Notes under the pieces: model-generated | Told to the model about the DNA's origin: nothing | The model's database searches: none | What the model saw: only the letters and a program-made list of their open reading frames with translations | Program-made: the position numbers and the translations under genes | Assembly: GCA_027311945.1 (NCBI GenBank) | Contig: DAICXZ010000017.1 | Coordinates: 1-64,000 of the forward strand | From: Erythrobacter sp. | Lineage (GTDB): Bacteria > Pseudomonadota > Alphaproteobacteria > Sphingomonadales > Sphingomonadaceae | Reading direction: 5' to 3' | Length of the DNA stretch: 64,000 nt | In this document: positions 1 to 64,000 of the stretch, in pieces | Numbering within the stretch: position 1 is the stretch's first letter | Layout of the letters: every line of letters begins with the position of its first letter

Positions 1-1
1 A

Positions 2-61
2 GCCCAGAACCTCCGGAAACTGGCCAAGATGCGGCCCATGCCGGGCCTCGCCACCGCCTGA
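2..61 (+). mobile_element. 3' end of an IS1182-like transposase gene (partial)
   Basis: The first bases are open to a TGA at 59-61 and read AQNLRKLAKMRPMPGLATA. The AQNLRKLAK signature is typical of the extreme C-terminus of IS1182-family DDE transposases; that assignment is from memory of the family. The rest of the gene lies to the left of the window. Only 19 residues are visible, so the family call is tentative. Confidence 0.5.
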
Positions 62-322
62 GAGAGGCAGCGGCCTCACTCGCGCTCGATCCGGAACCTT
101 AAACCAGCGCAGCCAGCGGCGACTTTTTCAACGGAATAGGGTCGAAACCTGACAGTCTGCTCTGCAGGCGCGTTCAGGCAAATCCGACGGTCTGCTGCCT
201 TGTTCGCGAGGGTGCGGAGGGCGCTCATCAACGCGATGAGGCGCAATCGTTAACATTGTCGCAGGTCTGCCCTGTAACGCGTGATTCGATTTTTTTAATC
301 TTTGGGGTGCCAAGGGGCGATC
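62..322. other. intergenic stretch with probable IS right end
   Basis: The run GACTTTTTCAACGGAATAG at 120-138, about 60 bases past the transposase stop, has the look of an insertion-sequence terminus. The left end is outside the window, so the inverted repeat cannot be verified. From 145 to 300 I see no gene I recognise. The minus strand is open here but has no recognisable start or product. Confidence 0.3.
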
Positions 323-916
323 ATGTCGCCAGTTGCATTCTCGAGTCCGTTGAGAAACGTTCCAGGGACTTCCGTCGCCCCGGCGATCGGGGCCTTGGTG
401 GGCGTGCTGCTGGCAGCTTTGGGCATTCTCGGCCTGCTTTACTGGTCGACCGCATCGGCCGACGCGCTTTCGAGAGAACGGCAGCATCGATTGATCGGCA
501 ACGTACTGAGGCAGAGCGCCGCGCAGATCGCCCATGACCAGGAGAGCGTAACGGTCTGGGACGAGGCGATCCATCAGGTGCGCCGAAGCCAGTTCGATCT
601 TGAGTGGTTCGACAGCAACCTCGGAATATGGCTGCACGACTACTATGGTCATGACGGCGCCTACGTTCTCAACAGCTCGGACGAGCCACTATACAGCATG
701 CGGGGCGGCGAGCGCGGCAAACCCGAAGACTTCAATTTGTTGGGCAAAGAGGTTCTGGAACTCGTCAGAGAGTTGCGGGACAATACGCGGAATTCCGCAT
801 CGGTAGAGCTGGCCGCTGACCAGCTTAGCCCCACAGCAACTGACCTTTTGGTGGTCGACGGTCATCCATCGATTGTCAGCGTCACCCTCGCATGCACTCG
901 CCGAGAGCGAGGTTGA
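323..916 (+). pseudogene. truncated CHASE4-domain sensor (5' fragment of a probable diguanylate cyclase/phosphodiesterase)
   Basis: The reading frame starts at ATG 323 behind AAGGGG and encodes a membrane anchor near residues 18-45. A CHASE4-type periplasmic sensor region follows, with the signature VTVWDEA, then WFDSNLGIWLHDYYG and DGAYVLN. CHASE4 proteins of this form normally continue through a second membrane segment into GGDEF and EAL domains. Here the frame breaks at about base 885, just after the typical end of the CHASE4 fold (PSIVSV), and stops at 916. No GGDEF or EAL sequence follows. I infer a deletion that removed the signalling half and joined this stub to a porin gene. The stub could at most make an anchored sensor domain. 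Confidence 0.65.
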
Positions 917-1514
917 TCTCTCTGCAAATGCGGGGATCGTATCAGACTACCGATTCCGCGGGGTCAGCCTCTCGGGAAAGGAGCCAGCCGTTCAAGGTGG
1001 CATTGACCTCGAAACGGGACCATTTTTTGTTGGCACCTGGGCTTCCACCATTGCGCAATACGAAGGTGCAGATACCGAAGTCGACTTCTACGCCGGACTA
1101 CAAGGGACCCTGGGCGGGGTCATGTGGCGCGCTGGAGGTTATGGCTATCTCTACCCGCACGGCGAGGGCACGAATTACGTTGAGATGATCGCCCAAGCGG
1201 AGACATCGATGGGGCCAATCACGCTCGGGCTGGAGGGCGCCTTGGCGCCGCGCCAAGCAAACGTCGGCGAAGCAAACCTTTACGTGGGAGCTTCTTCCGC
1301 TCTCGATGTCGGCAGGGGGTGGACGGTGCTGTTGCGCGGTGGCTACGAAGATGGCTTCTACAACAGCAAATTGGATTGGGAACTCGGGGTCAGCTACACA
1401 TTAGGCATGCTCACCGGCTCGCTAGCTTACGTGGATACCAACCAAGGCGCACCCGATGAGCTGGCATCGGGGGCGCAGGGCGGCGTGATCGGTTCGTTGC
1501 TCGTGGAATTCTAA
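873..1514 (+). pseudogene. TorF-family putative porin missing its start and signal peptide
   Basis: From about base 890 the frame reads a complete mature TorF-type outer-membrane protein: EVDLSANAGIVSDYRFRGVS at the N-terminus, alternating beta-strand sequence, and a C-terminal LVEF. Family members are about 230 residues and start with a Sec signal peptide. Here only the last residues before the cleavage site (SPSHALAES) remain, and upstream sequence belongs to a CHASE4 gene in another frame. The only start in frame is TTG 873, which would not supply a signal peptide, so the product probably cannot be exported. The beta-barrel itself shows no stops, so the deletion looks recent. Confidence 0.7.
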
Positions 1515-1762
1515 GCGGAAGTGGGCGCTTGGTACTCCGAATAGGCGGCAGTTTTCGGGACGGAAGCTGCTCAGGCCGAACGGCCGAAATTAATGCGCAT
1601 TGCTGACGATCCGTTTCAGGGCATTTCATGGGCGGCTTCTGTCAGGAGCTGCCGTTCGCGTTGGCTGATCTGAACGGCCGACTATTGGTCGGGAAGCTGA
1701 CGGAAGCACGGAGAGTAAACGACCCAACAGGTCATCGATCCGCGATCAGGAAGGCCTCGCCT
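1515..1762. other. intergenic region between convergent genes
   Basis: The region separates the 3' ends of the torF remnant and phoD. I see no convincing ORF and no T-tailed hairpin. It contains short inverted segments around AGCTGCCGTTCG that resemble decayed intergenic repeat material, but nothing I can name. Confidence 0.3.
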
Positions 1763-3325
1763 TCACACGCGATGCAAGCCGGGGCGCCCCGGCTCCGTCA
1801 CGAAGCGGGCGACCTCATGCCTGGGCGAATCCGGCACCGACACGCGATCGACCGCCATCACGCGCGTGGTCCAGGCAGCGGAGGTGATATCGAAGACCTG
1901 ATAGCCGCGCTGGTCGTTTACCAGCGCGGTATGGGGATTGCGCTCATCGATGCCTTCCCACCCGACCGGCATGTCGCTGCCATCACCGCCGGAACTGATC
2001 GAGCTGCAAACATATTCGGTCGCGACGGGGGCGCTCGAGAGATCACCTTCGATCGACGGGAGAACTCCGGCATGGTGCTTGTGCACGTCGCCCGTGGCGA
2101 TCACCACATTTCCCTGCCCCTGCTCCGCAATCGAGCGGACAAGCCGCTGCCTGGCATCCGGATAGCCGCCCCACGAATCTGTGTTGATGACCCCGGCCTT
2201 GCGGCTTTCAGGATAGGCGAAGGGCATGACCATGACCTGCTGCGCCACGAGGTTCCATCGCTGTTCGCCGCGCAGGCCATGCGCCAGCCAAGCCTCCTGT
2301 TCCGTGCCGAGCATATGCGACGGGCCCTCCGCACCAGGCTGGCGACAAATCTCCGACTCCGCGGCATCGCACAGCTGATCGGTGCGATACTGCCGGGTAT
2401 CGAGCAGATGCACCCGGAGCAGGTTCCCGTAGTCAAGGCGTCGATACATGCGCAGGCGCCCAGCTTGCGGAAACTGTGCCCGCCGGACCGGCATGTTTTC
2501 GTACCACGCCTGCATCGCACCCGCCCTGCGCAAGGCGAAAACCTCTGGCGGGGTGCCGTTCTCGTCGAAGTCCCCTGCCCAGTTGTTCTCGACGTCGTGA
2601 TCGTCCCAGGTGTGCAGGAACGCCGCCGCCGCATGGGCTGCCTGAAGGTCCGGATCGCTCTTGTAGAGCGCATAACGCCGACGGTAGTCGTCGAGACTGA
2701 AAATCTCGTCGGTGTCGTGCAGACGAAGGCAGAACGGCTCGTGGTCCGCGCCCCTCGGGCAACCGCGTTGCGGCGAGTGCTCGTAAATATAGTCACCGTA
2801 GTGGAAGACGGCATCGAGTTCGCCTTCCTCCGCGAGGTGACGGTAGGCTGTGAAATAGCCTCCTTCATAGTGCTGGCAGCCGGCTACTCCCAGCCGGATC
2901 CGCTCTGCCCCGGCACCCAAGGCGGGTGCCGTTCGCACAGTGCCCACCGGGCTCTGCTCGTTGCCTGCGCGGAATCGGTACCAGTAAGGCCGGGCGGGAG
3001 CCAGACCATCCACCTCCACGTGCACCGAATGGCCCAACTCGGGCCGTGCCAGGGTCTCTCCCGATGCGAGCACCTGAGTAAACCGCTCGTCGAGAGCGAC
3101 CTGCCACCGCACGGGCACGGCAGCCATCGGCATTCCCGAGCCGGGCTCGTGCGGAGCGGGCGCAAGCCGGGTCCAGATGACGAACCCGTCCGGCAGCGGG
3201 TCGCCAGCGGCCACCCCGAGCGTGAAGAGGCCCGAGGGAAGCGGGCGCCCCCACACCGGCTGGCAGGAAAGACCGGACAGGATGGCCAGGGCGCCGGCAT
3301 TGCGGATGAGTTCGCGACGTTTCAT
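1763..3325 (-). CDS. phoD: PhoD-family alkaline phosphatase/phosphodiesterase, exported
   Basis: The 520-residue product belongs to the PhoD metallophosphatase family, which releases phosphate from phosphomono- and diesters outside the cytoplasm. It starts MKRRELIRNAGALAILSG, a twin-arginine-like leader with RR at residues 3-4. An Fn3-like PhoD N-domain follows (FTLGVAAGDPLPDGFVIWTRL), then the metallophosphatase core with FHYGDYIYEH, WDDHDVENNW and ATGDVHKHH, which carry the expected metal ligands. Length fits the family. It lies 55 bases downstream of a TBDR gene on the same strand, suggesting one transcript in which the receptor takes up a phosphorylated compound or the released product. 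No Pho box was recognised. Confidence 0.9.
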   Translation of the reverse strand: MKRRELIRNAGALAILSGLSCQPVWGRPLPSGLFTLGVAAGDPLPDGFVIWTRLAPAPHEPGSGMPMAAVPVRWQVALDERFTQVLASGETLARPELGHSVHVEVDGLAPARPYWYRFRAGNEQSPVGTVRTAPALGAGAERIRLGVAGCQHYEGGYFTAYRHLAEEGELDAVFHYGDYIYEHSPQRGCPRGADHEPFCLRLHDTDEIFSLDDYRRRYALYKSDPDLQAAHAAAAFLHTWDDHDVENNWAGDFDENGTPPEVFALRRAGAMQAWYENMPVRRAQFPQAGRLRMYRRLDYGNLLRVHLLDTRQYRTDQLCDAAESEICRQPGAEGPSHMLGTEQEAWLAHGLRGEQRWNLVAQQVMVMPFAYPESRKAGVINTDSWGGYPDARQRLVRSIAEQGQGNVVIATGDVHKHHAGVLPSIEGDLSSAPVATEYVCSSISSGGDGSDMPVGWEGIDERNPHTALVNDQRGYQVFDITSAAWTTRVMAVDRVSVPDSPRHEVARFVTEPGRPGLHRV

Positions 3326-3380
3326 TCTCGGATGCCTCGTTCTTCAGGCTGATATCGGACCGCTCGGCTATGGGAGGCGG

Positions 3381-6011
3381 TCAGTTCTTCCAGGTTATGT
3401 CGAGGAAGAACCGTCGATCCTGCGACAGGGTGTAGCGCTCCGAAAAGTACCCGTGCATCATGCTATAATCGTCCCCGAGCACGTTGTTCGCTTCCAGCTT
3501 GACGATCAGATTCTCGCGGACCGGGAAGCGCAGCGACAGATCCATCTGGCCGCGCGCCTTCAGAACATAGTCATCCTCGGGTCGGGCATTTACCGTGTTG
3601 AGATTCCGATCGGCCCAGCGATAGGCCACCCGAAACTCGCCATTGCCCGGCAGACGGAAGAAGGCGCTGCCGTTGACGATCCAGTCCGGCTGGAACAGCA
3701 GGTTGTCACGCTCAGTCTCGGTCTCGCCGGCCACGAAGGTCATGTTGGCCCACAGGCGCGCCAGGTTGAACGAGATGCCCACATTGTCGCGCAGCGGGCC
3801 GGGGAGCCAACCGATGCTGTTGTCGATCAGCGAAAACTCGATCCCCTTGAGCGAGGCGTCGGTGGCGTTGAACGGTTGGGTGACTTCGTAAGGCTGCCCG
3901 TCGATTTCGGTCTGGCTGCGCAGATTGAAGATCTCGTCATCGATCTGCTTGTAGAGGCCGCCGATGGCGACCAGCCCGCTGCCGCCGTTGAAATAGTGCT
4001 CCAGAGCCAGGTCGAAATTGCTGGACCGACGCGGCTTCAGGTCGGGGTTACCTCGCGAAATCGTCAGGTTTTCCTGATTAATGAGCTCTGCCTGCGCGAT
4101 ATCGCTGAATGCCGGACGGCCGAGAGACTTGCTGTAGGCCGCGCGCACGCGCAAGTTGTCCATCAGGTCGTAGGTAACGTTCACCGAGGGCAGGGCATAG
4201 TCGTAGCCGCCGTCGTTGGTCGCAAAGGTGCCGTTATAGACCCCGCCGACCCGCTGAGGCACATTGGCGGAATAGTCGACATTCTCGAACCGGACACCGG
4301 CGATCACGCGCGCCCGATCGGTGCCGTACATGCCCGAAGCATAGGCCGCGAGGATGGTCTCGCGGTAGCCATAATCGCTGGCGACGGAACTGGCGGTGCT
4401 GGCTGCGGCATTGACAGCGAGCTCCGGCCGTACTGTCTGGCTGAATGCGGGCAGGTCAATGTAGATCGTGGGGTAGGGATACCCGAAAGAGATTTCGTCC
4501 GGGATAAAACCGAGCGACCCCAATGGAATGGCCGGGTTGACGTAGCTCGTCGTCGTCACATCGCGGACGGCCTCCACCCTTCGGGCGTCGACGCCGACAG
4601 CCAAGCCGAAGCCATCGCTCCGGGGCGAATAGTTGTGCCGCAAATCGGCGCGGCCTTCGAAGGATTCGAAGTCCGTGTTGTTGTACTCGTCCGCCACGGA
4701 ATTGCTGTTATAGTTCGCAAGGTCCAGCATGTCTTCCGGATCGGAGAAACTGAAGGTCGGCGTCGGCTGCGACATGTCGAAGGTGATGTAGTCCGCCTTG
4801 GGACGGTAGATGAAATTGACCACCTGTTCGTTGTTGTCGAAAGTGCTCAGCCCGTAGGCTCCGCGAAGCTCGAGCGCGGTATCGTTGTCGATATCCCATG
4901 CGGCCTTCAGCAGGCTGCCGCGAAACTCGGTCTCGAACCGGTCGTAGCTGATCCATGGCCGGATGGTGTTGATCCGCAGCGTGCCGCTGGTGGGACTATC
5001 GTAAGTGCCCGCGCCGGACGTATCGACGATGAAATCGTTGAGCGTCTGGTCCTCGATCTGCTTGTAGTCGAATGCAGAGGCGGACAGGGTCACGTTGTAG
5101 GCCGGGCGGTATTCCAGACCGATGTAGCCACCGAAGAGCTGGCGGAACTTGGTATAATTGAGTGGGCGGGCACGGGTCGGAAGGGCCGCGTTGCCGTCCC
5201 AGTCCGACAGGTCAGCGGAAGCGACGGCTCCCTCGGCGGTGCGATAGACGCGCGCATTGATATTCGGCTTGGAGGCGTTCCACGATTCCTGATTGTAAAT
5301 CCCACTGACGACGATGCCGAACTGATCCTCCGCGCCGAACCGGCCCACGTAAAGGCCTTTCAGGGAGCCGCCCCAATCCGTATCGACATATTTGCCGAGG
5401 CTGCTGCGCGGGGAAACGTCGGTGGAACTCGGGCGGTAGCCGACCCTGCCGGTGACGTACCAAAGTTCCTCGCCGTCCAGAGCGCTGTAAGGCACGATAT
5501 TGGTCGCGCCACCGATCACACCGCCATCGATATCGGGTGTGAATGTCTTGAATACCTGTGTGGTGCGCGCGACCTGTGTCGGGATGAGCGCGAGATCGAC
5601 ACGGCGGCTGCCCGAGCCGTCGTTCGCGGCGGAGAACATCCCGATTCCATCGAAGGATACGAAGTTCAGATCCGGCGAGATGCCGCGGACCGAAATATAC
5701 TTCGCCGTCTGCTCGCCATAAAGCGTTTGCATGTCGTTGACGCCGGGAAGGCGGATCAGAGCCTCCGCCACCGTCTCATCCGCAAGATCGCCCGTATCAT
5801 CCTGGCTGATCGAATCGACGATACCCAGGCCCTGGCGCCGCTCGGTGATCGTCTCCTTGTTTCGCAGCGCGCTGCCGGTGACGACAATCGTATCCGACGG
5901 CGCTTCACCCGGCGCTTGGCTGTTCGCGACCTGCGCATGCGCAGTCGCTGAAACGATCAGTACGGAAACGGTCAAGGCCGAGACGGAGGTACGAAGAAAA
6001 TAGCGGTGCAT
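3381..6011 (-). CDS. TonB-dependent receptor next to phoD
   Basis: This is an 876-residue outer-membrane receptor. It has a Sec signal (MHRYFLRTSVSALTVSVLI ... AHAQ), a plug domain opening with DTIVVTGSALRNKETITERR and containing YISVRGISPDLNFVSFDGIG, then a long beta-barrel that ends in FLDITWKN. The TonB box is presumably DTIVV near residue 40. ATG 6011 follows a GAGGG with 8-base spacing. Receptors of this type in sphingomonads and Caulobacter carry bulky organic nutrients, not only iron. Pairing with PhoD suggests an organophosphate or phosphate-regulated substrate; this is inference from position only. Confidence 0.9.
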   Translation of the reverse strand: MHRYFLRTSVSALTVSVLIVSATAHAQVANSQAPGEAPSDTIVVTGSALRNKETITERRQGLGIVDSISQDDTGDLADETVAEALIRLPGVNDMQTLYGEQTAKYISVRGISPDLNFVSFDGIGMFSAANDGSGSRRVDLALIPTQVARTTQVFKTFTPDIDGGVIGGATNIVPYSALDGEELWYVTGRVGYRPSSTDVSPRSSLGKYVDTDWGGSLKGLYVGRFGAEDQFGIVVSGIYNQESWNASKPNINARVYRTAEGAVASADLSDWDGNAALPTRARPLNYTKFRQLFGGYIGLEYRPAYNVTLSASAFDYKQIEDQTLNDFIVDTSGAGTYDSPTSGTLRINTIRPWISYDRFETEFRGSLLKAAWDIDNDTALELRGAYGLSTFDNNEQVVNFIYRPKADYITFDMSQPTPTFSFSDPEDMLDLANYNSNSVADEYNNTDFESFEGRADLRHNYSPRSDGFGLAVGVDARRVEAVRDVTTTSYVNPAIPLGSLGFIPDEISFGYPYPTIYIDLPAFSQTVRPELAVNAAASTASSVASDYGYRETILAAYASGMYGTDRARVIAGVRFENVDYSANVPQRVGGVYNGTFATNDGGYDYALPSVNVTYDLMDNLRVRAAYSKSLGRPAFSDIAQAELINQENLTISRGNPDLKPRRSSNFDLALEHYFNGGSGLVAIGGLYKQIDDEIFNLRSQTEIDGQPYEVTQPFNATDASLKGIEFSLIDNSIGWLPGPLRDNVGISFNLARLWANMTFVAGETETERDNLLFQPDWIVNGSAFFRLPGNGEFRVAYRWADRNLNTVNARPEDDYVLKARGQMDLSLRFPVRENLIVKLEANNVLGDDYSMMHGYFSERYTLSQDRRFFLDITWKN

Positions 6012-6154
6012 CGTTTAAGCCCTCATGCATTCGAGTTTCAGGCCTTAGGACGATGCAGAAAGATCTTTCCGTCACGATTAAAATATTAAAGTTATGCGTC
6101 AATCTGTCAGTTTTATTACTATTCAATGAAACTTACGAACTAAATATATCCATT
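6012..6154 (-). promoter_or_regulatory. A+T-rich promoter region of the phoD-linked TBDR
   Basis: This gap is strikingly A+T-rich compared with its surroundings. On the minus strand TTGACG (6102-6097) is followed after 16 bases by TAATCG (6080-6075), a plausible sigma-70-type -35/-10 pair that would give a leader of roughly 55-60 bases before ATG 6011. The -10 match is moderate and no transcript data are available. Confidence 0.4.
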
Positions 6155-9100
6155 TTATAAATTTAAGTTCACCCCGACATACAAGTACCTTCCAACGGTG
6201 TCGTAAACGGAACCATCCTTGTATATGACGAACATGTTTGGTGGTCTTCTGTCCCACAGGTTCCGAACGCCGCCGAGGACGGAGGCATGGGGGCCGAGAT
6301 CGTGGGAAAGGAACAGGTCGTTGTAGATCATCGGGGGCACACTGTTGTCCTCGTAGGTTTCCGGCGAGGCGGCATTCACGTCATAGCGGCTGGCGCTTAT
6401 GAACCTGGTGTCGATGCCAAAGGCGGAAGCCCCAGCTTCGTAGCGAATGACGAGGTTTCCACGAAAGCGCGGATGCTGCCAGTCTCCGTGATAGCGCACA
6501 TCCCCCGATGAAATGCCCGGTGTGGTCTCCACGGTATGTTGCAGGAGCAGCGTGCCCTTGAAGCGGAACGCGAGCGTGCCACTGGCACCCGGCCAGTCGT
6601 ATCTCGCACCGAGATCGATGCCCCGCGCCAGCATCTTTGAGGCGTTTATCTGGCTGGTCTCCACGGCGACGACACGGCCATCCGCAGGATCGCGTGCGAC
6701 TGCTCTGCAGAAGATGTTGTCAATCGAGGGCAAATCGACACACAGGTTCAGCACCGTCGTGTAGTCGTGCTGCAGGATTGCGTCGGCAATCCTGATATCC
6801 CAGTAATCGACGGACGCTTCGAAGCGCGGGATCAGGCCCCGGCCCAGCACCAGGCCGATTGTCATGCTGTCGGATGTCTCCGGCCGCAGGCCAGGATTGC
6901 CGCTGGTCGTGACGAGCGGCCCGACCTTGAAGTCGCCCAGCGGCGTCGCGATGCCCAGTGCCAGGCAATTGGCGGCACGCCTTGCGCTCTGATGGTAGTC
7001 TCCGGCCTCGCAGGGGTCTGTGATCGAGCCCATCTGATAGCCGACCGCCGGTTCGTACAGCTCGCCGAAATTGGGTGCCCGCACGCTCCGCGAGCGCACC
7101 GCCCGAAGCTCCAGCCCCGCGCGCGGCGACCATGCCCCGCCAAGCTTCCAGGTGTCGGTACTGCCGATCATGCTGTAGCGCGAATGGCGATAGGCTCCCT
7201 CGATCTCGAGTCGTTCGGCGAAGGGGAGCCCCCGCAGCATCGGAACGACCAATTCCCCATAAGCCTCGGCCGCCGTGAAGGACACGTCGAGTTCGGGATG
7301 AACCCGGTATCCCGATCCATCGTAGGCAAGTTCGCTCACCAGCGGGTCGTCCAGGGTCCGCAGGGTTTCCCGCCGATGCTCGAAGCCGATAACCGCCGAA
7401 ATATCTCCATGCGGCAGGGCGAAGATCGTGCCGGTGACGTTAGCGCCCAGGATTCGCTGGGTATTGACCCGCTCCTCTTCCCTCGTGTCGAGCACGTAGC
7501 TCTTGAGCTGTGCAGTTGGCGGCGCGAGGCTGAAGATATCGAGCGGGGTGCACCCTTCCGCCCTCGCCGCGGCGCTGCGGCAGACAGGGTCGCCCGATAC
7601 CGGATCGGCCACCGCATCGCGGGCCGCCAGCCACCGCGACAACCGGGGCATATTGGTTGTCTGCACCTCGTCTGCGGTGCGGCCGTACTGGTGGAAGACT
7701 CTCCATTCCAGGCCGGGTGCAAGCGGGCCGCGGAGGGACTGTCCGAATGTAAGGCTGGCGCGATCGTGGCGCTCGCGCATCTCGGGAAAGTTGCCGAAGG
7801 TCCGAGAGATATTGAGGGTGTCCAGCCCCTCCGCGATCATGAACTGCCTAACTGCAGCAGGAACGAACGGGTTGTCGGTGCGTGCAACGGAACCGCCAGC
7901 GCCGCTGAACCAGGTCGACCGGCTGTCGTCGCGGTGCAGCGGAACGCCTGCCGTTCCATCATAGCGGGTCCGCCCGTATTCCAGATAACCGCCGAGTTCG
8001 AGGTAATCGGTCAGGTCGACCTCGGCCCGGCCGATCAGCGCCACCGCACCGAGCCCGCCGCGCAGTTGATCGGCATCGCGCAGGTTGCGTCCGTCGCCGC
8101 CATTGCCAAAGCTGAACTCGCCCGGCCACAAGGTCCTGTCGTATCCGGCAAGGCGGGGCGCACCGTTCTCGACGATGTAGGAGCGCCCGTCGTGGTGGAA
8201 GCTCGGCTCGTAGGCATAGTAGATCTGACGGAAATCGTGTGCCGTGATCTGATCCGGGATCCCGTCATTCGGCCCCGTGTCGAGCGGGTTGGGTGCATTG
8301 CGGATATAGATGTCGTATCGCTGCGAATAAGACAGCGGCGCGACCCGCGACCAGGTTCCGCCCAGCACCCATCGGCCGCCCGAAAAGGTACCGCCCGCTG
8401 TCAGCGAAGCCGTATGTTCGCTCGCGTCGCCTTCCTGCGAGATCCCGCTCTTTGCCGCGAACTCGGGCCGGTCGAGATCGAAGCGGGTGACGACATTGAC
8501 CGCGCCGGTCACGGCGTCGGCACCGTAGATTGCGGTGGCACCGCCCGTGATGATCTCGATGTGATCGACCATGGCGGCAGGGATCATGTTGATATCGACC
8601 GCGGATGACCGTGCCGAGCCCGACACCCGGCGCATCCCATCCACAAGAGTCAGGCTGCGGTTGGCCCCGAGGCTGCGCAACGAGATCGAGGCAACTCCCG
8701 CATCCCAGGGCTGGCCGAATGCCGTATTGAGGCCGCTCCCGGCGCCTACCGACGGCTCCCTGATCAGCGCGTCGTAAACCCCCGTTCGCCCGAACCTCTC
8801 CGCCTCCCTCATGTCGACCGTGCTGACGGGCATGACCGATTGCAGGTCGGGGCGGGCGATCCGGGTTCCGGTCACGACGATGGCCTGCGCCTTGCGCACG
8901 CCATCGTCGTGACCGGAAGCGGGTCCGAGAATCGCCATGCGGCCATTGAACGAACGCACCACGAGACCGGTGCCAGCGAGCAACGCTTCAAGCGCGTCAC
9001 GAACCTCCATCCGCCCACGCACTTCCCTGGTCACGCGTCCGGCGGCCTGGCTGCCTGCCACGATGATCTGGATGCCGGCCTGCCTGGCGAGGTCGCGCAC

Positions 9101-9250
9101 CCCCTCCGACGCAGACTGGACGGGAACGCTGAAGGTTCGCGTCCGCGCATTGGCATTAACGGGAGTGAGAGCCGCCACCACTATCATGAGCGCTGCCAGC
9201 CGCCGCAGCGCACAAGCCGTTCCACCACGCCATGTCATGTCGAAGACCAA
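6155..9250 (-). CDS. TonB-dependent receptor with N-terminal STN signalling domain
   Basis: The 1031-residue receptor has a signal peptide, then an STN (secretin/TonB short N-terminal) domain at about residues 38-105 (FSVPVQSASEGVRDLARQAG ... VRDALEALLAGTG). The plug opens with AIVVTGTRIARPDLQS and holds SITGGATAIYGAD-like sequence, followed by a barrel to the C-terminal VGVNLNL. An STN domain marks FecA-type transducers that pass a substrate-binding signal to a FecR anti-sigma factor. FecR and sigma genes lie immediately upstream on the same strand, completing the set. TTG 9250 is preferred as start because AGGAG lies 6 bases before it; the ATG at 9238 is too far from the site. The ligand is not apparent. 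Confidence 0.88.
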   Translation of the reverse strand: MVFDMTWRGGTACALRRLAALMIVVAALTPVNANARTRTFSVPVQSASEGVRDLARQAGIQIIVAGSQAAGRVTREVRGRMEVRDALEALLAGTGLVVRSFNGRMAILGPASGHDDGVRKAQAIVVTGTRIARPDLQSVMPVSTVDMREAERFGRTGVYDALIREPSVGAGSGLNTAFGQPWDAGVASISLRSLGANRSLTLVDGMRRVSGSARSSAVDINMIPAAMVDHIEIITGGATAIYGADAVTGAVNVVTRFDLDRPEFAAKSGISQEGDASEHTASLTAGGTFSGGRWVLGGTWSRVAPLSYSQRYDIYIRNAPNPLDTGPNDGIPDQITAHDFRQIYYAYEPSFHHDGRSYIVENGAPRLAGYDRTLWPGEFSFGNGGDGRNLRDADQLRGGLGAVALIGRAEVDLTDYLELGGYLEYGRTRYDGTAGVPLHRDDSRSTWFSGAGGSVARTDNPFVPAAVRQFMIAEGLDTLNISRTFGNFPEMRERHDRASLTFGQSLRGPLAPGLEWRVFHQYGRTADEVQTTNMPRLSRWLAARDAVADPVSGDPVCRSAAARAEGCTPLDIFSLAPPTAQLKSYVLDTREEERVNTQRILGANVTGTIFALPHGDISAVIGFEHRRETLRTLDDPLVSELAYDGSGYRVHPELDVSFTAAEAYGELVVPMLRGLPFAERLEIEGAYRHSRYSMIGSTDTWKLGGAWSPRAGLELRAVRSRSVRAPNFGELYEPAVGYQMGSITDPCEAGDYHQSARRAANCLALGIATPLGDFKVGPLVTTSGNPGLRPETSDSMTIGLVLGRGLIPRFEASVDYWDIRIADAILQHDYTTVLNLCVDLPSIDNIFCRAVARDPADGRVVAVETSQINASKMLARGIDLGARYDWPGASGTLAFRFKGTLLLQHTVETTPGISSGDVRYHGDWQHPRFRGNLVIRYEAGASAFGIDTRFISASRYDVNAASPETYEDNSVPPMIYNDLFLSHDLGPHASVLGGVRNLWDRRPPNMFVIYKDGSVYDTVGRYLYVGVNLNL

Positions 9251-9269
9251 GACGTTCTCCTGATCAGCG

Positions 9270-10247
9270 TCACATTCCTATGGCGATGGTATCGCCCCGG
9301 ATCGTCACCCTTGCGCCCGACACAGCTGCTGCGGCCCTGGCGAAGCTTTCGGGATCATCGGCGCTGAACAGGCCGACGATAGGGGTTGCGGCAATCACCG
9401 GGTCTTCGACCACGATCTGCCTATCGTTGACCGCGTTGAACCGCTTAGCGGCAGCGGAGAGCGGAATATTGTCGAACGACAGTTCGCCCGTCGCCCGCGA
9501 TGCGACTGGTGCCGACCTCTCCGGCAATGGTTGCGCGAGAGCCGCTCGCTCTGGGCTGAGCGTAACGGACTCGCCCGCGCGAAGCGACAGGGCGCGATTG
9601 CGTTCGCCCTGAAGCCAGACCAGCACGGTTCCTTCGTTGACGGATACTTCGCCACCGGCCTTGCCCAGCTTGCTAACCGAATAGACCGTACCTGTAGCCT
9701 GCGCGTAAACGTCGCCGGTACGGACAACGAAGGGGCGGTCGGGATCGCGCGCGACCTCGAAAGTCGCCTGGCCCGAGCGCAGGACGACCGTGCGCGTGGT
9801 GCTGTCGATGTAGGCGGAGACCTGTGCATCTGCAGAAAGCAATGCCACCGAGCCATCGGCCAGCGCCACCCTTCGTTCGTCTGGCTGGTGGATAGCCGAG
9901 GAGGGGATGTGCCAGGGGCCGATCAGCACGATGCCGGCCGCGCAGGCGGCGAGGGCTGCGCCTGCAACTAGCGCGCGCGCCCCGCGCCCCAGCCGCCTCC
10001 GCCCGGCCATATCGACCGAAAGATTGTCGTTGACGGCGCCCGTCTCCCGCGGAGCCTCAAGCACTGCTTCTTCCATCGCACAAAGCGCTGCCCGCGCCCG
10101 CAGATAGGCGCCCCGATGGCGCCGGTCCGCCGAAAGCCAGGCCTCGAGCGCGAGACGATCGTCGTCGTCCATTTCGCCATAAGCTGCCCGCGCCGCCCAC
10201 CCGGCCGCTTGTTCCGCGATGTCCCTGGTCGTTTCAGCTGTCGGCAT
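9270..10247 (-). CDS. FecR-family anti-sigma/sigma-regulator
   Basis: The product (about 325 residues from ATG 10247) has an N-terminal cytoplasmic DUF4880-like domain (RDIAEQAAGWAARAAYGEM, then LEAWLSADRRHRGAYLRARA), one membrane segment near ALVAGAALAACAAGIVLIG, and a periplasmic FecR domain (RRVALADGSVALLSADAQV). FecR proteins hold an ECF sigma factor and relay the state of the STN domain of a partner receptor. The start overlaps the end of the sigma gene by 14 bases, and the gene ends 19 bases before the receptor start, so the three are very likely one operon. An upstream in-frame start inside the sigma gene is possible but would add a tail not typical of the family. Confidence 0.88.
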   Translation of the reverse strand: MPTAETTRDIAEQAAGWAARAAYGEMDDDDRLALEAWLSADRRHRGAYLRARAALCAMEEAVLEAPRETGAVNDNLSVDMAGRRRLGRGARALVAGAALAACAAGIVLIGPWHIPSSAIHQPDERRVALADGSVALLSADAQVSAYIDSTTRTVVLRSGQATFEVARDPDRPFVVRTGDVYAQATGTVYSVSKLGKAGGEVSVNEGTVLVWLQGERNRALSLRAGESVTLSPERAALAQPLPERSAPVASRATGELSFDNIPLSAAAKRFNAVNDRQIVVEDPVIAATPIVGLFSADDPESFARAAAAVSGARVTIRGDTIAIGM

Positions 10248-10797
10248 TTCGGGTCCGTTCCTCGGCCTCTGTAGCCGCATCCTGCTCGGCAAGCGCACTG
10301 AGCACGCGCTTCAGTCCACGCCTTACGTGGTTCTCCACCACATGCTCGCTGACCCCCAGCTGCCTTGCGGTCTCCCTCTGCGACAATCCGTTTATTCGCC
10401 TCAGCTCTATCACTCTGCGACAAGTCCATGACAGCATTCCAAGAAGGCCGGCGACCCGTTCGAGTTGCTGGCGATCCTCGGCTACCCTGTCCGGCAGGGG
10501 CTCCCGGTCGACGACGTCCCACCACTCGGTTTCCGTCATCACGGCGCCGTTGGCGACCTTCGCCCGCCGGGCGCTGTCGACCACCACCGAGTGCGCGGTG
10601 CGGAAGAAATACGCGCGGCCGTTCTCTATATGCTCCGCGGAAGCGAGCATGGCGATGCGGCAATAGCACTCCTGGATCACATCATCGGCGTCGATACGGG
10701 AGCCCCAACGGCTTACGAGCCATCGCCGGACGCTCACCTCGTGGGGCAGGATCTCGCGCGAGACCCAGACCGCATTGCTGTCGCGGACCTCGTCCAT
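10234..10797 (-). CDS. ECF RNA polymerase sigma factor (FecI type)
   Basis: The protein is about 187 residues. Region 2 is seen as VRRWLVSRWGSRIDADDVIQECYCRIAM, split around the conserved DDVIQE. Region 4 carries the helix-turn-helix NGLSQRETARQLGVSEHVVE. It would direct polymerase to the receptor operon when FecR releases it. ATG 10797 gives a typical FecI-like start (MDEVRDSNAVW), though GGAGG sits 16 bases upstream, farther than usual. A start at 10869 is open but adds 24 atypical residues. It leads the sigma-FecR-receptor operon. Confidence 0.85.
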   Translation of the reverse strand: MDEVRDSNAVWVSREILPHEVSVRRWLVSRWGSRIDADDVIQECYCRIAMLASAEHIENGRAYFFRTAHSVVVDSARRAKVANGAVMTETEWWDVVDREPLPDRVAEDRQQLERVAGLLGMLSWTCRRVIELRRINGLSQRETARQLGVSEHVVENHVRRGLKRVLSALAEQDAATEAEERTRNADS

Positions 10798-11209
10798 TGC
10801 CCGTGTCCAGTCGCCTCCTTCAGGTGATGGCACGCCCAAGGCGAAGCAAGGCATGCGGCGCACTCGCAAGAGCGGCCCACTATTACGGGATCATGACAAG
10901 CTGCACGGCAAAGAACGGCCTGTCAGCGAGAGATTGCCGTGCCAAACTCTTGCCGCCTGTTTTTGTTCGTGTTCCCCTAAAGCTCGGGGAATAGACAATC
11001 CCACCCTTCTTCGCAGCCTTGTCATAGTCCTTCAAACCGAGGTGGAGAATTTGCGAGTGCAGGGGAAAGGCGCTCCTGCGTGAAGCCCGCTTGAGACCCG
11101 CAAAATGGACCGATGTGGACTTTGGGCATTGGGCGAAGAAACTCTGAGCAGCTGCCTCTGGTACGGAGTGATCAGATTGAGATTGCGCTTGCCACTCCGA
11201 GCGGAGCTT
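10798..11209. other. intergenic region with a 9-bp inverted repeat
   Basis: No gene is seen in this 412-base stretch. GCACGGCAA (10903-10911) is repeated inverted as TTGCCGTGC (10934-10942) around a 22-base centre, 105-145 bases upstream of the sigma start on the minus strand. It might be an operator or a hairpin. No T-run follows, so a terminator is unlikely. Confidence 0.35.
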
Positions 11210-11677
11210 TCACATCGTCGGCACCTGAATAGCGAGGATCTCGATCGCATCTGAATTGTTGCCAAAGTCGAGCAGGTCCCCCACCTCGCCGCCCGTCATC
11301 GCGCGGCACAGCGGAGCCGAGAAGTCCAGCAACCCTTCTGCCGGATTGGCCTCGTCGCTTCCCACGATGGAAATCGTGCGGGTCACCCCTTTGAGCGCGA
11401 AGGTCACCGTGGTGCCAAAGGCAACCCGGCTGCCGTCGGGTTTCGCGATGAGTTGGGCGGTCGTTTGGCGCGTGTGCCAATAGCGCAAATCGCGCTTGAG
11501 GGCGGCGATCTCGGCTTCCTGCGTCAAGCCTGACAGCGCCGCCTGCAGTTCGGCGACCTTGCCATGAATCTGCGCAAGCCCTCGCGTAGTGACGAGGTTG
11601 GGGCCGGGCGGAATGGGCAGCTCGAACTTGGGTTCGAGATGTTCGTCATCGCCCTCGCGGCGGAATGCAACGCTCAT
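11210..11677 (-). CDS. GreA/GreB-family transcription elongation factor
   Basis: The 155-residue protein has a coiled-coil N-terminal part (about residues 30-75, LAQIHGKVAELQAALSGL and EIAALKRDLRYWHTRQTT) and a C-terminal Gre globular domain (VAFGTTVTFAL, SIVGSDEANPAEGLLDFSAP, GEVGDLLDF). Gre factors bind the RNA polymerase secondary channel and stimulate cleavage of backtracked RNA. The usual acidic tip of the coiled coil is not clearly present, so it may act as a Gre-like modulator. ATG 11677 overlaps the stop of the Hsp70 gene as ATGA, which indicates translational coupling. The pairing with a YegD-like chaperone hints at a joint stress role. Confidence 0.82.
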   Translation of the reverse strand: MSVAFRREGDDEHLEPKFELPIPPGPNLVTTRGLAQIHGKVAELQAALSGLTQEAEIAALKRDLRYWHTRQTTAQLIAKPDGSRVAFGTTVTFALKGVTRTISIVGSDEANPAEGLLDFSAPLCRAMTGGEVGDLLDFGNNSDAIEILAIQVPTM

Positions 11678-12996
11678 TGCTGGCCCTCGTCTTTGATCAC
11701 CCAATCGGCGAGATCGGGATCGGCAGCCATCAATCCGAGACCGTGCGCGATTGAGGTCAGTTCATCGCCTTGAGCAATCCGGCCCTCGCCAAAGCGCTGC
11801 TCGAACAATCTGCGCACCGCCGGAATGAGCGAAGATCCACCGGTCACGAACACGTGGTCGATATCATCGGCAGCAAGGCCGGCCTGGTTCAGCGCGGTGT
11901 CGACTGTCTGGTCGATGCGTTGCAGGTCCCGCTCGATCCACCCCTCGAAGTCTGAGCGGCTCACCTCTGCCTCGATGGCAAGGGCCGGTGTATCGAAAGC
12001 AAAGCTGGCTTGCGTCTCGGTCGAAAGAGTGCGCTTCACCTGCCCGACTGCCTCGTACAGCGCATGGCCCAACTCGCCCTCGATCACCGCCACCATGCGG
12101 GCGATCGCTTCGGGATCGGTTGCGCTGCGCTGCAATTGTGCCAGCTCGTTGAGGGTTCGCCGGTTGCGCATCAGCGCGAGACGCGACCAGTCGCCGAAAT
12201 CGACGTAATGCCCGGCAGGAATTTCCAGTATCTTGTCAAACGAGCGGTAGGTGCCACCCTTGCCCAGTAAAGGCAGCACTAGATGATCCATGATCCGATA
12301 ATCGAACGTGTCGCCGGCAATGCCGATACCGGCCGAGCCCAGCGGTGCGCAGCGCCGTGCCGCACCGCGCTCGGCCACGCGCACGATCGAGAAATCGCTG
12401 GTTCCGCCGCCGAAATCCGCCACCAGCAAGGTCGCGGGATCGTCAAGGCGCGAGGCAAAGCCATAGGCTGCGCCCATCGGCTCGTAGACGTAATGAACCG
12501 GTCGGCCGAGCAGGGCGAACATCGCATCATAGCGGGCGCGGGCCAGAGCCGGATCGGGCTGCGCGCCAACATAGCGTACGGGGCGACCGACTACGATCCT
12601 GTCAGGCAGATCGGCCAGCGCATCGCCTGCATGCTCCAGCAGATGCCCTAGGAATATCTGCCCCAAATCCTCGAACCGCAGCCTCTTTTCAAACAGGCTC
12701 GCGGTCTCGAACAAGGAATTGGCAGCGAGCGACTTGAACGACTGGAGGAAGCGGCTGCCTTGTGGAAAATCGAGAAACTCGGCTATTGCCCAAGGCCCGG
12801 CCTCATGCCCCAGCCCGCCTCGTATCGCATGGTCCTGCCAGAAACACAGCGCGGACCGAAAGACGTCGGAGGGTGCGCCCGGAGCGGCAAATTCGACCAA
12901 CGCCGTGGTTCCATCGTCGCGGGTGCTCGCAATGACCGAGTTGGTCGTCCCGAAATCGATCCCGATGGCGCATGTGGCTGGTTTGGGCTCGGTCAC
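11674..12996 (-). CDS. Hsp70-family protein, YegD-like
   Basis: The product (about 440 residues) has the actin/Hsp70 ATPase fold: phosphate-1 loop IGIDFGTTNSVIAS near the N-terminus, phosphate-2 VADFGGGTSDFSIV in the middle, and adenosine motif VFVTGGSSLIPAVR towards the C-terminus. There is no typical DnaK substrate-binding domain, which matches the shorter YegD group. GTG 12996 with an upstream GGACA places the ATPase motif where the family has it; ATG 13047 is an alternative that adds 17 residues. A small ORF ends 3 bases upstream of that alternative start, and the Gre gene overlaps downstream, so a three-gene operon is likely. Confidence 0.85.
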   Translation of the reverse strand: MTEPKPATCAIGIDFGTTNSVIASTRDDGTTALVEFAAPGAPSDVFRSALCFWQDHAIRGGLGHEAGPWAIAEFLDFPQGSRFLQSFKSLAANSLFETASLFEKRLRFEDLGQIFLGHLLEHAGDALADLPDRIVVGRPVRYVGAQPDPALARARYDAMFALLGRPVHYVYEPMGAAYGFASRLDDPATLLVADFGGGTSDFSIVRVAERGAARRCAPLGSAGIGIAGDTFDYRIMDHLVLPLLGKGGTYRSFDKILEIPAGHYVDFGDWSRLALMRNRRTLNELAQLQRSATDPEAIARMVAVIEGELGHALYEAVGQVKRTLSTETQASFAFDTPALAIEAEVSRSDFEGWIERDLQRIDQTVDTALNQAGLAADDIDHVFVTGGSSLIPAVRRLFEQRFGEGRIAQGDELTSIAHGLGLMAADPDLADWVIKDEGQQ

Positions 12997-13050
12997 CGTG
13001 GCCTGTCCTATCTCACACAAAGGGAACCGCGCCGCGCGGGCACGCATCGG

Positions 13051-13257
13051 CTATGCTTCGGACTTGAGCGTTACCCAAACCTCGACCGGAGCAATGAATT
13101 TGCCCGGTGCGGGCTTGCCGACGTCGATACGCTCGGCAGTTACCAGCTCGCCGCTTTCCAGCGTGAAATTGGCCCAAGGTTTCGGCATCCTGCCAAACGC
13201 CATTTTCTGGATCGGGCGGCCGGTGGCGGTGTTCATGATCGTGGCAAGGATGCTCAT
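13051..13257 (-). CDS. small hypothetical protein upstream of the Hsp70 gene
   Basis: ATG 13257 opens a 68-residue frame starting MSILATIMNTATGRPIQKMA and ending VEVWVTLKSEA. I do not recognise the family. It is read in the same direction as the Hsp70 and Gre genes and ends just before them, which supports a real gene. It has no signal peptide or membrane segment. An overlapping frame (13013-13357) is open too but has a less protein-like composition. Confidence 0.5.
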   Translation of the reverse strand: MSILATIMNTATGRPIQKMAFGRMPKPWANFTLESGELVTAERIDVGKPAPGKFIAPVEVWVTLKSEA

Positions 13258-13617
13258 GTGTCGCCGATACTGCCGCTGCGCCGGCGATGTCCAGTCCAGG
13301 AGATGGAATATCGCCAACCGCTTCTGGGCCGTTTGCTGTCTGTCCAGTTTGAAGCATTAGGATGAGTGAAGCTGCCGTTGGCCTGACCTAATGTCTCGGG
13401 CAGTTTGAGCCGACAAAGCGGTCGTTCGCGGCTGCGGATTAGCTCTCTGAGAGCTGCCACACATTCAGGGACTCTGGTTCAGCGCACTACCATTCTCCAC
13501 CGTTCGAAATTCAGCTCAGGCCGGAAAACCTCGACCGGAAATCGTCATCAGATGCTTCAGCCTTGGGCGTCCATCTGACGTACCCCGGTACGATCCCCGC
13601 TCGGCGTATTTGCCAGC
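13258..13617 (-). other. gene-poor stretch with a coding-like remnant
   Basis: No intact gene is seen. At 13511-13640 the minus strand reads YGLGWQIRRAGIVPGYVRW then TPKAEASDDDFRSRFSGLS and a stop. This looks like the C-terminus of a protein and lies in the next frame after the ORF ending at 13618, so it may be that gene's original end after a frameshift. I do not recognise it. The rest (13258-13500) holds nothing I can support. Confidence 0.3.
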
Positions 13618-13989
13618 CTAAGCCATATCGTACGAGGCTCTAAATGACGAAACTCCCCGCTTGCTTATGAAGCTCGTAAGGGTACTTTCGAATTTTTCCA
13701 GGTCTTCAACTGTCTCGATCTGATTGAGATCAGCATCAATGTTGCTGGCAAAGCTCGCTATCGCCTCTTCGCTAGCATGTTGAGCAGGGCTGTCATCGTT
13801 CCCGTAGTCATGGAGCGCATCGTCCGGGCTTTGCAAACCCTCGAAGCTTAGCGCGCACGCCTCATTGATCAGTAGGTTTGCGGCGGCATTCGTCGTGTAT
13901 GTTCGCAGCTTGTCGTCGAGTTCGATTGGCAGCGTCGCGCCGAACCCGAGATCGATCAATGAGCAAGCCTCGGGCAGGGCACATCCCAA
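13618..13989 (-). CDS. hypothetical acidic protein in a mobile-DNA graveyard
   Basis: A 123-residue frame begins MGCALPEACSLIDLGFGATL, is rich in Asp and Glu in its second half (DDALHDYGNDDSPAQHASEE) and ends FRASYDMA. I do not recognise it. Its start overlaps a decayed ardC fragment, and a coding-like tail follows its stop in another frame, so it may be a shortened remnant of a plasmid or integrative-element gene. Codon use is less G+C-biased than the neighbours. Confidence 0.4.
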   Translation of the reverse strand: MGCALPEACSLIDLGFGATLPIELDDKLRTYTTNAAANLLINEACALSFEGLQSPDDALHDYGNDDSPAQHASEEAIASFASNIDADLNQIETVEDLEKFESTLTSFISKRGVSSFRASYDMA

Positions 13990-14091
13990 GGCTGCCGCCC
14001 CGCTTCAAGCTCTGCAATCACGCGATCAGTTACCTCGGCATAGAGGCTCTGCCGTACATTCCCGTTGTTCCGTTTCCTGTTCTCACTCCTT
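13956..14091 (-). pseudogene. ArdC-type antirestriction protein, N-terminal fragment
   Basis: The minus strand reads SLYAEVTDRVIAELEAGRQP then WDVPCPRLAH and a TGA at 13958-13956. This is the characteristic start of the ArdC/DUF1738 antirestriction family carried by plasmids and integrative elements. An AAGGAAGGAG site and GTG near 14086 lie upstream, but that start is in a different frame from the conserved segment, so a frameshift is present. The zinc-peptidase-like remainder is absent. ArdC genes shield incoming DNA from restriction, so this is a trace of former mobile DNA. Confidence 0.6.
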
Positions 14092-14383
14092 CCTTAACCA
14101 CCACACCGGCCCCGGTAGGGGGGCGGCGAGGAGCGGACCGGCAGTCCCGCGACGGTACTAAAGGGGAGCGTCGCCCATCCCCCTTACCGCGGCCGGAAAA
14201 CCCGACGTCAGCGCGTCGGCGCTGACCGCATATTTAGCTGCGCGCAGCGCTGTGCCCGCTCCGAAGGAGCCCTTCCAGCTTCATACTGGATAGGTTTGAG
14301 CGGCTATCCATGACCGATAGCCAGTTCACCGGGGAGGCTTAATTCATCAGAACGACCGTGGGGCGCAACACGCCTCCCCCACG
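14092..14383. other. unassigned stretch between mobile-element relics
   Basis: No gene can be supported. The segment lies between the ardC fragment and an IS3-type transposase fragment and is probably debris from the same history. A short inverted pair GCTATC/GATAGC occurs near 14313-14330, which I could not tie to any element end. Confidence 0.25.
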
Positions 14384-14482
14384 TACACAGATCACCTCAC
14401 TGGAGTCGGCATCGCGCCGTACATCGGCAGTACCGGCGACAGTTATGGCAACGCTTTGGCCGAGACTAACAAAGGCCCCTGA
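14384..14482 (+). mobile_element. IS3-family transposase (OrfB) C-terminal fragment
   Basis: The plus strand reads YTDHLTGVGIAPYIGSTGDS then YGNALAETNKGP and TGA. In IS3-family transposases this segment (GDSYDNALAET) carries the last acidic residue of the DDE catalytic triad, the Glu of ALAET. Here one conserved Asp is replaced (SYGN for SYDN) and the frame ends at once. No flanking transposase sequence or terminal repeats are visible, so this is a dead fragment. Confidence 0.65.
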
Positions 14483-14958
14483 CGGCCCTTTCGCGGGACT
14501 GCCCTGTCGCAGCTAGAAGCTACTCGCCTATGGTAACACCCGGACGTCTTAATTTGGGAGTGGGCAGAAAATTTAGCGGAATCTATCGTATAAAAAGCAG
14601 GCCAAACAGTGTGTTATTGAGCGAGAGTGGTAATGCCTGTGGGAAATGATCAAGGCACCTTACAAGAGTAGAGTGATTTCAGGTTGATATCATCGATCTT
14701 ACAAATCCCTCCCGCTCCGCCAAGCACCCCTAGTACTTGTCTCTGATTGCACTGCCTGGCCGCAAGCGCGCGGCGGGTTTGCGCGGCCACTTCCGTAACG
14801 CCGCCAGCATTTCCGGCGGCTCCGGCAAATGCAATTGCGCCGCTGACGTTCTGACCGAGGCGGGAAGGGCACCGCGTTGCCCCGAACTCGCAAGCCAACC
14901 AGTCAATTCCGCCATTTCAGCTCGTCGTCCGAGGCGATCCGCGTAGTCGTTTTGACTG
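14483..14958. other. unassigned stretch between IS fragments
   Basis: I see no recognisable gene. The minus strand is open over 14650-14898 with a composition rich in Ala and Gly, but I cannot name a product or find a ribosome binding site, so I do not call it. It is probably part of the decayed mobile region. Confidence 0.25.
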
Positions 14959-15045
14959 ATGCCGATGGAAAAGGCGCTGAAGCGGCATGGCTCACCCGAG
15001 ACCATCACCATCTACGAACTGCGCTCGCACAAGGCAGCAAGTTGG
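14959..15045 (+). mobile_element. IS6-family transposase fragment
   Basis: The frame reads MPMEKALKRHGSPETITIYE then LRSHKAAS. This matches the IS6/IS26-type core around ALKRHGSPE-ITTDGLRSY-AA, in which the second catalytic Asp sits in TTDG. Here that position reads TIYE, so the Asp is lost. A TGA lies two codons upstream and homology ends after about 28 residues. It is a relic just left of the catabolic island. Confidence 0.6.
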
Positions 15046-15111
15046 CAAATTGCGCCGCGAACCTGCGCTCGCCCACATAGGGCGTAAAATATTCTTGAGC
15101 AGCAGAATAAT

Positions 15112-15131
15112 AATTCCTATCACCCGGAATA
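15112..15131. promoter_or_regulatory. probable TetR operator in front of the island TBDR
   Basis: AATTCC, 8 bases, then GGAATA forms a dyad 27 bases upstream of the TBDR start. The same architecture with half-sites AATTCC and GGAATT and the same 8-base spacer occurs between tetR and the MBL gene at 21359-21378. Spacer and flank positions also agree partly. I infer that the island's own TetR protein binds both. Confidence 0.5.
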
Positions 15132-15157
15132 TAACAAAAGACCATGGGAGATTGGAT

Positions 15158-17605
15158 ATGCGTGGAGTTTTCAACGCGTCGTGCTCGTTCGGCGCGATGG
15201 CCCTGATAATGCTGGCTGTTCCCGCTGCGGCGCAGGATGCGAATCAGGCTCAGGGGAATGACGGCGGCCTCGGCGATATCGTCGTCACGGCCCAGCGTAC
15301 CGAAACGATCAGCCAGCGTACCCCGCTCGCGATCGACGTGGTGCAGCCCGAAGAGCTGACCGAGCAGCAGGTGACCCGCGCCGAAGACCTTTCGCGCATT
15401 GCGCCCTCGCTTGCCGCCGTGGGCGGGGCGGGCGGCACCACCAGCTTCTTCGTGCGCGGCGTGGGCAACAATTCCAGCAACGCCTATTCCGATCCGGCGA
15501 TCTCGTTCAACTACGATGGCGTCTATGTTGGCCGTCCCTCGTCCACCTCGGGCGTGTTCTACGATCTGCAGCGCGTCGAAGTGCTCAAGGGGCCGCAGGG
15601 CACGCTCTATGGCCGCAATGCCACCGCTGGCGCGATCAACGTGATCCCCAACCGGCCCACGCTCGGCAAGTCGTCGGTCGACTTCATGATGAGCTACGGC
15701 AATTTCGACTGGTTGATCGGCCAGGCGGCGGTGAACCTGCCGATTGCCGAGAACGTCGCCATCCGTGCCTCCGGCTCAATGTCGGAGCACGATGCTTTCC
15801 TCACCGATGGCACCGGGCGGCAGAGCGAATATGCTGGCCGCCTGCAACTGCTCGCCGAGCTTACCCCCGATATCAGCCTGCGCGTGGCGGGCGACTTCTC
15901 GCATCAGGGCGGGGCTAGCGCGAGCGGCTACTACCTTGGCGCGGTGAACCCCACCTTCGGCCAGACCGGCTTTGCCGGCTATGCCTTCGTACCGACCGGC
16001 TTTGACACTCAGCAAGGCCTGCAGGACCCGGCCTCGCAGGCGCTTCTGGCCAGCCGTTTCATTGCTCAGGCAGGTCGCGCCGGGTCGACCACCGATGCCA
16101 CGCCCTATAACGACAACGATTTCTGGGGCGTGACCGCAGAGCTCAACGTCGTGACCGAGGCCGGCACGCTGACTGTGCAGCCGGCCTATCGCGAGGCGAG
16201 CCTCGACTATGTGTTTACCGGCGTGTTCCGCGAGGGCGCATCAGAAGAAGAGGACCGGCAGACCAGCGTGGAAGTGCGCTGGGCCGGCGATGCGGGCGAC
16301 AGCTTCGACTATCTGCTCGGCGCCATCTATTTCGAAGAAAAGATCGACGCCACCGCGCGCTACAATCAGCGCACGTTGGTACCGTTCCAGAACTTTGCCA
16401 CCAGCACCGAAAGCGTGGCAGGCTTCGGCATGCTGACCTTCCGCCCGGTGGAAAACCTCAGCCTGACAGCCGCCGGCCGCTATACCGAGGATCGCAAGTC
16501 CTTCGCCGGAACTTCAGACGTGTACATCCTGTTCTGCGGCAATCCCGCGCCGCCACAGGACATCTGTCCCACGCTGCCGTTCACCCCGCTGGTGAGCAGC
16601 GCGGAGGCACTGCGGGCCTTCTATCAGCAGGCCGGCATCCCGGTGACCAATGTGCCGCTGTTTGCGTTGCCACCGCAGGCCGGCGGCTCGCAGACAGCGC
16701 CCTTCGTCCTCAACTCGCCGATTGTAATCGACTCCTCGCTGCGCAACGACAAGTTCACCTATCGGCTCGCCGCGCAGTATGACTTCAGCCCGAGCAATAT
16801 GGTCTATGCCAGCCTCGAAACCGGCTATCACGCCGGCGGCTTCTCCTTCGCGCGCGGCTTGTCGAGCTATGCGCCGGAATCGATCCGCGCCTGGACCATC
16901 GGCAGCAAAAACCGCTTTGCCGGCAACCGCATCCAGCTGAACATCGAAGCCTTCATCTGGGATTACCGCGACCAGCAGTTCACTCAGTTCGGCTATGACC
17001 TCGGCACGCCGCCCTCCACCGTGTTCCTCACCCGCAACATCGGCGATAGCACGATCAAGGGCTTGGACGTCGATCTGCAGGTCAAGCCTGCGCGCAACAC
17101 CACGCTGGGCGCCAATGTGCAGTATCTCGATACGAGCTACGACAGCTTCACCTACTTCGCGCCGAACCAGGGCCTGCCGCCGAACACCACCTGCCCGTTC
17201 ACCCCGACCACGCAGGTCACGCCGGGCGGAACGATCAACGTGTTCGAGATCGACTGTTCGGGCCGCGATGCCTTCAATTCGCCGCGCTGGTCGTTCAACC
17301 TCAACGCGCAGCAGGTGCTGGAATTCGACGCCTTCAACGTCCAGCTGCTGGCCTCGACCCGTTTCCGCAGCAGCAGCTTCTCGTCCGCGGACTATCTGCC
17401 CTACCTGAAGTCGCCCAGCGCCTTTGTCAGCAATGCCTCGATCACCTTCAGCAACCCTGAGGACACGCTGTTCCTTACGGTCTACGTCAACAACATCGAG
17501 GACAACCAGCGGCTGATCAGCGGCACGGCGAACTCGGCGGGCCTGATCGTGGCCAATGCGGAACAGCCGCGCACCTATGGCATCCGCCTCGGCGGCAGCT
17601 TTTGA
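15158..17605 (+). CDS. TonB-dependent receptor of the TetR-linked catabolic island
   Basis: The receptor is 815 residues from ATG 15158, which follows GGGAG at 7-base spacing. It has a Sec signal ending AVPAAAQ, a plug with DIVVTAQRTETISQRTPLAI and FFVRGVGNNSSNAYSDPAIS, and a barrel ending IRLGGSF. This is the common sphingomonad receptor class found beside aromatic-degradation genes. It is followed 38 bases later by the dioxygenase gene, so it probably imports the island's substrate across the outer membrane. The substrate is not evident from sequence. Confidence 0.88.
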   Translation: MRGVFNASCSFGAMALIMLAVPAAAQDANQAQGNDGGLGDIVVTAQRTETISQRTPLAIDVVQPEELTEQQVTRAEDLSRIAPSLAAVGGAGGTTSFFVRGVGNNSSNAYSDPAISFNYDGVYVGRPSSTSGVFYDLQRVEVLKGPQGTLYGRNATAGAINVIPNRPTLGKSSVDFMMSYGNFDWLIGQAAVNLPIAENVAIRASGSMSEHDAFLTDGTGRQSEYAGRLQLLAELTPDISLRVAGDFSHQGGASASGYYLGAVNPTFGQTGFAGYAFVPTGFDTQQGLQDPASQALLASRFIAQAGRAGSTTDATPYNDNDFWGVTAELNVVTEAGTLTVQPAYREASLDYVFTGVFREGASEEEDRQTSVEVRWAGDAGDSFDYLLGAIYFEEKIDATARYNQRTLVPFQNFATSTESVAGFGMLTFRPVENLSLTAAGRYTEDRKSFAGTSDVYILFCGNPAPPQDICPTLPFTPLVSSAEALRAFYQQAGIPVTNVPLFALPPQAGGSQTAPFVLNSPIVIDSSLRNDKFTYRLAAQYDFSPSNMVYASLETGYHAGGFSFARGLSSYAPESIRAWTIGSKNRFAGNRIQLNIEAFIWDYRDQQFTQFGYDLGTPPSTVFLTRNIGDSTIKGLDVDLQVKPARNTTLGANVQYLDTSYDSFTYFAPNQGLPPNTTCPFTPTTQVTPGGTINVFEIDCSGRDAFNSPRWSFNLNAQQVLEFDAFNVQLLASTRFRSSSFSSADYLPYLKSPSAFVSNASITFSNPEDTLFLTVYVNNIEDNQRLISGTANSAGLIVANAEQPRTYGIRLGGSF

Positions 17606-17643
17606 CGCCAGCACCTCAGGGCCAGAAACTTAGGGAGAGCATC

Positions 17644-18549
17644 ATGGTTTGCGTTACCGACCTGCAATACGTCGCCCTTGCCGTGCCGGACCTTGCCGCC
17701 GAGCGGGATTTCTTCGGTCGGGTCTGGGGGCTTGTCGAAGTGGCGGAGGAAGATGGCCGCGTCTACTTCGCCGCCGAGGGGCGGGCGCATCCCTATGTGC
17801 TCATCCTGCGCGAGGATGCCGAGAAGAAGACCGACTTGGTCGGCTTCTCGGCCGCCTCGCCGGAGGATGTGGCGGCGCTGTTCGATCAGGTGCAGGCCGC
17901 TGGCGGCAAGATTATCAGCGAGCCGGGCCCGCTGCCGGGGCCCGGTGACCGCTTCGGCTTCCGCTTCTTCGATCCCGACGGGCGCGCGATGGAGGTGGCC
18001 TACAGCACGGCCCGGCGCGAGGCCCGCCAGTTGCAGAAGGGCGAGGCGATCCCCGAAGGGATCAGCCACGTGGTGTTCCATTCGCCCAACCACGAAGGGC
18101 TTGTCGCCTTTTATGAGGCGGCGCTTGGCTTCCGGCTCTCCGACTGGATCGGCAATTTCATGGCCTTCCTGCGCTGCAGCCCGGCGCATCACCGCGTGGC
18201 GGTGCTGCCGGGGCCACCGGCCTTGAACCACATCGCCTTCGACGTGCTCTCGGTCGACGAACTGATGCGCGGCCTCGCCCGCATGCACGAAAACGGCGTC
18301 ACGCTCAGCTGGGGGCCGGGGCGGCATACGGCGGGCAACAACACCTTCAGCTACTACCTCACCCCCAATGGCAACGCGGTGGAATATACCTCCGACCTCG
18401 AGGAAGTGGACGAGGCCAGCTGGCAGGTGACGCGCTACGAACCGGGGCCGCAGACTATTGACCAATGGGGCACCGGGCGGATCATCACCGGCACCGTTCC
18501 GCACGCCGAAATGCAGCCCGACAAGGGCCTGTGGCAGGTTCCGGCATAA
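17644..18549 (+). CDS. VOC-family type I extradiol ring-cleavage dioxygenase
   Basis: The 301-residue protein has two vicinal-oxygen-chelate modules. The C-terminal one keeps all three iron ligands of type I extradiol dioxygenases: His142 (ISHVVFHS), His196 (LNHIAFD) and Glu247 (NAVEYTS). A conserved Tyr/His region (HTAGNNTFSYYL) lies between. It should open a catechol-type ring next to, not between, the hydroxyls. ATG 17644 follows AGGGAG. It is the second gene of an operon with a FAD monooxygenase just downstream, which would make the dihydroxylated ring. The exact substrate cannot be read from the sequence. Confidence 0.85.
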   Translation: MVCVTDLQYVALAVPDLAAERDFFGRVWGLVEVAEEDGRVYFAAEGRAHPYVLILREDAEKKTDLVGFSAASPEDVAALFDQVQAAGGKIISEPGPLPGPGDRFGFRFFDPDGRAMEVAYSTARREARQLQKGEAIPEGISHVVFHSPNHEGLVAFYEAALGFRLSDWIGNFMAFLRCSPAHHRVAVLPGPPALNHIAFDVLSVDELMRGLARMHENGVTLSWGPGRHTAGNNTFSYYLTPNGNAVEYTSDLEEVDEASWQVTRYEPGPQTIDQWGTGRIITGTVPHAEMQPDKGLWQVPA

Positions 18550-18565
18550 CAGAAGGCTTGGGCGC

Positions 18566-19684
18566 ATGATTGACAGGGTATTGGTTGTTGGCGGCGGCGT
18601 GGGGGGGATGAGCGCCGCCGTATCACTCGCGCGGCAGGGGGTGGCGGTCGAACTGATCGACAGCGACCCAGAATGGCGCGCCTATGGCGCCGGGATCAGC
18701 GTGACCGGCCTCTCGCTGCGCGCCTTCGAGCATCTTGGCGTGCTCGACAAGGTGCGCGAGCGGGGCTTCGTGGGCGGCGGTATTCGCCTGCGTACGCCCG
18801 ATGGTACGGTGGTGATGGAAAGCCCACCGCTGCCCGAAGATGCCCCGGCGGTCGAATGCAGCGGCGGGATCATGCGCCCGGTGCTCCACGCGATCATGCA
18901 GGAAGCCGTGCGCGAGGCTGGCGTCACCGTGTCGCTGGGGCTCGAGCCGACCGGCTTTGCCGAAGGGGAGGGGGCGATCACTGTTGCGCTTTCCGATGGC
19001 AGCGAGCGGACCGTCGATCTGGTGATCGCAGCTGACGGGATCTTTTCGAAGACGCGCGCCGCGCTGTTTCCGGAAGCTGCCGCACCCAAGTTCACCGGCC
19101 AGGGCTGCTGGCGAATCGTGGCTGACCGCCCGGCGCATGTGACCACCACCGAGATGTACATCGGCGGCCCGGTCAAGCTGGGCATCAATCCGATTTCGGC
19201 GGACAAGGTCTATGCCTTCATCCTCGAACACGTGCCCGACAACCCGTGGTTCGCCGAAGCCGATATGCTGCCCCGCGTGGCCGAGCTGCTGGCGCCTTTC
19301 GGCGGTGACATTGCGGCGATCCGCGACAATCTTGGCGAACACTCGTTGGTCAATTACCGGCCGCTCGAATGGCAATTGCTGCCTTTGCCCTGGCACAAGG
19401 GGCGGGTGGTCGTGATCGGCGATGCCGCCCATGCGACCACGCCGCACATGGCCTCGGGCGCCGGCCTTGCCGCGGAAGACGGCATCGTGCTGGCCGAGGA
19501 ACTGGCCAAAACAGACGACCTTGCCGCTGCGCTCACCGCCTTTGGCGAGCGCCGCTTCGAGCGGGCGCGGCTGGTGGTCGAGAACTCGGTCCGCATCGGT
19601 GAAATCGAAATGTCGGGCGGCAATCAGGTGGATGCCAACAAGATGCTCGGCGGCACCATGCACAAGCTGAAGGAACCGTATTGA
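18566..19684 (+). CDS. FAD-dependent aromatic monooxygenase
   Basis: The 372-residue protein is a class A flavin monooxygenase. It has the N-terminal dinucleotide fold GGGVGG (residues 9-14), the DG motif in DLVIAADGIFSK, and the GD motif at Asp286 in VVIGDAAHATTPHMASGAG. Enzymes of this size and layout (salicylate, 3-hydroxybenzoate or 6-hydroxynicotinate hydroxylases) add a hydroxyl to an aromatic ring with NAD(P)H and oxygen. The gene starts at ATG 18566, 16 bases after the dioxygenase stop, and its stop shares a base with the next start (TGATG). It likely prepares the diol for the neighbouring dioxygenase. Confidence 0.88.
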   Translation: MIDRVLVVGGGVGGMSAAVSLARQGVAVELIDSDPEWRAYGAGISVTGLSLRAFEHLGVLDKVRERGFVGGGIRLRTPDGTVVMESPPLPEDAPAVECSGGIMRPVLHAIMQEAVREAGVTVSLGLEPTGFAEGEGAITVALSDGSERTVDLVIAADGIFSKTRAALFPEAAAPKFTGQGCWRIVADRPAHVTTTEMYIGGPVKLGINPISADKVYAFILEHVPDNPWFAEADMLPRVAELLAPFGGDIAAIRDNLGEHSLVNYRPLEWQLLPLPWHKGRVVVIGDAAHATTPHMASGAGLAAEDGIVLAEELAKTDDLAAALTAFGERRFERARLVVENSVRIGEIEMSGGNQVDANKMLGGTMHKLKEPY

Positions 19685-20631
19685 TGACCTGGGGTCTGGC
19701 AACTGTCGATGGCGCGGGCGCGCTGGTGCGCGGCGAACGCTATGTGCCGCTGGCGCACTGGGGCGAGACACGCGGCGTGCTCGCGCTGCTGGAAGACTGG
19801 GCGGCGGCTGCGCCGCAGCTCGCTCGATGGGCGGCGGACGAGGCGGCCTTTGCCGATGCTGGCGATTTTGCCTCGGCCAAGGTCGAGATGCCCTATCGTC
19901 CGGGGCAGGTCTTCTGCACCGGGGCCAACTACAAGAAGCACGTGGTCGGCCTGATCATGGGCGATGGCTCGATGCGCACGGCCGAGCACGAACAGCAGAG
20001 CGAGGAAGATCGCCGCACCAAGGCCGAGGCGATGATGGACGAGCGCGCCAGCCTGCCGCCGTTCTGCTTCATCAAGCTGCCTTCCTGCGCCATTGGCCCG
20101 CGCGATACGGTCGTGCTGCCCAGCAATGTTTCCAAGCCAGATTGGGAGCTTGAACTCGGTGTGGTGATCAGCAAACGAACCCACCGGGTCAGCCCGGAAG
20201 AGGCGATGGACCATGTCGCCGGGTTCGCCATCGTCAATGACGTGACCGCGCGCGATCACGTATTCCGCCGCGACGGTTCGGCCATCGGTGCCGACTGGCT
20301 GGCGGGCAAGTGCTTTCCCACCTTCCTTCCTTTTGGCCCGATGATCGTGCCGAAGGAGCAGGTGGCCGATCCTTATGACCTGAACATCCGTCTGTCGGTG
20401 AACGGCAAGGTCTATCAGGACGAGAGCACCAGCGACATGATGGCCTCGATCGAGCGACAGGTCGCCTTCCTCTCGCAGATCACCGTGCTGCAGCCGGGCG
20501 ACGTGATCTGCACCGGCTCGCCCTATGGCAATGGCGCGGCCTTCGGGGTGTTCCTGCAGGATGGAGACGTGATGGAGGGAACGATCACCGGGCTCGGCAC
20601 CCAGCGCAACGTCTGCGCGGCAGAAGCCTGA
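19684..20631 (+). CDS. fumarylacetoacetate hydrolase family protein
   Basis: The 315-residue protein belongs to the FAA hydrolase superfamily, which cleaves C-C bonds of 2,4-dioxo acids or isomerises them. The metal site is seen as the acidic pair in WELELGVVI and NDVTARD, and a KLPSC segment and the ending PGDVICTGSPYGNGAAFGVF are typical. It has a longer N-terminal part than minimal members. ATG 19684 overlaps the monooxygenase TGA by one base. It is the last gene of the forward block before the convergent tetR. Fumarylpyruvate hydrolase or a meta-cleavage hydrolase are both possible roles. Confidence 0.85.
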   Translation: MTWGLATVDGAGALVRGERYVPLAHWGETRGVLALLEDWAAAAPQLARWAADEAAFADAGDFASAKVEMPYRPGQVFCTGANYKKHVVGLIMGDGSMRTAEHEQQSEEDRRTKAEAMMDERASLPPFCFIKLPSCAIGPRDTVVLPSNVSKPDWELELGVVISKRTHRVSPEEAMDHVAGFAIVNDVTARDHVFRRDGSAIGADWLAGKCFPTFLPFGPMIVPKEQVADPYDLNIRLSVNGKVYQDESTSDMMASIERQVAFLSQITVLQPGDVICTGSPYGNGAAFGVFLQDGDVMEGTITGLGTQRNVCAAEA

Positions 20632-20650
20632 GCCCGTGCGCGTGGCACGA

Positions 20651-21304
20651 TCACTCGCTGTCCGGGCGCCTGCGCAGTCCGTCGAGCAGCAGCCGCTCGA
20701 CGAAGTCCTCGTAGCGGCGCGCCACCTCGTTCATGTCGCTGCCTTCGGGCAGCAGCAGCTTGAGCAGCGGCCCGCCGGTCACGAAAAAGTCGCTGATCCC
20801 GATCACCGCGAGATGAAGGAAGAGGGGGTCGAAATCGGCCAGTTCGCCGGTCTTGTCGAGCTTCCTGATGCGGTCGTAGTAGTCGACCGGAACGCGGTTC
20901 CACTGCCGTACGCTTTCCCGCATCTCGGTGGAGCTGGCGCTGTCCAGCTCGTCGAGCATCAGCCGCTGCATATTCTTGGCCGAGCGGGTGAAGCGAAAGG
21001 TGGCGTGGATGAAATCCGCCAGCAGTTGCGGCGGATGGCCCTCCTCGGGCGGCGTGGCGTGGGTTTCCTCGCCGATCTGCTGCGCCACTTCGAGCAGCAG
21101 GTTGCCGCGGTTGCCGAAGTAGTATCGCACCAGCGCCGGATCGGCCCCGGCCCGGCGCGCAATCGCGCTGGCGGTCACCTGCTGTGGCGGCAGCTCCTGC
21201 AGCAGCTGGCGTGCGGCGGCAATCAGCGCCTCGCGTCCGACCCCGGCGCTGCGCGCATCTGGCCGTCCCTTGCGACGTTTATCGGAGGTTCGCGTTCCGC
21301 TCAT
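20651..21304 (-). CDS. TetR-family transcriptional regulator
   Basis: The 217-residue protein has an N-terminal TetR helix-turn-helix (ALIAAARQLLQELPPQQVTA, IARRAGADPALVRYYFGNRG) and a helical ligand domain (DFIHATFRFTRSAKNMQRLM). The basic leader MSGTRTSDKRRKGRP is common in the family. It sits inside the catabolic island, divergent from the MBL-led half and convergent with the dioxygenase-led half. This placement and the two shared dyads suggest it represses both halves until an aromatic intermediate binds. Confidence 0.88.
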   Translation of the reverse strand: MSGTRTSDKRRKGRPDARSAGVGREALIAAARQLLQELPPQQVTASAIARRAGADPALVRYYFGNRGNLLLEVAQQIGEETHATPPEEGHPPQLLADFIHATFRFTRSAKNMQRLMLDELDSASSTEMRESVRQWNRVPVDYYDRIRKLDKTGELADFDPLFLHLAVIGISDFFVTGGPLLKLLLPEGSDMNEVARRYEDFVERLLLDGLRRRPDSE

Positions 21305-21358
21305 TCTCGTTGTGCTGGCGCAAGCAGGCAGCGAGCACAAGTCCGCCCAACAGAATTT

Positions 21359-21378
21359 AATTCCTGCAACTCGGAATT
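21359..21378. promoter_or_regulatory. probable TetR operator in the tetR/MBL divergent promoter
   Basis: AATTCC, an 8-base spacer and GGAATT form a perfect 6-bp dyad midway between the divergent starts at 21304 and 21415. It matches the dyad at 15112-15131 in half-sites and spacing. A site here could control tetR itself and the MBL operon. Confidence 0.5.
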
Positions 21379-21414
21379 GCGGCCATGTTTCGCGCATCAC
21401 TTGGGAGAGTATAG

Positions 21415-22395
21415 TTGAGTAACTGGGAATTCCGCCACGGCGTCCATGATATCGGCAATGGCCTTTATGGCTATGTGCAGCCCGATGGCACCTGGGGCTG
21501 GTCGAATGCCGGGCTTGTCAGCTCGCGCGGACAGACCCTGCTGGTCGACACCCTGATGAGCGTGCCGCTCACCCGTGCAATGCTCGAGGATTTCGCCAAG
21601 GTCGAGGGCGGCGACCATGTCGACCTGCTCATAAATACGCACGCCAATCCCGATCACTTCTTCGGCAACGGCGTGGTAGAGGGGGCCGAGATTATCGGCA
21701 CCAATGCGATGCGCGAGGAGATGAGCCACTTCAATCCGCGCGCGCTGGCTGACTTGTCGTCGACCTGGCAGGAGCGCGGCGAGGCCGGCGAGTTTCTGTT
21801 CGAGACCATGGGCCGGCAGTTCGATTTTAGCGGCGTTGACGAACTGTCGCTGCCCACCCGCACCTTTGACGAGAAGCTATCGCTGAGCGTGGGCGACAAG
21901 CGGGTCGACCTTATCGATCTTGGTCCGGCGCACACCCTGTCGGACACCATTGCCTGGGTGCCCGAGGATCGGGTGGTGTTCACCGGCGACCTCTTGTTCA
22001 ACGAGGGGCACCCGGTGCTCTGGGCCGGACCGATGAGCCGCTGGATTGCCGCCTGCCGCTATATCGAAGAGCTGCAGCCCGAAGTGGTCGTGCCCGGCCA
22101 TGGCCCGATTTGCGGCGTGAGCGCGGTGGCGGGGATGCGCGAATACTTCGAGCACCTGATGGCCGAGGCGCGCGGAAGGTTCGAAGCGGGAATGGAATGG
22201 CGCGAAGCAGCGCGCGACATTCCGCTGAAGGACTATGCGCACTGGACCGATCCCGAGCGGATCGTGGTCAACGTCTACTCGCTCTACAAGGAGTGGAACC
22301 CGGACCTCGAAACCGCTACGCCGCCCGCGCTGTTTGCCGAGATGCTGCACTATCGCAAGGAATGCGCACACGCGGGGTGCAACCATGCGCATTGA
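21415..22395 (+). CDS. MBL-fold metallo-hydrolase with variant HxN-DH motif
   Basis: The 326-residue protein has the metallo-beta-lactamase fold. The first metal motif is THANPDH (residues 75-81), so the second His of the usual HxHxDH is Asn78. The other ligands are present: a His in DLGPAHTLSD, Asp in FTGDLLFNEGH and His in VVPGHGPICG. Such HANxDH proteins exist in the family, probably with an altered metal site. TTG 21415 with GGGAGAG upstream is the start. It leads a block with fumarylacetoacetase, amidohydrolase and MFS genes and overlaps the next gene by 11 bases. A lactone or thioester hydrolase role is plausible. Confidence 0.82.
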   Translation: MSNWEFRHGVHDIGNGLYGYVQPDGTWGWSNAGLVSSRGQTLLVDTLMSVPLTRAMLEDFAKVEGGDHVDLLINTHANPDHFFGNGVVEGAEIIGTNAMREEMSHFNPRALADLSSTWQERGEAGEFLFETMGRQFDFSGVDELSLPTRTFDEKLSLSVGDKRVDLIDLGPAHTLSDTIAWVPEDRVVFTGDLLFNEGHPVLWAGPMSRWIAACRYIEELQPEVVVPGHGPICGVSAVAGMREYFEHLMAEARGRFEAGMEWREAARDIPLKDYAHWTDPERIVVNVYSLYKEWNPDLETATPPALFAEMLHYRKECAHAGCNHAH

Positions 22396-23704
22396 GCTGA
22401 ACGCCACGCACGATCCGGCGCGCCGCAGCTTCGTCGCCAGCGCCAATGCGGCAGACGGCGACTTTCCGATCCAGAACCTGCCCTTCGGCGTGTTCGATGA
22501 TGCCCCAAGCGGGGAAGCGCGCGCGCGCGGCGGCGTGGCTCTGGGTGATCGGATTATTGATCTTGCCGCGCTCGTCGATGCAGGCGCGCTCGATGGGCTT
22601 GCCGCCAGCACCGCGCAGATCGCCAGCAAGGCCTCTTTGGCCGACCTGTTTGCCGCCGATCCTGCCGGGGTTTCGCAATTGCGGGCTGCCTTGTCCGACC
22701 TTTATCGTGAGGGTTCGGACAAGCAGGGTCTCGCCGAGGCAGCGCTGCTTCCCGCTGCCTCGGCGACCATGCTGATGCCGGCAAGGCCGCCCGCCTTCAC
22801 CGACTTCTGCACCAGCGCCGACCACATTCTGCGCATGGCGCGAAGCGGCGGCCGCGCGCCGCAGCCGGCCTGGGCCACGCTGCCGGTCGCCTACAACGGG
22901 CGGGCAAGCTCGGTGGCGGTAAGCGGCACGCAGGTGAAGCGCCCGTTCGGGCAAGTGGTTCCGCGCGGCGAGAGCGCCGCCGTGTTCGCGCCCGAGCCGA
23001 TGCTCGATTTCGAGGTCGAGTTCGGGGCCTGGCTGCGCGGACCGGATAATGGGCTTGCCAATCGCCTCGGCGAAACCGTCAGCCTTGAGGAGGCGGAAGA
23101 GCTGCTGTTCGGCTGCTGCCTCGTCAACGACTGGTCGGCGCGCGGCATCCAGTTTTACGAGATGATCCTCGGCCCGCATCTGGGCAAGAGCTTCCTCACC
23201 ACGATCAGCCCCTGGATCGTTACGATGGAGGCGCTGGCGCCGTTCCGCGTGGCCGCGCGCGGGCGCACAGGCGACGAGCCGGCGCTGCTCCCCTATTTCG
23301 ATTCCCCGTTTGACCGCGCCCACGGCGGCCTCAACGTGGAGCTGACCGCGCACCTCGATACAGGCTTCGGCCCGCACCGGATCGTGCGCACCAATGTCGC
23401 CGAGCTGTTCTGGACGCTGGCGCAGATGGTCACCCATCAGGCGAGCGGCGGCGCGCCGCTCGAAAACGCCGATCTGATCGCCACCGGTACTGTCTCGGGC
23501 GCGGCGGACGAGGCGCGCGCCTGCCTCGTCGAGCTGACCGAGCTCGGCAAGACGCCGATCACGCTTCCCGATGGCACCACCCGCGTGATGCTCGAAGACG
23601 GCGATACCCTCTCGATCAAGGGCCGCGCGCTGGCCGAAGGCTTCGTGCCGATCGGCTTTGGCGAATGCAGCGGCACCATTCACCCAGCAAAGGCTCCAGC
23701 ATGA
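22385..23704 (+). CDS. fahA: fumarylacetoacetase
   Basis: The 439-residue protein matches full-length fumarylacetoacetase, which splits fumarylacetoacetate into fumarate and acetoacetate. By comparison with the mammalian enzyme, the metal ligands are Asp140 (TDFCTSADH), Glu210 and Glu212 (DFEVEFG) and Asp249 (VNDWSARG). Catalytic residues are His147, Arg253, Gln256 and Lys268 (LGKSF). The usual NDWSARD reads NDWSARG; that Asp is not a ligand. The N-terminal regulatory domain is present (FPIQNLPFGVF). No homogentisate dioxygenase or maleylacetoacetate isomerase is nearby, so the substrate may be an analogue made by the VOC dioxygenase. Its stop overlaps the next start as ATGA. Confidence 0.9.
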   Translation: MRIELNATHDPARRSFVASANAADGDFPIQNLPFGVFDDAPSGEARARGGVALGDRIIDLAALVDAGALDGLAASTAQIASKASLADLFAADPAGVSQLRAALSDLYREGSDKQGLAEAALLPAASATMLMPARPPAFTDFCTSADHILRMARSGGRAPQPAWATLPVAYNGRASSVAVSGTQVKRPFGQVVPRGESAAVFAPEPMLDFEVEFGAWLRGPDNGLANRLGETVSLEEAEELLFGCCLVNDWSARGIQFYEMILGPHLGKSFLTTISPWIVTMEALAPFRVAARGRTGDEPALLPYFDSPFDRAHGGLNVELTAHLDTGFGPHRIVRTNVAELFWTLAQMVTHQASGGAPLENADLIATGTVSGAADEARACLVELTELGKTPITLPDGTTRVMLEDGDTLSIKGRALAEGFVPIGFGECSGTIHPAKAPA

Positions 23705-24753
23705 CCGGACAAGTCTTCACCTGCACCGACCGCCAGCCCATTCCCGTCTCGGCGCGAGGCGAGCAGTTGGTGGTCGACATTCACTGCCACCTCGGCATCC
23801 CGGCCGCTGATGCCATCGTTCAGGCCGCCTATCCCGGCCCGCCGCCGGGCATCAACGATTTCACCAGCGCCAAGACCGCCGAGGTCAACCGCGCGCAGTT
23901 CGCCCAGATCGGCCGCACGCTCAACACCCTCGACACGCGCCTTGCCGACATGGACCGGCTGGGGATCGACGTGCAGGCGCTTTCGCCAAGCCCGGGGCAA
24001 TATTTCTACTTCACCGATCCCGAAACCGGGCGCGCCGCCGCGCAGGCGGTGAACGATGGCATGGCCGAGGCCGTGGCCCAACATCCAGACCGTTTTGTCG
24101 GCATGGGCACGGTGCCGCTGCAAAATCCGGAAATGGCGGTGGCGGAGCTGTATCGCTGCGTTCAGCAGCTTGACCTGCGCGGCATCGAGATCAGCAGCAA
24201 CGTGAACGGCAAGGATCTGCACGCGCCCGAATTCCGCCCGTTCTGGGCCGCGGCGGAGGAGCTGGGCGTGCTCGTGTTTCTCCACCCGCTGGGCTTCACC
24301 CACGCCAACCGTATGAGCGAATACTATTTCAACAACCTGATCGGCAATCCGCTGGAATCCACGCTGGCGGTCGGCCACCTGATCTTTGGCGGGGTGCTGG
24401 ATGCCTATCCGGGGCTGAAGATCTGCGTGGCCCACGGCGGCGGCTACATTCCGGGTTACTGGGGCCGGATGGACCATGGCTGGCGCGCCCGCGCGGACTG
24501 CTCCGAGCATTGCCGGCACGAGCCTTCGAGCTATCTGCGCAAGCTTTGGTTCGACACGCTGGTGTTCGACAAGGACCAGCTTGACAGCTTGGTGCGCACC
24601 CACGGCGCGGATCGGCTCTGCCTCGGCAGCGACTATCCGTTCGACATGTCGGAGCCCGATCCGGTCGGCTTCCATGAGCGGCTGGATGAAGAGACGCGGG
24701 CCAAGATCCTTGGCCTCAACGCGGCGCAGCTGCTCGGTCTGCAACCGGCGTGA
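23701..24753 (+). CDS. ACMSD-type amidohydrolase (probable non-oxidative decarboxylase or hydrolase)
   Basis: The 350-residue protein is in the amidohydrolase-2 family of ACMSD, gamma-resorcylate decarboxylase and LigW. The metal site is seen as DIHCHLG (His28, His30), a His in VFLHPLGF, a His in CVAHGGGYIPGYWGR and the Asp of LGSDYPFDMSEP. In ACMSD relatives these residues hold one zinc or manganese that drives decarboxylation of an aromatic or muconate acid. ATG 23701 overlaps the fumarylacetoacetase stop as ATGA, and its own stop overlaps the MFS gene. It could remove a carboxyl group from the imported aromatic acid before hydroxylation. Confidence 0.82.
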   Translation: MTGQVFTCTDRQPIPVSARGEQLVVDIHCHLGIPAADAIVQAAYPGPPPGINDFTSAKTAEVNRAQFAQIGRTLNTLDTRLADMDRLGIDVQALSPSPGQYFYFTDPETGRAAAQAVNDGMAEAVAQHPDRFVGMGTVPLQNPEMAVAELYRCVQQLDLRGIEISSNVNGKDLHAPEFRPFWAAAEELGVLVFLHPLGFTHANRMSEYYFNNLIGNPLESTLAVGHLIFGGVLDAYPGLKICVAHGGGYIPGYWGRMDHGWRARADCSEHCRHEPSSYLRKLWFDTLVFDKDQLDSLVRTHGADRLCLGSDYPFDMSEPDPVGFHERLDEETRAKILGLNAAQLLGLQPA

Positions 24754-26066
24754 GCATGGCGCCAGCCAGCGGGCCGATGGGCAGCGGCGGTGCCGGGAGC
24801 ACGGCGGCGGCGTCCTATTGGGCGCTGGCGGTGTTGTTTATCGTCAATGTGTTCAACCAGGGCGACCGGATGCTGTTCGGGGTCGTGGTCGAGCCGATCC
24901 GCCGCGACCTGCTGCTGTCCGATACCTCGATCTCGCTGATCAGCGGTCTGTTCTTCGTGCTGTTTAACCTGCTGGCAGGGCTGTTCCTCGCTCGCGCGAT
25001 TGACCGGGGTAACCGGGTGCGGATTCTCGCGCTCGGGGTGCTCGCATGGTCGCTGGCCACGGCGGCGCAGGGTCTGGCACAGGGGTTCTGGAGCCTCGCC
25101 GCCGCGCGCATCGCGGTCGGCATCGGCGAGGCGACCGCCTTTCCGGCGGTCATGTCGCTGATCCCCGACCTGTTCCGCGCCGAGGCGCGCGGGCGAGCCG
25201 TGGCGGTGTTCCAGTCTAGCAGCTTCGTCGGCATCGTTGGCGGCACGGTGGTGGCCGGCGTGCTGGGGGCAGCGCTTGGCTGGCGCTCGATGTTCTTCGT
25301 TTGCGGGCTGGCTGGCCTTGGCGCGGCGGCGCTGCTGGTGCTTACCGTGCCAGAGCCGAAGCGCAGCGATGGCGAAGAGGCCGAGCTTGTTCCGGAGGCC
25401 TATCTCAGCGGCATGGTGAAGGCGGCGCTGCGCGTGCTCAAGCTGCCCGGGCTTCCCGCCTTGCTGGTCGGCCTCGGCTTTGCCGCGATGATGACCTTCG
25501 TGCTTGCCTCATGGGGGCCGGCCTTCCTGCTGCGCTCGCACGGCGTGCCGCTTGCTGAAGTGGGGCTGGTGATCGGCCCCTCGGTGGGGATCGGCGGCAT
25601 TTTGGGCACGATCATATCCGGCATTGCCGCCGATGTGCTGGTGCGCCGACGTGGGCACGCCTCGGCCATGCTGCTGGTGCCGATGGTCACCGTGCCCCTG
25701 GCCCTGCCGTTCATGGCGGCCTTCATCCTTGCGCCCAGCCTGCTGTGGGCCATGCTCAGTGCGGCCTGCATGAACGCGCTTCTGAGCGCGGCCCTGCCGC
25801 CGTCGATGAACTTTGCCGTGAACGGCGCGGCGACCCGCGACCGGGCCATGGTCTCCACCATGCTGCTCGCGGCGATGGGTCTGATTGGCGGCTCCTTGGG
25901 CCCGTTCCTCGTCGGCATGCTGAGCGACCGGCTGGCGGCCGAGCATGGCGCGGAAAGTCTGCGCATGGCCATGACGGCCATGTTGGTGGTGCCGGTGCTT
26001 GCTTCGGTCTGCCTGACCTTCGCGTGGCGTCACGCAAGGGGCGGCGCGAGCCATCCCGCCGCCTGA
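24750..26066 (+). CDS. MFS transporter, probable aromatic acid uptake
   Basis: The 438-residue protein shows about 12 hydrophobic segments, the loop 2-3 region with LARAIDRGNRVRIL, and a family-typical GEATAFPAVMSLIPDLF in helix 5. Such major-facilitator proteins carry organic acids across the inner membrane with protons. GTG 24750 (GTGA overlap with the previous stop) or ATG 24756 could be the start. It closes the island's second block and together with the TBDR would give a full uptake path. The direction of transport cannot be told from the sequence. Confidence 0.87.
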   Translation: MSMAPASGPMGSGGAGSTAAASYWALAVLFIVNVFNQGDRMLFGVVVEPIRRDLLLSDTSISLISGLFFVLFNLLAGLFLARAIDRGNRVRILALGVLAWSLATAAQGLAQGFWSLAAARIAVGIGEATAFPAVMSLIPDLFRAEARGRAVAVFQSSSFVGIVGGTVVAGVLGAALGWRSMFFVCGLAGLGAAALLVLTVPEPKRSDGEEAELVPEAYLSGMVKAALRVLKLPGLPALLVGLGFAAMMTFVLASWGPAFLLRSHGVPLAEVGLVIGPSVGIGGILGTIISGIAADVLVRRRGHASAMLLVPMVTVPLALPFMAAFILAPSLLWAMLSAACMNALLSAALPPSMNFAVNGAATRDRAMVSTMLLAAMGLIGGSLGPFLVGMLSDRLAAEHGAESLRMAMTAMLVVPVLASVCLTFAWRHARGGASHPAA

Positions 26067-26130
26067 ACGGCTTGGGCTTCCCAAAGGGCTGTCAGAGCGA
26101 ATGGACGCCGCTAGCGTTCCAGTCTGGCGA

Positions 26131-26484
26131 GAGTAGGGCGCCGGTGTGCCGGGCCAGTTCCCGCCGATCAACGGGCGAGCGGGCGTGATCGCGGGCAGCG
26201 CGGAAGGGCGCAGCTACCTCATCAAGCTGATGCTGTTCGGCATGTTCGGTCCGATAGAGGTCGACAACGTAAACTATCGCGGTGTCATGCCGTCCGTGGG
26301 TTCGCTCAGCGATCAGAGCATTGCAGACATGCTCAACTTCATCGTCGCGCTGGAAAATCCGCTGACCCCCGCAGCCGCCTTCACGGCGGCGGAAGTTAGT
26401 GCGGTTCGCGCCGAGGGTAAAATGTCGGGTTCGGATGTGGGCGAATTGCGCGCTCAATTGGTGGCGAGGGGGTTGATACCCTGA
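26131..26484 (+). pseudogene. 5'-truncated class I cytochrome c
   Basis: From 26134 the frame reads GAGVPGQFPPINGRAG, then a helix-rich stretch, YRGVMPSVG with the axial Met, and IADMLNFIVALENP. This is a standard small cytochrome c from just after its haem site. The CxxCH motif and signal peptide that must precede it are missing: an in-frame TAG sits immediately upstream and the DNA before it is unrelated. The only start is GTG 26146. Without CxxCH no covalent haem can be attached, so it is a remnant. It marks the right edge of the catabolic island, as if the island had replaced the gene's 5' end. Confidence 0.7.
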
Positions 26485-26778
26485 TCCGAAGATGATCGAT
26501 TCAGCTTTGGATCGTGGATTTGCGAGGTGGAATGGCGACCAAACTCCCGAGTTTCTCCGGTTGCTTTATTCACCTGCTCCGCGATCAAATTCGATTGCGG
26601 TTAGCCCCGCGCGTAGCGTTTTTGCTGCCGCGCGGAATTTCCTTATCCTCCACGATACCGTCTGGGTGCCGCTTCACGCTAAGCTAATTTCGGTCGGTTC
26701 GGTGGGCCGGCTTGGGCACTCCATCCTCGCGCGGCCCCGTGCCCGAGACCTGCGCCGCTTGCCGCGGGCAGTTCGATT
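26485..26778. other. intergenic region without recognised features
   Basis: Nothing I can identify lies here. The plus strand is partly open with protein-like words (ARNFLILHDTVWVPLH), but I know no family for it and see no ribosome binding site. Confidence 0.25.
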
Positions 26779-26973
26779 TCAGCCCTTGTCGTTGACAAGA
26801 TCGGGCGGGGTCTCATCGGGGCTGCGATCCGGGCGGTCGATGTCGGGCGTTACCGGTTCGATCTCATCAGGTCGCTCGGGCACCGGTTCGCGGCGCTCAG
26901 GAGGGGTGGGCGGCGTTTCGGGCGGCGCCTGCGGGGTGGGAAGTTCGGGCTCGGCTTGTGGGTTCGTACTCAT
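26779..26973 (-). CDS. small proline-rich acidic protein
   Basis: A 64-residue frame from ATG 26973 is almost entirely Pro, Glu, Asp and Thr, for example PERPDEIEPVTPDIDRPDRS and an ending PPDLVNDKG. Short proteins of this composition are common in sphingomonad genomes and are annotated as hypothetical. It has no signal peptide and would be disordered. No clear ribosome binding site is seen. The alternative is non-coding G+C-rich DNA, but the Pro/Asp/Glu periodicity argues for coding. Confidence 0.5.
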   Translation of the reverse strand: MSTNPQAEPELPTPQAPPETPPTPPERREPVPERPDEIEPVTPDIDRPDRSPDETPPDLVNDKG

Positions 26974-27073
26974 ACAAGTGTAACGACCGACAGGCCGATT
27001 GGTTCACTTCCCCAAGGAACCCAACCGCATGTTCGCGCGCTGATCTTTGCAGAGGAACCAGGAGTTACGGCAA

Positions 27074-27916
27074 ATGGCAGCACGTGCATACTGGCAAGGC
27101 CAGATCAGGCTGGCGCTGGTCTCAATTCCGGTCGAGGTTTACTCGGCCAGCAAGTCCGGCGCGAAGATCAGCTTCAACCAGATCCACGAACCGAGCGGCA
27201 AGCGCATCCATTACGAGAAAGTCGTATCCGGTATCGGTCCGGTCGATCGCGACGAGATTATCAAGGGCTATCAGGTCGCCAAGGACGAGTATGTGCTGCT
27301 CGAAGACGAAGAGATCGAGGCGGTCAAGATCGAGAGCCGCAAGACGCTCGAACTGGTCCAGTTCGTCGATGCTTGCGAGATCGATCCGCTCTATTTCGAG
27401 AAGCCATATTACGTAGCGCCGAAGGATGAACTGGCCGAAGAAGCCTTCATCGTCTTGCGAGAAGCATTGCGTCAGACGGGAAAGGTTGCGCTGGGGCAGT
27501 TGTCGGTGCGCGGCAGCGAAAAGCTTGTGGCCATCAAGCCCTGCGGAAAGGGGCTGTTGCTCGAAACCTTGCGCTATGCCGACGAGGTGCGCAAAGGACA
27601 GGCTTTCTTCGCCGATATCGACGATGCCAAGCCCAAGAAGGAACTGCTCGACCTTGCAAAGACGCTGATCGACCAGAAGAGCGCTCCCTTCGATGCAAGC
27701 GAGTATAACGATCGCTATGTCGATGCACTGCGCAAGCTCATCGACAAAAAAGCCAAGTCGAAGAGCAACAAGGCTATTATCGAGGATACGGGAGGTGGCG
27801 AATCCGAAGGCGGCAACGTTATCGACCTGATGGCTGCGCTCAAGAAGTCGGTGGGTGAGAAAAAGTCTCCGGCCAAGTCGCGCGGCAAGGCGTCCACGCG
27901 CAAGAAGAGTGCTTGA
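27074..27916 (+). CDS. ku: Ku protein for non-homologous end joining
   Basis: The 280-residue protein is a bacterial Ku homodimer subunit: MAARAYWQGQIRLALVSIPV at the start, FNQIHEPSGKRIHYEKV, and the Ku core through FDASEYNDRYVDALRKLI. A Lys-rich C-terminal tail follows (KKSPAKSRGKASTRKKSA), as in Ku proteins that thread along DNA. It binds double-strand ends and recruits LigD, whose gene lies 480 bases downstream in the same direction. ATG 27074 follows GGAG. Between them is a MgtC-like gene 3 bases after the Ku stop, so all three look co-transcribed. Confidence 0.93.
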   Translation: MAARAYWQGQIRLALVSIPVEVYSASKSGAKISFNQIHEPSGKRIHYEKVVSGIGPVDRDEIIKGYQVAKDEYVLLEDEEIEAVKIESRKTLELVQFVDACEIDPLYFEKPYYVAPKDELAEEAFIVLREALRQTGKVALGQLSVRGSEKLVAIKPCGKGLLLETLRYADEVRKGQAFFADIDDAKPKKELLDLAKTLIDQKSAPFDASEYNDRYVDALRKLIDKKAKSKSNKAIIEDTGGGESEGGNVIDLMAALKKSVGEKKSPAKSRGKASTRKKSA

Positions 27917-27919
27917 GCC

Positions 27920-28396
27920 GTGCCGCTTAACGATCCGGTGATGGCCCATTGGCTGGACCTCGATCTGCTCTCCCGGCTTGGCGTGGCTGCGGTGCTAGGG
28001 CTGCTGCTGGGGCTCGACCGCGAACTGCGTGGGCATGCGGCTGGACTTCGGACCCATGGCCTCGTGTGCTTTGCGGCTGCCGCCATGACGGTCTCGATCG
28101 TGGCACTCTATCTGCAACTGGGTGGAGAGCGCATGGACCCATTGCGCGTTTACGAGGCGGTGGGCGCTTTTATCGGCATCATCGGGGCCGGATTGATCGT
28201 TTTCAGCAGCGGACAGGTCCATAATCTGACGACGGCAGCGCATCTGTGGCTGGCGGCCGTGGTGGGGATTGCCTGTGGCGCGGGCCAGTGGCCGCTGGTC
28301 GCGATTGCCTCGGTGATCAGCCTGATCGTGCTAACGCTGCTTCGGCTGGTGGAGCCGCAGGATCAAGGCCGAAAAATCGACGAGCCGCAGCAATGA
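27920..28396 (+). CDS. MgtC/SapB-family inner-membrane protein
   Basis: The 158-residue protein has the MgtC N-terminal membrane domain: LLSRLGVAAVLGLLLGLDRE followed by LRGHAAGLRTHGLV, then hydrophobic segments to about residue 140. The C-terminal soluble domain of true MgtC is missing, as in the many SapB-type members. The function of such short forms is unclear; links to Mg2+ stress and ATP synthase control are known only for MgtC itself. GTG 27920 follows the Ku stop by 3 bases, and its stop overlaps the LigD start as ATGA. A membrane protein inside an end-joining operon is unexpected. Confidence 0.85.
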   Translation: MPLNDPVMAHWLDLDLLSRLGVAAVLGLLLGLDRELRGHAAGLRTHGLVCFAAAAMTVSIVALYLQLGGERMDPLRVYEAVGAFIGIIGAGLIVFSSGQVHNLTTAAHLWLAAVVGIACGAGQWPLVAIASVISLIVLTLLRLVEPQDQGRKIDEPQQ

Positions 28397-30912
28397 GCAA
28401 AGGCACCGATCCGCTCGCCACCTACAACGCCAAACGCGACTTTGAGAAAACGCGCGAACCGGCGGGTACGATGGACAGCAGCAGCGGCGGCAATCTGTTC
28501 ATCGTGCAGAAGCACGATGCAACCCGTTTGCATTGGGACTTGCGACTGGAAGTCGATGGCGTCCTCAGGAGCTGGGCGGTCACCAAAGGCCCGTCGTCCG
28601 ATCCCGAGGTGAAGCGGCTGGCCGTGCGAACCGAAGATCATCCGATGTCCTATGCCGAATTCGAGGGCACGATCCCAAAGGGCGAGTACGGGGGCGGCAC
28701 GGTAATGCTGTGGGATCGCGGCGCTTGGTCGCCGGTCGAAGGCAAGAGCGTGAAGGATCTCGACGAGGGCCACCTCCACTTCCGCCTTGAAGGCGAGCGC
28801 ATGCGCGGCGAATGGCTGCTGATTAGGATGAAACCTCGCGGCAAGGAAAAGCGCGAGAACTGGCTGCTGCGCAAGTTGCAGGATGACCATGCCGAGGCAG
28901 GCGACGTTCTGGTCGAGCGCGAACTCACCAGCGTTCTGACCGGCCGGTCGATGGCGGAAATAGCGGCAGACAAGGGCGGCGAGTTTTCGCTCGCAGGCAA
29001 GAAGAACGAAGCCTTCCTCGCGCAGATAGCGAAGGCTTCTGATCATAACGCAGGGAAAGCCAAGGCGAGGGTCAAGCCAAAGGATGCACCCATGCCGAAA
29101 TTCCGCAAGCCGCAATTGGCAACACTGGTCGATGCCGTACCCACCGGAAACGGCTGGATGCACGAGATCAAGTTTGACGGCTATCGCACGCTGATCGCGG
29201 CTAAGGGCAACGACGTGCGGGTCTACACCCGCAGCGGCAAGGACTGGACCGATAAGTTCGCCCCGTTGGTGAAGGTCGTCGCTGCTCTCGACCTGCCAAG
29301 CTGCCTGATCGACGGAGAAATCGTGGCGGTGAATGCCAAGGGCGATCCCGACTTTTCCACCCTGCAAAGCGTACTTAAGCGTGGCCACGGCAGCCAGTCG
29401 AAAGACGATGCGCTGCAATTCCACGCCTTTGACCTGATCGAGTTGACGGGCGAAGATCTCGCGCAATTGCCAAACATCGAGCGCAAGGAACGGCTGGAGG
29501 CGCTGCTGGGCATGGCCAAGCCGCCTGTCTTTGTTGCCGACCACGTCATCGGCGCGGGCGAAACGCTCTATCGGAGCATGTGCGATGCCGGACAGGAGGG
29601 GATCATCTCCAAGACTGTCGAGGGTCGTTACTCGGGCAGGCGCAACAAGAACTGGGTCAAGATCAAGTGTACACGGCGGCAGGAATTCGTCGTCATTGGC
29701 TGGAAGCGATCAAGCGCGAAGGGGCGGCCCTTCGCATCTCTGCTGATGGCGCAGCACGAAGGCGGCGCGCTGGTCTACAAGGGCAATGTCGGCACCGGCT
29801 TTTCCAGCGACGAGCTCGACGATCTGGCAGCGAAGCTGAAGCGGCTCGAACGGAAAACGGCACCTGCCGAAGTGGCCAAGGCAAGCAGCCGCGGCGTGAC
29901 TTGGGTGACGCCGAAGCTTGTCGCCGAAGTGGCGTTTTCCGAATTCACAGCCGACGGCAATATCCGCCATGGCAGTTTCCTCGGCGTGCGTAGTGACAAG
30001 CAGGCGGACGAGGTTACGCCGGAAAGGCCTGTCAAACGGCCCGAGCCGGCAGGAGATGTGCGGATCAGCAGCCGCGAACGGTTGATCTTCCCCGATGGTG
30101 GAAAGACCAAGGGCGACCTCGCCGATTACTATGCCGCGATTGCCCCGCTGATGCTGCCGTTCGCCGCGCGCCGCCCGGTCAGCCTTGTGCGCTGCCCGCA
30201 GGGGCGGGCGAAGAAATGCTTCTTCCAGAAACACGACAGCGGCGCTCTTGGCGATGCGGTCCATCATGTTCCAATCACTGAAAAGGATGGCGGATCGGAA
30301 GATTACCTGTTCATCGAGGACAAGCGCGGCATCCTGCAATGTGTGCAGATGGGCACGATCGAATTTCACGGCTGGGGCGCGCGCAGCGACAACGTGGAAG
30401 CGCCCGACCGGATGATCTTCGACCTCGATCCCGACGAAGAACTGGACTTCGGCCACGTCAAACAGGCCGCACGCGACATCCGCGACCGGCTAAGCGGCAT
30501 GGGCCTGATCAGCTTCGCGATGCTCTCGGGCGGGAAGGGCGTGCATGTGCTTGTCCCGCTCACGCCGGGCCATTCGTGGGATGCGCACAAGGATTTTGCC
30601 CGCCGCTTCGCCGAGGCGCTCAGCATGACCGAACCCGAGCGGTTTACCGCGACGATGAGCAAGGCCAAGCGTAAGGGGAAGATCTTCATCGATTGGCTCC
30701 GCAACCAGCGTGGCAGCACCGCTGTCGTACCATACTCCGCCCGCGCCCGTAGCGGAGCGCCGGTGGCTGTGCCGATCGGCTGGAACGAGCTTGCGGACAT
30801 GCCCGACGCGCACCCGTTCGACATTGCTGATGCAAAGCGGCTCCACGCCCGCGCTGAAAGCAAGATGCTGGCCGGATGGGGCTTTGCCGAGCAAGCGCTG
30901 CCCGACTTCTGA
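28393..30912 (+). CDS. ligD: multifunctional ATP-dependent DNA ligase LigD
   Basis: The 839-residue protein has the three LigD parts in the order phosphoesterase, ligase, polymerase. The 3'-phosphoesterase holds [13 protein letters not shown] (His41, His47) near the N-terminus. The ligase nucleotidyl-transfer Lys is Lys260 in EIKFDGYRT, with [15 protein letters not shown] as motif V and the OB fold after it. The primase-polymerase domain carries the catalytic FDLDPDEEL (Asp677 and Asp679) and SGGKGVHV. It seals and fills Ku-bound breaks. ATG 28393 overlaps the upstream stop. The C-terminus looks complete even though an IS relic begins right after the stop. Confidence 0.95.
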
Positions 30913-30913
30913 C

Positions 30914-31176
30914 GCGATTTCGAGGATGTGGCAGTGATGGGGCAGCTGATCGAGCAATGCGGTGGTCATCTTGGCATCGCCGAACGCGCTGGCCCATTCG
31001 CTAAAGCTCAGGTTGGTGGTGATGATGACGCTGGTGCGCTCGTACAGCTTGGAGAGCAGGTGCGAGAATAGCGCCCACTCGATGGGCTGAACGGCAGATA
31101 TCCCAGGTCATCGAGGATCAAGAGGTCAAGACGCAGCAACCGTTCGGCAAGCTGGCCAGCCTTGAGCAGTTGAGAC
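30914..31176 (-). pseudogene. IS21-family istB ATPase relic
   Basis: On the minus strand the sequence reads LLKAGQLAERLLRLDLLILD then DLGYLPFS. After a frame change near 31090 it continues through [29 protein letters not shown] and [18 protein letters not shown]. These are the Walker B region and C-terminus of IstB, the helper ATPase of IS21 elements. The N-terminal half with Walker A is missing and a frameshift breaks the rest. No istA is nearby. The relic's conserved end abuts the ligD stop. Confidence 0.7.
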
Positions 31177-31351
31177 AGTATGGGAACCCGCCGTGCCGAA
31201 GGCGGGCATCTTCTGTCACAGCCGCCGCCTTGCATCCTGGACGCCAAGTTTCGTTTCCCCAATCGGCAGCAGATGCTAGCATATGGCAGACGTCCAAAAA
31301 TGGAGCAGGTTTGGCTGCGCTTCCAGCCAGACCTGATGAGGAGATGACTGC

Positions 31352-31672
31352 ATGACTGCAGAGCGAGATCAACGTGCCTTATCCGCGATTGCGGCAGACC
31401 CGCGCTACCAGGCGCTGGTGTCCGCTCGCGCGCGGCTGGGCTGGTGGCTGTCGGCCGTGGTGTTCTTCTGCTTTGTGGGCTACCTGCTGCTGATCGCCTT
31501 CGACAAGGCGCTGCTGGCCATGCCGATTGGCGGGGGTGTCACCTCGCTGGGTATTCCGGTGGGGCTGGGCCTGATCGTGCTGGCGATTGTGCTGACCGGC
31601 GTTTACGTCGCCATCGCCAACCGGCGCTTCGATAGTCAAATGGCCGAAATCCTGCGGAGCCACGGCGCGTGA
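31352..31672 (+). CDS. yjcH: DUF485 membrane protein, partner of ActP
   Basis: The 106-residue protein has two membrane segments ([20 protein letters not shown] and [20 protein letters not shown]) and the DUF485 pattern [16 protein letters not shown]. In many proteobacteria this gene precedes actP and is thought to assist the symporter. Its stop overlaps the ActP start (GTGA), indicating translational coupling. Confidence 0.88.
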
Positions 31673-33372
31673 AGGCGCTGAGCAGCGCTGTCGCGATCTC
31701 CCTCCTCCTCGTCGCCGTACCCGCGCTGGGGGCAGCGCTTGAGGGGGAGGCCGAGCAACAGGCGACCAACTGGGTGGCGATTGCCATGTTCACCGCTTTT
31801 GTGGGCCTGACGCTGTGGATCACCAAGGTGGCAGCCGCGCGTACCCGCACCGCATCCGATTTCTACACTGCCGGCGGAGGCATCACCGGCTTCCAGAACG
31901 GGCTGGCGATGGCGGGCGACTATATGTCCGCCGCCTCGTTCCTGGGGATCTCCGCGCAGATTTTTGCCGATGGCTACGACGGGTTGATCTATTCCACCGG
32001 CTTTCTCGTGGGCTGGCCGATCATGCTGTTTCTGATGGCCGAGCGGCTGCGCAATCTGGGCCGCTATACCTTCGCCGACGTGGTGTCCTATCGTTTCGCT
32101 CAGCCGCCGGTGCGCAGCTTCGCCGCGCTCAGCACTTTGCTGGTGGTGACGTTCTACCTGATCGCGCAGATGGTGGGGGCGGGGCAGTTGATCAAGCTGC
32201 TGTTCGGCCTGCCCTACACCGTGGCAGTGTTGATAGTGGGCGTGCTGATGATGCTCTACGTACTGTTCGGCGGGATGCGGGCGACCACCTGGGTGCAGAT
32301 CGTCAAGGCGGTGATGTTGCTGTGCGGGGCCAGTTTCATGGCCTTCATGGTGATGGCGCAGGCGGGCTTCTCGCTGGAGGCGCTATTCGCCCGTGCGGTG
32401 GAGGTGAAGACGGAGATCGCCTTTGCAGCCGGGGCCTCGGCCGGCGAGGCGGCGGAGCGCGGCGGATCGATCATGGGGCCGGGCAACTTCATCAAGGACC
32501 CGGTTTCGGCCATTTCCTTCGGTCTTGCACTGATGCTGGGCACGGCAGGACTGCCGCACATCCTGATGCGCTTTTTTACCGTGCCGGACGCGAAGGAAGC
32601 CCGCAAGTCGGTGCTGTGGGCCACAGGGTGGATCGGCTATTTCTATGTCCTCACCTTTATCATCGGCTTTGGCGCGATCGTGCTGGTGGGCACCAGCGAT
32701 TTCTACCAGGACGAGACGGGGGTGCTGCGCGGCGGGAGCAACATGGCGGCGGTGCACCTGGCCCACGCCATCGGAGGCGACCTGTTCCTGGGTTTCATTT
32801 CCGCCGTGGCCTTTGCCACGATCCTCGCCGTGGTGGCTGGACTGACACTGTCGGCGGCATCGGCGGTCAGCCATGACCTCTATGCCACCGTATTCCGTCA
32901 CGGCAATGCCAGCTCGCAGGACGAACTGCGCATGTCCCGTCTGACTACGCTCGGCATGGGGGCGCTGGCGGTACTGTTGGGGGTGGTGTTCGAGCATCAG
33001 AACGTAGCATTCATGGTCAGCCTGGCCTTTGCCCTGGCGGCATCGGGGAATTTCCCGGCGCTGATTCTGTCGTTGCTGTGGAGCGGCTGCACCACGCGCG
33101 GCGCCGCGATCGGCGGGACCATCGGGCTGCTGACGGCCTTCGTGCTGACCTTGCTGTCGCCCGCAGTATGGACCGATACGCTGGGCATGGGCACTGCGCC
33201 GTTTCCCTACAGCTCGCCGGCGATCTTTTCGGTTCCCGCAGGCTTTCTGGCGATCTGGCTGATCTCGCTGTTCGACGGCTCTCCACGCGCGGCGCTCGAC
33301 AAGGATGGCTATGCGGCGCAGCGGCTGCGGGCGGAAACCGGCATCGGCGCCTCCGCCGCCAGCGACCATTAG
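31669..33372 (+). CDS. actP: cation/acetate symporter ActP
   Basis: The 567-residue protein is a sodium:solute symporter of the ActP branch. It starts with a cleavable-looking signal ([20 protein letters not shown]), then the SSS core: [40 protein letters not shown], and about 13 membrane segments. ActP imports acetate and glyoxylate with Na+. Acetyl units from the nearby catabolic clusters make short-chain acid uptake useful, but the link is only positional. GTG 31669 is the coupled start. Confidence 0.9.
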
Positions 33373-33387
33373 AATTGGTATTCTAAT
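33368..33387. repeat. perfect 8-bp inverted repeat at the actP stop
   Basis: ATTAGAAT, a TGGT loop and ATTCTAAT form a perfect hairpin that includes the actP stop codon. It lies between convergent actP and the GntR gene. The stem is A+T-only apart from one pair and no T-run follows, so it may be a weak terminator or a protein-binding dyad. Confidence 0.35.
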
Positions 33388-33494
33388 CGAAGGCAAAGGC
33401 CCAGGTACGCCAACGGCAGACTTAGCGGACCTGCGCCTTTGGCGCGCACTTCTCCTTTGGAGTTAGGCGGGTGTTTCCTTCCTGCTTGGACCGT

Positions 33495-34856
33495 TCATCG
33501 GGCGCGGTCAGGGCGGGGCACGTCCCGCAAAGCATCCAGCAGCCTGCCCTCCATCGCCCGGATTGCGGCTTCGGCGCTATCGGGCTGTCCTGCTCGCAAT
33601 GCGGCGACGATGCGTCGCTCCTGCGCGAGAAACGAGATAGCCTCCCATGGCTCGGGCTGATCGCGCGGCTGGCAGGCCTGATAGGAGACGATGCTCCGGG
33701 CGCAGATGTCGACCAGCGGGGAGGCGGCAATTTCCCCCAATCGCTTCTGCAGATTGACGAAGCGCTGGGTATCGTCCTTCTGCTCCAGCACACTGTCAAG
33801 CGCGGCCAGATGCCGCTGTTTCTCGTCTTCTGGCATGGCGGCAAGCCGGGCCGCCGCCAACTGCACATTCGTGGAATTGTGATCCCAGACCAGTTCGATA
33901 AGCGCGAAGGGGCACAGGCGGCATGCAGCGAGCCACGCATAGACCTGCCGGATAACCCCGATCGGGCGGGGGCGCCTGACTTCGTAACCGCCGCTGCGCC
34001 CGAGCCGCGCCTGCACCAAATCCAGATCCTGCAGAATGCGCAGCGCCTGGCGGATCACCGATCGCGAGGCCGAGAATTGCTCGCACAGGCTCGTCTCGTT
34101 GCCCAGATAGCTTTCGTCGCAGGTCGCGGCGCGCTCAAGCATTGTCTGCGCGATCGCAAAGGTCCGCGCCAGCGTCGATTGCGCAGAAGGATCATCGACC
34201 GCGTCTGGACCGGCGGCGCAGATCGTTCCGAGCGCATTGGCGATAGCCTCCACATCCTGTCGGCTGATAGCATCGAGCAGCCCGTCAGGCAGTGATCCGT
34301 TGGCCGGCCCGCCGAGGGACAGCACTTCGATTACCTCGCTATACAGCAGGTAGACCGGATGGTCGCAGGCTCGCGCCAGCCATTTGCGCACTGCCTCGCC
34401 ATGCTTTCGCGCGGGGAGCGGCCCGCCGCGCCTGGCAAGTCGCAAGGCAATCAGGCGATCAAGTCCGGCCACGCATCGCGCCAATTGCGCCGGATCGCTA
34501 TCTATCGCCCGGAGATAGGCGGCCACGGCATTGGCGGTTCGCGGCAAGTCGGACGACAGCACCTGCACTCCGCCATTTCTCCCTCGGCGAACCGCCACCA
34601 CGCCGCGGTTCGAAAGGATCGAGATCGCCTCCCGCAAGGCTTCGCGCCCCGCGCCCAACTGCTCACGCAGTTCGTTTTCCGATCCGAGCAACTCTCCTGC
34701 TGACCAGCCGCGCTGGCTTGCCATTCTCTCGATCTGCCATGCGATGCGGATCGGTGCGCTCTGTTTCGCCAACTGCTCTCCGCTCACGGCAGTGTAGAAT
34801 CTCGCGGCCGGCCCCCCCATCCGGCTTACCTGGTTAATCATGCGACTTTTTTTCAT
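33495..34856 (-). CDS. tandem GntR/FadR-like transcriptional regulator
   Basis: The 453-residue protein holds two winged-helix GntR modules. The first, about residues 35-95, contains SENELREQLGAGREALREAI and GVVAVRRGRNGGVQV. The second, about residues 235-300, contains NETSLCEQFSASRSVIRQAL and DLVQARLGRSGGYEVRRP. Each is followed by a helical FCD-like ligand region. Typical GntR proteins have one DNA-binding module and act as dimers, so this is close to a covalently fused dimer. It is divergent from a TBDR gene with three dyads between them, which suggests control of the receptor. ATG 34856 is preferred (GGAAG just before); ATG 34841 is possible. Confidence 0.8.
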   Translation of the reverse strand: MKKSRMINQVSRMGGPAARFYTAVSGEQLAKQSAPIRIAWQIERMASQRGWSAGELLGSENELREQLGAGREALREAISILSNRGVVAVRRGRNGGVQVLSSDLPRTANAVAAYLRAIDSDPAQLARCVAGLDRLIALRLARRGGPLPARKHGEAVRKWLARACDHPVYLLYSEVIEVLSLGGPANGSLPDGLLDAISRQDVEAIANALGTICAAGPDAVDDPSAQSTLARTFAIAQTMLERAATCDESYLGNETSLCEQFSASRSVIRQALRILQDLDLVQARLGRSGGYEVRRPRPIGVIRQVYAWLAACRLCPFALIELVWDHNSTNVQLAAARLAAMPEDEKQRHLAALDSVLEQKDDTQRFVNLQKRLGEIAASPLVDICARSIVSYQACQPRDQPEPWEAISFLAQERRIVAALRAGQPDSAEAAIRAMEGRLLDALRDVPRPDRAR

Positions 34857-34881
34857 CTTCCGATCCCCTAGGAAGGAGGCA

Positions 34882-35119
34882 ACCAGCATAGACTGGTGTG
34901 GGAGAAGGTATCGAACGGTTGCACGCAGCAGCTCCGGTATTCCCCGACATTGTGTTCGAGATAGGGCGCGATTGGGAGTGTTTCCTCCTGTCCTGCCTTC
35001 CGGTGCATCCTTCCGGTAATCCTCAACGCAATGCAGGGTAGATCGGCTTTGCGGCAATGTCTGCAATCGATTGCTTCATATCCTCCCCACAGCCGAACCG
35101 CGATCTTGTCGGATCGCGG
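34882..35119. promoter_or_regulatory. divergent promoter region with three dyads (GntR/TBDR)
   Basis: Three inverted repeats lie between the divergent starts. The first is ACCAG-N6-CTGGT at 34882-34897, near the regulator. The second is the perfect 12-bp palindrome GCAATCGATTGC at 35063-35074. The third is CCGCGATC-N6-GATCGCGG at 35098-35119, ending 27 bases before the receptor ATG. The three do not share a sequence. The last could form a stable hairpin in the receptor mRNA or be an operator that blocks transcription. Confidence 0.45.
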
Positions 35120-35146
35120 CAGAACATGTTTTGACGGGAGGTTACA

Positions 35147-37357
35147 ATGTTCGATCAAGGACGTCTTCACATCAGCGCTGCGGCAATTGCCCTGGCAGCG
35201 GGCATGGCCCAACCCGCCTTTGCCCAATCCGAAAGCCAGCAGGCCGAAAGGGCGACCTCGCAACCGCCTGCCGAAATCATCGTGACGGCGCAGCGCCGTG
35301 AAGAAAACCTCCAGGACATCCCGATCGCGGCCACCGCCCTTTCCGGCGACAACCTGGATGCCAAGGCGGTGCAGAGCGTCGAGGATCTGCAATATGCCGC
35401 GCCGTCGATCTCCATAACCGACCAGGGGTTGACCCAGTCGGTCAACATCCGCGGTATCGGCATCGCCAGCGGCTCGCCAGCAGTGGCCAATGGTGTTGCC
35501 ACCTACCTTGACGGCGTGTTCCAGCCGCCCATCCTTACCTCTTCCAGCTTCTATGACGTGGCTTCGATCGAGGTGCTGCGCGGTCCGCAGGGCACGCTGG
35601 TAGGCTCCAATTCCACCGGTGGCGCGATTTTCGTCAACACGGTTGATCCCACCACCGACCGCATCAAAGGCTATGGCAAGGCCCATTACGGCAGCTACGA
35701 TTCCGTGGGGGTAGAGGGCGCAGTAAACCTGCCGGTGAGTGAGACCTTCGCCTTGCGCGTGGCGGGCCTCACCCGCTGGCGCGACAGCTATTACGAAGAC
35801 CTCGGCTCTTTCGACAACGAACCCGATAGCCTGGACGAACAGGCGGTTCGCCTCGGCGCGATGTGGGAACCCGGTGCCTTGCGCGTGCTCGGCAAGGTCG
35901 AATGGATCGACAAGAACACCGGCGGCTACGCCTACCGCCCGATCGCGGGAACGGCCTTCGAGAATGCCCGCACCGACGATATCCGCGAACTGACCTACAA
36001 TGCGCCCACATTGAATCACGAACGGGCGATCAATGCCAGTCTGGAACTGAACTATACCCTCGACAGCGATATCGTGCTGCGTTCGATCACCGGCTATACC
36101 AACAAGCGTATCAATAACCTGTATGATAGCGATGGTGCCTTGGCGCCCTCCGCTACCCAGGTGCAGGATCAGTTCGTGCGCGAGCGGCAATGGACGCAGG
36201 AAATCAACATCATCTCGCCGACCGATGGGGACTTCAACTGGATCGTCGGCGGCTATTACCAGAAGAACAAGATCGACGTGATTATCCAGAGCCGCACCGG
36301 CGATTTCGTGGCTGATCCGACCGACATTGTGAACTATCAGGACAAGCTGACGCTCGGTGCCTTCGCGCAGATGGGTTACTTCCTCACTCCCGCGCTCGAA
36401 CTGCAATTGGGCGCGCGCTATTCGCACTATTCCGTGGACAGCACCGGCAGCGTGACCATCGGTTCGGAAGGGCCGGTCTTCGGGCCCAACGGTCTGGTCG
36501 TTGCCGACCTTGCCGGAGATCACGAGGACGGCCGTGCCACGGGCAAGGTGGCGCTGAACTGGACGGTCAATGACGACAACCTGATCTATGTCTTCGCTGC
36601 ACGCGGATACAAGCCGGGCGGGGCGAATAACGCCACTTCGGAATTCGGCCCTGAAACGGTGTGGGATTACGAAATCGGCTGGAAGGCCAACTTGTTCGAC
36701 AACCACATCCGGACGCAGGTCGGCGGGTTCTACATGGACTACAGCGATTTCCAGTTCGACGCGATCGACCCGGTCACGGGGCAGAGCGGGGTCGTCAACA
36801 TTGCGAACGCCACGATCAAGGGGCTTGAGGTGCAGGCGCAGGCGGTGTTCGGTGGATTTTCCTTCGACGGCGGGATTGCCTATGTGGATTCCTCACTCGA
36901 TCCGGTCACCATCGTGAACAGCCGGGCGCTGCCGTCTATCGGCCAGCTCGGGCCGCAATGTGCTGCCGGAACGCCGTCGAACCCGCCGGTCTGTTTCGAC
37001 TACGGACCGTTCCTCTCGGTAGCGGGCGGCGGGTCCAACCTGTTTTCGCCGGAATGGTCCTACAACGCCGGTGCGCAGTACGAGTTCTTCCTGAGCGACG
37101 AGGCTTCGCTGACGCCGCGTATCAACTACGCCTTTGTCGGCTCGCGCTGGACGAACCTGTTCTACAATCCCGATCTGGACCTGCTTGATGGACGAGGGCT
37201 GCTTTCGGCGATGATAACCCTCAGGTACAACGACTGGATGATCGAGGCCTACGGCACCAACCTGACCGATGAAGAATATGTCAGCGGCCAGTCGGGCAAC
37301 AACGAGTTCTACGGCGCGCCGCGTGAGTTCGGCGTCCGCGCTTCGGTGAGGTTCTGA
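35147..37357 (+). CDS. TonB-dependent receptor divergent from tandem GntR
   Basis: The 736-residue receptor starts at ATG 35147 behind GGGAGG. It has a signal ending QPAFAQS, the plug opening EIIVTAQRREENLQDIPIAA with VNIRGIGIASGSPAV and EVLRGPQGTLVGSNSTGGAI, and a barrel that ends FGVRASVRF. This is a common sphingomonad receptor subclass. No enzyme gene follows, so its ligand cannot be guessed. Regulation by the adjacent GntR protein is likely from arrangement. Confidence 0.88.
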   Translation: MFDQGRLHISAAAIALAAGMAQPAFAQSESQQAERATSQPPAEIIVTAQRREENLQDIPIAATALSGDNLDAKAVQSVEDLQYAAPSISITDQGLTQSVNIRGIGIASGSPAVANGVATYLDGVFQPPILTSSSFYDVASIEVLRGPQGTLVGSNSTGGAIFVNTVDPTTDRIKGYGKAHYGSYDSVGVEGAVNLPVSETFALRVAGLTRWRDSYYEDLGSFDNEPDSLDEQAVRLGAMWEPGALRVLGKVEWIDKNTGGYAYRPIAGTAFENARTDDIRELTYNAPTLNHERAINASLELNYTLDSDIVLRSITGYTNKRINNLYDSDGALAPSATQVQDQFVRERQWTQEINIISPTDGDFNWIVGGYYQKNKIDVIIQSRTGDFVADPTDIVNYQDKLTLGAFAQMGYFLTPALELQLGARYSHYSVDSTGSVTIGSEGPVFGPNGLVVADLAGDHEDGRATGKVALNWTVNDDNLIYVFAARGYKPGGANNATSEFGPETVWDYEIGWKANLFDNHIRTQVGGFYMDYSDFQFDAIDPVTGQSGVVNIANATIKGLEVQAQAVFGGFSFDGGIAYVDSSLDPVTIVNSRALPSIGQLGPQCAAGTPSNPPVCFDYGPFLSVAGGGSNLFSPEWSYNAGAQYEFFLSDEASLTPRINYAFVGSRWTNLFYNPDLDLLDGRGLLSAMITLRYNDWMIEAYGTNLTDEEYVSGQSGNNEFYGAPREFGVRASVRF

Positions 37358-37864
37358 TGGTCCGTCAACGCTTGCGCTGCCTGCGGGGCTGATCTCCCGC
37401 ATCAGCGCATAGGCCTTGATGAGGCCCTCGGCGGCGAAGTCGACAAGGAGGCTGTCGGCAGCATCAAGGCCTTTGGCTTCGACCGGTTGGACATATCAAC
37501 AAGGAGTCGGGGCTGGGTTCCCGGCCTTATGGGGAGTTTCTGCGGGACCGGCTCATCTGGTCGGTGACGGGACGTCAAACCGCGTACGTCGCCGACCTTC
37601 CGGTCAAGAACTAGCATTCGAAGTTCTGACATCTCTCTTCGCCCGTAGCCAGTCTGGAGCGTGAAACAGATATTGAAGGCGGACCAATTGTGCGGCGGCT
37701 GCCGAAAGTCCGCTTTCTGCGCCGTTGGAGCCGGAACCAGACAGTCTCCTCTCACCCCAAGCGGATCCACTTCCTGTAACAGGGATCGCGAAATGACTTT
37801 GGGCGTTGAGTGCATCACTGCCTTGGCATTTCGTCAGGGCTGCTAGTTAAGTTTGGATCCCCCG
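37358..37864 (+). pseudogene. intergenic region with a decayed coding remnant
   Basis: On the plus strand 37408-37490 reads GLDEALGGEVDKEAVGSIKA then FGFDRLDIS. In a second frame 37495-37613 reads NKESGLGSRPYGEFLRDRLI, WSVTGRQTAYVADLPVKN and stop. Together these look like the end of one protein gene broken by a frameshift. I do not recognise the family. From 37614 to 37864 nothing is seen apart from the upstream region of the AsmA gene. Confidence 0.35.
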
Positions 37865-39802
37865 ATGAGGCTTGCCGACAAGATTGGAGCGGCCTTGTCC
37901 CCCGTAACACAGCGCATGGTTCTGATTGGGCTTGGTGCAGCAGGTGGGCTGGTCTTGCTGTCTTTACTGGTCCTGGGTGCATTTCCTGTTTCGCTGCTGC
38001 GGCAAACCGCCGAGCGCAAATTGTCCGACACCTATGGCGCCCCTGTGGCTATCGGCAGCTTGTCACGAACCAGTCTGTTCTCGTTCACCCCGGAGATATC
38101 GATCAACGATCTGCAGATCCGTCAGCCTGACTGGGCTGGCGAGGGCAGCATGCTGGTCATCGATCAAGCGATCGCACAAGTGTCGATTTTCTCGTTCCTT
38201 ACCGGAGATGCTGCCCCCAAGTCGCTCCACGTCACCGGTCTTGAACTAAATCTGGTGCGCGACGAAGAGGGCACCAGCAACTGGCAAGATCGAGACGCCA
38301 CTAGCGATGAAGCTGATAGCCAACCCTGGCAGCTTGACAGCCTCGTCATCGAAGACAGCCGATTTTCCCTCCGCGATGCCAAGCGGAGGCTCGATATTTC
38401 GGGCCAAATAGCCGCCGACAGCGATCGAGGGCTGGCGGCTGAAGCTACCGGCGAGTTCGATGGTCAGCCGGCCGAGTTGACGTTTCGCGGAGGACGACTC
38501 GGTGACGATGCCGCTGGGTTGCAATGGCCGTTCACCGCGCAAATGCGCTCCACCGACTTCGAGCTGGATATCGAGGGCACCATGGCCAGCGTCCTCAATG
38601 CGCGGGAGGTTGACGCAAATATTGTGGCGCGCGCGCCGGACCTCAAGAAACTCGATTATCTGATCGAAGCCGGCCTGTTCGGGACTCAGGAGATCGCTCT
38701 AACTGGGGCAGTAAGGCGGCGTGGACCCGACTGGTTCATCGACAATCTCGAAGGCACCATCGGTCGATCGTGGCTCCAGGCAAGCGGTTCCGTGCTCAAG
38801 CGAGAAGGCCGCACGAAGATCGATGCAGATATCCATTCAACCGCACTCGATTTCGACGATCTGGCAGACGATGCTGGCCTCGCAGAAGCGCGTGCGATGG
38901 AGGCGCGCATCGGCGAACGGGTCATTCCCAATACGAAGATCGATCTCAGCAACATGGGTCCGACCGACGGCGAAATCCGGTTTGTCGTTGATCGGCTGCT
39001 CATCGACGGCGGCTCGCAATTCCGTACGCTGAGGGGAAGGCTCTCTCTTGATCATAGGGTAGCCCGGATCGACGAGTTGGAAGTCGGGCTGGAGAAGGGC
39101 CGAATGAGCGGGTGGATCGAGGTCGATTCACGAAGCAACAGGCCACGATTGACAACCGACCTGCGCGTGGAGGGCACCTCGTTGCAAGCGTTGATCGGAC
39201 AGCCCGAGACCATTTCCGGAAACCTGCGCGGCATCATCAGGATCGATGGCACTGGGACCACTATTCGCGAAGCATTTGCCAGCAGTTCAGGCAAGATCGC
39301 TTTCGTTGCCAGCTCGGGATCGGTCCGGCGGACAGCAGCCTTCATACTCGGTCAGGATCTTGGCGGCGCGATCGGCCAGCAGTTGCGAGATGGCGATGCG
39401 ATGGTGCCGCTGCGATGCGCGATCCTGCAATTTGACGTCGCCAAGGGGATCATGCGACCTTCTCCGCTAATGATCGCAACGCAGGTGTCGAGAGGGCAAG
39501 GTTCCGGCTCGATCAGGCTTGATGGCGAACGGATTGATCTGCGGATCAAGGGCGTTTCCAACGAGGGTGCGGCGCTGGAGCTGGCCGATCCGATCCGCGT
39601 AGGGGGATCGTTATCGAACCCGGCAATTTCGATCGACGGAAGCGCCGCCGCGACAGACGAAGGCGGCGGGGGCGTTCTTCGGGCAATCGGCCGTTCGATC
39701 GGAAGCGCGCTGGGTCTGCGCGACGATGAGGATGATGGCCAGCCAAAGCCGACGGTACGTGCCGTCAATTGCCGCTCGATGAGCGCTGCAGCCTTGCGTT
39801 GA
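37865..39802 (+). CDS. AsmA-family inner-membrane/periplasmic protein
   Basis: The 645-residue protein has one N-terminal membrane anchor (LIGLGAAGGLVLLSLLVLGA) and then the repeated beta-rich AsmA pattern: SLFSFTPEISINDLQI, LDSLVIEDSRFSLRD, FVVDRLLIDGGSQFRTLRGR and a C-terminal segment GNLRGIIRIDGTGTTIREAF. AsmA proteins span the periplasm and are thought to move phospholipid toward the outer membrane. The length is in the usual range. ATG 37865 is preferred; TTG 37853 is open. It stands alone on its strand. Confidence 0.83.
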   Translation: MRLADKIGAALSPVTQRMVLIGLGAAGGLVLLSLLVLGAFPVSLLRQTAERKLSDTYGAPVAIGSLSRTSLFSFTPEISINDLQIRQPDWAGEGSMLVIDQAIAQVSIFSFLTGDAAPKSLHVTGLELNLVRDEEGTSNWQDRDATSDEADSQPWQLDSLVIEDSRFSLRDAKRRLDISGQIAADSDRGLAAEATGEFDGQPAELTFRGGRLGDDAAGLQWPFTAQMRSTDFELDIEGTMASVLNAREVDANIVARAPDLKKLDYLIEAGLFGTQEIALTGAVRRRGPDWFIDNLEGTIGRSWLQASGSVLKREGRTKIDADIHSTALDFDDLADDAGLAEARAMEARIGERVIPNTKIDLSNMGPTDGEIRFVVDRLLIDGGSQFRTLRGRLSLDHRVARIDELEVGLEKGRMSGWIEVDSRSNRPRLTTDLRVEGTSLQALIGQPETISGNLRGIIRIDGTGTTIREAFASSSGKIAFVASSGSVRRTAAFILGQDLGGAIGQQLRDGDAMVPLRCAILQFDVAKGIMRPSPLMIATQVSRGQGSGSIRLDGERIDLRIKGVSNEGAALELADPIRVGGSLSNPAISIDGSAAATDEGGGGVLRAIGRSIGSALGLRDDEDDGQPKPTVRAVNCRSMSAAALR

Positions 39803-40480
39803 TGCGCCATTAACCGCGGACCGCTGTTGCTGATTGGCTGCGCGCACGTCAGTTTTCGTCAGCTCGACCCGCGCAACCTGCCAGTCTTCTTTCGGCCCAC
39901 CTCCTGCCGTTGAAGAGGCCCATAGGATACTGGCTGCTTATGGGCCGGGAGCGGAATGGCGGCTCTTGGTAAATTCGGTTGCTGAACCAGACGTTCGAGC
40001 GGGAACTCGCCGGAGGCAGCTGGCTACCACAGCCGAACGTTCACACTGGTTTCGGTGAACGTCCGGTCCCGACAGAAGCTGCCGAACGGCTTGCGGGATG
40101 CGGCCGGTCGGCTTTGCGCCAAATTCCGGTCGCTGAAGGCCGCCGGCGCAGGTCCAGAGCGCTGTCATTCGATTGCGATGAAGGGCGATCGTAGCCAGTG
40201 GTAGGCGCTCAAAACCTTGTTTTAGTACCGCTTGGCTTTTGGCTCTTGGCGGGATCGGTCACGGTTGGTGACAATATTTCTGGCCAATGACCCCTTCTCG
40301 AACCGAAGATGGGAAGTGCAACCAGCCCAACTCCTACTTCCTAATACCCGGATTTTGGCACGGCTTGCTCTGAGCATAATGCAACTGTTCTGACCCTTTG
40401 GTGCAAGTCTGCGTGGAGCCTGCTGGTATCACGAGACTTAAAAGAACGGTTCCCGTGCACCAGATACCAAGAGGATGCCT
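39803..40480. other. long intergenic region with an 8-bp inverted repeat
   Basis: No gene is seen in 678 bases. ACGTTCAC (40037-40044) recurs inverted as GTGAACGT (40055-40062). The surrounding 39930-40200 looks like decayed repeat DNA. The last 100 bases presumably hold the promoter of the lipoprotein hydrolase gene, but I cannot pick out a convincing -35/-10 pair. Confidence 0.3.
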
Positions 40481-41545
40481 ATGACGACGATCAGGTTCGC
40501 GCTAGCTCAGCTCTCACCGCTGGCCTTGCTAGCGGGGTGCGCCCCGGGCCTGGTCCAGACTCCCGTAACGGCAGATACACACTGGGTGCCCGATGCGATC
40601 CCATCAGTCATGCGCCCGATGCCCGACGAGGGCGGCAATGGCTGGAGCGCCTATGCCGGCCTGTTCGACCGCGCACCTTCGCAGGACCAGCACCTGGAGG
40701 ATCCGATCCTTGAAGGCGCCATCGACATCCACGCGCATTACGGCCCCGATACCTACGCCCGACAGTGGGATGCGTTCGAGATCGCCGCCCGCGCCGAGAC
40801 GCGCGGCATGCGCGCCATCGTCATCAAAAGCCATTGGACCGAAAGCGCCTCGATGGCCTACATGGTCCGCCGCCACACCACGTCCGACCTTGAGGTGTTT
40901 GGGGGCATCGCGTTGAACGTCAGCGTCGGCGGCCTCAACCCGATGGCGGTGCGCGTCTTTGCCGAAATGGATGGCCATTTCGGTAAGGTCGTGTGGATGC
41001 CCACGCACGATTCGGAACACGAGGTCCGCACCAATGGCGAAACGCGTGCCTTCGTGCGTGTATCGGAAAACGGCGTGTTGCTGCCGCAGGTGCTCGAAGT
41101 GCTCGACCTGGTGGCGCAATACGACCTGACGCTGGCAACCGGCCATGTCACCAGCGAGGAAATGCTCGCGATCGTGCGCGAAGCGCGCCGGCGCGGGATC
41201 GAACGGATCATCCTCACCCATCCCGGCCTCGGCCCGCAATATACCGACCCCACGCCGGCCGAACTGCGCGAAGCGGTGGCAATGGGAGGCCTTGTCGAGG
41301 TGGTGGCAAACACCTTGTACTCACCGCAGGCGCGCGCGCCGATGGTGGCGATGATCCGCGCGCTCGGCCCCGAACATTGCATTGTCGCTACCGACAGCGG
41401 GCTGCAAGGAACGCCCAACCATGCCGATGCCCTGGTGCTGTCGGCGCGGATCCTTCGCGAAGAGGGGTTCACCGAGGACGAACTCGACCTGATGTTCAAG
41501 GTAAATCCCGCCCGCGTGCTCGGCCTCGAGGCGCTCCCGGGCTGA
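40481..41545 (+). CDS. lipoprotein metal-dependent hydrolase (DUF6282/amidohydrolase-like)
   Basis: The 354-residue protein starts with a lipoprotein signal whose lipobox is LLAGC (Cys20), so it should sit in the periplasm on a membrane. The rest is an amidohydrolase-like TIM barrel: EGAIDIHAHYGPDTYARQWD, IVIKSHWTESA, LATGHVTSEEM, IILTHPGLGPQYTD and CIVATDSGLQG give the expected His and Asp metal ligands. Cytoplasmic homologues are common; a lipid-anchored one is unusual. ATG 40481 is chosen because AGAGG lies 6 bases before it. A TBDR follows 167 bases later, so it may trim the substrate as it enters the periplasm. Confidence 0.75.
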   Translation: MTTIRFALAQLSPLALLAGCAPGLVQTPVTADTHWVPDAIPSVMRPMPDEGGNGWSAYAGLFDRAPSQDQHLEDPILEGAIDIHAHYGPDTYARQWDAFEIAARAETRGMRAIVIKSHWTESASMAYMVRRHTTSDLEVFGGIALNVSVGGLNPMAVRVFAEMDGHFGKVVWMPTHDSEHEVRTNGETRAFVRVSENGVLLPQVLEVLDLVAQYDLTLATGHVTSEEMLAIVREARRRGIERIILTHPGLGPQYTDPTPAELREAVAMGGLVEVVANTLYSPQARAPMVAMIRALGPEHCIVATDSGLQGTPNHADALVLSARILREEGFTEDELDLMFKVNPARVLGLEALPG

Positions 41546-41712
41546 TCGGTCTTTCGGGCGCGAGAGAAATCGCGCCTGCAGCGTCGGGGGACAATTTTGT
41601 CCACCCGCACAGGCAAGCTCCAGTGAACTCACACCCGTAGAGATTGGTCATCGTGAGCGGTGCACCAGCCGCGACGTTGTCAGGTCAAGACTTTATGTGG
41701 GAGAGAGAATTC

Positions 41713-44310
41713 ATGGCGTTTCAAGCCAAACTTGCCCTTTGTGCATCCATCGCGGCATTGGCCGCGGGCATGCCGGGCGCCGCCTTGGCGCAGAGCAGCA
41801 AAGCCGATGCCGGGCCCCAAGCGAACGACGAGGGGGGCATTGCCACCATCGTGGTTACCGCGACCCGGCGCGAGACCAACATGCAGGATACGCCGATTGC
41901 GATCACGGCAGTCACATCCGATACACTGGAAACGCGCGGCCTCGCCGATGTTGCGGCATTGGGCAATATCGTGCCCAATGCCTCGTTCCGCCGCGCGCAG
42001 GGCGCATTCGGCAAAGCGGTGACAACCTATATCCGCGGCATCGGCCAGCACGATTCCAACCTTGCTTCGGAGCCGGCAGTCTCGTTCTATATCGACGACG
42101 TATATTATCCGCTGCTCTACGGCTCGCAATTCGAGCTGGTGGATCTCGAGCGGATCGAGGTGCTGCGCGGCCCGCAAGGCACCCTGTTCGGCCGTAACTC
42201 GCTGGCGGGCGCGGTCAATATCGTCAGCCGTGCACCGCAATTCGATGCCGCCGACGGCTTCGTGAACGTCACCGTGGGTGCCTTTAACCGGACAGACGTG
42301 CGCGCCGGCTTCAACTTGCCGCTGGCCGAGAACTTCGCGGTGCGGATCAACGGCCTTGTCAAGCGCCGAGAGGGTTACCAGGACATCCTCGACTTCCGCT
42401 GCGACATGATCCGCAAGGGCACGCCCGAACTTGCCAGCGAATTGCCGTTCACCGACGGGCTGCTGGTGCAGGAGGCGGTCCTGGGTGGCAGTTCCAGCCT
42501 TTCGCAGGACGACTGCAAGACCGGCACGCTCGGCGGCGAGGACGTGACCGCTGTGCGCGGCTCGGCGCTGTGGGAGCCAGCGCCGGGATTGCGCCTGACC
42601 GTAACCGGCGATTACAGCCGCGACAATTCCGAAAATGCGGCCGACAGCCTCATCAACATCAACGACACGATCGGGACGAGCAAGGCCACGATCAACGCAA
42701 TCGGCGATTTCTACTCCGTTCCCGGCCAGCCGCCGGTTCGCTACGACAGCCGATTCCTCACTGGTGATCCCTACACAACTTATGCCACCAACAGCGACCT
42801 GATCCCGGCAGGCTATGAACTGCGAACCTCCGCCGGGGAGGCCACCTTCTATAACGGCAGCCCGCTACGCGGCGGCAGCGCCTATTCGTTCACCGGCCCG
42901 CTGATCAACTGGGGTCTTTCGGGCAAGGTCGAGCTGGAAGTTTCCGACGCCATCGACCTGCTGCTGGTGGCTGGGTATCGTTCGGTGGATTCGATCCTCA
43001 GCTACGACGTGGACGGTTCGCCCTTCCTGCTCGAGCAGACGCGCAACAATACGGGGACCGAGAGCATCAACGCCGAACTCCGGCTGACCGGATCAACCGA
43101 CCTGTTCGACTGGGTGCTCGGCGGCTTCTACTATACCGCCGACGGCTATGTCCGCACCACGCTTGTCTCTCCGTTCTCGGGTGCAGCCGGGCTCCAGCGC
43201 TATCAGAACCATTCCTACGAGCCCGAATCGAAGGCAGCCTATGCCAACGTCGTTGTCCGTCCGGTCGAACGGTTTTCGGTGACGCTCGGCGGTCGCTACT
43301 CGGACGAGAAGAACGTCGTGCACTATTCCAACTTGCAGGATCCGGTGAACCTCGCCGATCCGGCTGCCGGAGCGGGCGCCATCGTGTTCGACGTAACCCC
43401 GGCCGACAAGCGTTTCGACTGGAAGCTGGGCCTCGATTACGAACTGACCGACGAGGTCTTGGTATACCTTTCGGCCTCGACCGGATTCCGCTTGCCTTCG
43501 TTCAACGCGCGGCCCTTCCAGCCAAGTCAGGTCTCCTCGATCCCGGGCGATGAAACCGTGGCCTACGAAGCTGGCGTGAAATCGGACCTGTTCGACCGCC
43601 GGCTGCGGCTGAACCTCACCGGGTTCTTTACCGATTACAAGACCCGTGCGCTCGCGGTGTCGGGGCAGGAGTACCAGCTCGATGCCAACAACCAGCCCTT
43701 GCCGGGCAATTCGATCGCGATCCCGCTTCCGACCGGCGGGGCCGATGCGACCACTTGCCGCGCGCGTACCCAGGCGGAGATCGATAGCGGCACACCCGGC
43801 TTTGCCTGCGTGTCGCGCAGCTATTACGTCAACACGCCGGGCGAGATATGGGGCGTCGAAGTAGAGGTGCAGGCCGAGCCGGTGGATGGATTGCGGCTCG
43901 ACGCTGCCGGCGGCTATTCAAAGTTCACATCGCCCGATCTCGAAGTCGCAGCCAATCCGCGCCCGGTGCGCGTGCCAGATTGGACAGCGAGCGCCGGCAT
44001 CCAATATGATTTCGATGCGGCGGCCCTGGGTGGCACGATCAGCCCACGGCTTGATTGGTTTTATCAGGGGAGCATGGTCTACGAGAACAACAATACGCGG
44101 TATAACCAGCCCTCGTTCTCCACCTTCAATGCAAGAATCAACTATTACAACGAAGAGTACGACGCAGACATCGCACTTGGCGCGACCAACCTTTTCGACG
44201 AATTCCATTACGAGAACTTGTTCGTACTCGAAGCCTTTGGTTACCCTCAGACGGCTGGCCAACCCAACGCTCCGCGCGAATGGTATCTATCGGTCACCAA
44301 AAGGTTTTAG
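41713..44310 (+). CDS. TonB-dependent receptor of the SnoaL cluster (left)
   Basis: The 865-residue receptor starts at ATG 41713 and has a signal ending GAALAQSS. The plug opens TIVVTATRRETNMQDTPIAI and contains YIRGIGQHDSNLASEPAVSF and EVLRGPQGTLFGRNSLAGAV. The barrel ends WYLSVTKRF with the terminal Phe expected for outer-membrane insertion. It is read away from the lipoprotein hydrolase gene in the same direction and is closed by a hairpin at 44323-44354. It likely imports the compound handled by the genes at 44.4-64 kb. Confidence 0.88.
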   Translation: MAFQAKLALCASIAALAAGMPGAALAQSSKADAGPQANDEGGIATIVVTATRRETNMQDTPIAITAVTSDTLETRGLADVAALGNIVPNASFRRAQGAFGKAVTTYIRGIGQHDSNLASEPAVSFYIDDVYYPLLYGSQFELVDLERIEVLRGPQGTLFGRNSLAGAVNIVSRAPQFDAADGFVNVTVGAFNRTDVRAGFNLPLAENFAVRINGLVKRREGYQDILDFRCDMIRKGTPELASELPFTDGLLVQEAVLGGSSSLSQDDCKTGTLGGEDVTAVRGSALWEPAPGLRLTVTGDYSRDNSENAADSLININDTIGTSKATINAIGDFYSVPGQPPVRYDSRFLTGDPYTTYATNSDLIPAGYELRTSAGEATFYNGSPLRGGSAYSFTGPLINWGLSGKVELEVSDAIDLLLVAGYRSVDSILSYDVDGSPFLLEQTRNNTGTESINAELRLTGSTDLFDWVLGGFYYTADGYVRTTLVSPFSGAAGLQRYQNHSYEPESKAAYANVVVRPVERFSVTLGGRYSDEKNVVHYSNLQDPVNLADPAAGAGAIVFDVTPADKRFDWKLGLDYELTDEVLVYLSASTGFRLPSFNARPFQPSQVSSIPGDETVAYEAGVKSDLFDRRLRLNLTGFFTDYKTRALAVSGQEYQLDANNQPLPGNSIAIPLPTGGADATTCRARTQAEIDSGTPGFACVSRSYYVNTPGEIWGVEVEVQAEPVDGLRLDAAGGYSKFTSPDLEVAANPRPVRVPDWTASAGIQYDFDAAALGGTISPRLDWFYQGSMVYENNNTRYNQPSFSTFNARINYYNEEYDADIALGATNLFDEFHYENLFVLEAFGYPQTAGQPNAPREWYLSVTKRF

Positions 44311-44322
44311 ATCTTTTTGCGA

Positions 44323-44354
44323 AGGCTACCCGGAACCTGGGTTTTGGGTAGCCT
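44323..44354 (+). terminator. possible terminator hairpin after the TBDR
   Basis: AGGCTACCC and GGGTAGCCT pair perfectly over 9 bp around a 14-base loop, 12 bases after the receptor stop. A T5 run precedes the stem, as would suit a terminator read from the other strand, and no T-run follows it. It could serve either of the convergent genes. Confidence 0.45.
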
Positions 44355-44455
44355 GCAGCATCGTTAAGCGCGCATCGCTTCGTGGCCGGGTCAAGGTGTC
44401 GGAACCTCTTGTCCTCAACGAAACAGAGCTCGCGATGTTGCGGCTCGGGATCAAA

Positions 44456-45235
44456 TCATAAGGCAGCGATATAGCCGCCATCGAGCGGGATGACATGACC
44501 GTTCACATATGCCCCGGCGCGGCTGGCCAGGAAGATCACCGTGCCTGCCGCGTCCTCCGGTTGGCCAGGGCGGCCGAGCGGAACGTGAGACGCAACGCTC
44601 CTTTTCACCGCCTCGCTTGCCACATCGGTGAGGCCGGAAGGGAAGGGGCCCGGCGCAACTGTGTTTACCGTGATGTGATCTGGGCCGAGAGCCTTGGCCA
44701 GCGAGCGGGTCAGATGATGCAATGCCGCCTTGGAAGCTCCATAGGCATGAGCTTCCCAATTGGGCACGTGCAATCCGCCGATTGAACCGACGTTGATCAC
44801 GCGCGCCGGATCCTCGGGGCTGGCCGCCGCGCGCAGTAATGGCAGCAACTCGCGGATCAAAAAGAACGGTGCCTTGGTGTTGACGCCCAACACCAGATCC
44901 CAATCCGCTTCCTCCATCTCGGCAAGGCTCCCCGCCGCGTTCGTCCCTGCGTTGTTGACGAGCAGGTCGAGCCGTTGTTCGCGAGCGGACAGGTCTGCCG
45001 CCAATGCCGCGACGCCACCGCGGGTTTCGAAGTCTGCTACCAGGCCGAAGCACTCGCCTTGCTGGCCGCGCAATTCTGCGGCGGCGGCGTCCACCCGGTC
45101 GGCATTGCGCCCGGTGATATATGTCCGCACGCCGCGCTCGACGATGCCGCGCGCAATCATGGCGCCGATGCCGCTGCCGCCCCCGGTGACGAGGGCGACT
45201 TTTCCCGCGACGGAGAACAGCGGATCGATTGCCAT
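44456..45235 (-). CDS. short-chain dehydrogenase/reductase (SDR)
   Basis: The 259-residue protein is a classical SDR: cofactor loop TGGGSGIG (17-24), NNAG at about 94-97, and catalytic Ser151, Tyr165 and Lys169 (AYGASK). The Arg in TGRNADRV after beta-2 suggests preference for NADP(H), though this is a weak indicator. It begins 7 bases after the stop of the triple-SnoaL gene on the same strand, so the two should be co-transcribed. It may oxidise or reduce an alcohol or ketone released by that protein. Confidence 0.87.
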   Translation of the reverse strand: MAIDPLFSVAGKVALVTGGGSGIGAMIARGIVERGVRTYITGRNADRVDAAAAELRGQQGECFGLVADFETRGGVAALAADLSAREQRLDLLVNNAGTNAAGSLAEMEEADWDLVLGVNTKAPFFLIRELLPLLRAAASPEDPARVINVGSIGGLHVPNWEAHAYGASKAALHHLTRSLAKALGPDHITVNTVAPGPFPSGLTDVASEAVKRSVASHVPLGRPGQPEDAAGTVIFLASRAGAYVNGHVIPLDGGYIAAL

Positions 45236-45242
45236 GAGCGGA

Positions 45243-47363
45243 TCAGTCGCCCTGCATCACATTGGCTTCGGGCGGGGTCAGCTCGATGTGGATACCATCC
45301 TGTTCGGGGCCGTTGGGCGGCATCTGGTAACCGTGGCTGACGAGGCGTGCTTCGGGCAGGTCGAGGCCGGGGACGCTGTCGGGCCAATAGCGCTCGGGCA
45401 CGCGGCCCGAGACCGGGTTCTTGTAGTGGAACCACATCGGCAGGATGCCGGGCCAGGCAATCGTTTGGCCAGTGCCACCGCGGAAATGTTCGGCGCGGCG
45501 GCCGAGGTCGGTCATCAGGATATCGGGCGGCAGACGCTCGACGAGCGGGCTTTGCCCGGCGGCCTGTTCGGACGAAACCGGTTCGACCCCGGCCCAGCCT
45601 TCGTTCCAGTTGGCGCTGGTCATGTAGTGCTCGTCGATGGTCAGGCTCCAGAGCCGCCAGATGCCGTTTTCGAGCACGGCCTGGTCGTTCGGATACATCC
45701 CGGTGTTGAAGCCGGGGGTGTTGAGCGCGGTGTTTTGCCCGCCGTCGCTCCGGCGCAGGCCGGTGCGCGGCTGGAACAGGCGGGTGCGCAAGTTGGCGGA
45801 GCGACCGTCGTGCGACACATGGATCACCGGCTGGAAGCGCCAGTGAAAAGAGATGCCGTCGCGCAGCGTGGGTGGCTCGCCCCACATGGTGGTGGCTGCG
45901 GCTTGGACCCGATCCTTGCCGAGGTAGAAGCCGGCAAAGGGCGAGTGCTTGTTGCCTTGCTCGGCGAAGAGGCCGGCCATTTCCTTCCAGTGGAACTCGT
46001 CGATGTAATAGCCGTAGGCCGAGCTGACGTTGACGACCCCATCGTAGGCCGAGCTGCGGGCAAGGCGGCGCTGGGCGGTGATCAGGCGCTCGGCGGGCGT
46101 GCCACCGGCTGCGGGCGCGGCTTCGGCCTCGATCGGCGCCAGCAGCGGGGTTGCGCCCGCCTCGCGGAAGCCGGAAATCGTAACCGCTTCGCCGGTGATC
46201 GGATGCGGCTCGGTGAACGCGGGCAGGACGCGGGTCAGGTGGCTCGTGCCTCCAGCGGCCCAGCCATCGGCGTAGGTCGCCTTGAGCAGCGGATAGAGGC
46301 GCATCTCACGGATCTTCCACAAGCCCTGATCGAGCACGAACCGGTTGCGGAACACCTGGAACTCCCACCCAGCGGTTCCTGCGGTGTGGTCGCCCAGCAT
46401 GCCAAGCGCAAAACCGCGCGAATAGGCTTCCCGTTTGCCCTCGGCGAGGGTGATTACGGTGTCGAAGCTGGGAAAATCGTTGAGATCGCCGTCGCGAAGG
46501 CCCTCGGGACCGAACAGCTCCATCGCCTGCCGAATGCCCTCTGGCCCTTCGAACCGCCCGACGCCTTCTATCTCCACCACCCCATCGGCGGTGAACAGGT
46601 CAACCACGTCGGCCCACATCTTGCGATCGACATAATAGCCATAGCTGTTCTGCAGGTTGCGGACCTGATCCTCGGCATTCAACGCCGCGATGCGCGTCTC
46701 CAGTGCGGCCAGCGTGGTGTGGCTGGTCGGCGCGTTGCCTTGCGCAGGCGGGATCGGCATGCCGCTTTCGTCAAGCGTGAAGTGGAACGGGAAAATGGCC
46801 AGTTGCTCGTTGCGATAATTGGCCCAGCCATTGGCGTAATCGCCTTCGTATTGCGGGAAGTATTCGAGCCGCGAGATTTTCCACACGCCGTCCTGAAAGG
46901 TGTAGCCGTTTTCGTAGACGCCCCCTTCGATACGGCTTTCGCCGCTGCCGTTGCCGGCCAGCAACAGGCCCATCCAGCGCCCCTTGGCGCTGGTTCCATC
47001 GACCGCGAGATTGACCAGCGGCTCCTCGATCAGGTTTGCGAACACCGCTCCGTCGCGCAAGCCCCGCTGGCCGCCGACATAGTCCTGCAGGAACTGCGTG
47101 ATGGCCTGCTTGCCACGTATCGATTGCCCGGCCCACACCATCTCGGCGTCATCGGCGAAGAGGTCGGCCATTTCCTGCCACAATCCGAACTGCGCATATT
47201 GAGCGTAAAAGCGCTGGAGATCCTTGACGGCGCGCACCGATTCAACGCGCGATACGTCGCGGGCGAGCTCGTCCACCTGTTGTTGCGATAGTTCGGTGTG
47301 TGCAGCCGCCGGGCTGGCAAACGCCATGCCGAATGCTGCCATAATGGCGAAGATGGGGCGCAT
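45243..47363 (-). CDS. exported protein with three SnoaL/NTF2-like domains (copy A)
   Basis: The 706-residue protein starts at ATG 47363 behind AGGAGAGG with a Sec signal MRPIFAIMAAFGMAFASPAAA. Three SnoaL-like modules follow, each opening with a similar helix pair: LQRFYAQYAQFGLWQEMADL near residue 50, LQNSYGYYVDRKMWADVVDL near 240, and SSAYGYYIDEFHWKEMAGLF near 450. It ends with a region holding PMWFHYKNPVSGRVPE. SnoaL-fold proteins are small cofactor-free cyclases, hydratases, isomerases or lyases; three in one exported chain is outside the families I know. A second copy lies at 51597-53498 with the same ending motif. It is divergent from an AraC gene and followed by an SDR. Confidence 0.8.
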   Translation of the reverse strand: MRPIFAIMAAFGMAFASPAAAHTELSQQQVDELARDVSRVESVRAVKDLQRFYAQYAQFGLWQEMADLFADDAEMVWAGQSIRGKQAITQFLQDYVGGQRGLRDGAVFANLIEEPLVNLAVDGTSAKGRWMGLLLAGNGSGESRIEGGVYENGYTFQDGVWKISRLEYFPQYEGDYANGWANYRNEQLAIFPFHFTLDESGMPIPPAQGNAPTSHTTLAALETRIAALNAEDQVRNLQNSYGYYVDRKMWADVVDLFTADGVVEIEGVGRFEGPEGIRQAMELFGPEGLRDGDLNDFPSFDTVITLAEGKREAYSRGFALGMLGDHTAGTAGWEFQVFRNRFVLDQGLWKIREMRLYPLLKATYADGWAAGGTSHLTRVLPAFTEPHPITGEAVTISGFREAGATPLLAPIEAEAAPAAGGTPAERLITAQRRLARSSAYDGVVNVSSAYGYYIDEFHWKEMAGLFAEQGNKHSPFAGFYLGKDRVQAAATTMWGEPPTLRDGISFHWRFQPVIHVSHDGRSANLRTRLFQPRTGLRRSDGGQNTALNTPGFNTGMYPNDQAVLENGIWRLWSLTIDEHYMTSANWNEGWAGVEPVSSEQAAGQSPLVERLPPDILMTDLGRRAEHFRGGTGQTIAWPGILPMWFHYKNPVSGRVPERYWPDSVPGLDLPEARLVSHGYQMPPNGPEQDGIHIELTPPEANVMQGD

Positions 47364-47664
47364 GGTGCCTCTCCTGATCGTGTCTGCGTCCCGTCGCTCC
47401 GGGCCACTGTATCGTTGCGCGCCAAACATGCGGAGGCATGCCCCCGTGTGGCAAGGCCACGATCGACCAACGGCACGCTGGGCGCGGAATTTATGCCACT
47501 TCAGTCAAGTGGCGGCAAATGCCCGTGGCATTGTGCAAATCGGAGGAGTGTCGGTAGCTGCAACAAGTTTGCCATGGTCAAGCGGCAGCCTGACATCAGA
47601 TGGCCGGCAGGCTATCCGAAGAAAACGCATTGCCTCGCAGAAGGCAACAGTCGGGAGAACGCGC
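47364..47664. promoter_or_regulatory. divergent promoter region with two adjacent dyads (triple-SnoaL A / AraC)
   Basis: Two perfect inverted repeats lie back to back between the divergent genes. GCCACTT-N5-AAGTGGC occupies 47495-47513 and AATGCC-N3-GGCATT occupies 47518-47532. The first contains CCACTTGA on the minus strand, which also occurs at 61586-61593 near the second AraC gene. They are candidate sites for the adjacent AraC regulator. Confidence 0.42.
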
Positions 47665-48618
47665 ATGGAGGAGTTCAGCACTTCGGGATTGCCGACCTTC
47701 GGCAGGGCGGCGGCATGGGGCGAGATCTACGCCTCACGCATGAGCCAGGTCGAATTCACGCCGGGCAACAAGGACAAGTTCGACGCGGCCTTGAGGATCA
47801 ACCAGTTCGGGCCGGTCAAGCTCGCCCGTCTGGCAGTCGAGCCCTGCAGCGTCGAACGCAAGCAAAGCCACATCGAACGCAGCACGCCGCGCCATTACAA
47901 CTTCCTGCTGCAGGCGGAGGGGGCGAGCACCTTCTATCATTGCGGCAAGGAAAGCGAGCTGCGCGCGGGCGACTTCGTGCTGTGCGACACTGGACTGCCG
48001 CATTACTGGCTGACGACCGACCAGTCGGTGACGATGATGGTGCGGGTGGCGCCCACTGTCCTGCGCACCTATCTGCCAACGCCCCAGCAGTTCTGCGGCC
48101 AGCATCTCGGCCGGGCGCATGGGCTCAAGGATACCATCACGACCATGGTGCGCGAACTGAGCGAGAAACCGGCGGGCTCGATCGAGCCTGCCTACGAGGA
48201 TCGCGTGGCGCGCTACCTGCTCGAGATGATCTCGATGTCCTACATCATGGGGGCCGAGGCATCGTCGGAAGCTTCCGCCATCGCTTGGCAGCGACGCAAG
48301 GACGTAATCCAGTACATCGAGGAAAACCTGCGCGATCCGAACCTGTCGCCGACTTCGATCTCCGAGGGCCTGCGGGTGTCGCCGCGCTACATCCGCACGG
48401 TGTTCTCCACCGGGGGCGAGAAAATCTCGAGCTTCATTCTGCGTCGGCGGCTCGAAGAATGCGCACGGCAGATCCGCTCGCCCGCCTGGGGTGCGCACAC
48501 CCTGACCGAGATTGCTTTTTCATGGGGGTTCAACTCGGCAGCCCATTTCACGCGAACCTTCCATGAGAAGTTCGGCGTGGCACCTCGTGAATATCGGCGA
48601 CAAGCGCTTCGCGGTTGA
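47665..48618 (+). CDS. AraC-family transcriptional regulator (copy 1)
   Basis: The 317-residue protein has an N-terminal AraC-binding-like beta-barrel (FLLQAEGASTFYHCGKESEL, DFVLCDTGLPHYW) and a C-terminal double helix-turn-helix: SPTSISEGLRVSPRYIRTVF, then LTEIAFSWGFNSAAHFTRTF and FGVAPREYRRQ. ATG 47665 follows GGGAG at 7 bases. It is divergent from the triple-SnoaL A gene and is read toward the amidohydrolase operon, so it may activate both sides when it binds a pathway compound. A close paralogue lies at 61611-62561 and shares YLPTPxQFCGxHL. Confidence 0.9.
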   Translation: MEEFSTSGLPTFGRAAAWGEIYASRMSQVEFTPGNKDKFDAALRINQFGPVKLARLAVEPCSVERKQSHIERSTPRHYNFLLQAEGASTFYHCGKESELRAGDFVLCDTGLPHYWLTTDQSVTMMVRVAPTVLRTYLPTPQQFCGQHLGRAHGLKDTITTMVRELSEKPAGSIEPAYEDRVARYLLEMISMSYIMGAEASSEASAIAWQRRKDVIQYIEENLRDPNLSPTSISEGLRVSPRYIRTVFSTGGEKISSFILRRRLEECARQIRSPAWGAHTLTEIAFSWGFNSAAHFTRTFHEKFGVAPREYRRQALRG

Positions 48619-48657
48619 CCCACGCTGGCCGCCTGTTCGCCAATACGATCAATTCGC

Positions 48658-48676
48658 AATTCCTCCTTGGGGAATT
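48658..48676. promoter_or_regulatory. dyad upstream of the amidohydrolase operon
   Basis: AATTCC-N7-GGAATT lies about 90 bases before the amidohydrolase start. It resembles the TetR-island dyads but has a 7-base spacer and sits in a different cluster, so shared regulation is doubtful. It may be a site for one of the local regulators. Confidence 0.3.
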
Positions 48677-48766
48677 TGCCATCCCGCCGATGCACTACTG
48701 TGTGGCTTCGAATTTTCGAGGGGAAGACAGTGAAACTTACGGAGATGGCGAGCTGCGGCCAAGTGT

Positions 48767-49723
48767 ATGGCGCCCATGCTGCTTGATACGCACGCACACC
48801 TCATCTCCGACAATTGGGCACGGTATCGTGCCCAACCATTCACACCCGATTTGCCGGTGCCAGAGCGCCCGGCCTATACGATGACCAAGGACGAGTTGCT
48901 GTTGTTGATGGATCGGCACGGCGTTTCCAATGCCTGCCTGGTCCAGCGTGGCCATGTCTACGGTTATGACAATTCCTGCATTCTCGATGCCGCAGAGGAG
49001 CACCCTGAACGGCTTCACCCGGTGGTGATACTCGACACGCAGGATCCGCGCTCGGCCGCGCACTATCGGGATCTTGTACGTGCGCGCGGGGTTTCGGGCT
49101 TTCGGATGGCGCAAAGCCGGCCTTGGATTCTCGACACCGCCTGGCTCAGTTCGCCTTCCGCGATGGAGGTCTGGAAAGCCTGCGCCGACCTTGGCACGCC
49201 GATGGCGGTCATCGTCTTCGACAACCAGCTGCCCTATGTGTTGCCGCTGATCAAGCTGATCGCCCAGCAATTTCCCGATCTGCCCATCGTGCTAGATCAT
49301 GGTGCAATGCCTTATGGCATGTCGCAATACGAGGTGGCCCTGCGCGAGGCCGCGGGCGAAGAAGTGACCATGCCGCCACCGCCCGATTACGGGCTCGATG
49401 GCAGTGTCGCGATCTTCGCCGACTTGCCGAACATCTACTACAAGATAACCGAGATCGTGTTCGAGCGGACGGTGAAGGCCGGTGTCGAGGCAAGCGCGCT
49501 GGTGCGACGGATGGCTGACATGTTCGGCGCTGATCGCCTGGTGTGGGGCTCCGACGTGGGGCAGTCGATGCTGTGGGACTATGCCCGGAAGGTGGCAATG
49601 GCAAGGGATGCCGCAAGGCTTCTCGATGCCTCCGAAATGCACGCCTTCCTGTATGACAATGCGGCGCGGATTTATGGTGTTGGCCGTGCCGTAGCGGTAT
49701 CGAACGCTGAGCAGGGGATATAG
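48767..49723 (+). CDS. amidohydrolase-2 family protein
   Basis: The 318-residue protein has the amidohydrolase signature LLDTHAHLIS near the N-terminus, VLDHGAMPYGMSQ with a metal-ligand His, and the Asp of LVWGSDVGQSM near the end. The His expected in the middle strand is not obvious (MAVIVFDNQLPY), as in lactonases of the LigI type that need fewer ligands. Family members hydrolyse lactones, hydrate muconates or decarboxylate aromatic acids. It begins the forward operon after the AraC gene, and the aldolase gene follows after 3 bases. Confidence 0.8.
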   Translation: MAPMLLDTHAHLISDNWARYRAQPFTPDLPVPERPAYTMTKDELLLLMDRHGVSNACLVQRGHVYGYDNSCILDAAEEHPERLHPVVILDTQDPRSAAHYRDLVRARGVSGFRMAQSRPWILDTAWLSSPSAMEVWKACADLGTPMAVIVFDNQLPYVLPLIKLIAQQFPDLPIVLDHGAMPYGMSQYEVALREAAGEEVTMPPPPDYGLDGSVAIFADLPNIYYKITEIVFERTVKAGVEASALVRRMADMFGADRLVWGSDVGQSMLWDYARKVAMARDAARLLDASEMHAFLYDNAARIYGVGRAVAVSNAEQGI

Positions 49724-49726
49724 CGA

Positions 49727-50482
49727 ATGCAGATGCTGGCAGATCGGCTTAGGGCCTCACCGCGAGGGCTGGTGGGAACCTGGGTCAAGTTTCCGAGCCT
49801 TGAGTCGATGCAACTGCTTGCACACGCCGGGTTCGAATTCGTGGTGATCGATCTCGAACATGCGCCGCACGCGATGGACCGGGCGGTCGAGCTGGTCTTC
49901 GCTGCGCAGGCCATGGGCATGGCCGCTCTCGTGCGGCTGCCCGACCAGACTGGCGCAGCAGTGCAGCCGCTGCTCGATGGCGGGGCCGATGGGCTGCTGG
50001 TTCCCCGCGTCACCTCGCCGGAAATCGCTGCCGCCATTGCGCGGCGCATGGTGTTCGCCCCGCACGGCGAGCGTGGGCTCGGCACAACGTCGCGGGCGGG
50101 CCGCTGGGGCACCGGCGACATGGCAGCCTACATCGAGCGAGGCAACGAGCAGTGCCTGCGCGTGATCCAGCTTGAAGACTGGGACAATATTGCGCGCGCC
50201 GCCGACTATGCCGCGCTCGACGACGTCAACGGTCTCTTCATCGGTCACGGGGACCTGCTGTTGTCCTCGGGCAAGGGACCGGGCGACCCCGATGTACGGC
50301 AGTTGACCGCACGGATGCTGGCGGCCTGCCAGTCGGCGGGCGTGTTCAGCGGCGTGGCTGCGGCGGCGCCAGAGCTGGCGCGCAACTACCTCGACATGGG
50401 TTTCTCGCTCGTGATGGTGAGCAACGATACCACCATGTTTGCCCAGGCCGCCGCCGAAACACTGCGTCGCACCCTCGGCTGA
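49727..50482 (+). CDS. HpcH/HpaI-family aldolase
   Basis: The 251-residue protein is a class II pyruvate aldolase. It has the catalytic His in VVIDLEHAPHAMD, the Arg of AALVRLPD, and a metal-binding Glu in VIQLEDWDN followed by FIGHGDLLLS. HpaI-type enzymes split 4-hydroxy-2-oxo acids into pyruvate and an aldehyde. The aldehyde could be passed to the dehydrogenase encoded at 59590-61047. The gene follows the amidohydrolase by 3 bases and ends 128 bases before the lipoprotein gene. Confidence 0.88.
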   Translation: MQMLADRLRASPRGLVGTWVKFPSLESMQLLAHAGFEFVVIDLEHAPHAMDRAVELVFAAQAMGMAALVRLPDQTGAAVQPLLDGGADGLLVPRVTSPEIAAAIARRMVFAPHGERGLGTTSRAGRWGTGDMAAYIERGNEQCLRVIQLEDWDNIARAADYAALDDVNGLFIGHGDLLLSSGKGPGDPDVRQLTARMLAACQSAGVFSGVAAAAPELARNYLDMGFSLVMVSNDTTMFAQAAAETLRRTLG

Positions 50483-50610
50483 TCTCAGCGATTTTGCCCG
50501 GTGCGGTAGAGATAGCTGACCCCTGCGGCATTGTGCTCACCTACGGGTTTGCGCGGCCATATTCGGCGGTTAGGCCTCGCTGTCAGGGCAGTGGCCCGAG
50601 GGGAGAGGCA

Positions 50611-51600
50611 ATGTTTACGCGTTCGAGAATTCTGCCACTGATGGCCGCCGCGATGCTTGCGGGGTGCGCTACGGCACCGATGCCGGTCGAGGACAGGCCG
50701 CTCGCCGTTTATGGCAATGTCCAGACCATCGAAATCGCCACTACCCTGCTCGCCGCCGAGGAGTTCTATCCCGGCGAGGCGAGCGTGACGATGGGTTCGA
50801 TCGCCAATCTCGTGGGCGCGCCGCCCGTTTCCGGCTTTGGCGAGGTGGGCGAGGCCGACATTGCCACCAATGCCGAAACGCAGGCCTTGCGCTATTCGGT
50901 CGAAAATCCCGACCTGCGTATCCTCATGACCGTGACCGAAGGGCTCTACCGGGTCGTGGCGCGGCGCTCGGCAGGGATCGCCACCATGGCCGACATGAAG
51001 GGCAAGCGGGTGGCGACGATCCCGCAGACTTCAGCGGGCTATTTCTTCGGCCTGATGCTCGAGCGCGAGGGGCTGACTTACGACGACATCACGCCGGTTC
51101 CGATTGTGCCGCTCGCAGGGATGACCGAGGCACTCGCACGCGGAGAGGTCGATGCAGTGGTGATCTGGGAACCCGAAAGCGAGAATTCGGCGCAGGTGCT
51201 TGGCGACGATCTGATCGAGTTTTCGGGCAAGGGCGTTTACCGCGAACTGTTCAACCTCAATTCCACCACCGAGAAGCTGGAAGATCCCGCGACGCGTGCG
51301 CGCATCGTCCGCTTCGTTCGCGCGCTGATCGACGCTTCCGACGCTGCCCGCCAGAACCCGGCGCGCGCGCAGGAGCTGGTGACCGCCTCCGGTTCGTTCG
51401 ATCCGCACGACGTCGTCGAGAGCTGGGAGCATCACAATTGGCTTGCGGCCGTTCCTGCCGACCTGCTCGATGTCCTTGTGCGGCAGGAGCAATGGCTCGC
51501 CGGTCAAAGCAATCGCGCACCGCGTAGCCGCGAGCAACTCGCGCGGCTGATCGATACCAGCGTATACGCCGAAGCCATGGCCTTGGGCGAGGGCGAATGA
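50611..51600 (+). CDS. NMT1/SsuA-like substrate-binding lipoprotein (orphan)
   Basis: The 329-residue protein starts at ATG 50611 behind GGGAGAGG and has a lipobox MLAGC (Cys19). The fold is that of NMT1/SsuA/THI5-type ABC binding proteins: TIEIATTLLAAEEFYPGEAS, GVGEADIATNAETQALRYSV, KGKRVATIPQTSAGYFFGLM and GEVDAVVIWEPESENSAQVL. Such proteins hold small ligands (sulfonates, thiamine precursors, aromatic acids) in the periplasm for an ABC importer. No permease or ATPase gene is in the window, so it may serve a distant transporter or act as a binding or sensing protein. Its stop overlaps the triple-SnoaL B start as ATGA. Confidence 0.82.
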   Translation: MFTRSRILPLMAAAMLAGCATAPMPVEDRPLAVYGNVQTIEIATTLLAAEEFYPGEASVTMGSIANLVGAPPVSGFGEVGEADIATNAETQALRYSVENPDLRILMTVTEGLYRVVARRSAGIATMADMKGKRVATIPQTSAGYFFGLMLEREGLTYDDITPVPIVPLAGMTEALARGEVDAVVIWEPESENSAQVLGDDLIEFSGKGVYRELFNLNSTTEKLEDPATRARIVRFVRALIDASDAARQNPARAQELVTASGSFDPHDVVESWEHHNWLAAVPADLLDVLVRQEQWLAGQSNRAPRSREQLARLIDTSVYAEAMALGEGE

Positions 51601-53498
51601 TACGCCTGCTCGCCATTGTCCTGCTGATCGGCACGCCGTTGGCTGCTCCGGCGCGGGCGCAGGACGATCTCGCGCTCGAAACAGCGCATCTCGAAGACCT
51701 GACCTCGATCCGCCAGATCAAGCGGTTGCAGGCGCGTTGGGGGCATCTCGCTCTGGCAGGAAACTGGCAGGAGATGGCCGCGATGGCCACGGCCGATGCG
51801 CGGCTCGTCACCCGCTATGGCGAAATCACCGGACGTGGCGGCATCGCGGCCTGGCTAAAGACGGTAGAGGGGCGTGGACAGGACGGAATACCCGCAGGCC
51901 GAATGAACGCGCGCCTGTTCCTAAGCCCGGTCATCACGCTTGCCGCCGATGGCCAGAGTGCGACCGGGCGCTGGCACGAGATCGCTATGACCGCCGAGGT
52001 TGGCGGGGAGGCGGGCTGGCTCGGCGTGACCCATGTGATCGATTATCGCAAGAGCGGCGAGGGCTGGCAGATCGCACAGATCCGGCCCTATGAGCACTTC
52101 GAAGGCTCCTATGCGGATGGCTGGTCGCACGATGCAGAAACGCTCGAACGCGCGCCCTATCACTATACGCCCGACGAGGCAGGCGAGCTGCTGCCCGAGC
52201 GCCACGCCGCGCAGCCTCTCAGCGCCGACCGGATCGCCAAGGGCGGGACGCAGCTGCTGCTCCAGTCGCTGGCGGAGAACACCGTTGCGGCTTACGGCTA
52301 CTATCTCGATCGCGGGCTTTACGACGACATCGTTGATCTCTTCGCCGAGGACGCCACCATCGAGCAGGGCGGCGAGGGAAGTTGGCACGGCAAGGATGGT
52401 GCGCGGGCATTTCTCACCCGTTTCGGCGGACCGGGCCTGGATACCGGGGAGCTAAACGACCGGCCCCAGCTCATGCCGATGGTCAGCGTCGCGGCCGATG
52501 GTTCCTCCGCGCTGGTGCGCAATGTCGAGCTCGGCATGACCGGGCACCACGGCGGCGAGGGACAGTGGCAGCTCACGATGCAGACCTTCCTGCTGCGGCG
52601 CGATGAAGCAGGGCACTGGCAGATCGCGTTGATGCACCGCAATCCGATCATGCGCGCCGACTACGCAGCGGGATGGAACCACCCGCTGCCCGCTGCGCTT
52701 CCGCTCAGCGCTGCTGGTGAGCCCACTGGTACGACACGGCTCGGCCCGGTCGATTTCCGCGAAATTGGCTATGCTATCCCGGCGCTGGGCATGGAGATCG
52801 TCACCCCGGCGAGTGGTGAAGCGCAGACGCTGGCGCCGATCCCCGATGCTCTGGCGCGCGCCGAAGCCTTCGACGGGGCGGCAAATGTCTCGAATGCCTA
52901 TGGCTACTACATCGACCAGTTCGACTGGCCCGCCACCGCTGCGCTGTTTGCCGAAAATGGATGGAAGGAGCTGTCATACATCGGCACCTTCGTGACCCGC
53001 GAGCATGTGCTGCGCTCGCTCACCCAGCGTTATGGCATGGGCGGGCCGAACGATGCCTTTCAGGCGATCCACCAGAAGACGCAGCCCTATGTGACTGTGC
53101 TTCCAGACGATCCGACCCGCGCTTTCGTGCGCACCCGTCTGTTCCAGTTCAATTCTTCGAGCAGCGGTCCGGGAAGCTGGATTTCGGGCATTTACGAGAA
53201 CCAGATCGTCAAGGAAGACGGCATCTGGCGCATTCACGGGATGGACCTCGATTACGTCTGGCTGGGCGACTATGCGACAGGCTGGACCGGGATCGAAGAG
53301 GGCGCCAGCGAGCGATTTGCCCCTTCGCCCGAAGTTCTGGCCGCCTTCGCCGCCGATGCACCCCTGCGCGGTGAGGTTTTTGCGCCGTATCCGGCAATCA
53401 GGCCGATGGGCTTTCATTTTAGCAACCCGGTGAGTGGCCGCGCCCCTGAAGTCCAGCTTCAGTGGTCCGACGGCTACGGCAACAAGACCGCGGAGTAA
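51597..53498 (+). CDS. exported protein with three SnoaL/NTF2-like domains (copy B)
   Basis: The 633-residue protein starts at ATG 51597, overlapping the lipoprotein stop, with a signal LLAIVLLIGTPLAAPARAQ. Its three SnoaL-like modules open with IKRLQARWGHLALAGNWQEM near residue 42, VAAYGYYLDRGLYDDIVDLF near 230, and NAYGYYIDQFDWPATAALFA near 430. It ends with PMGFHFSNPVSGRAPE, nearly the same motif as copy A (PMWFHYKNPVSGRVPE). It is an ancient paralogue, not a recent duplicate: the chains align in plan but differ widely. Both are exported, so they may work together on a substrate in the periplasm. A bicupin gene follows 6 bases later. Confidence 0.8.
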   Translation: MIRLLAIVLLIGTPLAAPARAQDDLALETAHLEDLTSIRQIKRLQARWGHLALAGNWQEMAAMATADARLVTRYGEITGRGGIAAWLKTVEGRGQDGIPAGRMNARLFLSPVITLAADGQSATGRWHEIAMTAEVGGEAGWLGVTHVIDYRKSGEGWQIAQIRPYEHFEGSYADGWSHDAETLERAPYHYTPDEAGELLPERHAAQPLSADRIAKGGTQLLLQSLAENTVAAYGYYLDRGLYDDIVDLFAEDATIEQGGEGSWHGKDGARAFLTRFGGPGLDTGELNDRPQLMPMVSVAADGSSALVRNVELGMTGHHGGEGQWQLTMQTFLLRRDEAGHWQIALMHRNPIMRADYAAGWNHPLPAALPLSAAGEPTGTTRLGPVDFREIGYAIPALGMEIVTPASGEAQTLAPIPDALARAEAFDGAANVSNAYGYYIDQFDWPATAALFAENGWKELSYIGTFVTREHVLRSLTQRYGMGGPNDAFQAIHQKTQPYVTVLPDDPTRAFVRTRLFQFNSSSSGPGSWISGIYENQIVKEDGIWRIHGMDLDYVWLGDYATGWTGIEEGASERFAPSPEVLAAFAADAPLRGEVFAPYPAIRPMGFHFSNPVSGRAPEVQLQWSDGYGNKTAE

Positions 53499-53504
53499 GA
53501 CTCG

Positions 53505-54413
53505 ATGTACGAAGCCGATGATCCCCGCTCAGCGATGAGTGCCAATGCCTCGGGCAAGTCCGCTGACACTTCGGCCAGCGCTGCCTTCGGCCGGAGCACC
53601 TATGCCCGCTTCTATGACGAGCCGCCGCAGGAAGCCGATGCGCAGGCGAATACCTGGTATGCGCGGGGTGCCAACTTCGTCGTCTGCTATTCACAAGCGA
53701 AAGACGGTGCGACGTTCGAACGCCGCGGCCAGATCGACGAATATGTTCTGCTGCTGCATGATGGCGCGCTGTCGGCCACGGTCAGCGCCAATGGGGAGAC
53801 ACAGGAGATCGCCGGTTACTCGATCACCATGATCCCGCCTGGGCACAGCACCATCACCATACACGGTAGCGGCGAAGTCGTGCGGCTCATCTCGACCGAT
53901 AACGAAGATGTTGTCGCCAAGGTCTCAAACCCCGAGAAATATGTCGGTGCACATCCGCACGTTCCGCAATTTGCGCCCTGGCCGAAGCCGGCGGACGGCT
54001 TCCGCATCCGGTCCTATTCGCTTGACGTGCCCGAAGAGCCCGGCCGGTTCGGCAAGATCTTTCGCTGCACCACCTTCATGGTCAACGTGTTCCCGGCGCA
54101 AGGTCCGCGCGATCCGACCAAGCTATCGCCGCATCATCACGACGACTTCGAGCAATGCTCGCTCGCGCTCAAGGGCTGGTACATGCACCATCTGCGCTGG
54201 CCGTGGACCGCGAACCTGCACGACTGGCAGGACGATGAACACGAGAAGTGCCTCGCGCCGTCTGTCTGCGTGATTCCGCCGCGCGTGATCCACACCTCGG
54301 CCCCGTCCGATCCGGGCGACAACGTGCTGGTCGATGTGTTCGCACCCCCGCGAGAGGACTTCTCGGATCAGCCTGGCTGGGTGCTCAACGCCGCCGACTA
54401 TCCGCGCAAGTAA
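53505..54413 (+). CDS. bicupin protein of unknown function
   Basis: The 302-residue protein has two cupin halves. The C-terminal half keeps the metal motif: His210-His212 and Glu216 in SPHHHDDFEQCSLALKG, and His263 in IPPRVIHTSAP. The N-terminal half (YVLLLHDGALSATV, MIPPGHSTITIHGSG) lacks an obvious ligand set. No signal peptide is seen, so it should be cytoplasmic, unlike the gene before it. Cupins of this kind can be dioxygenases, isomerases or lyases. It lies 6 bases after triple-SnoaL B and 17 bases before the LigI-like gene. I cannot name a known family for it. Confidence 0.75.
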   Translation: MYEADDPRSAMSANASGKSADTSASAAFGRSTYARFYDEPPQEADAQANTWYARGANFVVCYSQAKDGATFERRGQIDEYVLLLHDGALSATVSANGETQEIAGYSITMIPPGHSTITIHGSGEVVRLISTDNEDVVAKVSNPEKYVGAHPHVPQFAPWPKPADGFRIRSYSLDVPEEPGRFGKIFRCTTFMVNVFPAQGPRDPTKLSPHHHDDFEQCSLALKGWYMHHLRWPWTANLHDWQDDEHEKCLAPSVCVIPPRVIHTSAPSDPGDNVLVDVFAPPREDFSDQPGWVLNAADYPRK

Positions 54414-54430
54414 CCGGCAAGGGCAAGGCT

Positions 54431-55297
54431 TTGACACAAGCGGACGGGCATCAAGTGGCAAGCGAGCGACCACGGATAGACTGCCACGTGCATGTCTTCG
54501 ATCGGGCGATGCCGATCAGCCCTTCCGCCTGGACGGTGCCGGACTACGCCTTCACGCCAGACGCTCTGCAGGAGCGATTGCGGCAGTTTGGCATCGGCCA
54601 TGCCGTTGTTTCCGGCCTTTCGATTTCGGGCGGTTACAACGATTACATGATCCGCGCCTTGCGCGCGCACCCGAACCTGCGGGGTACGGCAATCGTCGAG
54701 GCTCCGGGCGATTTCTACCTGTTTGAACGCCTGCATCGCGATGGCATCAGGGGGGTGCGCCTGCAGCTGGCGCGGCAGGACCGGCTTCCCGATCTCGACA
54801 GCTTCGAATACCGCCAGCTTCTGCGCCGCGTGCGCGACTTCGGCTGGCATGTGCAATTGGCGATCGAGGGGCCGCAGCTGCCGCAGGTGATCGAACCTCT
54901 GCTCGGGGCAGGGGTCGATCTGGTGTTCGATCATTTCGGCCATCCCGATCCAGAAGCCCCGCTCGAATGCGCAGGATTTGCGGCAATGTTGCGCGCGGTC
55001 GACACCGGTCGGGCATGGGTCAAGCTGTCGGGCGGCTTCCGCTTGCCCGGCACCTCGGCCTGGCGCGACGATCCCGAGGGTGATCTTGAATCGCTGGCAG
55101 ACACGGTAGCCGCCGCTCTGGTCGCTAAGGTTGGCGGCGATCGGTTGCTGTGGGGCTCGGATGCGCCGTTTGTCGGCTATGAAGGACGCATCGACTATCC
55201 GCGCGCGCTGGCCAGCTACGAACGCTGGCTTCCCAGCGCGAGCTTGCGTTCGCAGGTCTGCGCCACCGGCATGGCGCTTTACTTCGGAGGCAGTTGA
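54431..55297 (+). CDS. LigI-like amidohydrolase (2-pyrone-dicarboxylate lactonase family)
   Basis: The 288-residue protein resembles LigI, which opens the lactone of 2-pyrone-4,6-dicarboxylate. It has RIDCHVHVFDRAMP at the start, GIRGVRLQLARQDRLPDLDS and WHVQLAIEGPQLPQVI in the middle, VFDHFGHPDPEAP with a ligand His, and LLWGSDAPFVGYEG with the catalytic Asp. TTG 54431 has AAGGGCAAGG just before it; GTG 54455 is an alternative. It is followed by a TBDR. With the aldolase and the other amidohydrolase it suggests a lactone-opening then retro-aldol route, similar in logic to the protocatechuate 4,5-cleavage pathway. Confidence 0.8.
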   Translation: MTQADGHQVASERPRIDCHVHVFDRAMPISPSAWTVPDYAFTPDALQERLRQFGIGHAVVSGLSISGGYNDYMIRALRAHPNLRGTAIVEAPGDFYLFERLHRDGIRGVRLQLARQDRLPDLDSFEYRQLLRRVRDFGWHVQLAIEGPQLPQVIEPLLGAGVDLVFDHFGHPDPEAPLECAGFAAMLRAVDTGRAWVKLSGGFRLPGTSAWRDDPEGDLESLADTVAAALVAKVGGDRLLWGSDAPFVGYEGRIDYPRALASYERWLPSASLRSQVCATGMALYFGGS

Positions 55298-55459
55298 CGC
55301 ATGTCAGTGCCGCGTGGGGCATGAATCCATACCCAATTGGCCAAGAGAGGATTTTCCAAGGCTCCTAATCAGGGATGAATGCAGATTGAGAATGTGCGGG
55401 GTAGTTCACCCTGCAGTCCCAATGCTTGCGTAAAAAAATATAACGATTGGGAGGATCTG

Positions 55460-58400
55460 ATGGGAAAGTATTTAAGTGGCCGTCACAAGTTGTATCACGG
55501 TGTAGCCGTTATTTCCGTGCTCGCATCGTTTACTTGTGCGGGTTCGGCATCAGCGCAGGATACCCAGGCAGAAGCCGACGACGCCATCGTTGTCACCGGC
55601 ACCCGCATCAAGCGCGACGGCTTCAACGAGCCCACTCCCGCCACGGTTATTGGCGGCGACCTGATGGAGAACCTGGGCCAGGTGAACATCAGTGAGGCGC
55701 TGAGCCTGATTCCGCAGCAATCCAATTTCCAGTCCGACGCTGTTTCCGGCATAACCGCGGGCGCCAACGTAGGCGCTTCCTATGCCAACTTGCGGGGGCT
55801 CAATCCTTCCAACGGCACCCGCACGCTGACACTGGTCAACAGTCGCCGCTTCATACCCACATCGGACGGCGGCGCGATCGACCTGAATGTCATCCCCTCA
55901 GCCATGATCCAGCGGGTGGAGACAGTCACTGGCGGTGCTTCGGCAGCTTATGGCTCCGACGCGATCGCCGGTGTCGTCAACATTCTGCTCGAGACCCGCT
56001 TCGAGGGCATCAAGGCGCAGATCGACTATGGCGAGACCTTCCGCGGCGATGGCGGAAGTATCCATGCATCGCTGATCGGCGGAACGAGCTTCGCCGGAGG
56101 ACGCGGGCACATCACGGTGGGCGGCGAGTATCAAAGGAACGACGGGATCGGCGACTGCGCGAAGGTCCGCGAGTGGTGCGCCGAAAGCTGGGACATCTTT
56201 ACCAACGCCAACAACGTCCTTCGCGGCGGCGGTGCCTCTGGCTACAATATCCCCGGATCGCCCGGCTACGGACTTCCGCACTATGTGATCGGACCGGATT
56301 CCAAGCAGGCGAACAACGATCCGCGCGGCGTGGTTCGGGATCGTGCTCCGGCGGCGCAGGCAGCGCGCAACAAGCGTTTCACCGATGATGGCATGAGCGT
56401 GGTCGATTACGATCCGGGACGGTTCCTGAACTCGTTCCAGTTCGGTTCGCGGCAGGGCGGCGATGGTGCCTCGACCTATGACGATTCCGACATCCAGACC
56501 CCGCTCGAACGCTGGGTCGGCTACCTTTACGGCGAATATGATCTCACCGACAATATCCAGGTCCAGACCGAACTCACCTATGCTGATCGCTCTGCCTCCA
56601 ATACAAGCTATGTTGTCGGTCCACGCTCGACGTTCTTCGTCAACAACGACAATCCGTTCATTCCTGACGACCTGCGAGCCTTGCTCAACGGAACCAACTT
56701 CAGCCTGGGCAAGGATCTCGACTACATCCTGACTTCAGTGAACCAGGCGGATGCGCAGGTGTTTCGAGGTTTGCTCGGGTTCTCGGGCGGTCTGTTCGGT
56801 GACTGGACCTGGGATGCATATTACCAGTACGGACACAACAGCCGCCATCAGGAACGCTCGAACAACCGGGTCAACTCGGCCTTCCAGTTCGCTCTGGAAG
56901 TGGTCGACGAAGGCGAGTTCACTTCGGGCGTGCCCAACGGCAACTATGTCTGCAAGGAATTGCTGCGGCCCGACCCAAGTCCTATTGCCGAAGGTTGTCA
57001 GCCAATGAACCTGTTCGGCCTGAACCAGGTCGATGCGGAGGCACTCGCCTATGTCTATCGCGACGTACAGGAAGACTTCGAATATACCCAACAGGTGCTT
57101 TCCGGGGCGGTTCAGGGCACTCTCTTCGATGGCTGGGGCGCAGGTCCCATTTCTGCCGCTGCCGGTGTCGACTACCGTTCTGAAGGCGGCGATGTCACCC
57201 ACGGTGACATTCCGTTCTACAACGATTACGCCTTCACCTTCGGGCTCGACTATTCGGGCGATATCACCGTTCTGGAAGGGTTCTCCGAACTCAACGTCCC
57301 GGTATTCGCCGACGCCGCGTTCGGCGATCTGTTCGAGCTGAACGGGGCGGTGCGCTACACACGCAATCATGCCACCAACAACGATACCGACGAAGAGAAG
57401 ACCTCGGAAGCGGTAAGCTGGAAGATCTCCGGTATCTACGACATCACCGATGGCATTCGCCTGCGCGGCTCACGCTCGCGAGACATCCGCGCGGCGGGGT
57501 TCCGTGAACTGTTCCTGCGCAACGTGCCGACCGAGGAAGGGTCCACCAGCGGCATTGTCGAAAACCCCTGGCTGCCCGGCACGCCTCCCATCGGCGACGA
57601 CCCAACGCCCATCCTCAACGGCGGCAGCTTCGCGCTGAATCCGGAGAAGGCCGATACAACCACGGCAGGCATAGTCTTGCAGCCGAGTTTCATTCCCGGG
57701 CTCCGTCTGTCGGCAGACTGGTATCAGATCGATGTCAAGGATGCGGTGTCGACGCTGAGCGGCAACCGGGTGGTGGAGTTCTGCGACCAGTTCGATCTGT
57801 TCTGCGACAGGATTACCTTCGCACCGGGGTCCGATAGGATGGACATCACCTTCATCGACGCACGCCAGGTTAACCTTGCCAGCCTGAACCTGCGCGGGTT
57901 CGATTTCGAGGCGGCCTATACCATGCGGCTGGCGGACATCGACGCCGGGTGGAACGGCGCTCTCAACGCGCGGCTTCTGGTGAACCGTCAGTATGACTTT
58001 GTCGTGCAGGCGAGCCCGGATGCCGATCCGATAGACTATGCTGGCCAGTCAGGCCCGGTTGCCGATGGCGGCGACTTCAACCCCAGCCCGCCGTGGATTC
58101 TCAACGCCTTCCTGTCGTACGACAACGACAACTTCAACGCGACGCTATCGTGGCGCCATCTGAGCCAGGGCATTTACCGGGTAGATCGCATCGGGCCGGA
58201 AGACGAAGGCTATGATCCAACGGTGATGAATTCGATTTCGACCAATCGGGTCGATGCGGCGAGCTACTTCGGGCTGGCCGCGTCCTACCGGATACCGGTC
58301 GGCAAGTCGGATAGCCAGTACATCGAGCTGTTTGGTTCGATCACCAACATCTTCGATACCAAGCCCCCGATCGCCCCGGGCGGCGGCGGTGGCGGCGGGT

Positions 58401-58477
58401 CGAACTATCCGACCAACCCCGTCTACTTCGATACCTTTGGTTCGCGTTATCGCGCGGGCGTGCGCTTCCGCTACTGA
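55460..58477 (+). CDS. TonB-dependent receptor of the SnoaL cluster (right)
   Basis: The 1005-residue receptor starts at ATG 55460 behind GGGAGG, with a signal ending GSASAQD. The plug opens DAIVVTGTRIKRDGFNEPTP and contains NLRGLNPSNGTRTLTLVNSR and TVTGGASAAYGSDAIAGVVN, the subclass common among plant-polymer and aromatic users. The barrel ends YRAGVRFRY. There is no STN domain, so it does not signal through FecR. It is the last gene of the forward operon and is closed by two strong hairpins. Confidence 0.9.
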   Translation: MGKYLSGRHKLYHGVAVISVLASFTCAGSASAQDTQAEADDAIVVTGTRIKRDGFNEPTPATVIGGDLMENLGQVNISEALSLIPQQSNFQSDAVSGITAGANVGASYANLRGLNPSNGTRTLTLVNSRRFIPTSDGGAIDLNVIPSAMIQRVETVTGGASAAYGSDAIAGVVNILLETRFEGIKAQIDYGETFRGDGGSIHASLIGGTSFAGGRGHITVGGEYQRNDGIGDCAKVREWCAESWDIFTNANNVLRGGGASGYNIPGSPGYGLPHYVIGPDSKQANNDPRGVVRDRAPAAQAARNKRFTDDGMSVVDYDPGRFLNSFQFGSRQGGDGASTYDDSDIQTPLERWVGYLYGEYDLTDNIQVQTELTYADRSASNTSYVVGPRSTFFVNNDNPFIPDDLRALLNGTNFSLGKDLDYILTSVNQADAQVFRGLLGFSGGLFGDWTWDAYYQYGHNSRHQERSNNRVNSAFQFALEVVDEGEFTSGVPNGNYVCKELLRPDPSPIAEGCQPMNLFGLNQVDAEALAYVYRDVQEDFEYTQQVLSGAVQGTLFDGWGAGPISAAAGVDYRSEGGDVTHGDIPFYNDYAFTFGLDYSGDITVLEGFSELNVPVFADAAFGDLFELNGAVRYTRNHATNNDTDEEKTSEAVSWKISGIYDITDGIRLRGSRSRDIRAAGFRELFLRNVPTEEGSTSGIVENPWLPGTPPIGDDPTPILNGGSFALNPEKADTTTAGIVLQPSFIPGLRLSADWYQIDVKDAVSTLSGNRVVEFCDQFDLFCDRITFAPGSDRMDITFIDARQVNLASLNLRGFDFEAAYTMRLADIDAGWNGALNARLLVNRQYDFVVQASPDADPIDYAGQSGPVADGGDFNPSPPWILNAFLSYDNDNFNATLSWRHLSQGIYRVDRIGPEDEGYDPTVMNSISTNRVDAASYFGLAASYRIPVGKSDSQYIELFGSITNIFDTKPPIAPGGGGGGGSNYPTNPVYFDTFGSRYRAGVRFRY

Positions 58478-58481
58478 GCTG

Positions 58482-58580
58482 ATTGATAGTGGGGGAGGAG
58501 CCCCCACCATCAATCCGGCAGCTACCAAATTGAGACCAGGACCGGACATCCCAACCTCCCGGGATGTCCGGTCCCTTTTA
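58482..58580 (+). terminator. tandem hairpins ending the TBDR transcript
   Basis: The first hairpin pairs 58482-58495 with 58501-58514 over 14 positions with one mismatch around AGGAG. The second has a perfect 14-bp stem, GGACCGGACATCCC (58539-58552) with its complement at 58561-58574, and is followed by CTTTTAT. The second is a convincing Rho-independent terminator. The gene on the right is convergent, so the pair may act in both directions. Confidence 0.75.
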
Positions 58581-58643
58581 TATTCTGGTTTGGTGTTGGA
58601 TTGCGGGAATCCAGCTTCCCTGCGTCAGGCTTTCCGGTTCGCT

Positions 58644-59579
58644 TCAGAACCCGACGGCATCGCCGCCCTTGAGGCCCAGCATTGCCCGCGCTTCGGCGGG
58701 TGTCGCCACTTCGCGGCCCAGCGCCTCGATGACGCTGCGCAACTTGGCCACCTGTTGTGCGTTGCTGGTGGCCAGTTCGCCCTTGCCGATGAACAGACTA
58801 TCTTCCAGCCCCACGCGGGCATGGCCGCCCAGAAGCACCGACTGGGTGCCGTAGTCCATCTGATGACGCCCGGCGGCAAAGGCGGAGAAGATGTAGTCCT
58901 CGCCGAACAGGCTGTCGGCTACGGTCACCATGTGGGCCATGTTGCGCAGGTCCGTTCCCACGCCGCCAAGGATGCCGAAAATCCCCTGCACCATGAAGGG
59001 CGGGTCGATCAGGCCTTTGTCGGCGAAGTGGGCGAGGGTGTAAAGGTGGCCCATATCGTAGCACTCGAACTCGAACCGCGTGCCGAACTCACGGCCCACT
59101 TCGAGCATGATCCGCTCGATATAGGCATTGTCGTTGTACATGATGCGGCCGCGGCTGGTTTCGACATAGTCGCGCTCCCACGGATGTTGCCATGTCTCGA
59201 CCCGGTTTGCGGCGGCCGAAAAATCGAAGATCAGCGGCCCCATGTTGAGCGAGCAGACCTCGGGCTGTGCGGCCTTCGCGCCTTCGAGGCGGTCGTCGAG
59301 GCTCATCGTCGCGCTGCCGCCGGTCGAGATGTTGATCACCGCGTCGGTCCCCTGCTTGATGCGGGGGAGGAAGCGCATGAAGTCCTCGGCGCGGGGCGAG
59401 GGGCTGCCGTCCGCCTCGCTGCGCGCGTGCAGGTGCAGGATTGCCGCACCCGCTTCCGCCGCGCCGATCGCTGCCGACGCGATCTGGTCGGCGGTGACGG
59501 GCAGGTGCGGGCTCATGCTGGGTGTGTGGATCGAGCCGGTCGGCGCGCAGGTGATGATGACCTTGTTCGTCTTGCGCAT
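58644..59579 (-). CDS. beta-keto acid cleavage enzyme (BKACE, DUF849)
   Basis: The 311-residue protein is a BKACE family member: VIITCAPTGSIHTPSMSPHL at the N-terminus, the zinc ligands His49 and His51 in ILHLHARSEADGSPSP, and GGHARVGLEDSLFIGKGELA near the end. These enzymes condense a beta-keto acid with acetyl-CoA and release acetoacetate plus a new acyl-CoA. It follows the aldehyde dehydrogenase by 10 bases in one operon. The substrate would be a beta-keto acid formed late in the pathway; which one cannot be told. Confidence 0.88.
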   Translation of the reverse strand: MRKTNKVIITCAPTGSIHTPSMSPHLPVTADQIASAAIGAAEAGAAILHLHARSEADGSPSPRAEDFMRFLPRIKQGTDAVINISTGGSATMSLDDRLEGAKAAQPEVCSLNMGPLIFDFSAAANRVETWQHPWERDYVETSRGRIMYNDNAYIERIMLEVGREFGTRFEFECYDMGHLYTLAHFADKGLIDPPFMVQGIFGILGGVGTDLRNMAHMVTVADSLFGEDYIFSAFAAGRHQMDYGTQSVLLGGHARVGLEDSLFIGKGELATSNAQQVAKLRSVIEALGREVATPAEARAMLGLKGGDAVGF

Positions 59580-59589
59580 GTTTTGATCC

Positions 59590-61047
59590 CTATAGGCCCG
59601 CGTGGCAGACGTATTTGCGGTTGAGATATTCCTCGATCCCGTGGTGCGAGCCTTCCTTGCCGACGCCCGACATCTTCACCCCGCCGAATGGCGCATGGGC
59701 AGTGGAAATAAGGCCGGTGTTAATCCCAACCATTCCGCTTTCGAGCCGACTGGCCACATGATCGATGCGGGCAGGGTCGGAAGAGCAGAGATAGGCAGCG
59801 AGGCCGAATTCGGTATCGTTGGCAAGCGCAATGGCCTGCTCAACAGTGTCGAAGGTGATCACGCCTGCGAGCGGGCCGAAGGTTTCTTCGTGCGCCAGCC
59901 TGGCGTCGGCGGGCACGTCGGCCAACAGTGTGGGCACTGAGAGCCGACCGCCCGGTGAAGCACCCCCGGCAAGCAGTTGCGCGCCGCGTGCCAGCGCATC
60001 TTCGCGGTGCTCGTCGATCTTTTCGAGCGCGGCATCGTCGATCATCGGGCCGATGTCGGCGCTTTCGTCGAACCCGTCGCCCGCCTTCATTGCGCCGACC
60101 TTTGTCGCAAAAGCGTCGAGGAAGGCATCGCGCAGCCCCTGCTGCACATAAATGCGATTGGCTGCGATGCAGCTTTGTCCGCCATTGCGGAATTTGGCGA
60201 CCATGGCGGTCTCCACCGCCGTTTCGAGGTCGGCATCGTCGAGGACTACCAGCGGCGCATTGCCGCCCAGTTCCATCGAAATGCGCTTCATCGTGCCCAT
60301 GCATTGCTCGGCCAGCATCACTCCGATCTCGGTCGATCCGGTGAAGCTGAGCTTGCGCACCACCGGGCTTTGCGTGAGCACCTTGCCGATCGCGCCTGCA
60401 GAGCCGGTGACGATATTGAACACGCCCTTCGGCACACCCGCCTCCGCGCCCAGCTTGGCGAAGGCGAGCGCGGTAAGCGGGGTCTGCGAGGCGGGCTTGG
60501 CCACCATGGTGCAGCCAGCGGCCAGAGCCGGAGCCGCCTTGCGCGTGAGCATGGCGAGCGGGAAGTTCCACGGCGTGATCGCGGCTGCGACCCCGAGCGC
60601 TTCGGGCCTGGCATAAAGGCGACGGCCGGGCACAGGGGCAGGGATGATCTCGCCCAGCACGCGGGTCGCTTCGTCGGCATAGAAGTGCATGAAGCCATTG
60701 CCATAGGCGACCTCGCCATGGGCCTCGCGCAGGTGCTTGCCGTTTTCGCGGGTGATCAGGCGGGCAAGGTCGTCCTTGTGCCGCTCGATCAGTTCGGCCC
60801 AGCGGCGCAGGATCGCACCGCGCTCTGCCGCCGGGCGCCCGGCCCAGGCAGGGAAGGCATCACGTGCGGCATCGACCGCCGCCTGCGTCTCCGCTTCGCC
60901 CACGCTGGTGACTTCGGCCACCTGATCGAGCGTGAACGGATCATCCACCGCGATGGGCTTGCCCGTACCGGTGATCCATTTGCCGCCGACAAGGTTGCGC
61001 GTGACGAGCAGGTCGCTGTCGTCGAGTTGACCGCGCCCCTGCGCCAT
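59590..61047 (-). CDS. NAD(P)-dependent succinate-semialdehyde-type aldehyde dehydrogenase
   Basis: The 485-residue protein has the full aldehyde dehydrogenase plan: ITPWNFPLAMLTRKAAPALA, the Rossmann motif FTGSTEIG, general base Glu259 in MELGGNAP and nucleophile Cys293 in NGGQSCIAANR. The length and GKEGSHHGIEEYLNRKYVC ending fit the succinate-semialdehyde group. It could oxidise the aldehyde freed by the HpaI-type aldolase. ATG 61047 overlaps the stop of the SnoaL gene by one base (TAATG) and is preferred to the upstream start. Confidence 0.9.
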   Translation of the reverse strand: MAQGRGQLDDSDLLVTRNLVGGKWITGTGKPIAVDDPFTLDQVAEVTSVGEAETQAAVDAARDAFPAWAGRPAAERGAILRRWAELIERHKDDLARLITRENGKHLREAHGEVAYGNGFMHFYADEATRVLGEIIPAPVPGRRLYARPEALGVAAAITPWNFPLAMLTRKAAPALAAGCTMVAKPASQTPLTALAFAKLGAEAGVPKGVFNIVTGSAGAIGKVLTQSPVVRKLSFTGSTEIGVMLAEQCMGTMKRISMELGGNAPLVVLDDADLETAVETAMVAKFRNGGQSCIAANRIYVQQGLRDAFLDAFATKVGAMKAGDGFDESADIGPMIDDAALEKIDEHREDALARGAQLLAGGASPGGRLSVPTLLADVPADARLAHEETFGPLAGVITFDTVEQAIALANDTEFGLAAYLCSSDPARIDHVASRLESGMVGINTGLISTAHAPFGGVKMSGVGKEGSHHGIEEYLNRKYVCHAGL

Positions 61048-61508
61048 TACTTCGCGTCCCCGTCGAGATTGGGATTGGTGATCGGGGTGTCGCTTTCGAA
61101 CAGGTGCTCGAACCGGCGATAGGTGCACAGCCACTTCCCGTCGCGGCGCACGAAGCGGTCGGTCGCGAGCGAGATCGTAACCGGCACATGGCTTGGCTGC
61201 GGTTTCACGCCATCCTTGGCATAGAGGAACAGGAAGTTGGTCGCTTCAGCGCTGTCCTCGCCGGTGTAGCGGGCACGGAAATTGGTGAAGCTGTGAACCG
61301 AGAGGCGGTCTCCCCGCGCGCGACGCCAGTCGTAGAACTGTTGAATCTTTTCTACCCCGATATAGCTCGCGAACTGGCCATGAAACTCGGCATCTTCGGT
61401 GTAGTAGGCCCTCGCCCCCGCGCCGCCGTTGAAGTCAATCTCGTGCCAGTAATCGGCCAGTTGGAGGGCCAGCTCGGCATTGAGTGCCGGGGTGCTTTCG
61501 CGGTCCAT
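61047..61508 (-). CDS. single-domain SnoaL/NTF2-like protein
   Basis: The 153-residue protein is one NTF2-like cone fold with no signal peptide: LQLADYWHEIDFNGGAGARA, FHGQFASYIGVEKIQQFYDW, and the C-terminal TDRFVRRDGKWLCTYRRFEH. In sphingomonads cofactor-free lyases of lignin-derived dimers (the LdpA type) share this fold, so an enzyme is possible, though scaffold roles exist too. It leads the operon with the aldehyde dehydrogenase and BKACE genes and lies just downstream of the second AraC gene. It is the third SnoaL-type gene in the cluster and the only one kept in the cytoplasm. Confidence 0.82.
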   Translation of the reverse strand: MDRESTPALNAELALQLADYWHEIDFNGGAGARAYYTEDAEFHGQFASYIGVEKIQQFYDWRRARGDRLSVHSFTNFRARYTGEDSAEATNFLFLYAKDGVKPQPSHVPVTISLATDRFVRRDGKWLCTYRRFEHLFESDTPITNPNLDGDAK

Positions 61509-61516
61509 CGTATTCC

Positions 61517-61562
61517 TCTCGCGCAGGTGTCAGGTGCCGAGCGCTGACAGATGCGCGCGAGA
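61517..61562. promoter_or_regulatory. nested inverted repeats upstream of the SnoaL-dehydrogenase operon
   Basis: TGTCAG (61528-61533) pairs with CTGACA (61544-61549), and outside it TCTCGCGC (61517-61524) pairs with GCGCGAGA (61555-61562). The two arms are offset by 2 bases. The element ends 8 bases before the SnoaL start on the minus strand. It could be an operator, or a hairpin that ends the AraC transcript, although no T-run follows. CCACTTGA at 61586-61593 lies nearby. Confidence 0.4.
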
Positions 61563-61610
61563 AGGTCTTTACTGCCGGGGTGGCTCCACTTGACCCAAAC
61601 GGTGATCGGC

Positions 61611-62561
61611 TTAGCTGAGGGCTCCGCGACGATAGTCCCGCGGCGGCATTCCGAACTGCTCGTGGAAGGTGCGGGTGAAATGGGCCGCGCTGTTGAACCC
61701 CCAGGCGAAGGCGATCTCGGTAAGCGAATGGCCCGCCCAGCTGGGATCGCGGATCTGCTTGGCACACTCTTCAAGCCGGCGGCGGATGACGTAGTTCGAA
61801 ACCTTCTCCCCCGAGCTGGCAAAGATCGTGCGCAGGTAACGCGGCGAGATGCGCAAGCCTGCTGCGATGCTGGCCGGGGTCAAATTCGGATCGCGCAAGT
61901 TGCTTTCGATGTGGCGCACCACTTCCGCATGCCGTCCCCGCATGATCGCCGAAACATCGCCCTGCGTCTCGAACCCGAGGGCATAGGACATGGCGAGCAT
62001 TTCCAGCACGTTGGCGGCGAAGCGCTCATCGTAGATCGAGGTGAAGCCCGCTTCGAGTCGGGCGCTGAGCTGGTCGACCATTGCCGACATTGCACCGGTG
62101 AACCCGGTTTCGCGGCGCAGGTGCAGCCCGCAGAACTGTTCGGGCGTCGGCAAATAGCGCTTGAGCATGCTTGCCTCGACGCGCAGCAATACCACCTTGC
62201 TTTCATCCTCCACGGTGAAAATATGCGGCGTCGCGCTGTCGCACAGGGCGAAGTCGCCTTCCGCAAGGTGCGCATCGTGTCCGTACTGGCTGAGCACGCT
62301 GCTACCCTTTGCCTGCAGCAGGAAGGCGTACATGCGCGGACTGCTGGCAGCGATATGTCGGCGCGTTCGCTGGATCTGGGTGCGGTTCGTGCTCATCCTG
62401 GCGAACTGGATCGGCCCCAATTGACCCATGCTCAGATGCGCCGCGAACTTCTGCCCGCTCGCCGGGGTGAATTCGACGTTATTGAGCTGGCGCGAATAGA
62501 GCGCGTTCCAGGCCGACAGGCGCGTGGCGGCCGGAAGCGTTTCGGAACTGAAAGTTTGCAT
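61611..62561 (-). CDS. AraC-family transcriptional regulator (copy 2)
   Basis: The 316-residue protein is a close relative of the AraC regulator at 47665-48618: AraC-binding-like N-terminal domain (AFLLQAKGSSVLSQYG, DFALCDSATPHIF), RYLPTPEQFCGLHLRR, and a C-terminal helix-turn-helix pair (TPASIAAGLRISPRYLRTIF, LTEIAFAWGFNSAAHFTRTF). ATG 62561 follows GGAAGGA. It is encoded on the same strand as, and between, the MFS/SDR pair and the SnoaL-dehydrogenase-BKACE operon. The two regulators probably sense related compounds and may divide control of the cluster. Confidence 0.9.
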   Translation of the reverse strand: MQTFSSETLPAATRLSAWNALYSRQLNNVEFTPASGQKFAAHLSMGQLGPIQFARMSTNRTQIQRTRRHIAASSPRMYAFLLQAKGSSVLSQYGHDAHLAEGDFALCDSATPHIFTVEDESKVVLLRVEASMLKRYLPTPEQFCGLHLRRETGFTGAMSAMVDQLSARLEAGFTSIYDERFAANVLEMLAMSYALGFETQGDVSAIMRGRHAEVVRHIESNLRDPNLTPASIAAGLRISPRYLRTIFASSGEKVSNYVIRRRLEECAKQIRDPSWAGHSLTEIAFAWGFNSAAHFTRTFHEQFGMPPRDYRRGALS

Positions 62562-62649
62562 GGCGTCCTTCCCCGGCGTGTTTCTTGGCGAACATCGTCC
62601 GATCTGTGCGTTGTCCTCCAATTGGCGCGGCTGAGCAAGGGAAAGCCGC

Positions 62650-63387
62650 TCAGGCTCCCCCCGCTACCGCCAGATTGGCCGCGGTGATGTAAGAGGCTTC
62701 AGGCGAGGCAAGATAAAGCACCGCGCTGGCGACCTCTTCGGGGGTGCCCACGCGGCCCATCGCTACCGCCGCTGCTCCCTTGGCTTGGCGTTCGGGTGAC
62801 AGCATCTCGGTCGCCACCGGGCCGGGCGACACGCAGTTGACGCGGATGCCATCGGCAGCGACTTCGCGAGCGAGGCCCAGCGACAGCGCGTTCACACCGC
62901 CCTTGCTGGCGGCATACCAGACATATTCCCCAGCAGAGCCGCGGTCGGATGCACGCGACGAGATGAAGGTGATCGAACCACCCGTGCCCCCGCGAGACTT
63001 CGCCATATGGCGCACGGCTTCGCGTGCCGAAAGCATGGCGCCAGTGAGATTGATCGCGATGACCTGCTCAAGCGTTGCAGCCTCGACCTCGGCCAGCGTG
63101 GAGGCGGTGCCGGTGATGCCCGCTGCATAGACCATTGCGCCGACCGGGCCGATCCGGGCCGCACTTTCGAACAGGGCGACGATGTCGGCTTCGCTGGCGC
63201 TGTCGCAGGCGATGGCGCTGGCCGTGCCGCCGGCCGCCGCGATGTCTTGCACCAACGCCTGCGCCTCGGCTGCGCCGCTGCGATATGTCGGCACGACATG
63301 CCAGCCGCGCGCTGCGGCCATGCGCGCCGTGGCGGCACCGATCCCGCGGCTGCCGCCGATGATGACCATGATTGGAGGTTTGCTCAT
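62650..63387 (-). CDS. short-chain dehydrogenase/reductase (SDR)
   Basis: The 245-residue protein is a classical SDR: GGSRGIG cofactor loop (11-17), Ser143-Ser144 in FISSRAS, Tyr158 and Lys162 in YAASKGG, and the ending NLAVAGGA. Its central NAG reads AAG (MVYAAGITG). ATG 63387 overlaps the stop of the upstream MFS gene, so the pair is coupled. It may act on an alcohol or ketone brought in by that transporter. Confidence 0.88.
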   Translation of the reverse strand: MSKPPIMVIIGGSRGIGAATARMAAARGWHVVPTYRSGAAEAQALVQDIAAAGGTASAIACDSASEADIVALFESAARIGPVGAMVYAAGITGTASTLAEVEAATLEQVIAINLTGAMLSAREAVRHMAKSRGGTGGSITFISSRASDRGSAGEYVWYAASKGGVNALSLGLAREVAADGIRVNCVSPGPVATEMLSPERQAKGAAAVAMGRVGTPEEVASAVLYLASPEASYITAANLAVAGGA

Positions 63388-64000
63388 GCGTCGGGTTGTC
63401 CCTCATCCATCAGCGAAGGTAGAGCGCGTCCCACCGTCTCGGGCAAGATCAACGTGGGGATCAGTGCCAGCGCAATCCCCACGATCCCGAGCGTCGCCAT
63501 CGCTGCAGAGAGCGGCATGAACTGCGCTACCAGCGGCACGGCAAGGATAAACAACGAAGCGCCCGCCCGGCCTGAATTGTAGGCAAAGGCCTGGCCGTTG
63601 CCGCGCATCTCGGTGGGGAACAGTTCGGTGAAATAGGGGCCGAAGCTGGCATACATGCCGAACTGGAAGAAGCCATAGACCATGCCGATCGGCATCAGCA
63701 GCCACAGGTTCGCCCCCCAAGGGCCGAACAGATAGACGGACGCCATGACCAGAAAACCGAAGCCGAACAGGCGGAATACGGTGCGCCTGCCGAACAGGTC
63801 GGAGATATAGGAGTTGGTGAGGCAGCCGAAGAAGCCTCCCGCCGAATTGATCAGTACCAGCCATCCCGCCATCGATTGCTCCAGCCCCCGCTCGGCGGTC
63901 ATGAAGGTGGTGAGGTAGTTGGCCACCGAATAGGCGGCCCCTTGCACGCCAAGCGAGAGCATGGAGGCAAGGGCGGTGATCCAGAGCACCTTGGGTGTGA
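63384..64000 (-). CDS. MFS transporter, C-terminal part (cut by window edge)
   Basis: The visible 205 residues hold about six hydrophobic segments: VLWITALASMLSLGVQGAAY, WLVLINSAGGFFGCLTNSYI, then the DLFGRRTVFRLFGFGF loop, and FGMYASFGPYFTELFPTEMR before the last helices. This is the C-terminal half of a sugar/aromatic-acid type major-facilitator transporter; the frame stays open at base 64000. FGPYFTELFPTEMRGNGQAF matches the MFS metabolite:proton symporter group. It would carry the cluster's substrate over the inner membrane. Confidence 0.85.
   Translation of the reverse strand, partial: TPKVLWITALASMLSLGVQGAAYSVANYLTTFMTAERGLEQSMAGWLVLINSAGGFFGCLTNSYISDLFGRRTVFRLFGFGFLVMASVYLFGPWGANLWLLMPIGMVYGFFQFGMYASFGPYFTELFPTEMRGNGQAFAYNSGRAGASLFILAVPLVAQFMPLSAAMATLGIVGIALALIPTLILPETVGRALPSLMDEGQPDA

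Follow-up and report, generated by a model that had tools for sequence, protein, structure and literature searches.

Two predicted exported proteins built of three LdpA-like units in an Erythrobacter catabolic locus

Cofactor-free chemistry on lignin dimers is represented by LdpA, the erythro-DGPD gamma-formaldehyde lyase (PDB 8abt, 8abu, 8abv, 8abw). Enzymes of the BaiE, LinA and scytalone dehydratase type are homotrimers with an acid-base Asp/His dyad. A further enzyme, PcfL, is named as a phenylcoumaran gamma-formaldehyde lyase in PMC11323797, and a 2026 review (PMC12997858) puts the number of NTF2-superfamily homologues in SYK-6 at 62 and holds that more lignin-associated pathways await characterisation.

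Two genes each encoding three predicted units

The window, which is the whole 64,000-nucleotide stretch of Erythrobacter sp. DNA that was analysed, contains two genes that a first-pass annotation had described as diverged, exported triple-domain paralogues in a catabolic cluster.

45243..47363, minus strand: protein A, exported triple-SnoaL protein (SnoaL3), 706 aa (ORF, Pfam, AlphaFold)
51597..53498, plus strand: protein B, exported triple-SnoaL protein (SnoaL3), 633 aa (ORF, Pfam, AlphaFold)

Both reading frames exist and both products begin with a Sec-type signal, as judged by eye and by a simple signal test; the length of A is counted from MRPIFAIMAAFGMAFASPAAAHT, and a longer in-frame ATG at 47429 would give 728 aa. 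Pfam SnoaL_4 matches each protein in three stretches, far beyond chance (2.6e-62 for A, 3e-53 for B), and the AlphaFold models contain three NTF2-type cones in A (pLDDT 88.7, pTM 0.91) and in B (pLDDT 89.9, pTM 0.91), in line with the three modules first proposed. Profiles and models thus indicate that A and B are three fused LdpA-like units per chain, each an NTF2 cone with a tail. The two are 33% identical across 674 BLASTP alignment columns and 31% identical in the family alignment, and their neighbours are catabolic, in agreement with the description as diverged paralogues; they are ancient paralogues with about one-third identity, and alignment and predicted models together show that a single old three-unit fusion predates their split.

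The nearest solved relative by sequence is LdpA (A to 8abv, E 2.6e-22; B to 8abu, 9.4e-17), at an identity of only about 22-37%. LdpA also heads the fold search, with Z 14.3 for A and Z 14.5 for B (for B, 184-188 residues superpose at an rmsd of 2.0-2.3), where the next matches score Z 11.4 and 10.7. We rejected A and B as LdpA orthologues, both being distant and the window's genome having a separate 74% orthologue (C19:58191-58703), and as SnoaL polyketide cyclases (PF07366), for which A reaches 13.8 bits against a cut-off of 28.4 and B is not listed at E <= 0.1. We found no characterised family matching either protein over its full length, as anticipated by the first reading of a family without assigned activity, and our literature search found no published study of the SnoaL3 family.

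The C-terminal motif noticed at the outset was located by translation and family alignment in both proteins.

45393..45440, minus strand: tail motif PMWFHYKNPVSGRVPE of A
53403..53450, plus strand: tail motif PMGFHFSNPVSGRAPE of B

The NPVSGR motif is real, with its Gly in 87/87 and its Arg in 86/87 family members, but it is not diagnostic: it recurs in LdpA (PMSFAHPVLGK) and in single-domain relatives (PPFHYANPVSGR, PPFHAPNPVTGR), and weak copies also follow domains 1 and 2. By sequence comparison, the ending is the tail of LdpA-like units and is not unique to SnoaL3. Some VIA ranges run from domain 1 to past domain 2 (A, 34-376 with LinA and 23-378 with BaiE; B, 18-392 with BaiE), which suggests that the tail after domain 2 may pack on domain 1; as other ranges stop in the tail of their own domain (residues 26-196 of A with 2rfr, residues 208-398 of B with LdpA), the picture is mixed and gives only a hint of trimer packing.

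The Asp/His dyad across the domains

The title of PDB entry 8abu, "NaLdpA mutant H97Q", points to His97 as catalytic, and HMMER aligns this residue with H507 of A. Domain boundaries and residues were taken from models and alignments (B domain 3 from the alignment, A domain 3 also from HMMER).

46812..47282, minus strand: A domain 1 (residues 28-184), an NTF2 cone lacking the Asp/His dyad (Q58, N110)
46248..46712, minus strand: A domain 2 (residues 218-372), Y244, D246, R278 and N295 retained, Phe at the His97 position
45576..46094, minus strand: A domain 3 (residues 424-596), dyad complete
45999..46001, minus strand: codon of D455 in A domain 3 (Asp of YGYYID; Asp in 82/87)
45843..45845, minus strand: codon of H507 in A, aligned with His97 of NaLdpA (His in 86/87)
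51663..52133, plus strand: B domain 1 (about residues 23-179), without the dyad
52224..52688, plus strand: B domain 2 (about residues 210-364), with Arg where LdpA has His97
52821..53303, plus strand: B domain 3 (about residues 409-569), dyad D440/H492 complete

The counterparts of LdpA His97 and of the helix Asp occur together only in domain 3 of A and B, and among relatives in domain 3 of 82/87 (five lack the full dyad), domain 2 of 34/87 and domain 1 of 3/87. The alignment therefore shows a dyad kept in domain 3, lost in domain 1 and incomplete in domain 2, in A, in B and in most relatives. The AYGYYxDxxxW helix, first assigned to every module, is found in domains 2 and 3 of both proteins but not in domain 1, where its equivalent lacks the Asp (YAQYAQFGLW in A, WGHLALAGNW in B).

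Our preferred reading, to which we give a probability of about 45%, is that SnoaL3 proteins are exported lyases or dehydratases in which a three-unit scaffold carries a single dependable active site, and that their substrates are probably aromatic dimers of the lignin type. The three cones would pack as a covalent pseudo-trimer, with domain 3 as the working site (D455/H507 in A, D440/H492 in B) and domains 1 and 2 turned into scaffold or binding domains. Domain 3 would be a cofactor-free acid/base lyase or dehydratase of the reaction type proposed for LdpA, in which dehydration to a quinone methide is followed by loss of formaldehyde; the original guess of "cofactor-free lyases or hydratases" agrees by analogy with LdpA as nearest solved relative and with the kept dyad. 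Lignin-type dimers or oligomers would reach the periplasm through the neighbouring TonB-dependent receptors, the binding lipoprotein of the B operon would catch substrate or product next to the enzyme, and neighbouring enzymes would complete catabolism in the cytoplasm. PMC6874591 and PMC8599685 report that SYK-6 takes up a 5,5-type lignin dimer through a TonB receptor.

Neighbourhood, spread and alternative readings

The genes around A and B were assigned by Pfam or by neighbour clusters.

40475..41545, plus strand: DUF6282/amidohydrolase, lipobox LLAGC by eye (Pfam)
41644..44310, plus strand: TonB-dependent receptor (TBDR1 cluster; named by eye from sequence)
44456..45235, minus strand: short-chain dehydrogenase, 7 bases downstream of A (Pfam)
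47665..48618, plus strand: AraC-type regulator, divergent from A (Pfam)
48767..49723, plus strand: Amidohydrolase_2 gene, upstream of B (Pfam)
49727..50482, plus strand: HpcH/HpaI-type aldolase gene, upstream of B (Pfam, clusters)
50611..51600, plus strand: NMT1/SsuA-like periplasmic binding lipoprotein (MLAGC lipobox by eye), 4-base overlap with B (Pfam, clusters)
53505..54413, plus strand: cupin-like HHHDDFE protein (motif by eye; clusters)
54407..55297, plus strand: second Amidohydrolase_2 gene, downstream of B, start uncertain (Pfam)
55379..58477, plus strand: TonB-dependent receptor (TBDR2 cluster; named by eye from sequence)
58644..59579, minus strand: BKACE (beta-keto acid cleavage enzyme), recurring neighbour (clusters)
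59590..61047, minus strand: aldehyde dehydrogenase, recurring neighbour (clusters)
61047..61508, minus strand: small single-domain SnoaL_4 protein without signal, recurring neighbour (clusters)

The cupin-like protein has no Pfam or NCBIfam match, and its cluster is present in 18/73 SnoaL3 loci; RPE65 occurs in 4/73 and LigB in 6/73 neighbourhoods. The recurring neighbours (BKACE, HpcH, amidohydrolases, cupin-like protein) fail to indicate a single substrate.

The best-surviving alternative, itself doubtful, is an acid/base enzyme that shares the fold of BaiE, scytalone dehydratase, LinA or ketosteroid isomerase and works as a dehydratase, isomerase or hydratase on a non-lignin substrate, for example a terpenoid, steroid, sugar acid or xenobiotic. 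After LdpA, the known enzymes with the most similar fold are BaiE and LinA (Z 9.8-11.4), a domain 2 without His resembles a Tyr/Asp site of the ketosteroid isomerase type, and neighbours such as BKACE, HpcH aldolase, amidohydrolase and iron-type alcohol dehydrogenase are unspecific for aromatics. LdpA is nevertheless clearly the closest relative, and in the domain tree domain 1 groups with it at 98/97 support, as a neighbour clade only. SnoaL3 is scattered through some Sphingomonadaceae, Actinobacteria, Gammaproteobacteria and Acidobacteria, and the lignin degrader SYK-6 carries nine three-domain genes plus one with domain 3 only. Within the taxonomic family an LdpA orthologue accompanies SnoaL3 in 19/19 positive versus 6/34 negative genomes (Fisher 1.5e-9); this co-occurrence may reflect lineage, because within the window's genus the counts are 3/3 versus 3/9 (p 0.09) and six genomes carry LdpA without SnoaL3. 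The RPE65/lignostilbene-dioxygenase family is found in 19/19 positive and 18/34 negative genomes, and in the window's genome the LdpA and RPE65 genes lie on contigs other than that of A and B.

Less probably, SnoaL3 is a non-catalytic periplasmic carrier whose NTF2 pockets bind a hydrophobic aromatic ligand that has entered by the TonB-dependent route and pass it to the partner binding protein or inner-membrane transporter. A homologue of the lipoprotein at 50611..51600 is fused to SnoaL3 in two members (L095, L111), its gene stands directly upstream of 13/92 called SnoaL3 genes, with a 4-base overlap at 10 of these loci, and the lack of the dyad in domain 1 and mostly in domain 2 would suit binding. 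Against this, the gene is not directly upstream in the other 79/92, the domain 3 dyad is widely kept, and a carrier has no clear hand-over target, since among the labelled neighbours at the 13 loci no ABC-cluster gene adjoins the pair (L118 has one four genes away). Other fusions also suit an enzyme better: a BD-FAE esterase, a feruloyl-esterase-like hydrolase, is joined to SnoaL3 in three members (L113, L147, L152), and L084 carries an Ig-like and three CBM_5_12 modules (cellulose/chitin-binding). CBM_5_12 is, however, often a chitin module, a point against the lignin reading. A signal-like N-terminus was called in 79/87 members by the simple test, which, besides fusions, four fail outright (L064, L066, L093, L094).

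It is likewise improbable that domain 2 is the main active site instead of domain 3, or that both act sequentially on one substrate, an arrangement compatible with lignin dimers. Y244 and N295 (A numbering) are present in 87/87 and D246 and R278 in 86/87, and domain 2 of B with its tail gives the closest superposition on LdpA (Z 14.5; 184 residues at rmsd 2.0). Domain 2 may thus be active too, as Y244, D246 and N295 are no less conserved than the domain 3 dyad; its His97 position, however, is occupied by Arg in 46/87 members and by Phe in A, as opposed to a nearly constant His in domain 3. A fused iota-type carbonic anhydrase, likewise with several NTF2-like domains and matched by Foldseek across more than one domain (ranks 12 and 28), can be dismissed as extremely improbable: superposing the whole chains yields no information (rmsd 31-32 A for 331-341 residues in VIA, 35-36 A for 634 columns in Foldseek), its HHHSS motif is absent from A and B, and the neighbourhood is catabolic.

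More broadly, and somewhat speculatively, SnoaL3 could form a so far unrecognised enzyme class that works outside the cytoplasm, needs neither cofactor nor oxygen, and cleaves or dehydrates linkages of lignin-derived oligomers before these are taken up, each member being a covalent pseudo-trimer with one or two of its three sites decayed. Its forms would be periplasmic, lipid-anchored or secreted with CBMs, with further forms joined to a capturing binding protein or to a feruloyl-esterase-like hydrolase. In that case bacteria would possess, besides peroxidases and laccases, a non-oxidative step in which an enzyme alone acts on lignin fragments outside the cytoplasm, and exported three-unit relatives of LdpA would carry cofactor-free lignin-type chemistry to the cell exterior. 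SnoaL3 would also offer a clean case of active-site loss among fused domains and, partner proteins included, a concrete, testable subset of the SYK-6 NTF2-superfamily homologues.

Comparison with known systems

The first reading took export to be unusual for SnoaL proteins, a view contradicted by a tandem of three exported single-domain SnoaL_4 genes in the window's own genome (G000:C10:103800-105879; signals by eye). This tandem and its SYK-6 counterpart (1330432-1332742), which is followed by a PQQ dehydrogenase gene, consist of LdpA-like units with the same tail motif as SnoaL3 but encoded as three separate genes in a row; L146 is an acidobacterial fused version. Lsd19 and MonB-type epoxide hydrolases share the fusion of NTF2 domains, but have two domains, other chemistry and poor whole-chain superposition (rmsd about 14-17 A). 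BaiE, LinA and scytalone dehydratase have the NTF2 fold and the acid-base Asp/His dyad seen in SnoaL3 domain 3, whereas they are single-domain proteins and match more weakly. PcfL is an LdpA homologue (44% identity) with deformylation of the same kind. LdpA itself is the closest, sharing with SnoaL3 the SnoaL_4/NTF2 fold, the YGYYxD helix and His97 equivalent of domain 3, the C-terminal P-M-x-F...P-V-x-G tail and genomic co-occurrence; it differs in having one domain and no signal peptide, whereas SnoaL3 is an exported fusion of three units in which the dyad is reliably complete only in domain 3.

Architecture and export of the two SnoaL proteins

The first-pass annotation had proposed that two proteins of the window, here called A and B, each carry three SnoaL modules behind a Sec export signal, and the domain searches, the structure models and the N-termini bear this out.

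Exported triple-domain SnoaL proteins
45243-47363, minus strand: protein A, Pfam SnoaL_4 in three stretches (2.6e-62), Sec-type start
51597-53498, plus strand: protein B, Pfam SnoaL_4 in three stretches (3e-53), Sec-type start

AlphaFold models built from a 33-member alignment form three helix-plus-sheet cones in each protein (pLDDT 88.7 for A and 89.9 for B; pTM 0.91 for both), and we regard the architecture as almost certainly as described. The two proteins share about one third identity over their full length, and no NCBIfam model scored above its own cut-off for either.

To describe their three-domain family (SnoaL3), 33 earlier sequences and 54 new ones were combined into an alignment of 87 rows, with 6 of 93 matches removed as not full length and duplicate sequences removed thereafter. 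A simple hydrophobicity test found a signal-like N-terminus in 79 of the 87 members, and a loose pattern matched a lipobox-like sequence in 8. Among the 8 rows scored as non-signal, two are binding-protein fusions, L014 resembles a signal-bearing protein by eye, L068 is a borderline case, and by this test the members L064 (Nonomuraea), L066 (Pseudonocardia), L093 and L094 lack a signal. A set of ABC-importer-like genes, named by eye, lies a few genes from L064 and from L066; at these two loci a signal-less protein would fit an imported substrate, with the importer bringing the substrate into the cell and the enzyme staying inside. A second test, likewise crude and differing from the first, was applied to called neighbourhood genes and scored as signal-like 73 of 92 SnoaL3, 16 of 18 BKACE, 8 of 32 SDR, 0 of 29 AraC and 0 of 19 ALDH genes, the BKACE and SDR calls being false by the known roles of those proteins.

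Unequal domains, the shared tail and the origin of the fusion

By sequence, the best solved chains were 8abv, 8abt and 8abu (2.6e-22 for A, 9.4e-17 for B), whose PDB titles name LdpA (NaLdpA, SpLdpA), a single-domain, cofactor-free gamma-formaldehyde lyase acting on lignin dimers. LdpA also ranked first in the fold search for A (Z 14.3) and B (Z 14.5), the match to B lying on domain 2 with an rmsd of 2.0 over 184 residues, and LinA and BaiE matched at Z 9.8-11.4. Identity as a polyketide-cyclase SnoaL was set aside with a score under the Pfam cut-off, as was iota carbonic anhydrase, which was matched by Foldseek, yet its superposition fails and its HHHSS motif is absent from A and B.

The catalytic histidine of NaLdpA, His97, is marked by the PDB entry title 'NaLdpA mutant H97Q', and in HMMER alignments it falls on H507 in domain 3 of A and on N110 in domain 1. 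A helix Asp together with a His at this position (the dyad) is present in domain 3 of 82 of the 87 relatives, in domain 2 of 34 and in domain 1 of only 3 (L113, L114 and L122, all gammaproteobacterial MAGs); in A and B, it is complete in domain 3 only. Domain 3 is probably an active site. In domain 2, the His97 position is held by Arg in 46 of the 87 relatives and by His in 34, and since Tyr244, Asp246, Arg278 and Asn295 (A numbering) are near-invariant despite the frequent Arg, this domain may hold a second, different site.

The C-terminal PMxFHxxNPVSGR ending described in the first-pass annotation is present, but its use as a family signature was dropped, since LdpA and single-domain relatives end in the same tail: SYK-6 LdpA (from the lignin degrader Sphingobium sp. 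SYK-6) has the C-terminal sequence PMSFAHPVLGK, and PPFHYANPVSGR or PPFSYSHPVTGE closes the single-domain relatives that the window's genome encodes. In A, domains 1 and 2 are each followed by a weakened copy (PFHFTLDESG and PAFTEPHPITGE), and PFHYKNP ends all three units of the acidobacterial lipoprotein L146. With the tail following LdpA-like units, domains 1 and 2 of A and every unit of L146, each repeat consists of a cone and the tail behind it. The 23 residues that immediately precede the tail had no useful match in the PDB.

Three tandem exported single-domain SnoaL_4 genes occur both in the window's genome (G000:C10:103800-105879) and in SYK-6 (1330432-1332742, loci L153/L154), where a PQQ-dependent dehydrogenase with a cytochrome domain follows directly. 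In L146, three such single-domain-type units are fused in one lipoprotein, all with the Asp and His by eye.

A midpoint-rooted domain tree was built from 66 rows, comprising the domains of 18 members picked from the 87 and 12 single-domain relatives, over 159 columns. Domains 1, 2 and 3 each lie on one side of a branch (support 98/86, 97/92 and 97/93), and the neighbour of domain 1 is LdpA (98/97), that of domain 2 an exported single-domain protein (86/88). Simple internal triplication is not favoured by this topology, which fits instead a fusion of already diverged paralogues. Because each domain type forms its own group, the fusion is old and predates both the divergence of A from B and the branching-off of the actinobacterial members.

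Distribution and genomic neighbourhoods

SnoaL3 is rare in broad genome draws: the window's family gave matches in 19 of 397 genomes (B query, E <= 1e-40), its order in 5 of 246 (A query, E <= 1e-30), its class in 2 of 385 and its phylum in 3 of 398 (A query, 1e-40), in draws that overlap and in which the window's genome and its near relatives recur. A scan with named genomes retained the 80 best of 121 relatives, at 72 distinct loci, and the hosts among these include Sphingomonadaceae and relatives, Parvularcula, Caulobacteraceae, Gammaproteobacteria, one Deltaproteobacterium and Acidobacteria, together with the actinobacteria Nonomuraea, Pseudonocardia, Micromonospora and Microbacterium. In Sphingobium sp. 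SYK-6 there are nine genes for three-domain proteins, one gene for domain 3 alone and one single-domain relative (E <= 1e-25). At SYK-6 3377091-3377780, a minus-strand ORF (L040, L041) with a signal-like start encodes domain 3 and the tail alone and adjoins a full three-domain gene. We found no description of the family in open-licence PMC literature, a collection that leaves most subscription journals outside its reach, and the combination of export, three units and fused partners is, as far as can be told, new.

Neighbourhoods were compared at 73 loci (the window and the 72 above), several of them sharing a genome or coming from close relatives, using a custom gene caller that placed the SnoaL3 cluster in 70 of the 73 and whose 92 SnoaL3 genes include fragments. 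Raw counts of loci per neighbour cluster, from one Louvain run, were 28 for SDR, 25 for AraC, 20 and 15 for amidohydrolases, 19 for ALDH, 18 each for HpcH aldolase and BKACE, 18 and 7 for TonB receptors, 16 for a binding protein, 15 for iron-type alcohol dehydrogenase, 6 for LigB and 4 for RPE65-type dioxygenase; most names come from a Pfam scan of a single representative or of the member in the window, with MFS, TonB receptors and some others named by sequence look. Of the 92 SnoaL3 genes called, 13 have the binding-protein gene directly upstream, and in 10 of these, the window included, the two genes overlap by 4 bases; in L095 and L111 the two proteins are joined in one chain. A BD-FAE/alpha-beta hydrolase is likewise fused to SnoaL3 in three genomes (L113, L147, L152) and lies directly upstream in three further loci. 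In L084 (a Micromonosporaceae MAG) the SnoaL3 part is followed in the same chain by an Ig-like domain and three CBM_5_12 modules.

Several other genes were recorded. The 302-aa protein at 53505-54413 of the window, whose cluster occurs in 18 of 73 neighbourhoods, has a cupin-like HHHDDFE motif by eye and no Pfam or NCBIfam match, and is a candidate ring-cleaving or isomerising enzyme. A split PPDK_N/PEP-utiliser gene pair, an arrangement as in phenylphosphate synthase, occurs at L101, L104, L106, L107, L108, L110, L116 and L119; 7 of these 8 loci also have a CoA-transferase III (named by eye), and 4 have LigB. Elsewhere in the window, a separate catabolic-looking cluster (14987-26066) contains a TonB receptor, a VOC-like protein (by eye), an FAD monooxygenase, two FAA hydrolases, a metallo-beta-lactamase-fold protein, an amidohydrolase and an MFS protein, and 27047-30912 encodes Ku and a multi-domain DNA ligase D, which together make up a pair for bacterial end joining.

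Lignin metabolism and a proposed mode of action

The window's genome has an LdpA orthologue (C19:58191-58703, 74% to SYK-6 LdpA) and six RPE65-family genes, none of them on the window's contig. In a set of 53 genomes of the family, LdpA (E <= 1e-35) was found in 19 of 19 SnoaL3-positive versus 6 of 34 negative genomes, and the RPE65 family in 19 of 19 versus 18 of 34, the 34 being a non-random set (all named negatives of the family and order draws, a minority of those draws' negatives), some of them queried with A only. The LdpA co-occurrence is weakened because the genomes are related, the contrast within the window's genus being only 3 of 3 with SnoaL3 versus 3 of 9 without. Placement of a SYK-6 SnoaL3 pair beside ldpA was ruled out, as about 60 kb separate the pair from ldpA (at 1378044), and a SYK-6 TonB-receptor paper (PMC6874591) had no match to SnoaL3 locus-tag prefixes estimated from map position.

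According to PMC12997858, LdpA, an NTF2-superfamily enzyme, converts erythro-DGPD to lignostilbene with loss of formaldehyde, and dehydration to a quinone methide is proposed; PMC11323797 describes the same kind of step on a phenylcoumaran for the homologue PcfL. By our tentative reading, to which we give a probability of roughly 45% as a whole, TonB receptors would take up aromatic dimers and SnoaL3, outside the cytoplasm, would convert them by lyase or dehydratase chemistry that needs no cofactor; domains 1 and 2 would serve structure or binding within a covalent pseudo-trimer, and B would work side by side with a binding lipoprotein. A pseudo-trimer is suggested by the LinA and BaiE alignments, which in both models run from domain 1 to beyond domain 2; other fold alignments, including LdpA on B, end in a domain's own tail. 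SnoaL3 has its fold and likely its chemistry in common with LdpA-like proteins, and differs from LdpA itself by export, by its three units and by its partner fusions.
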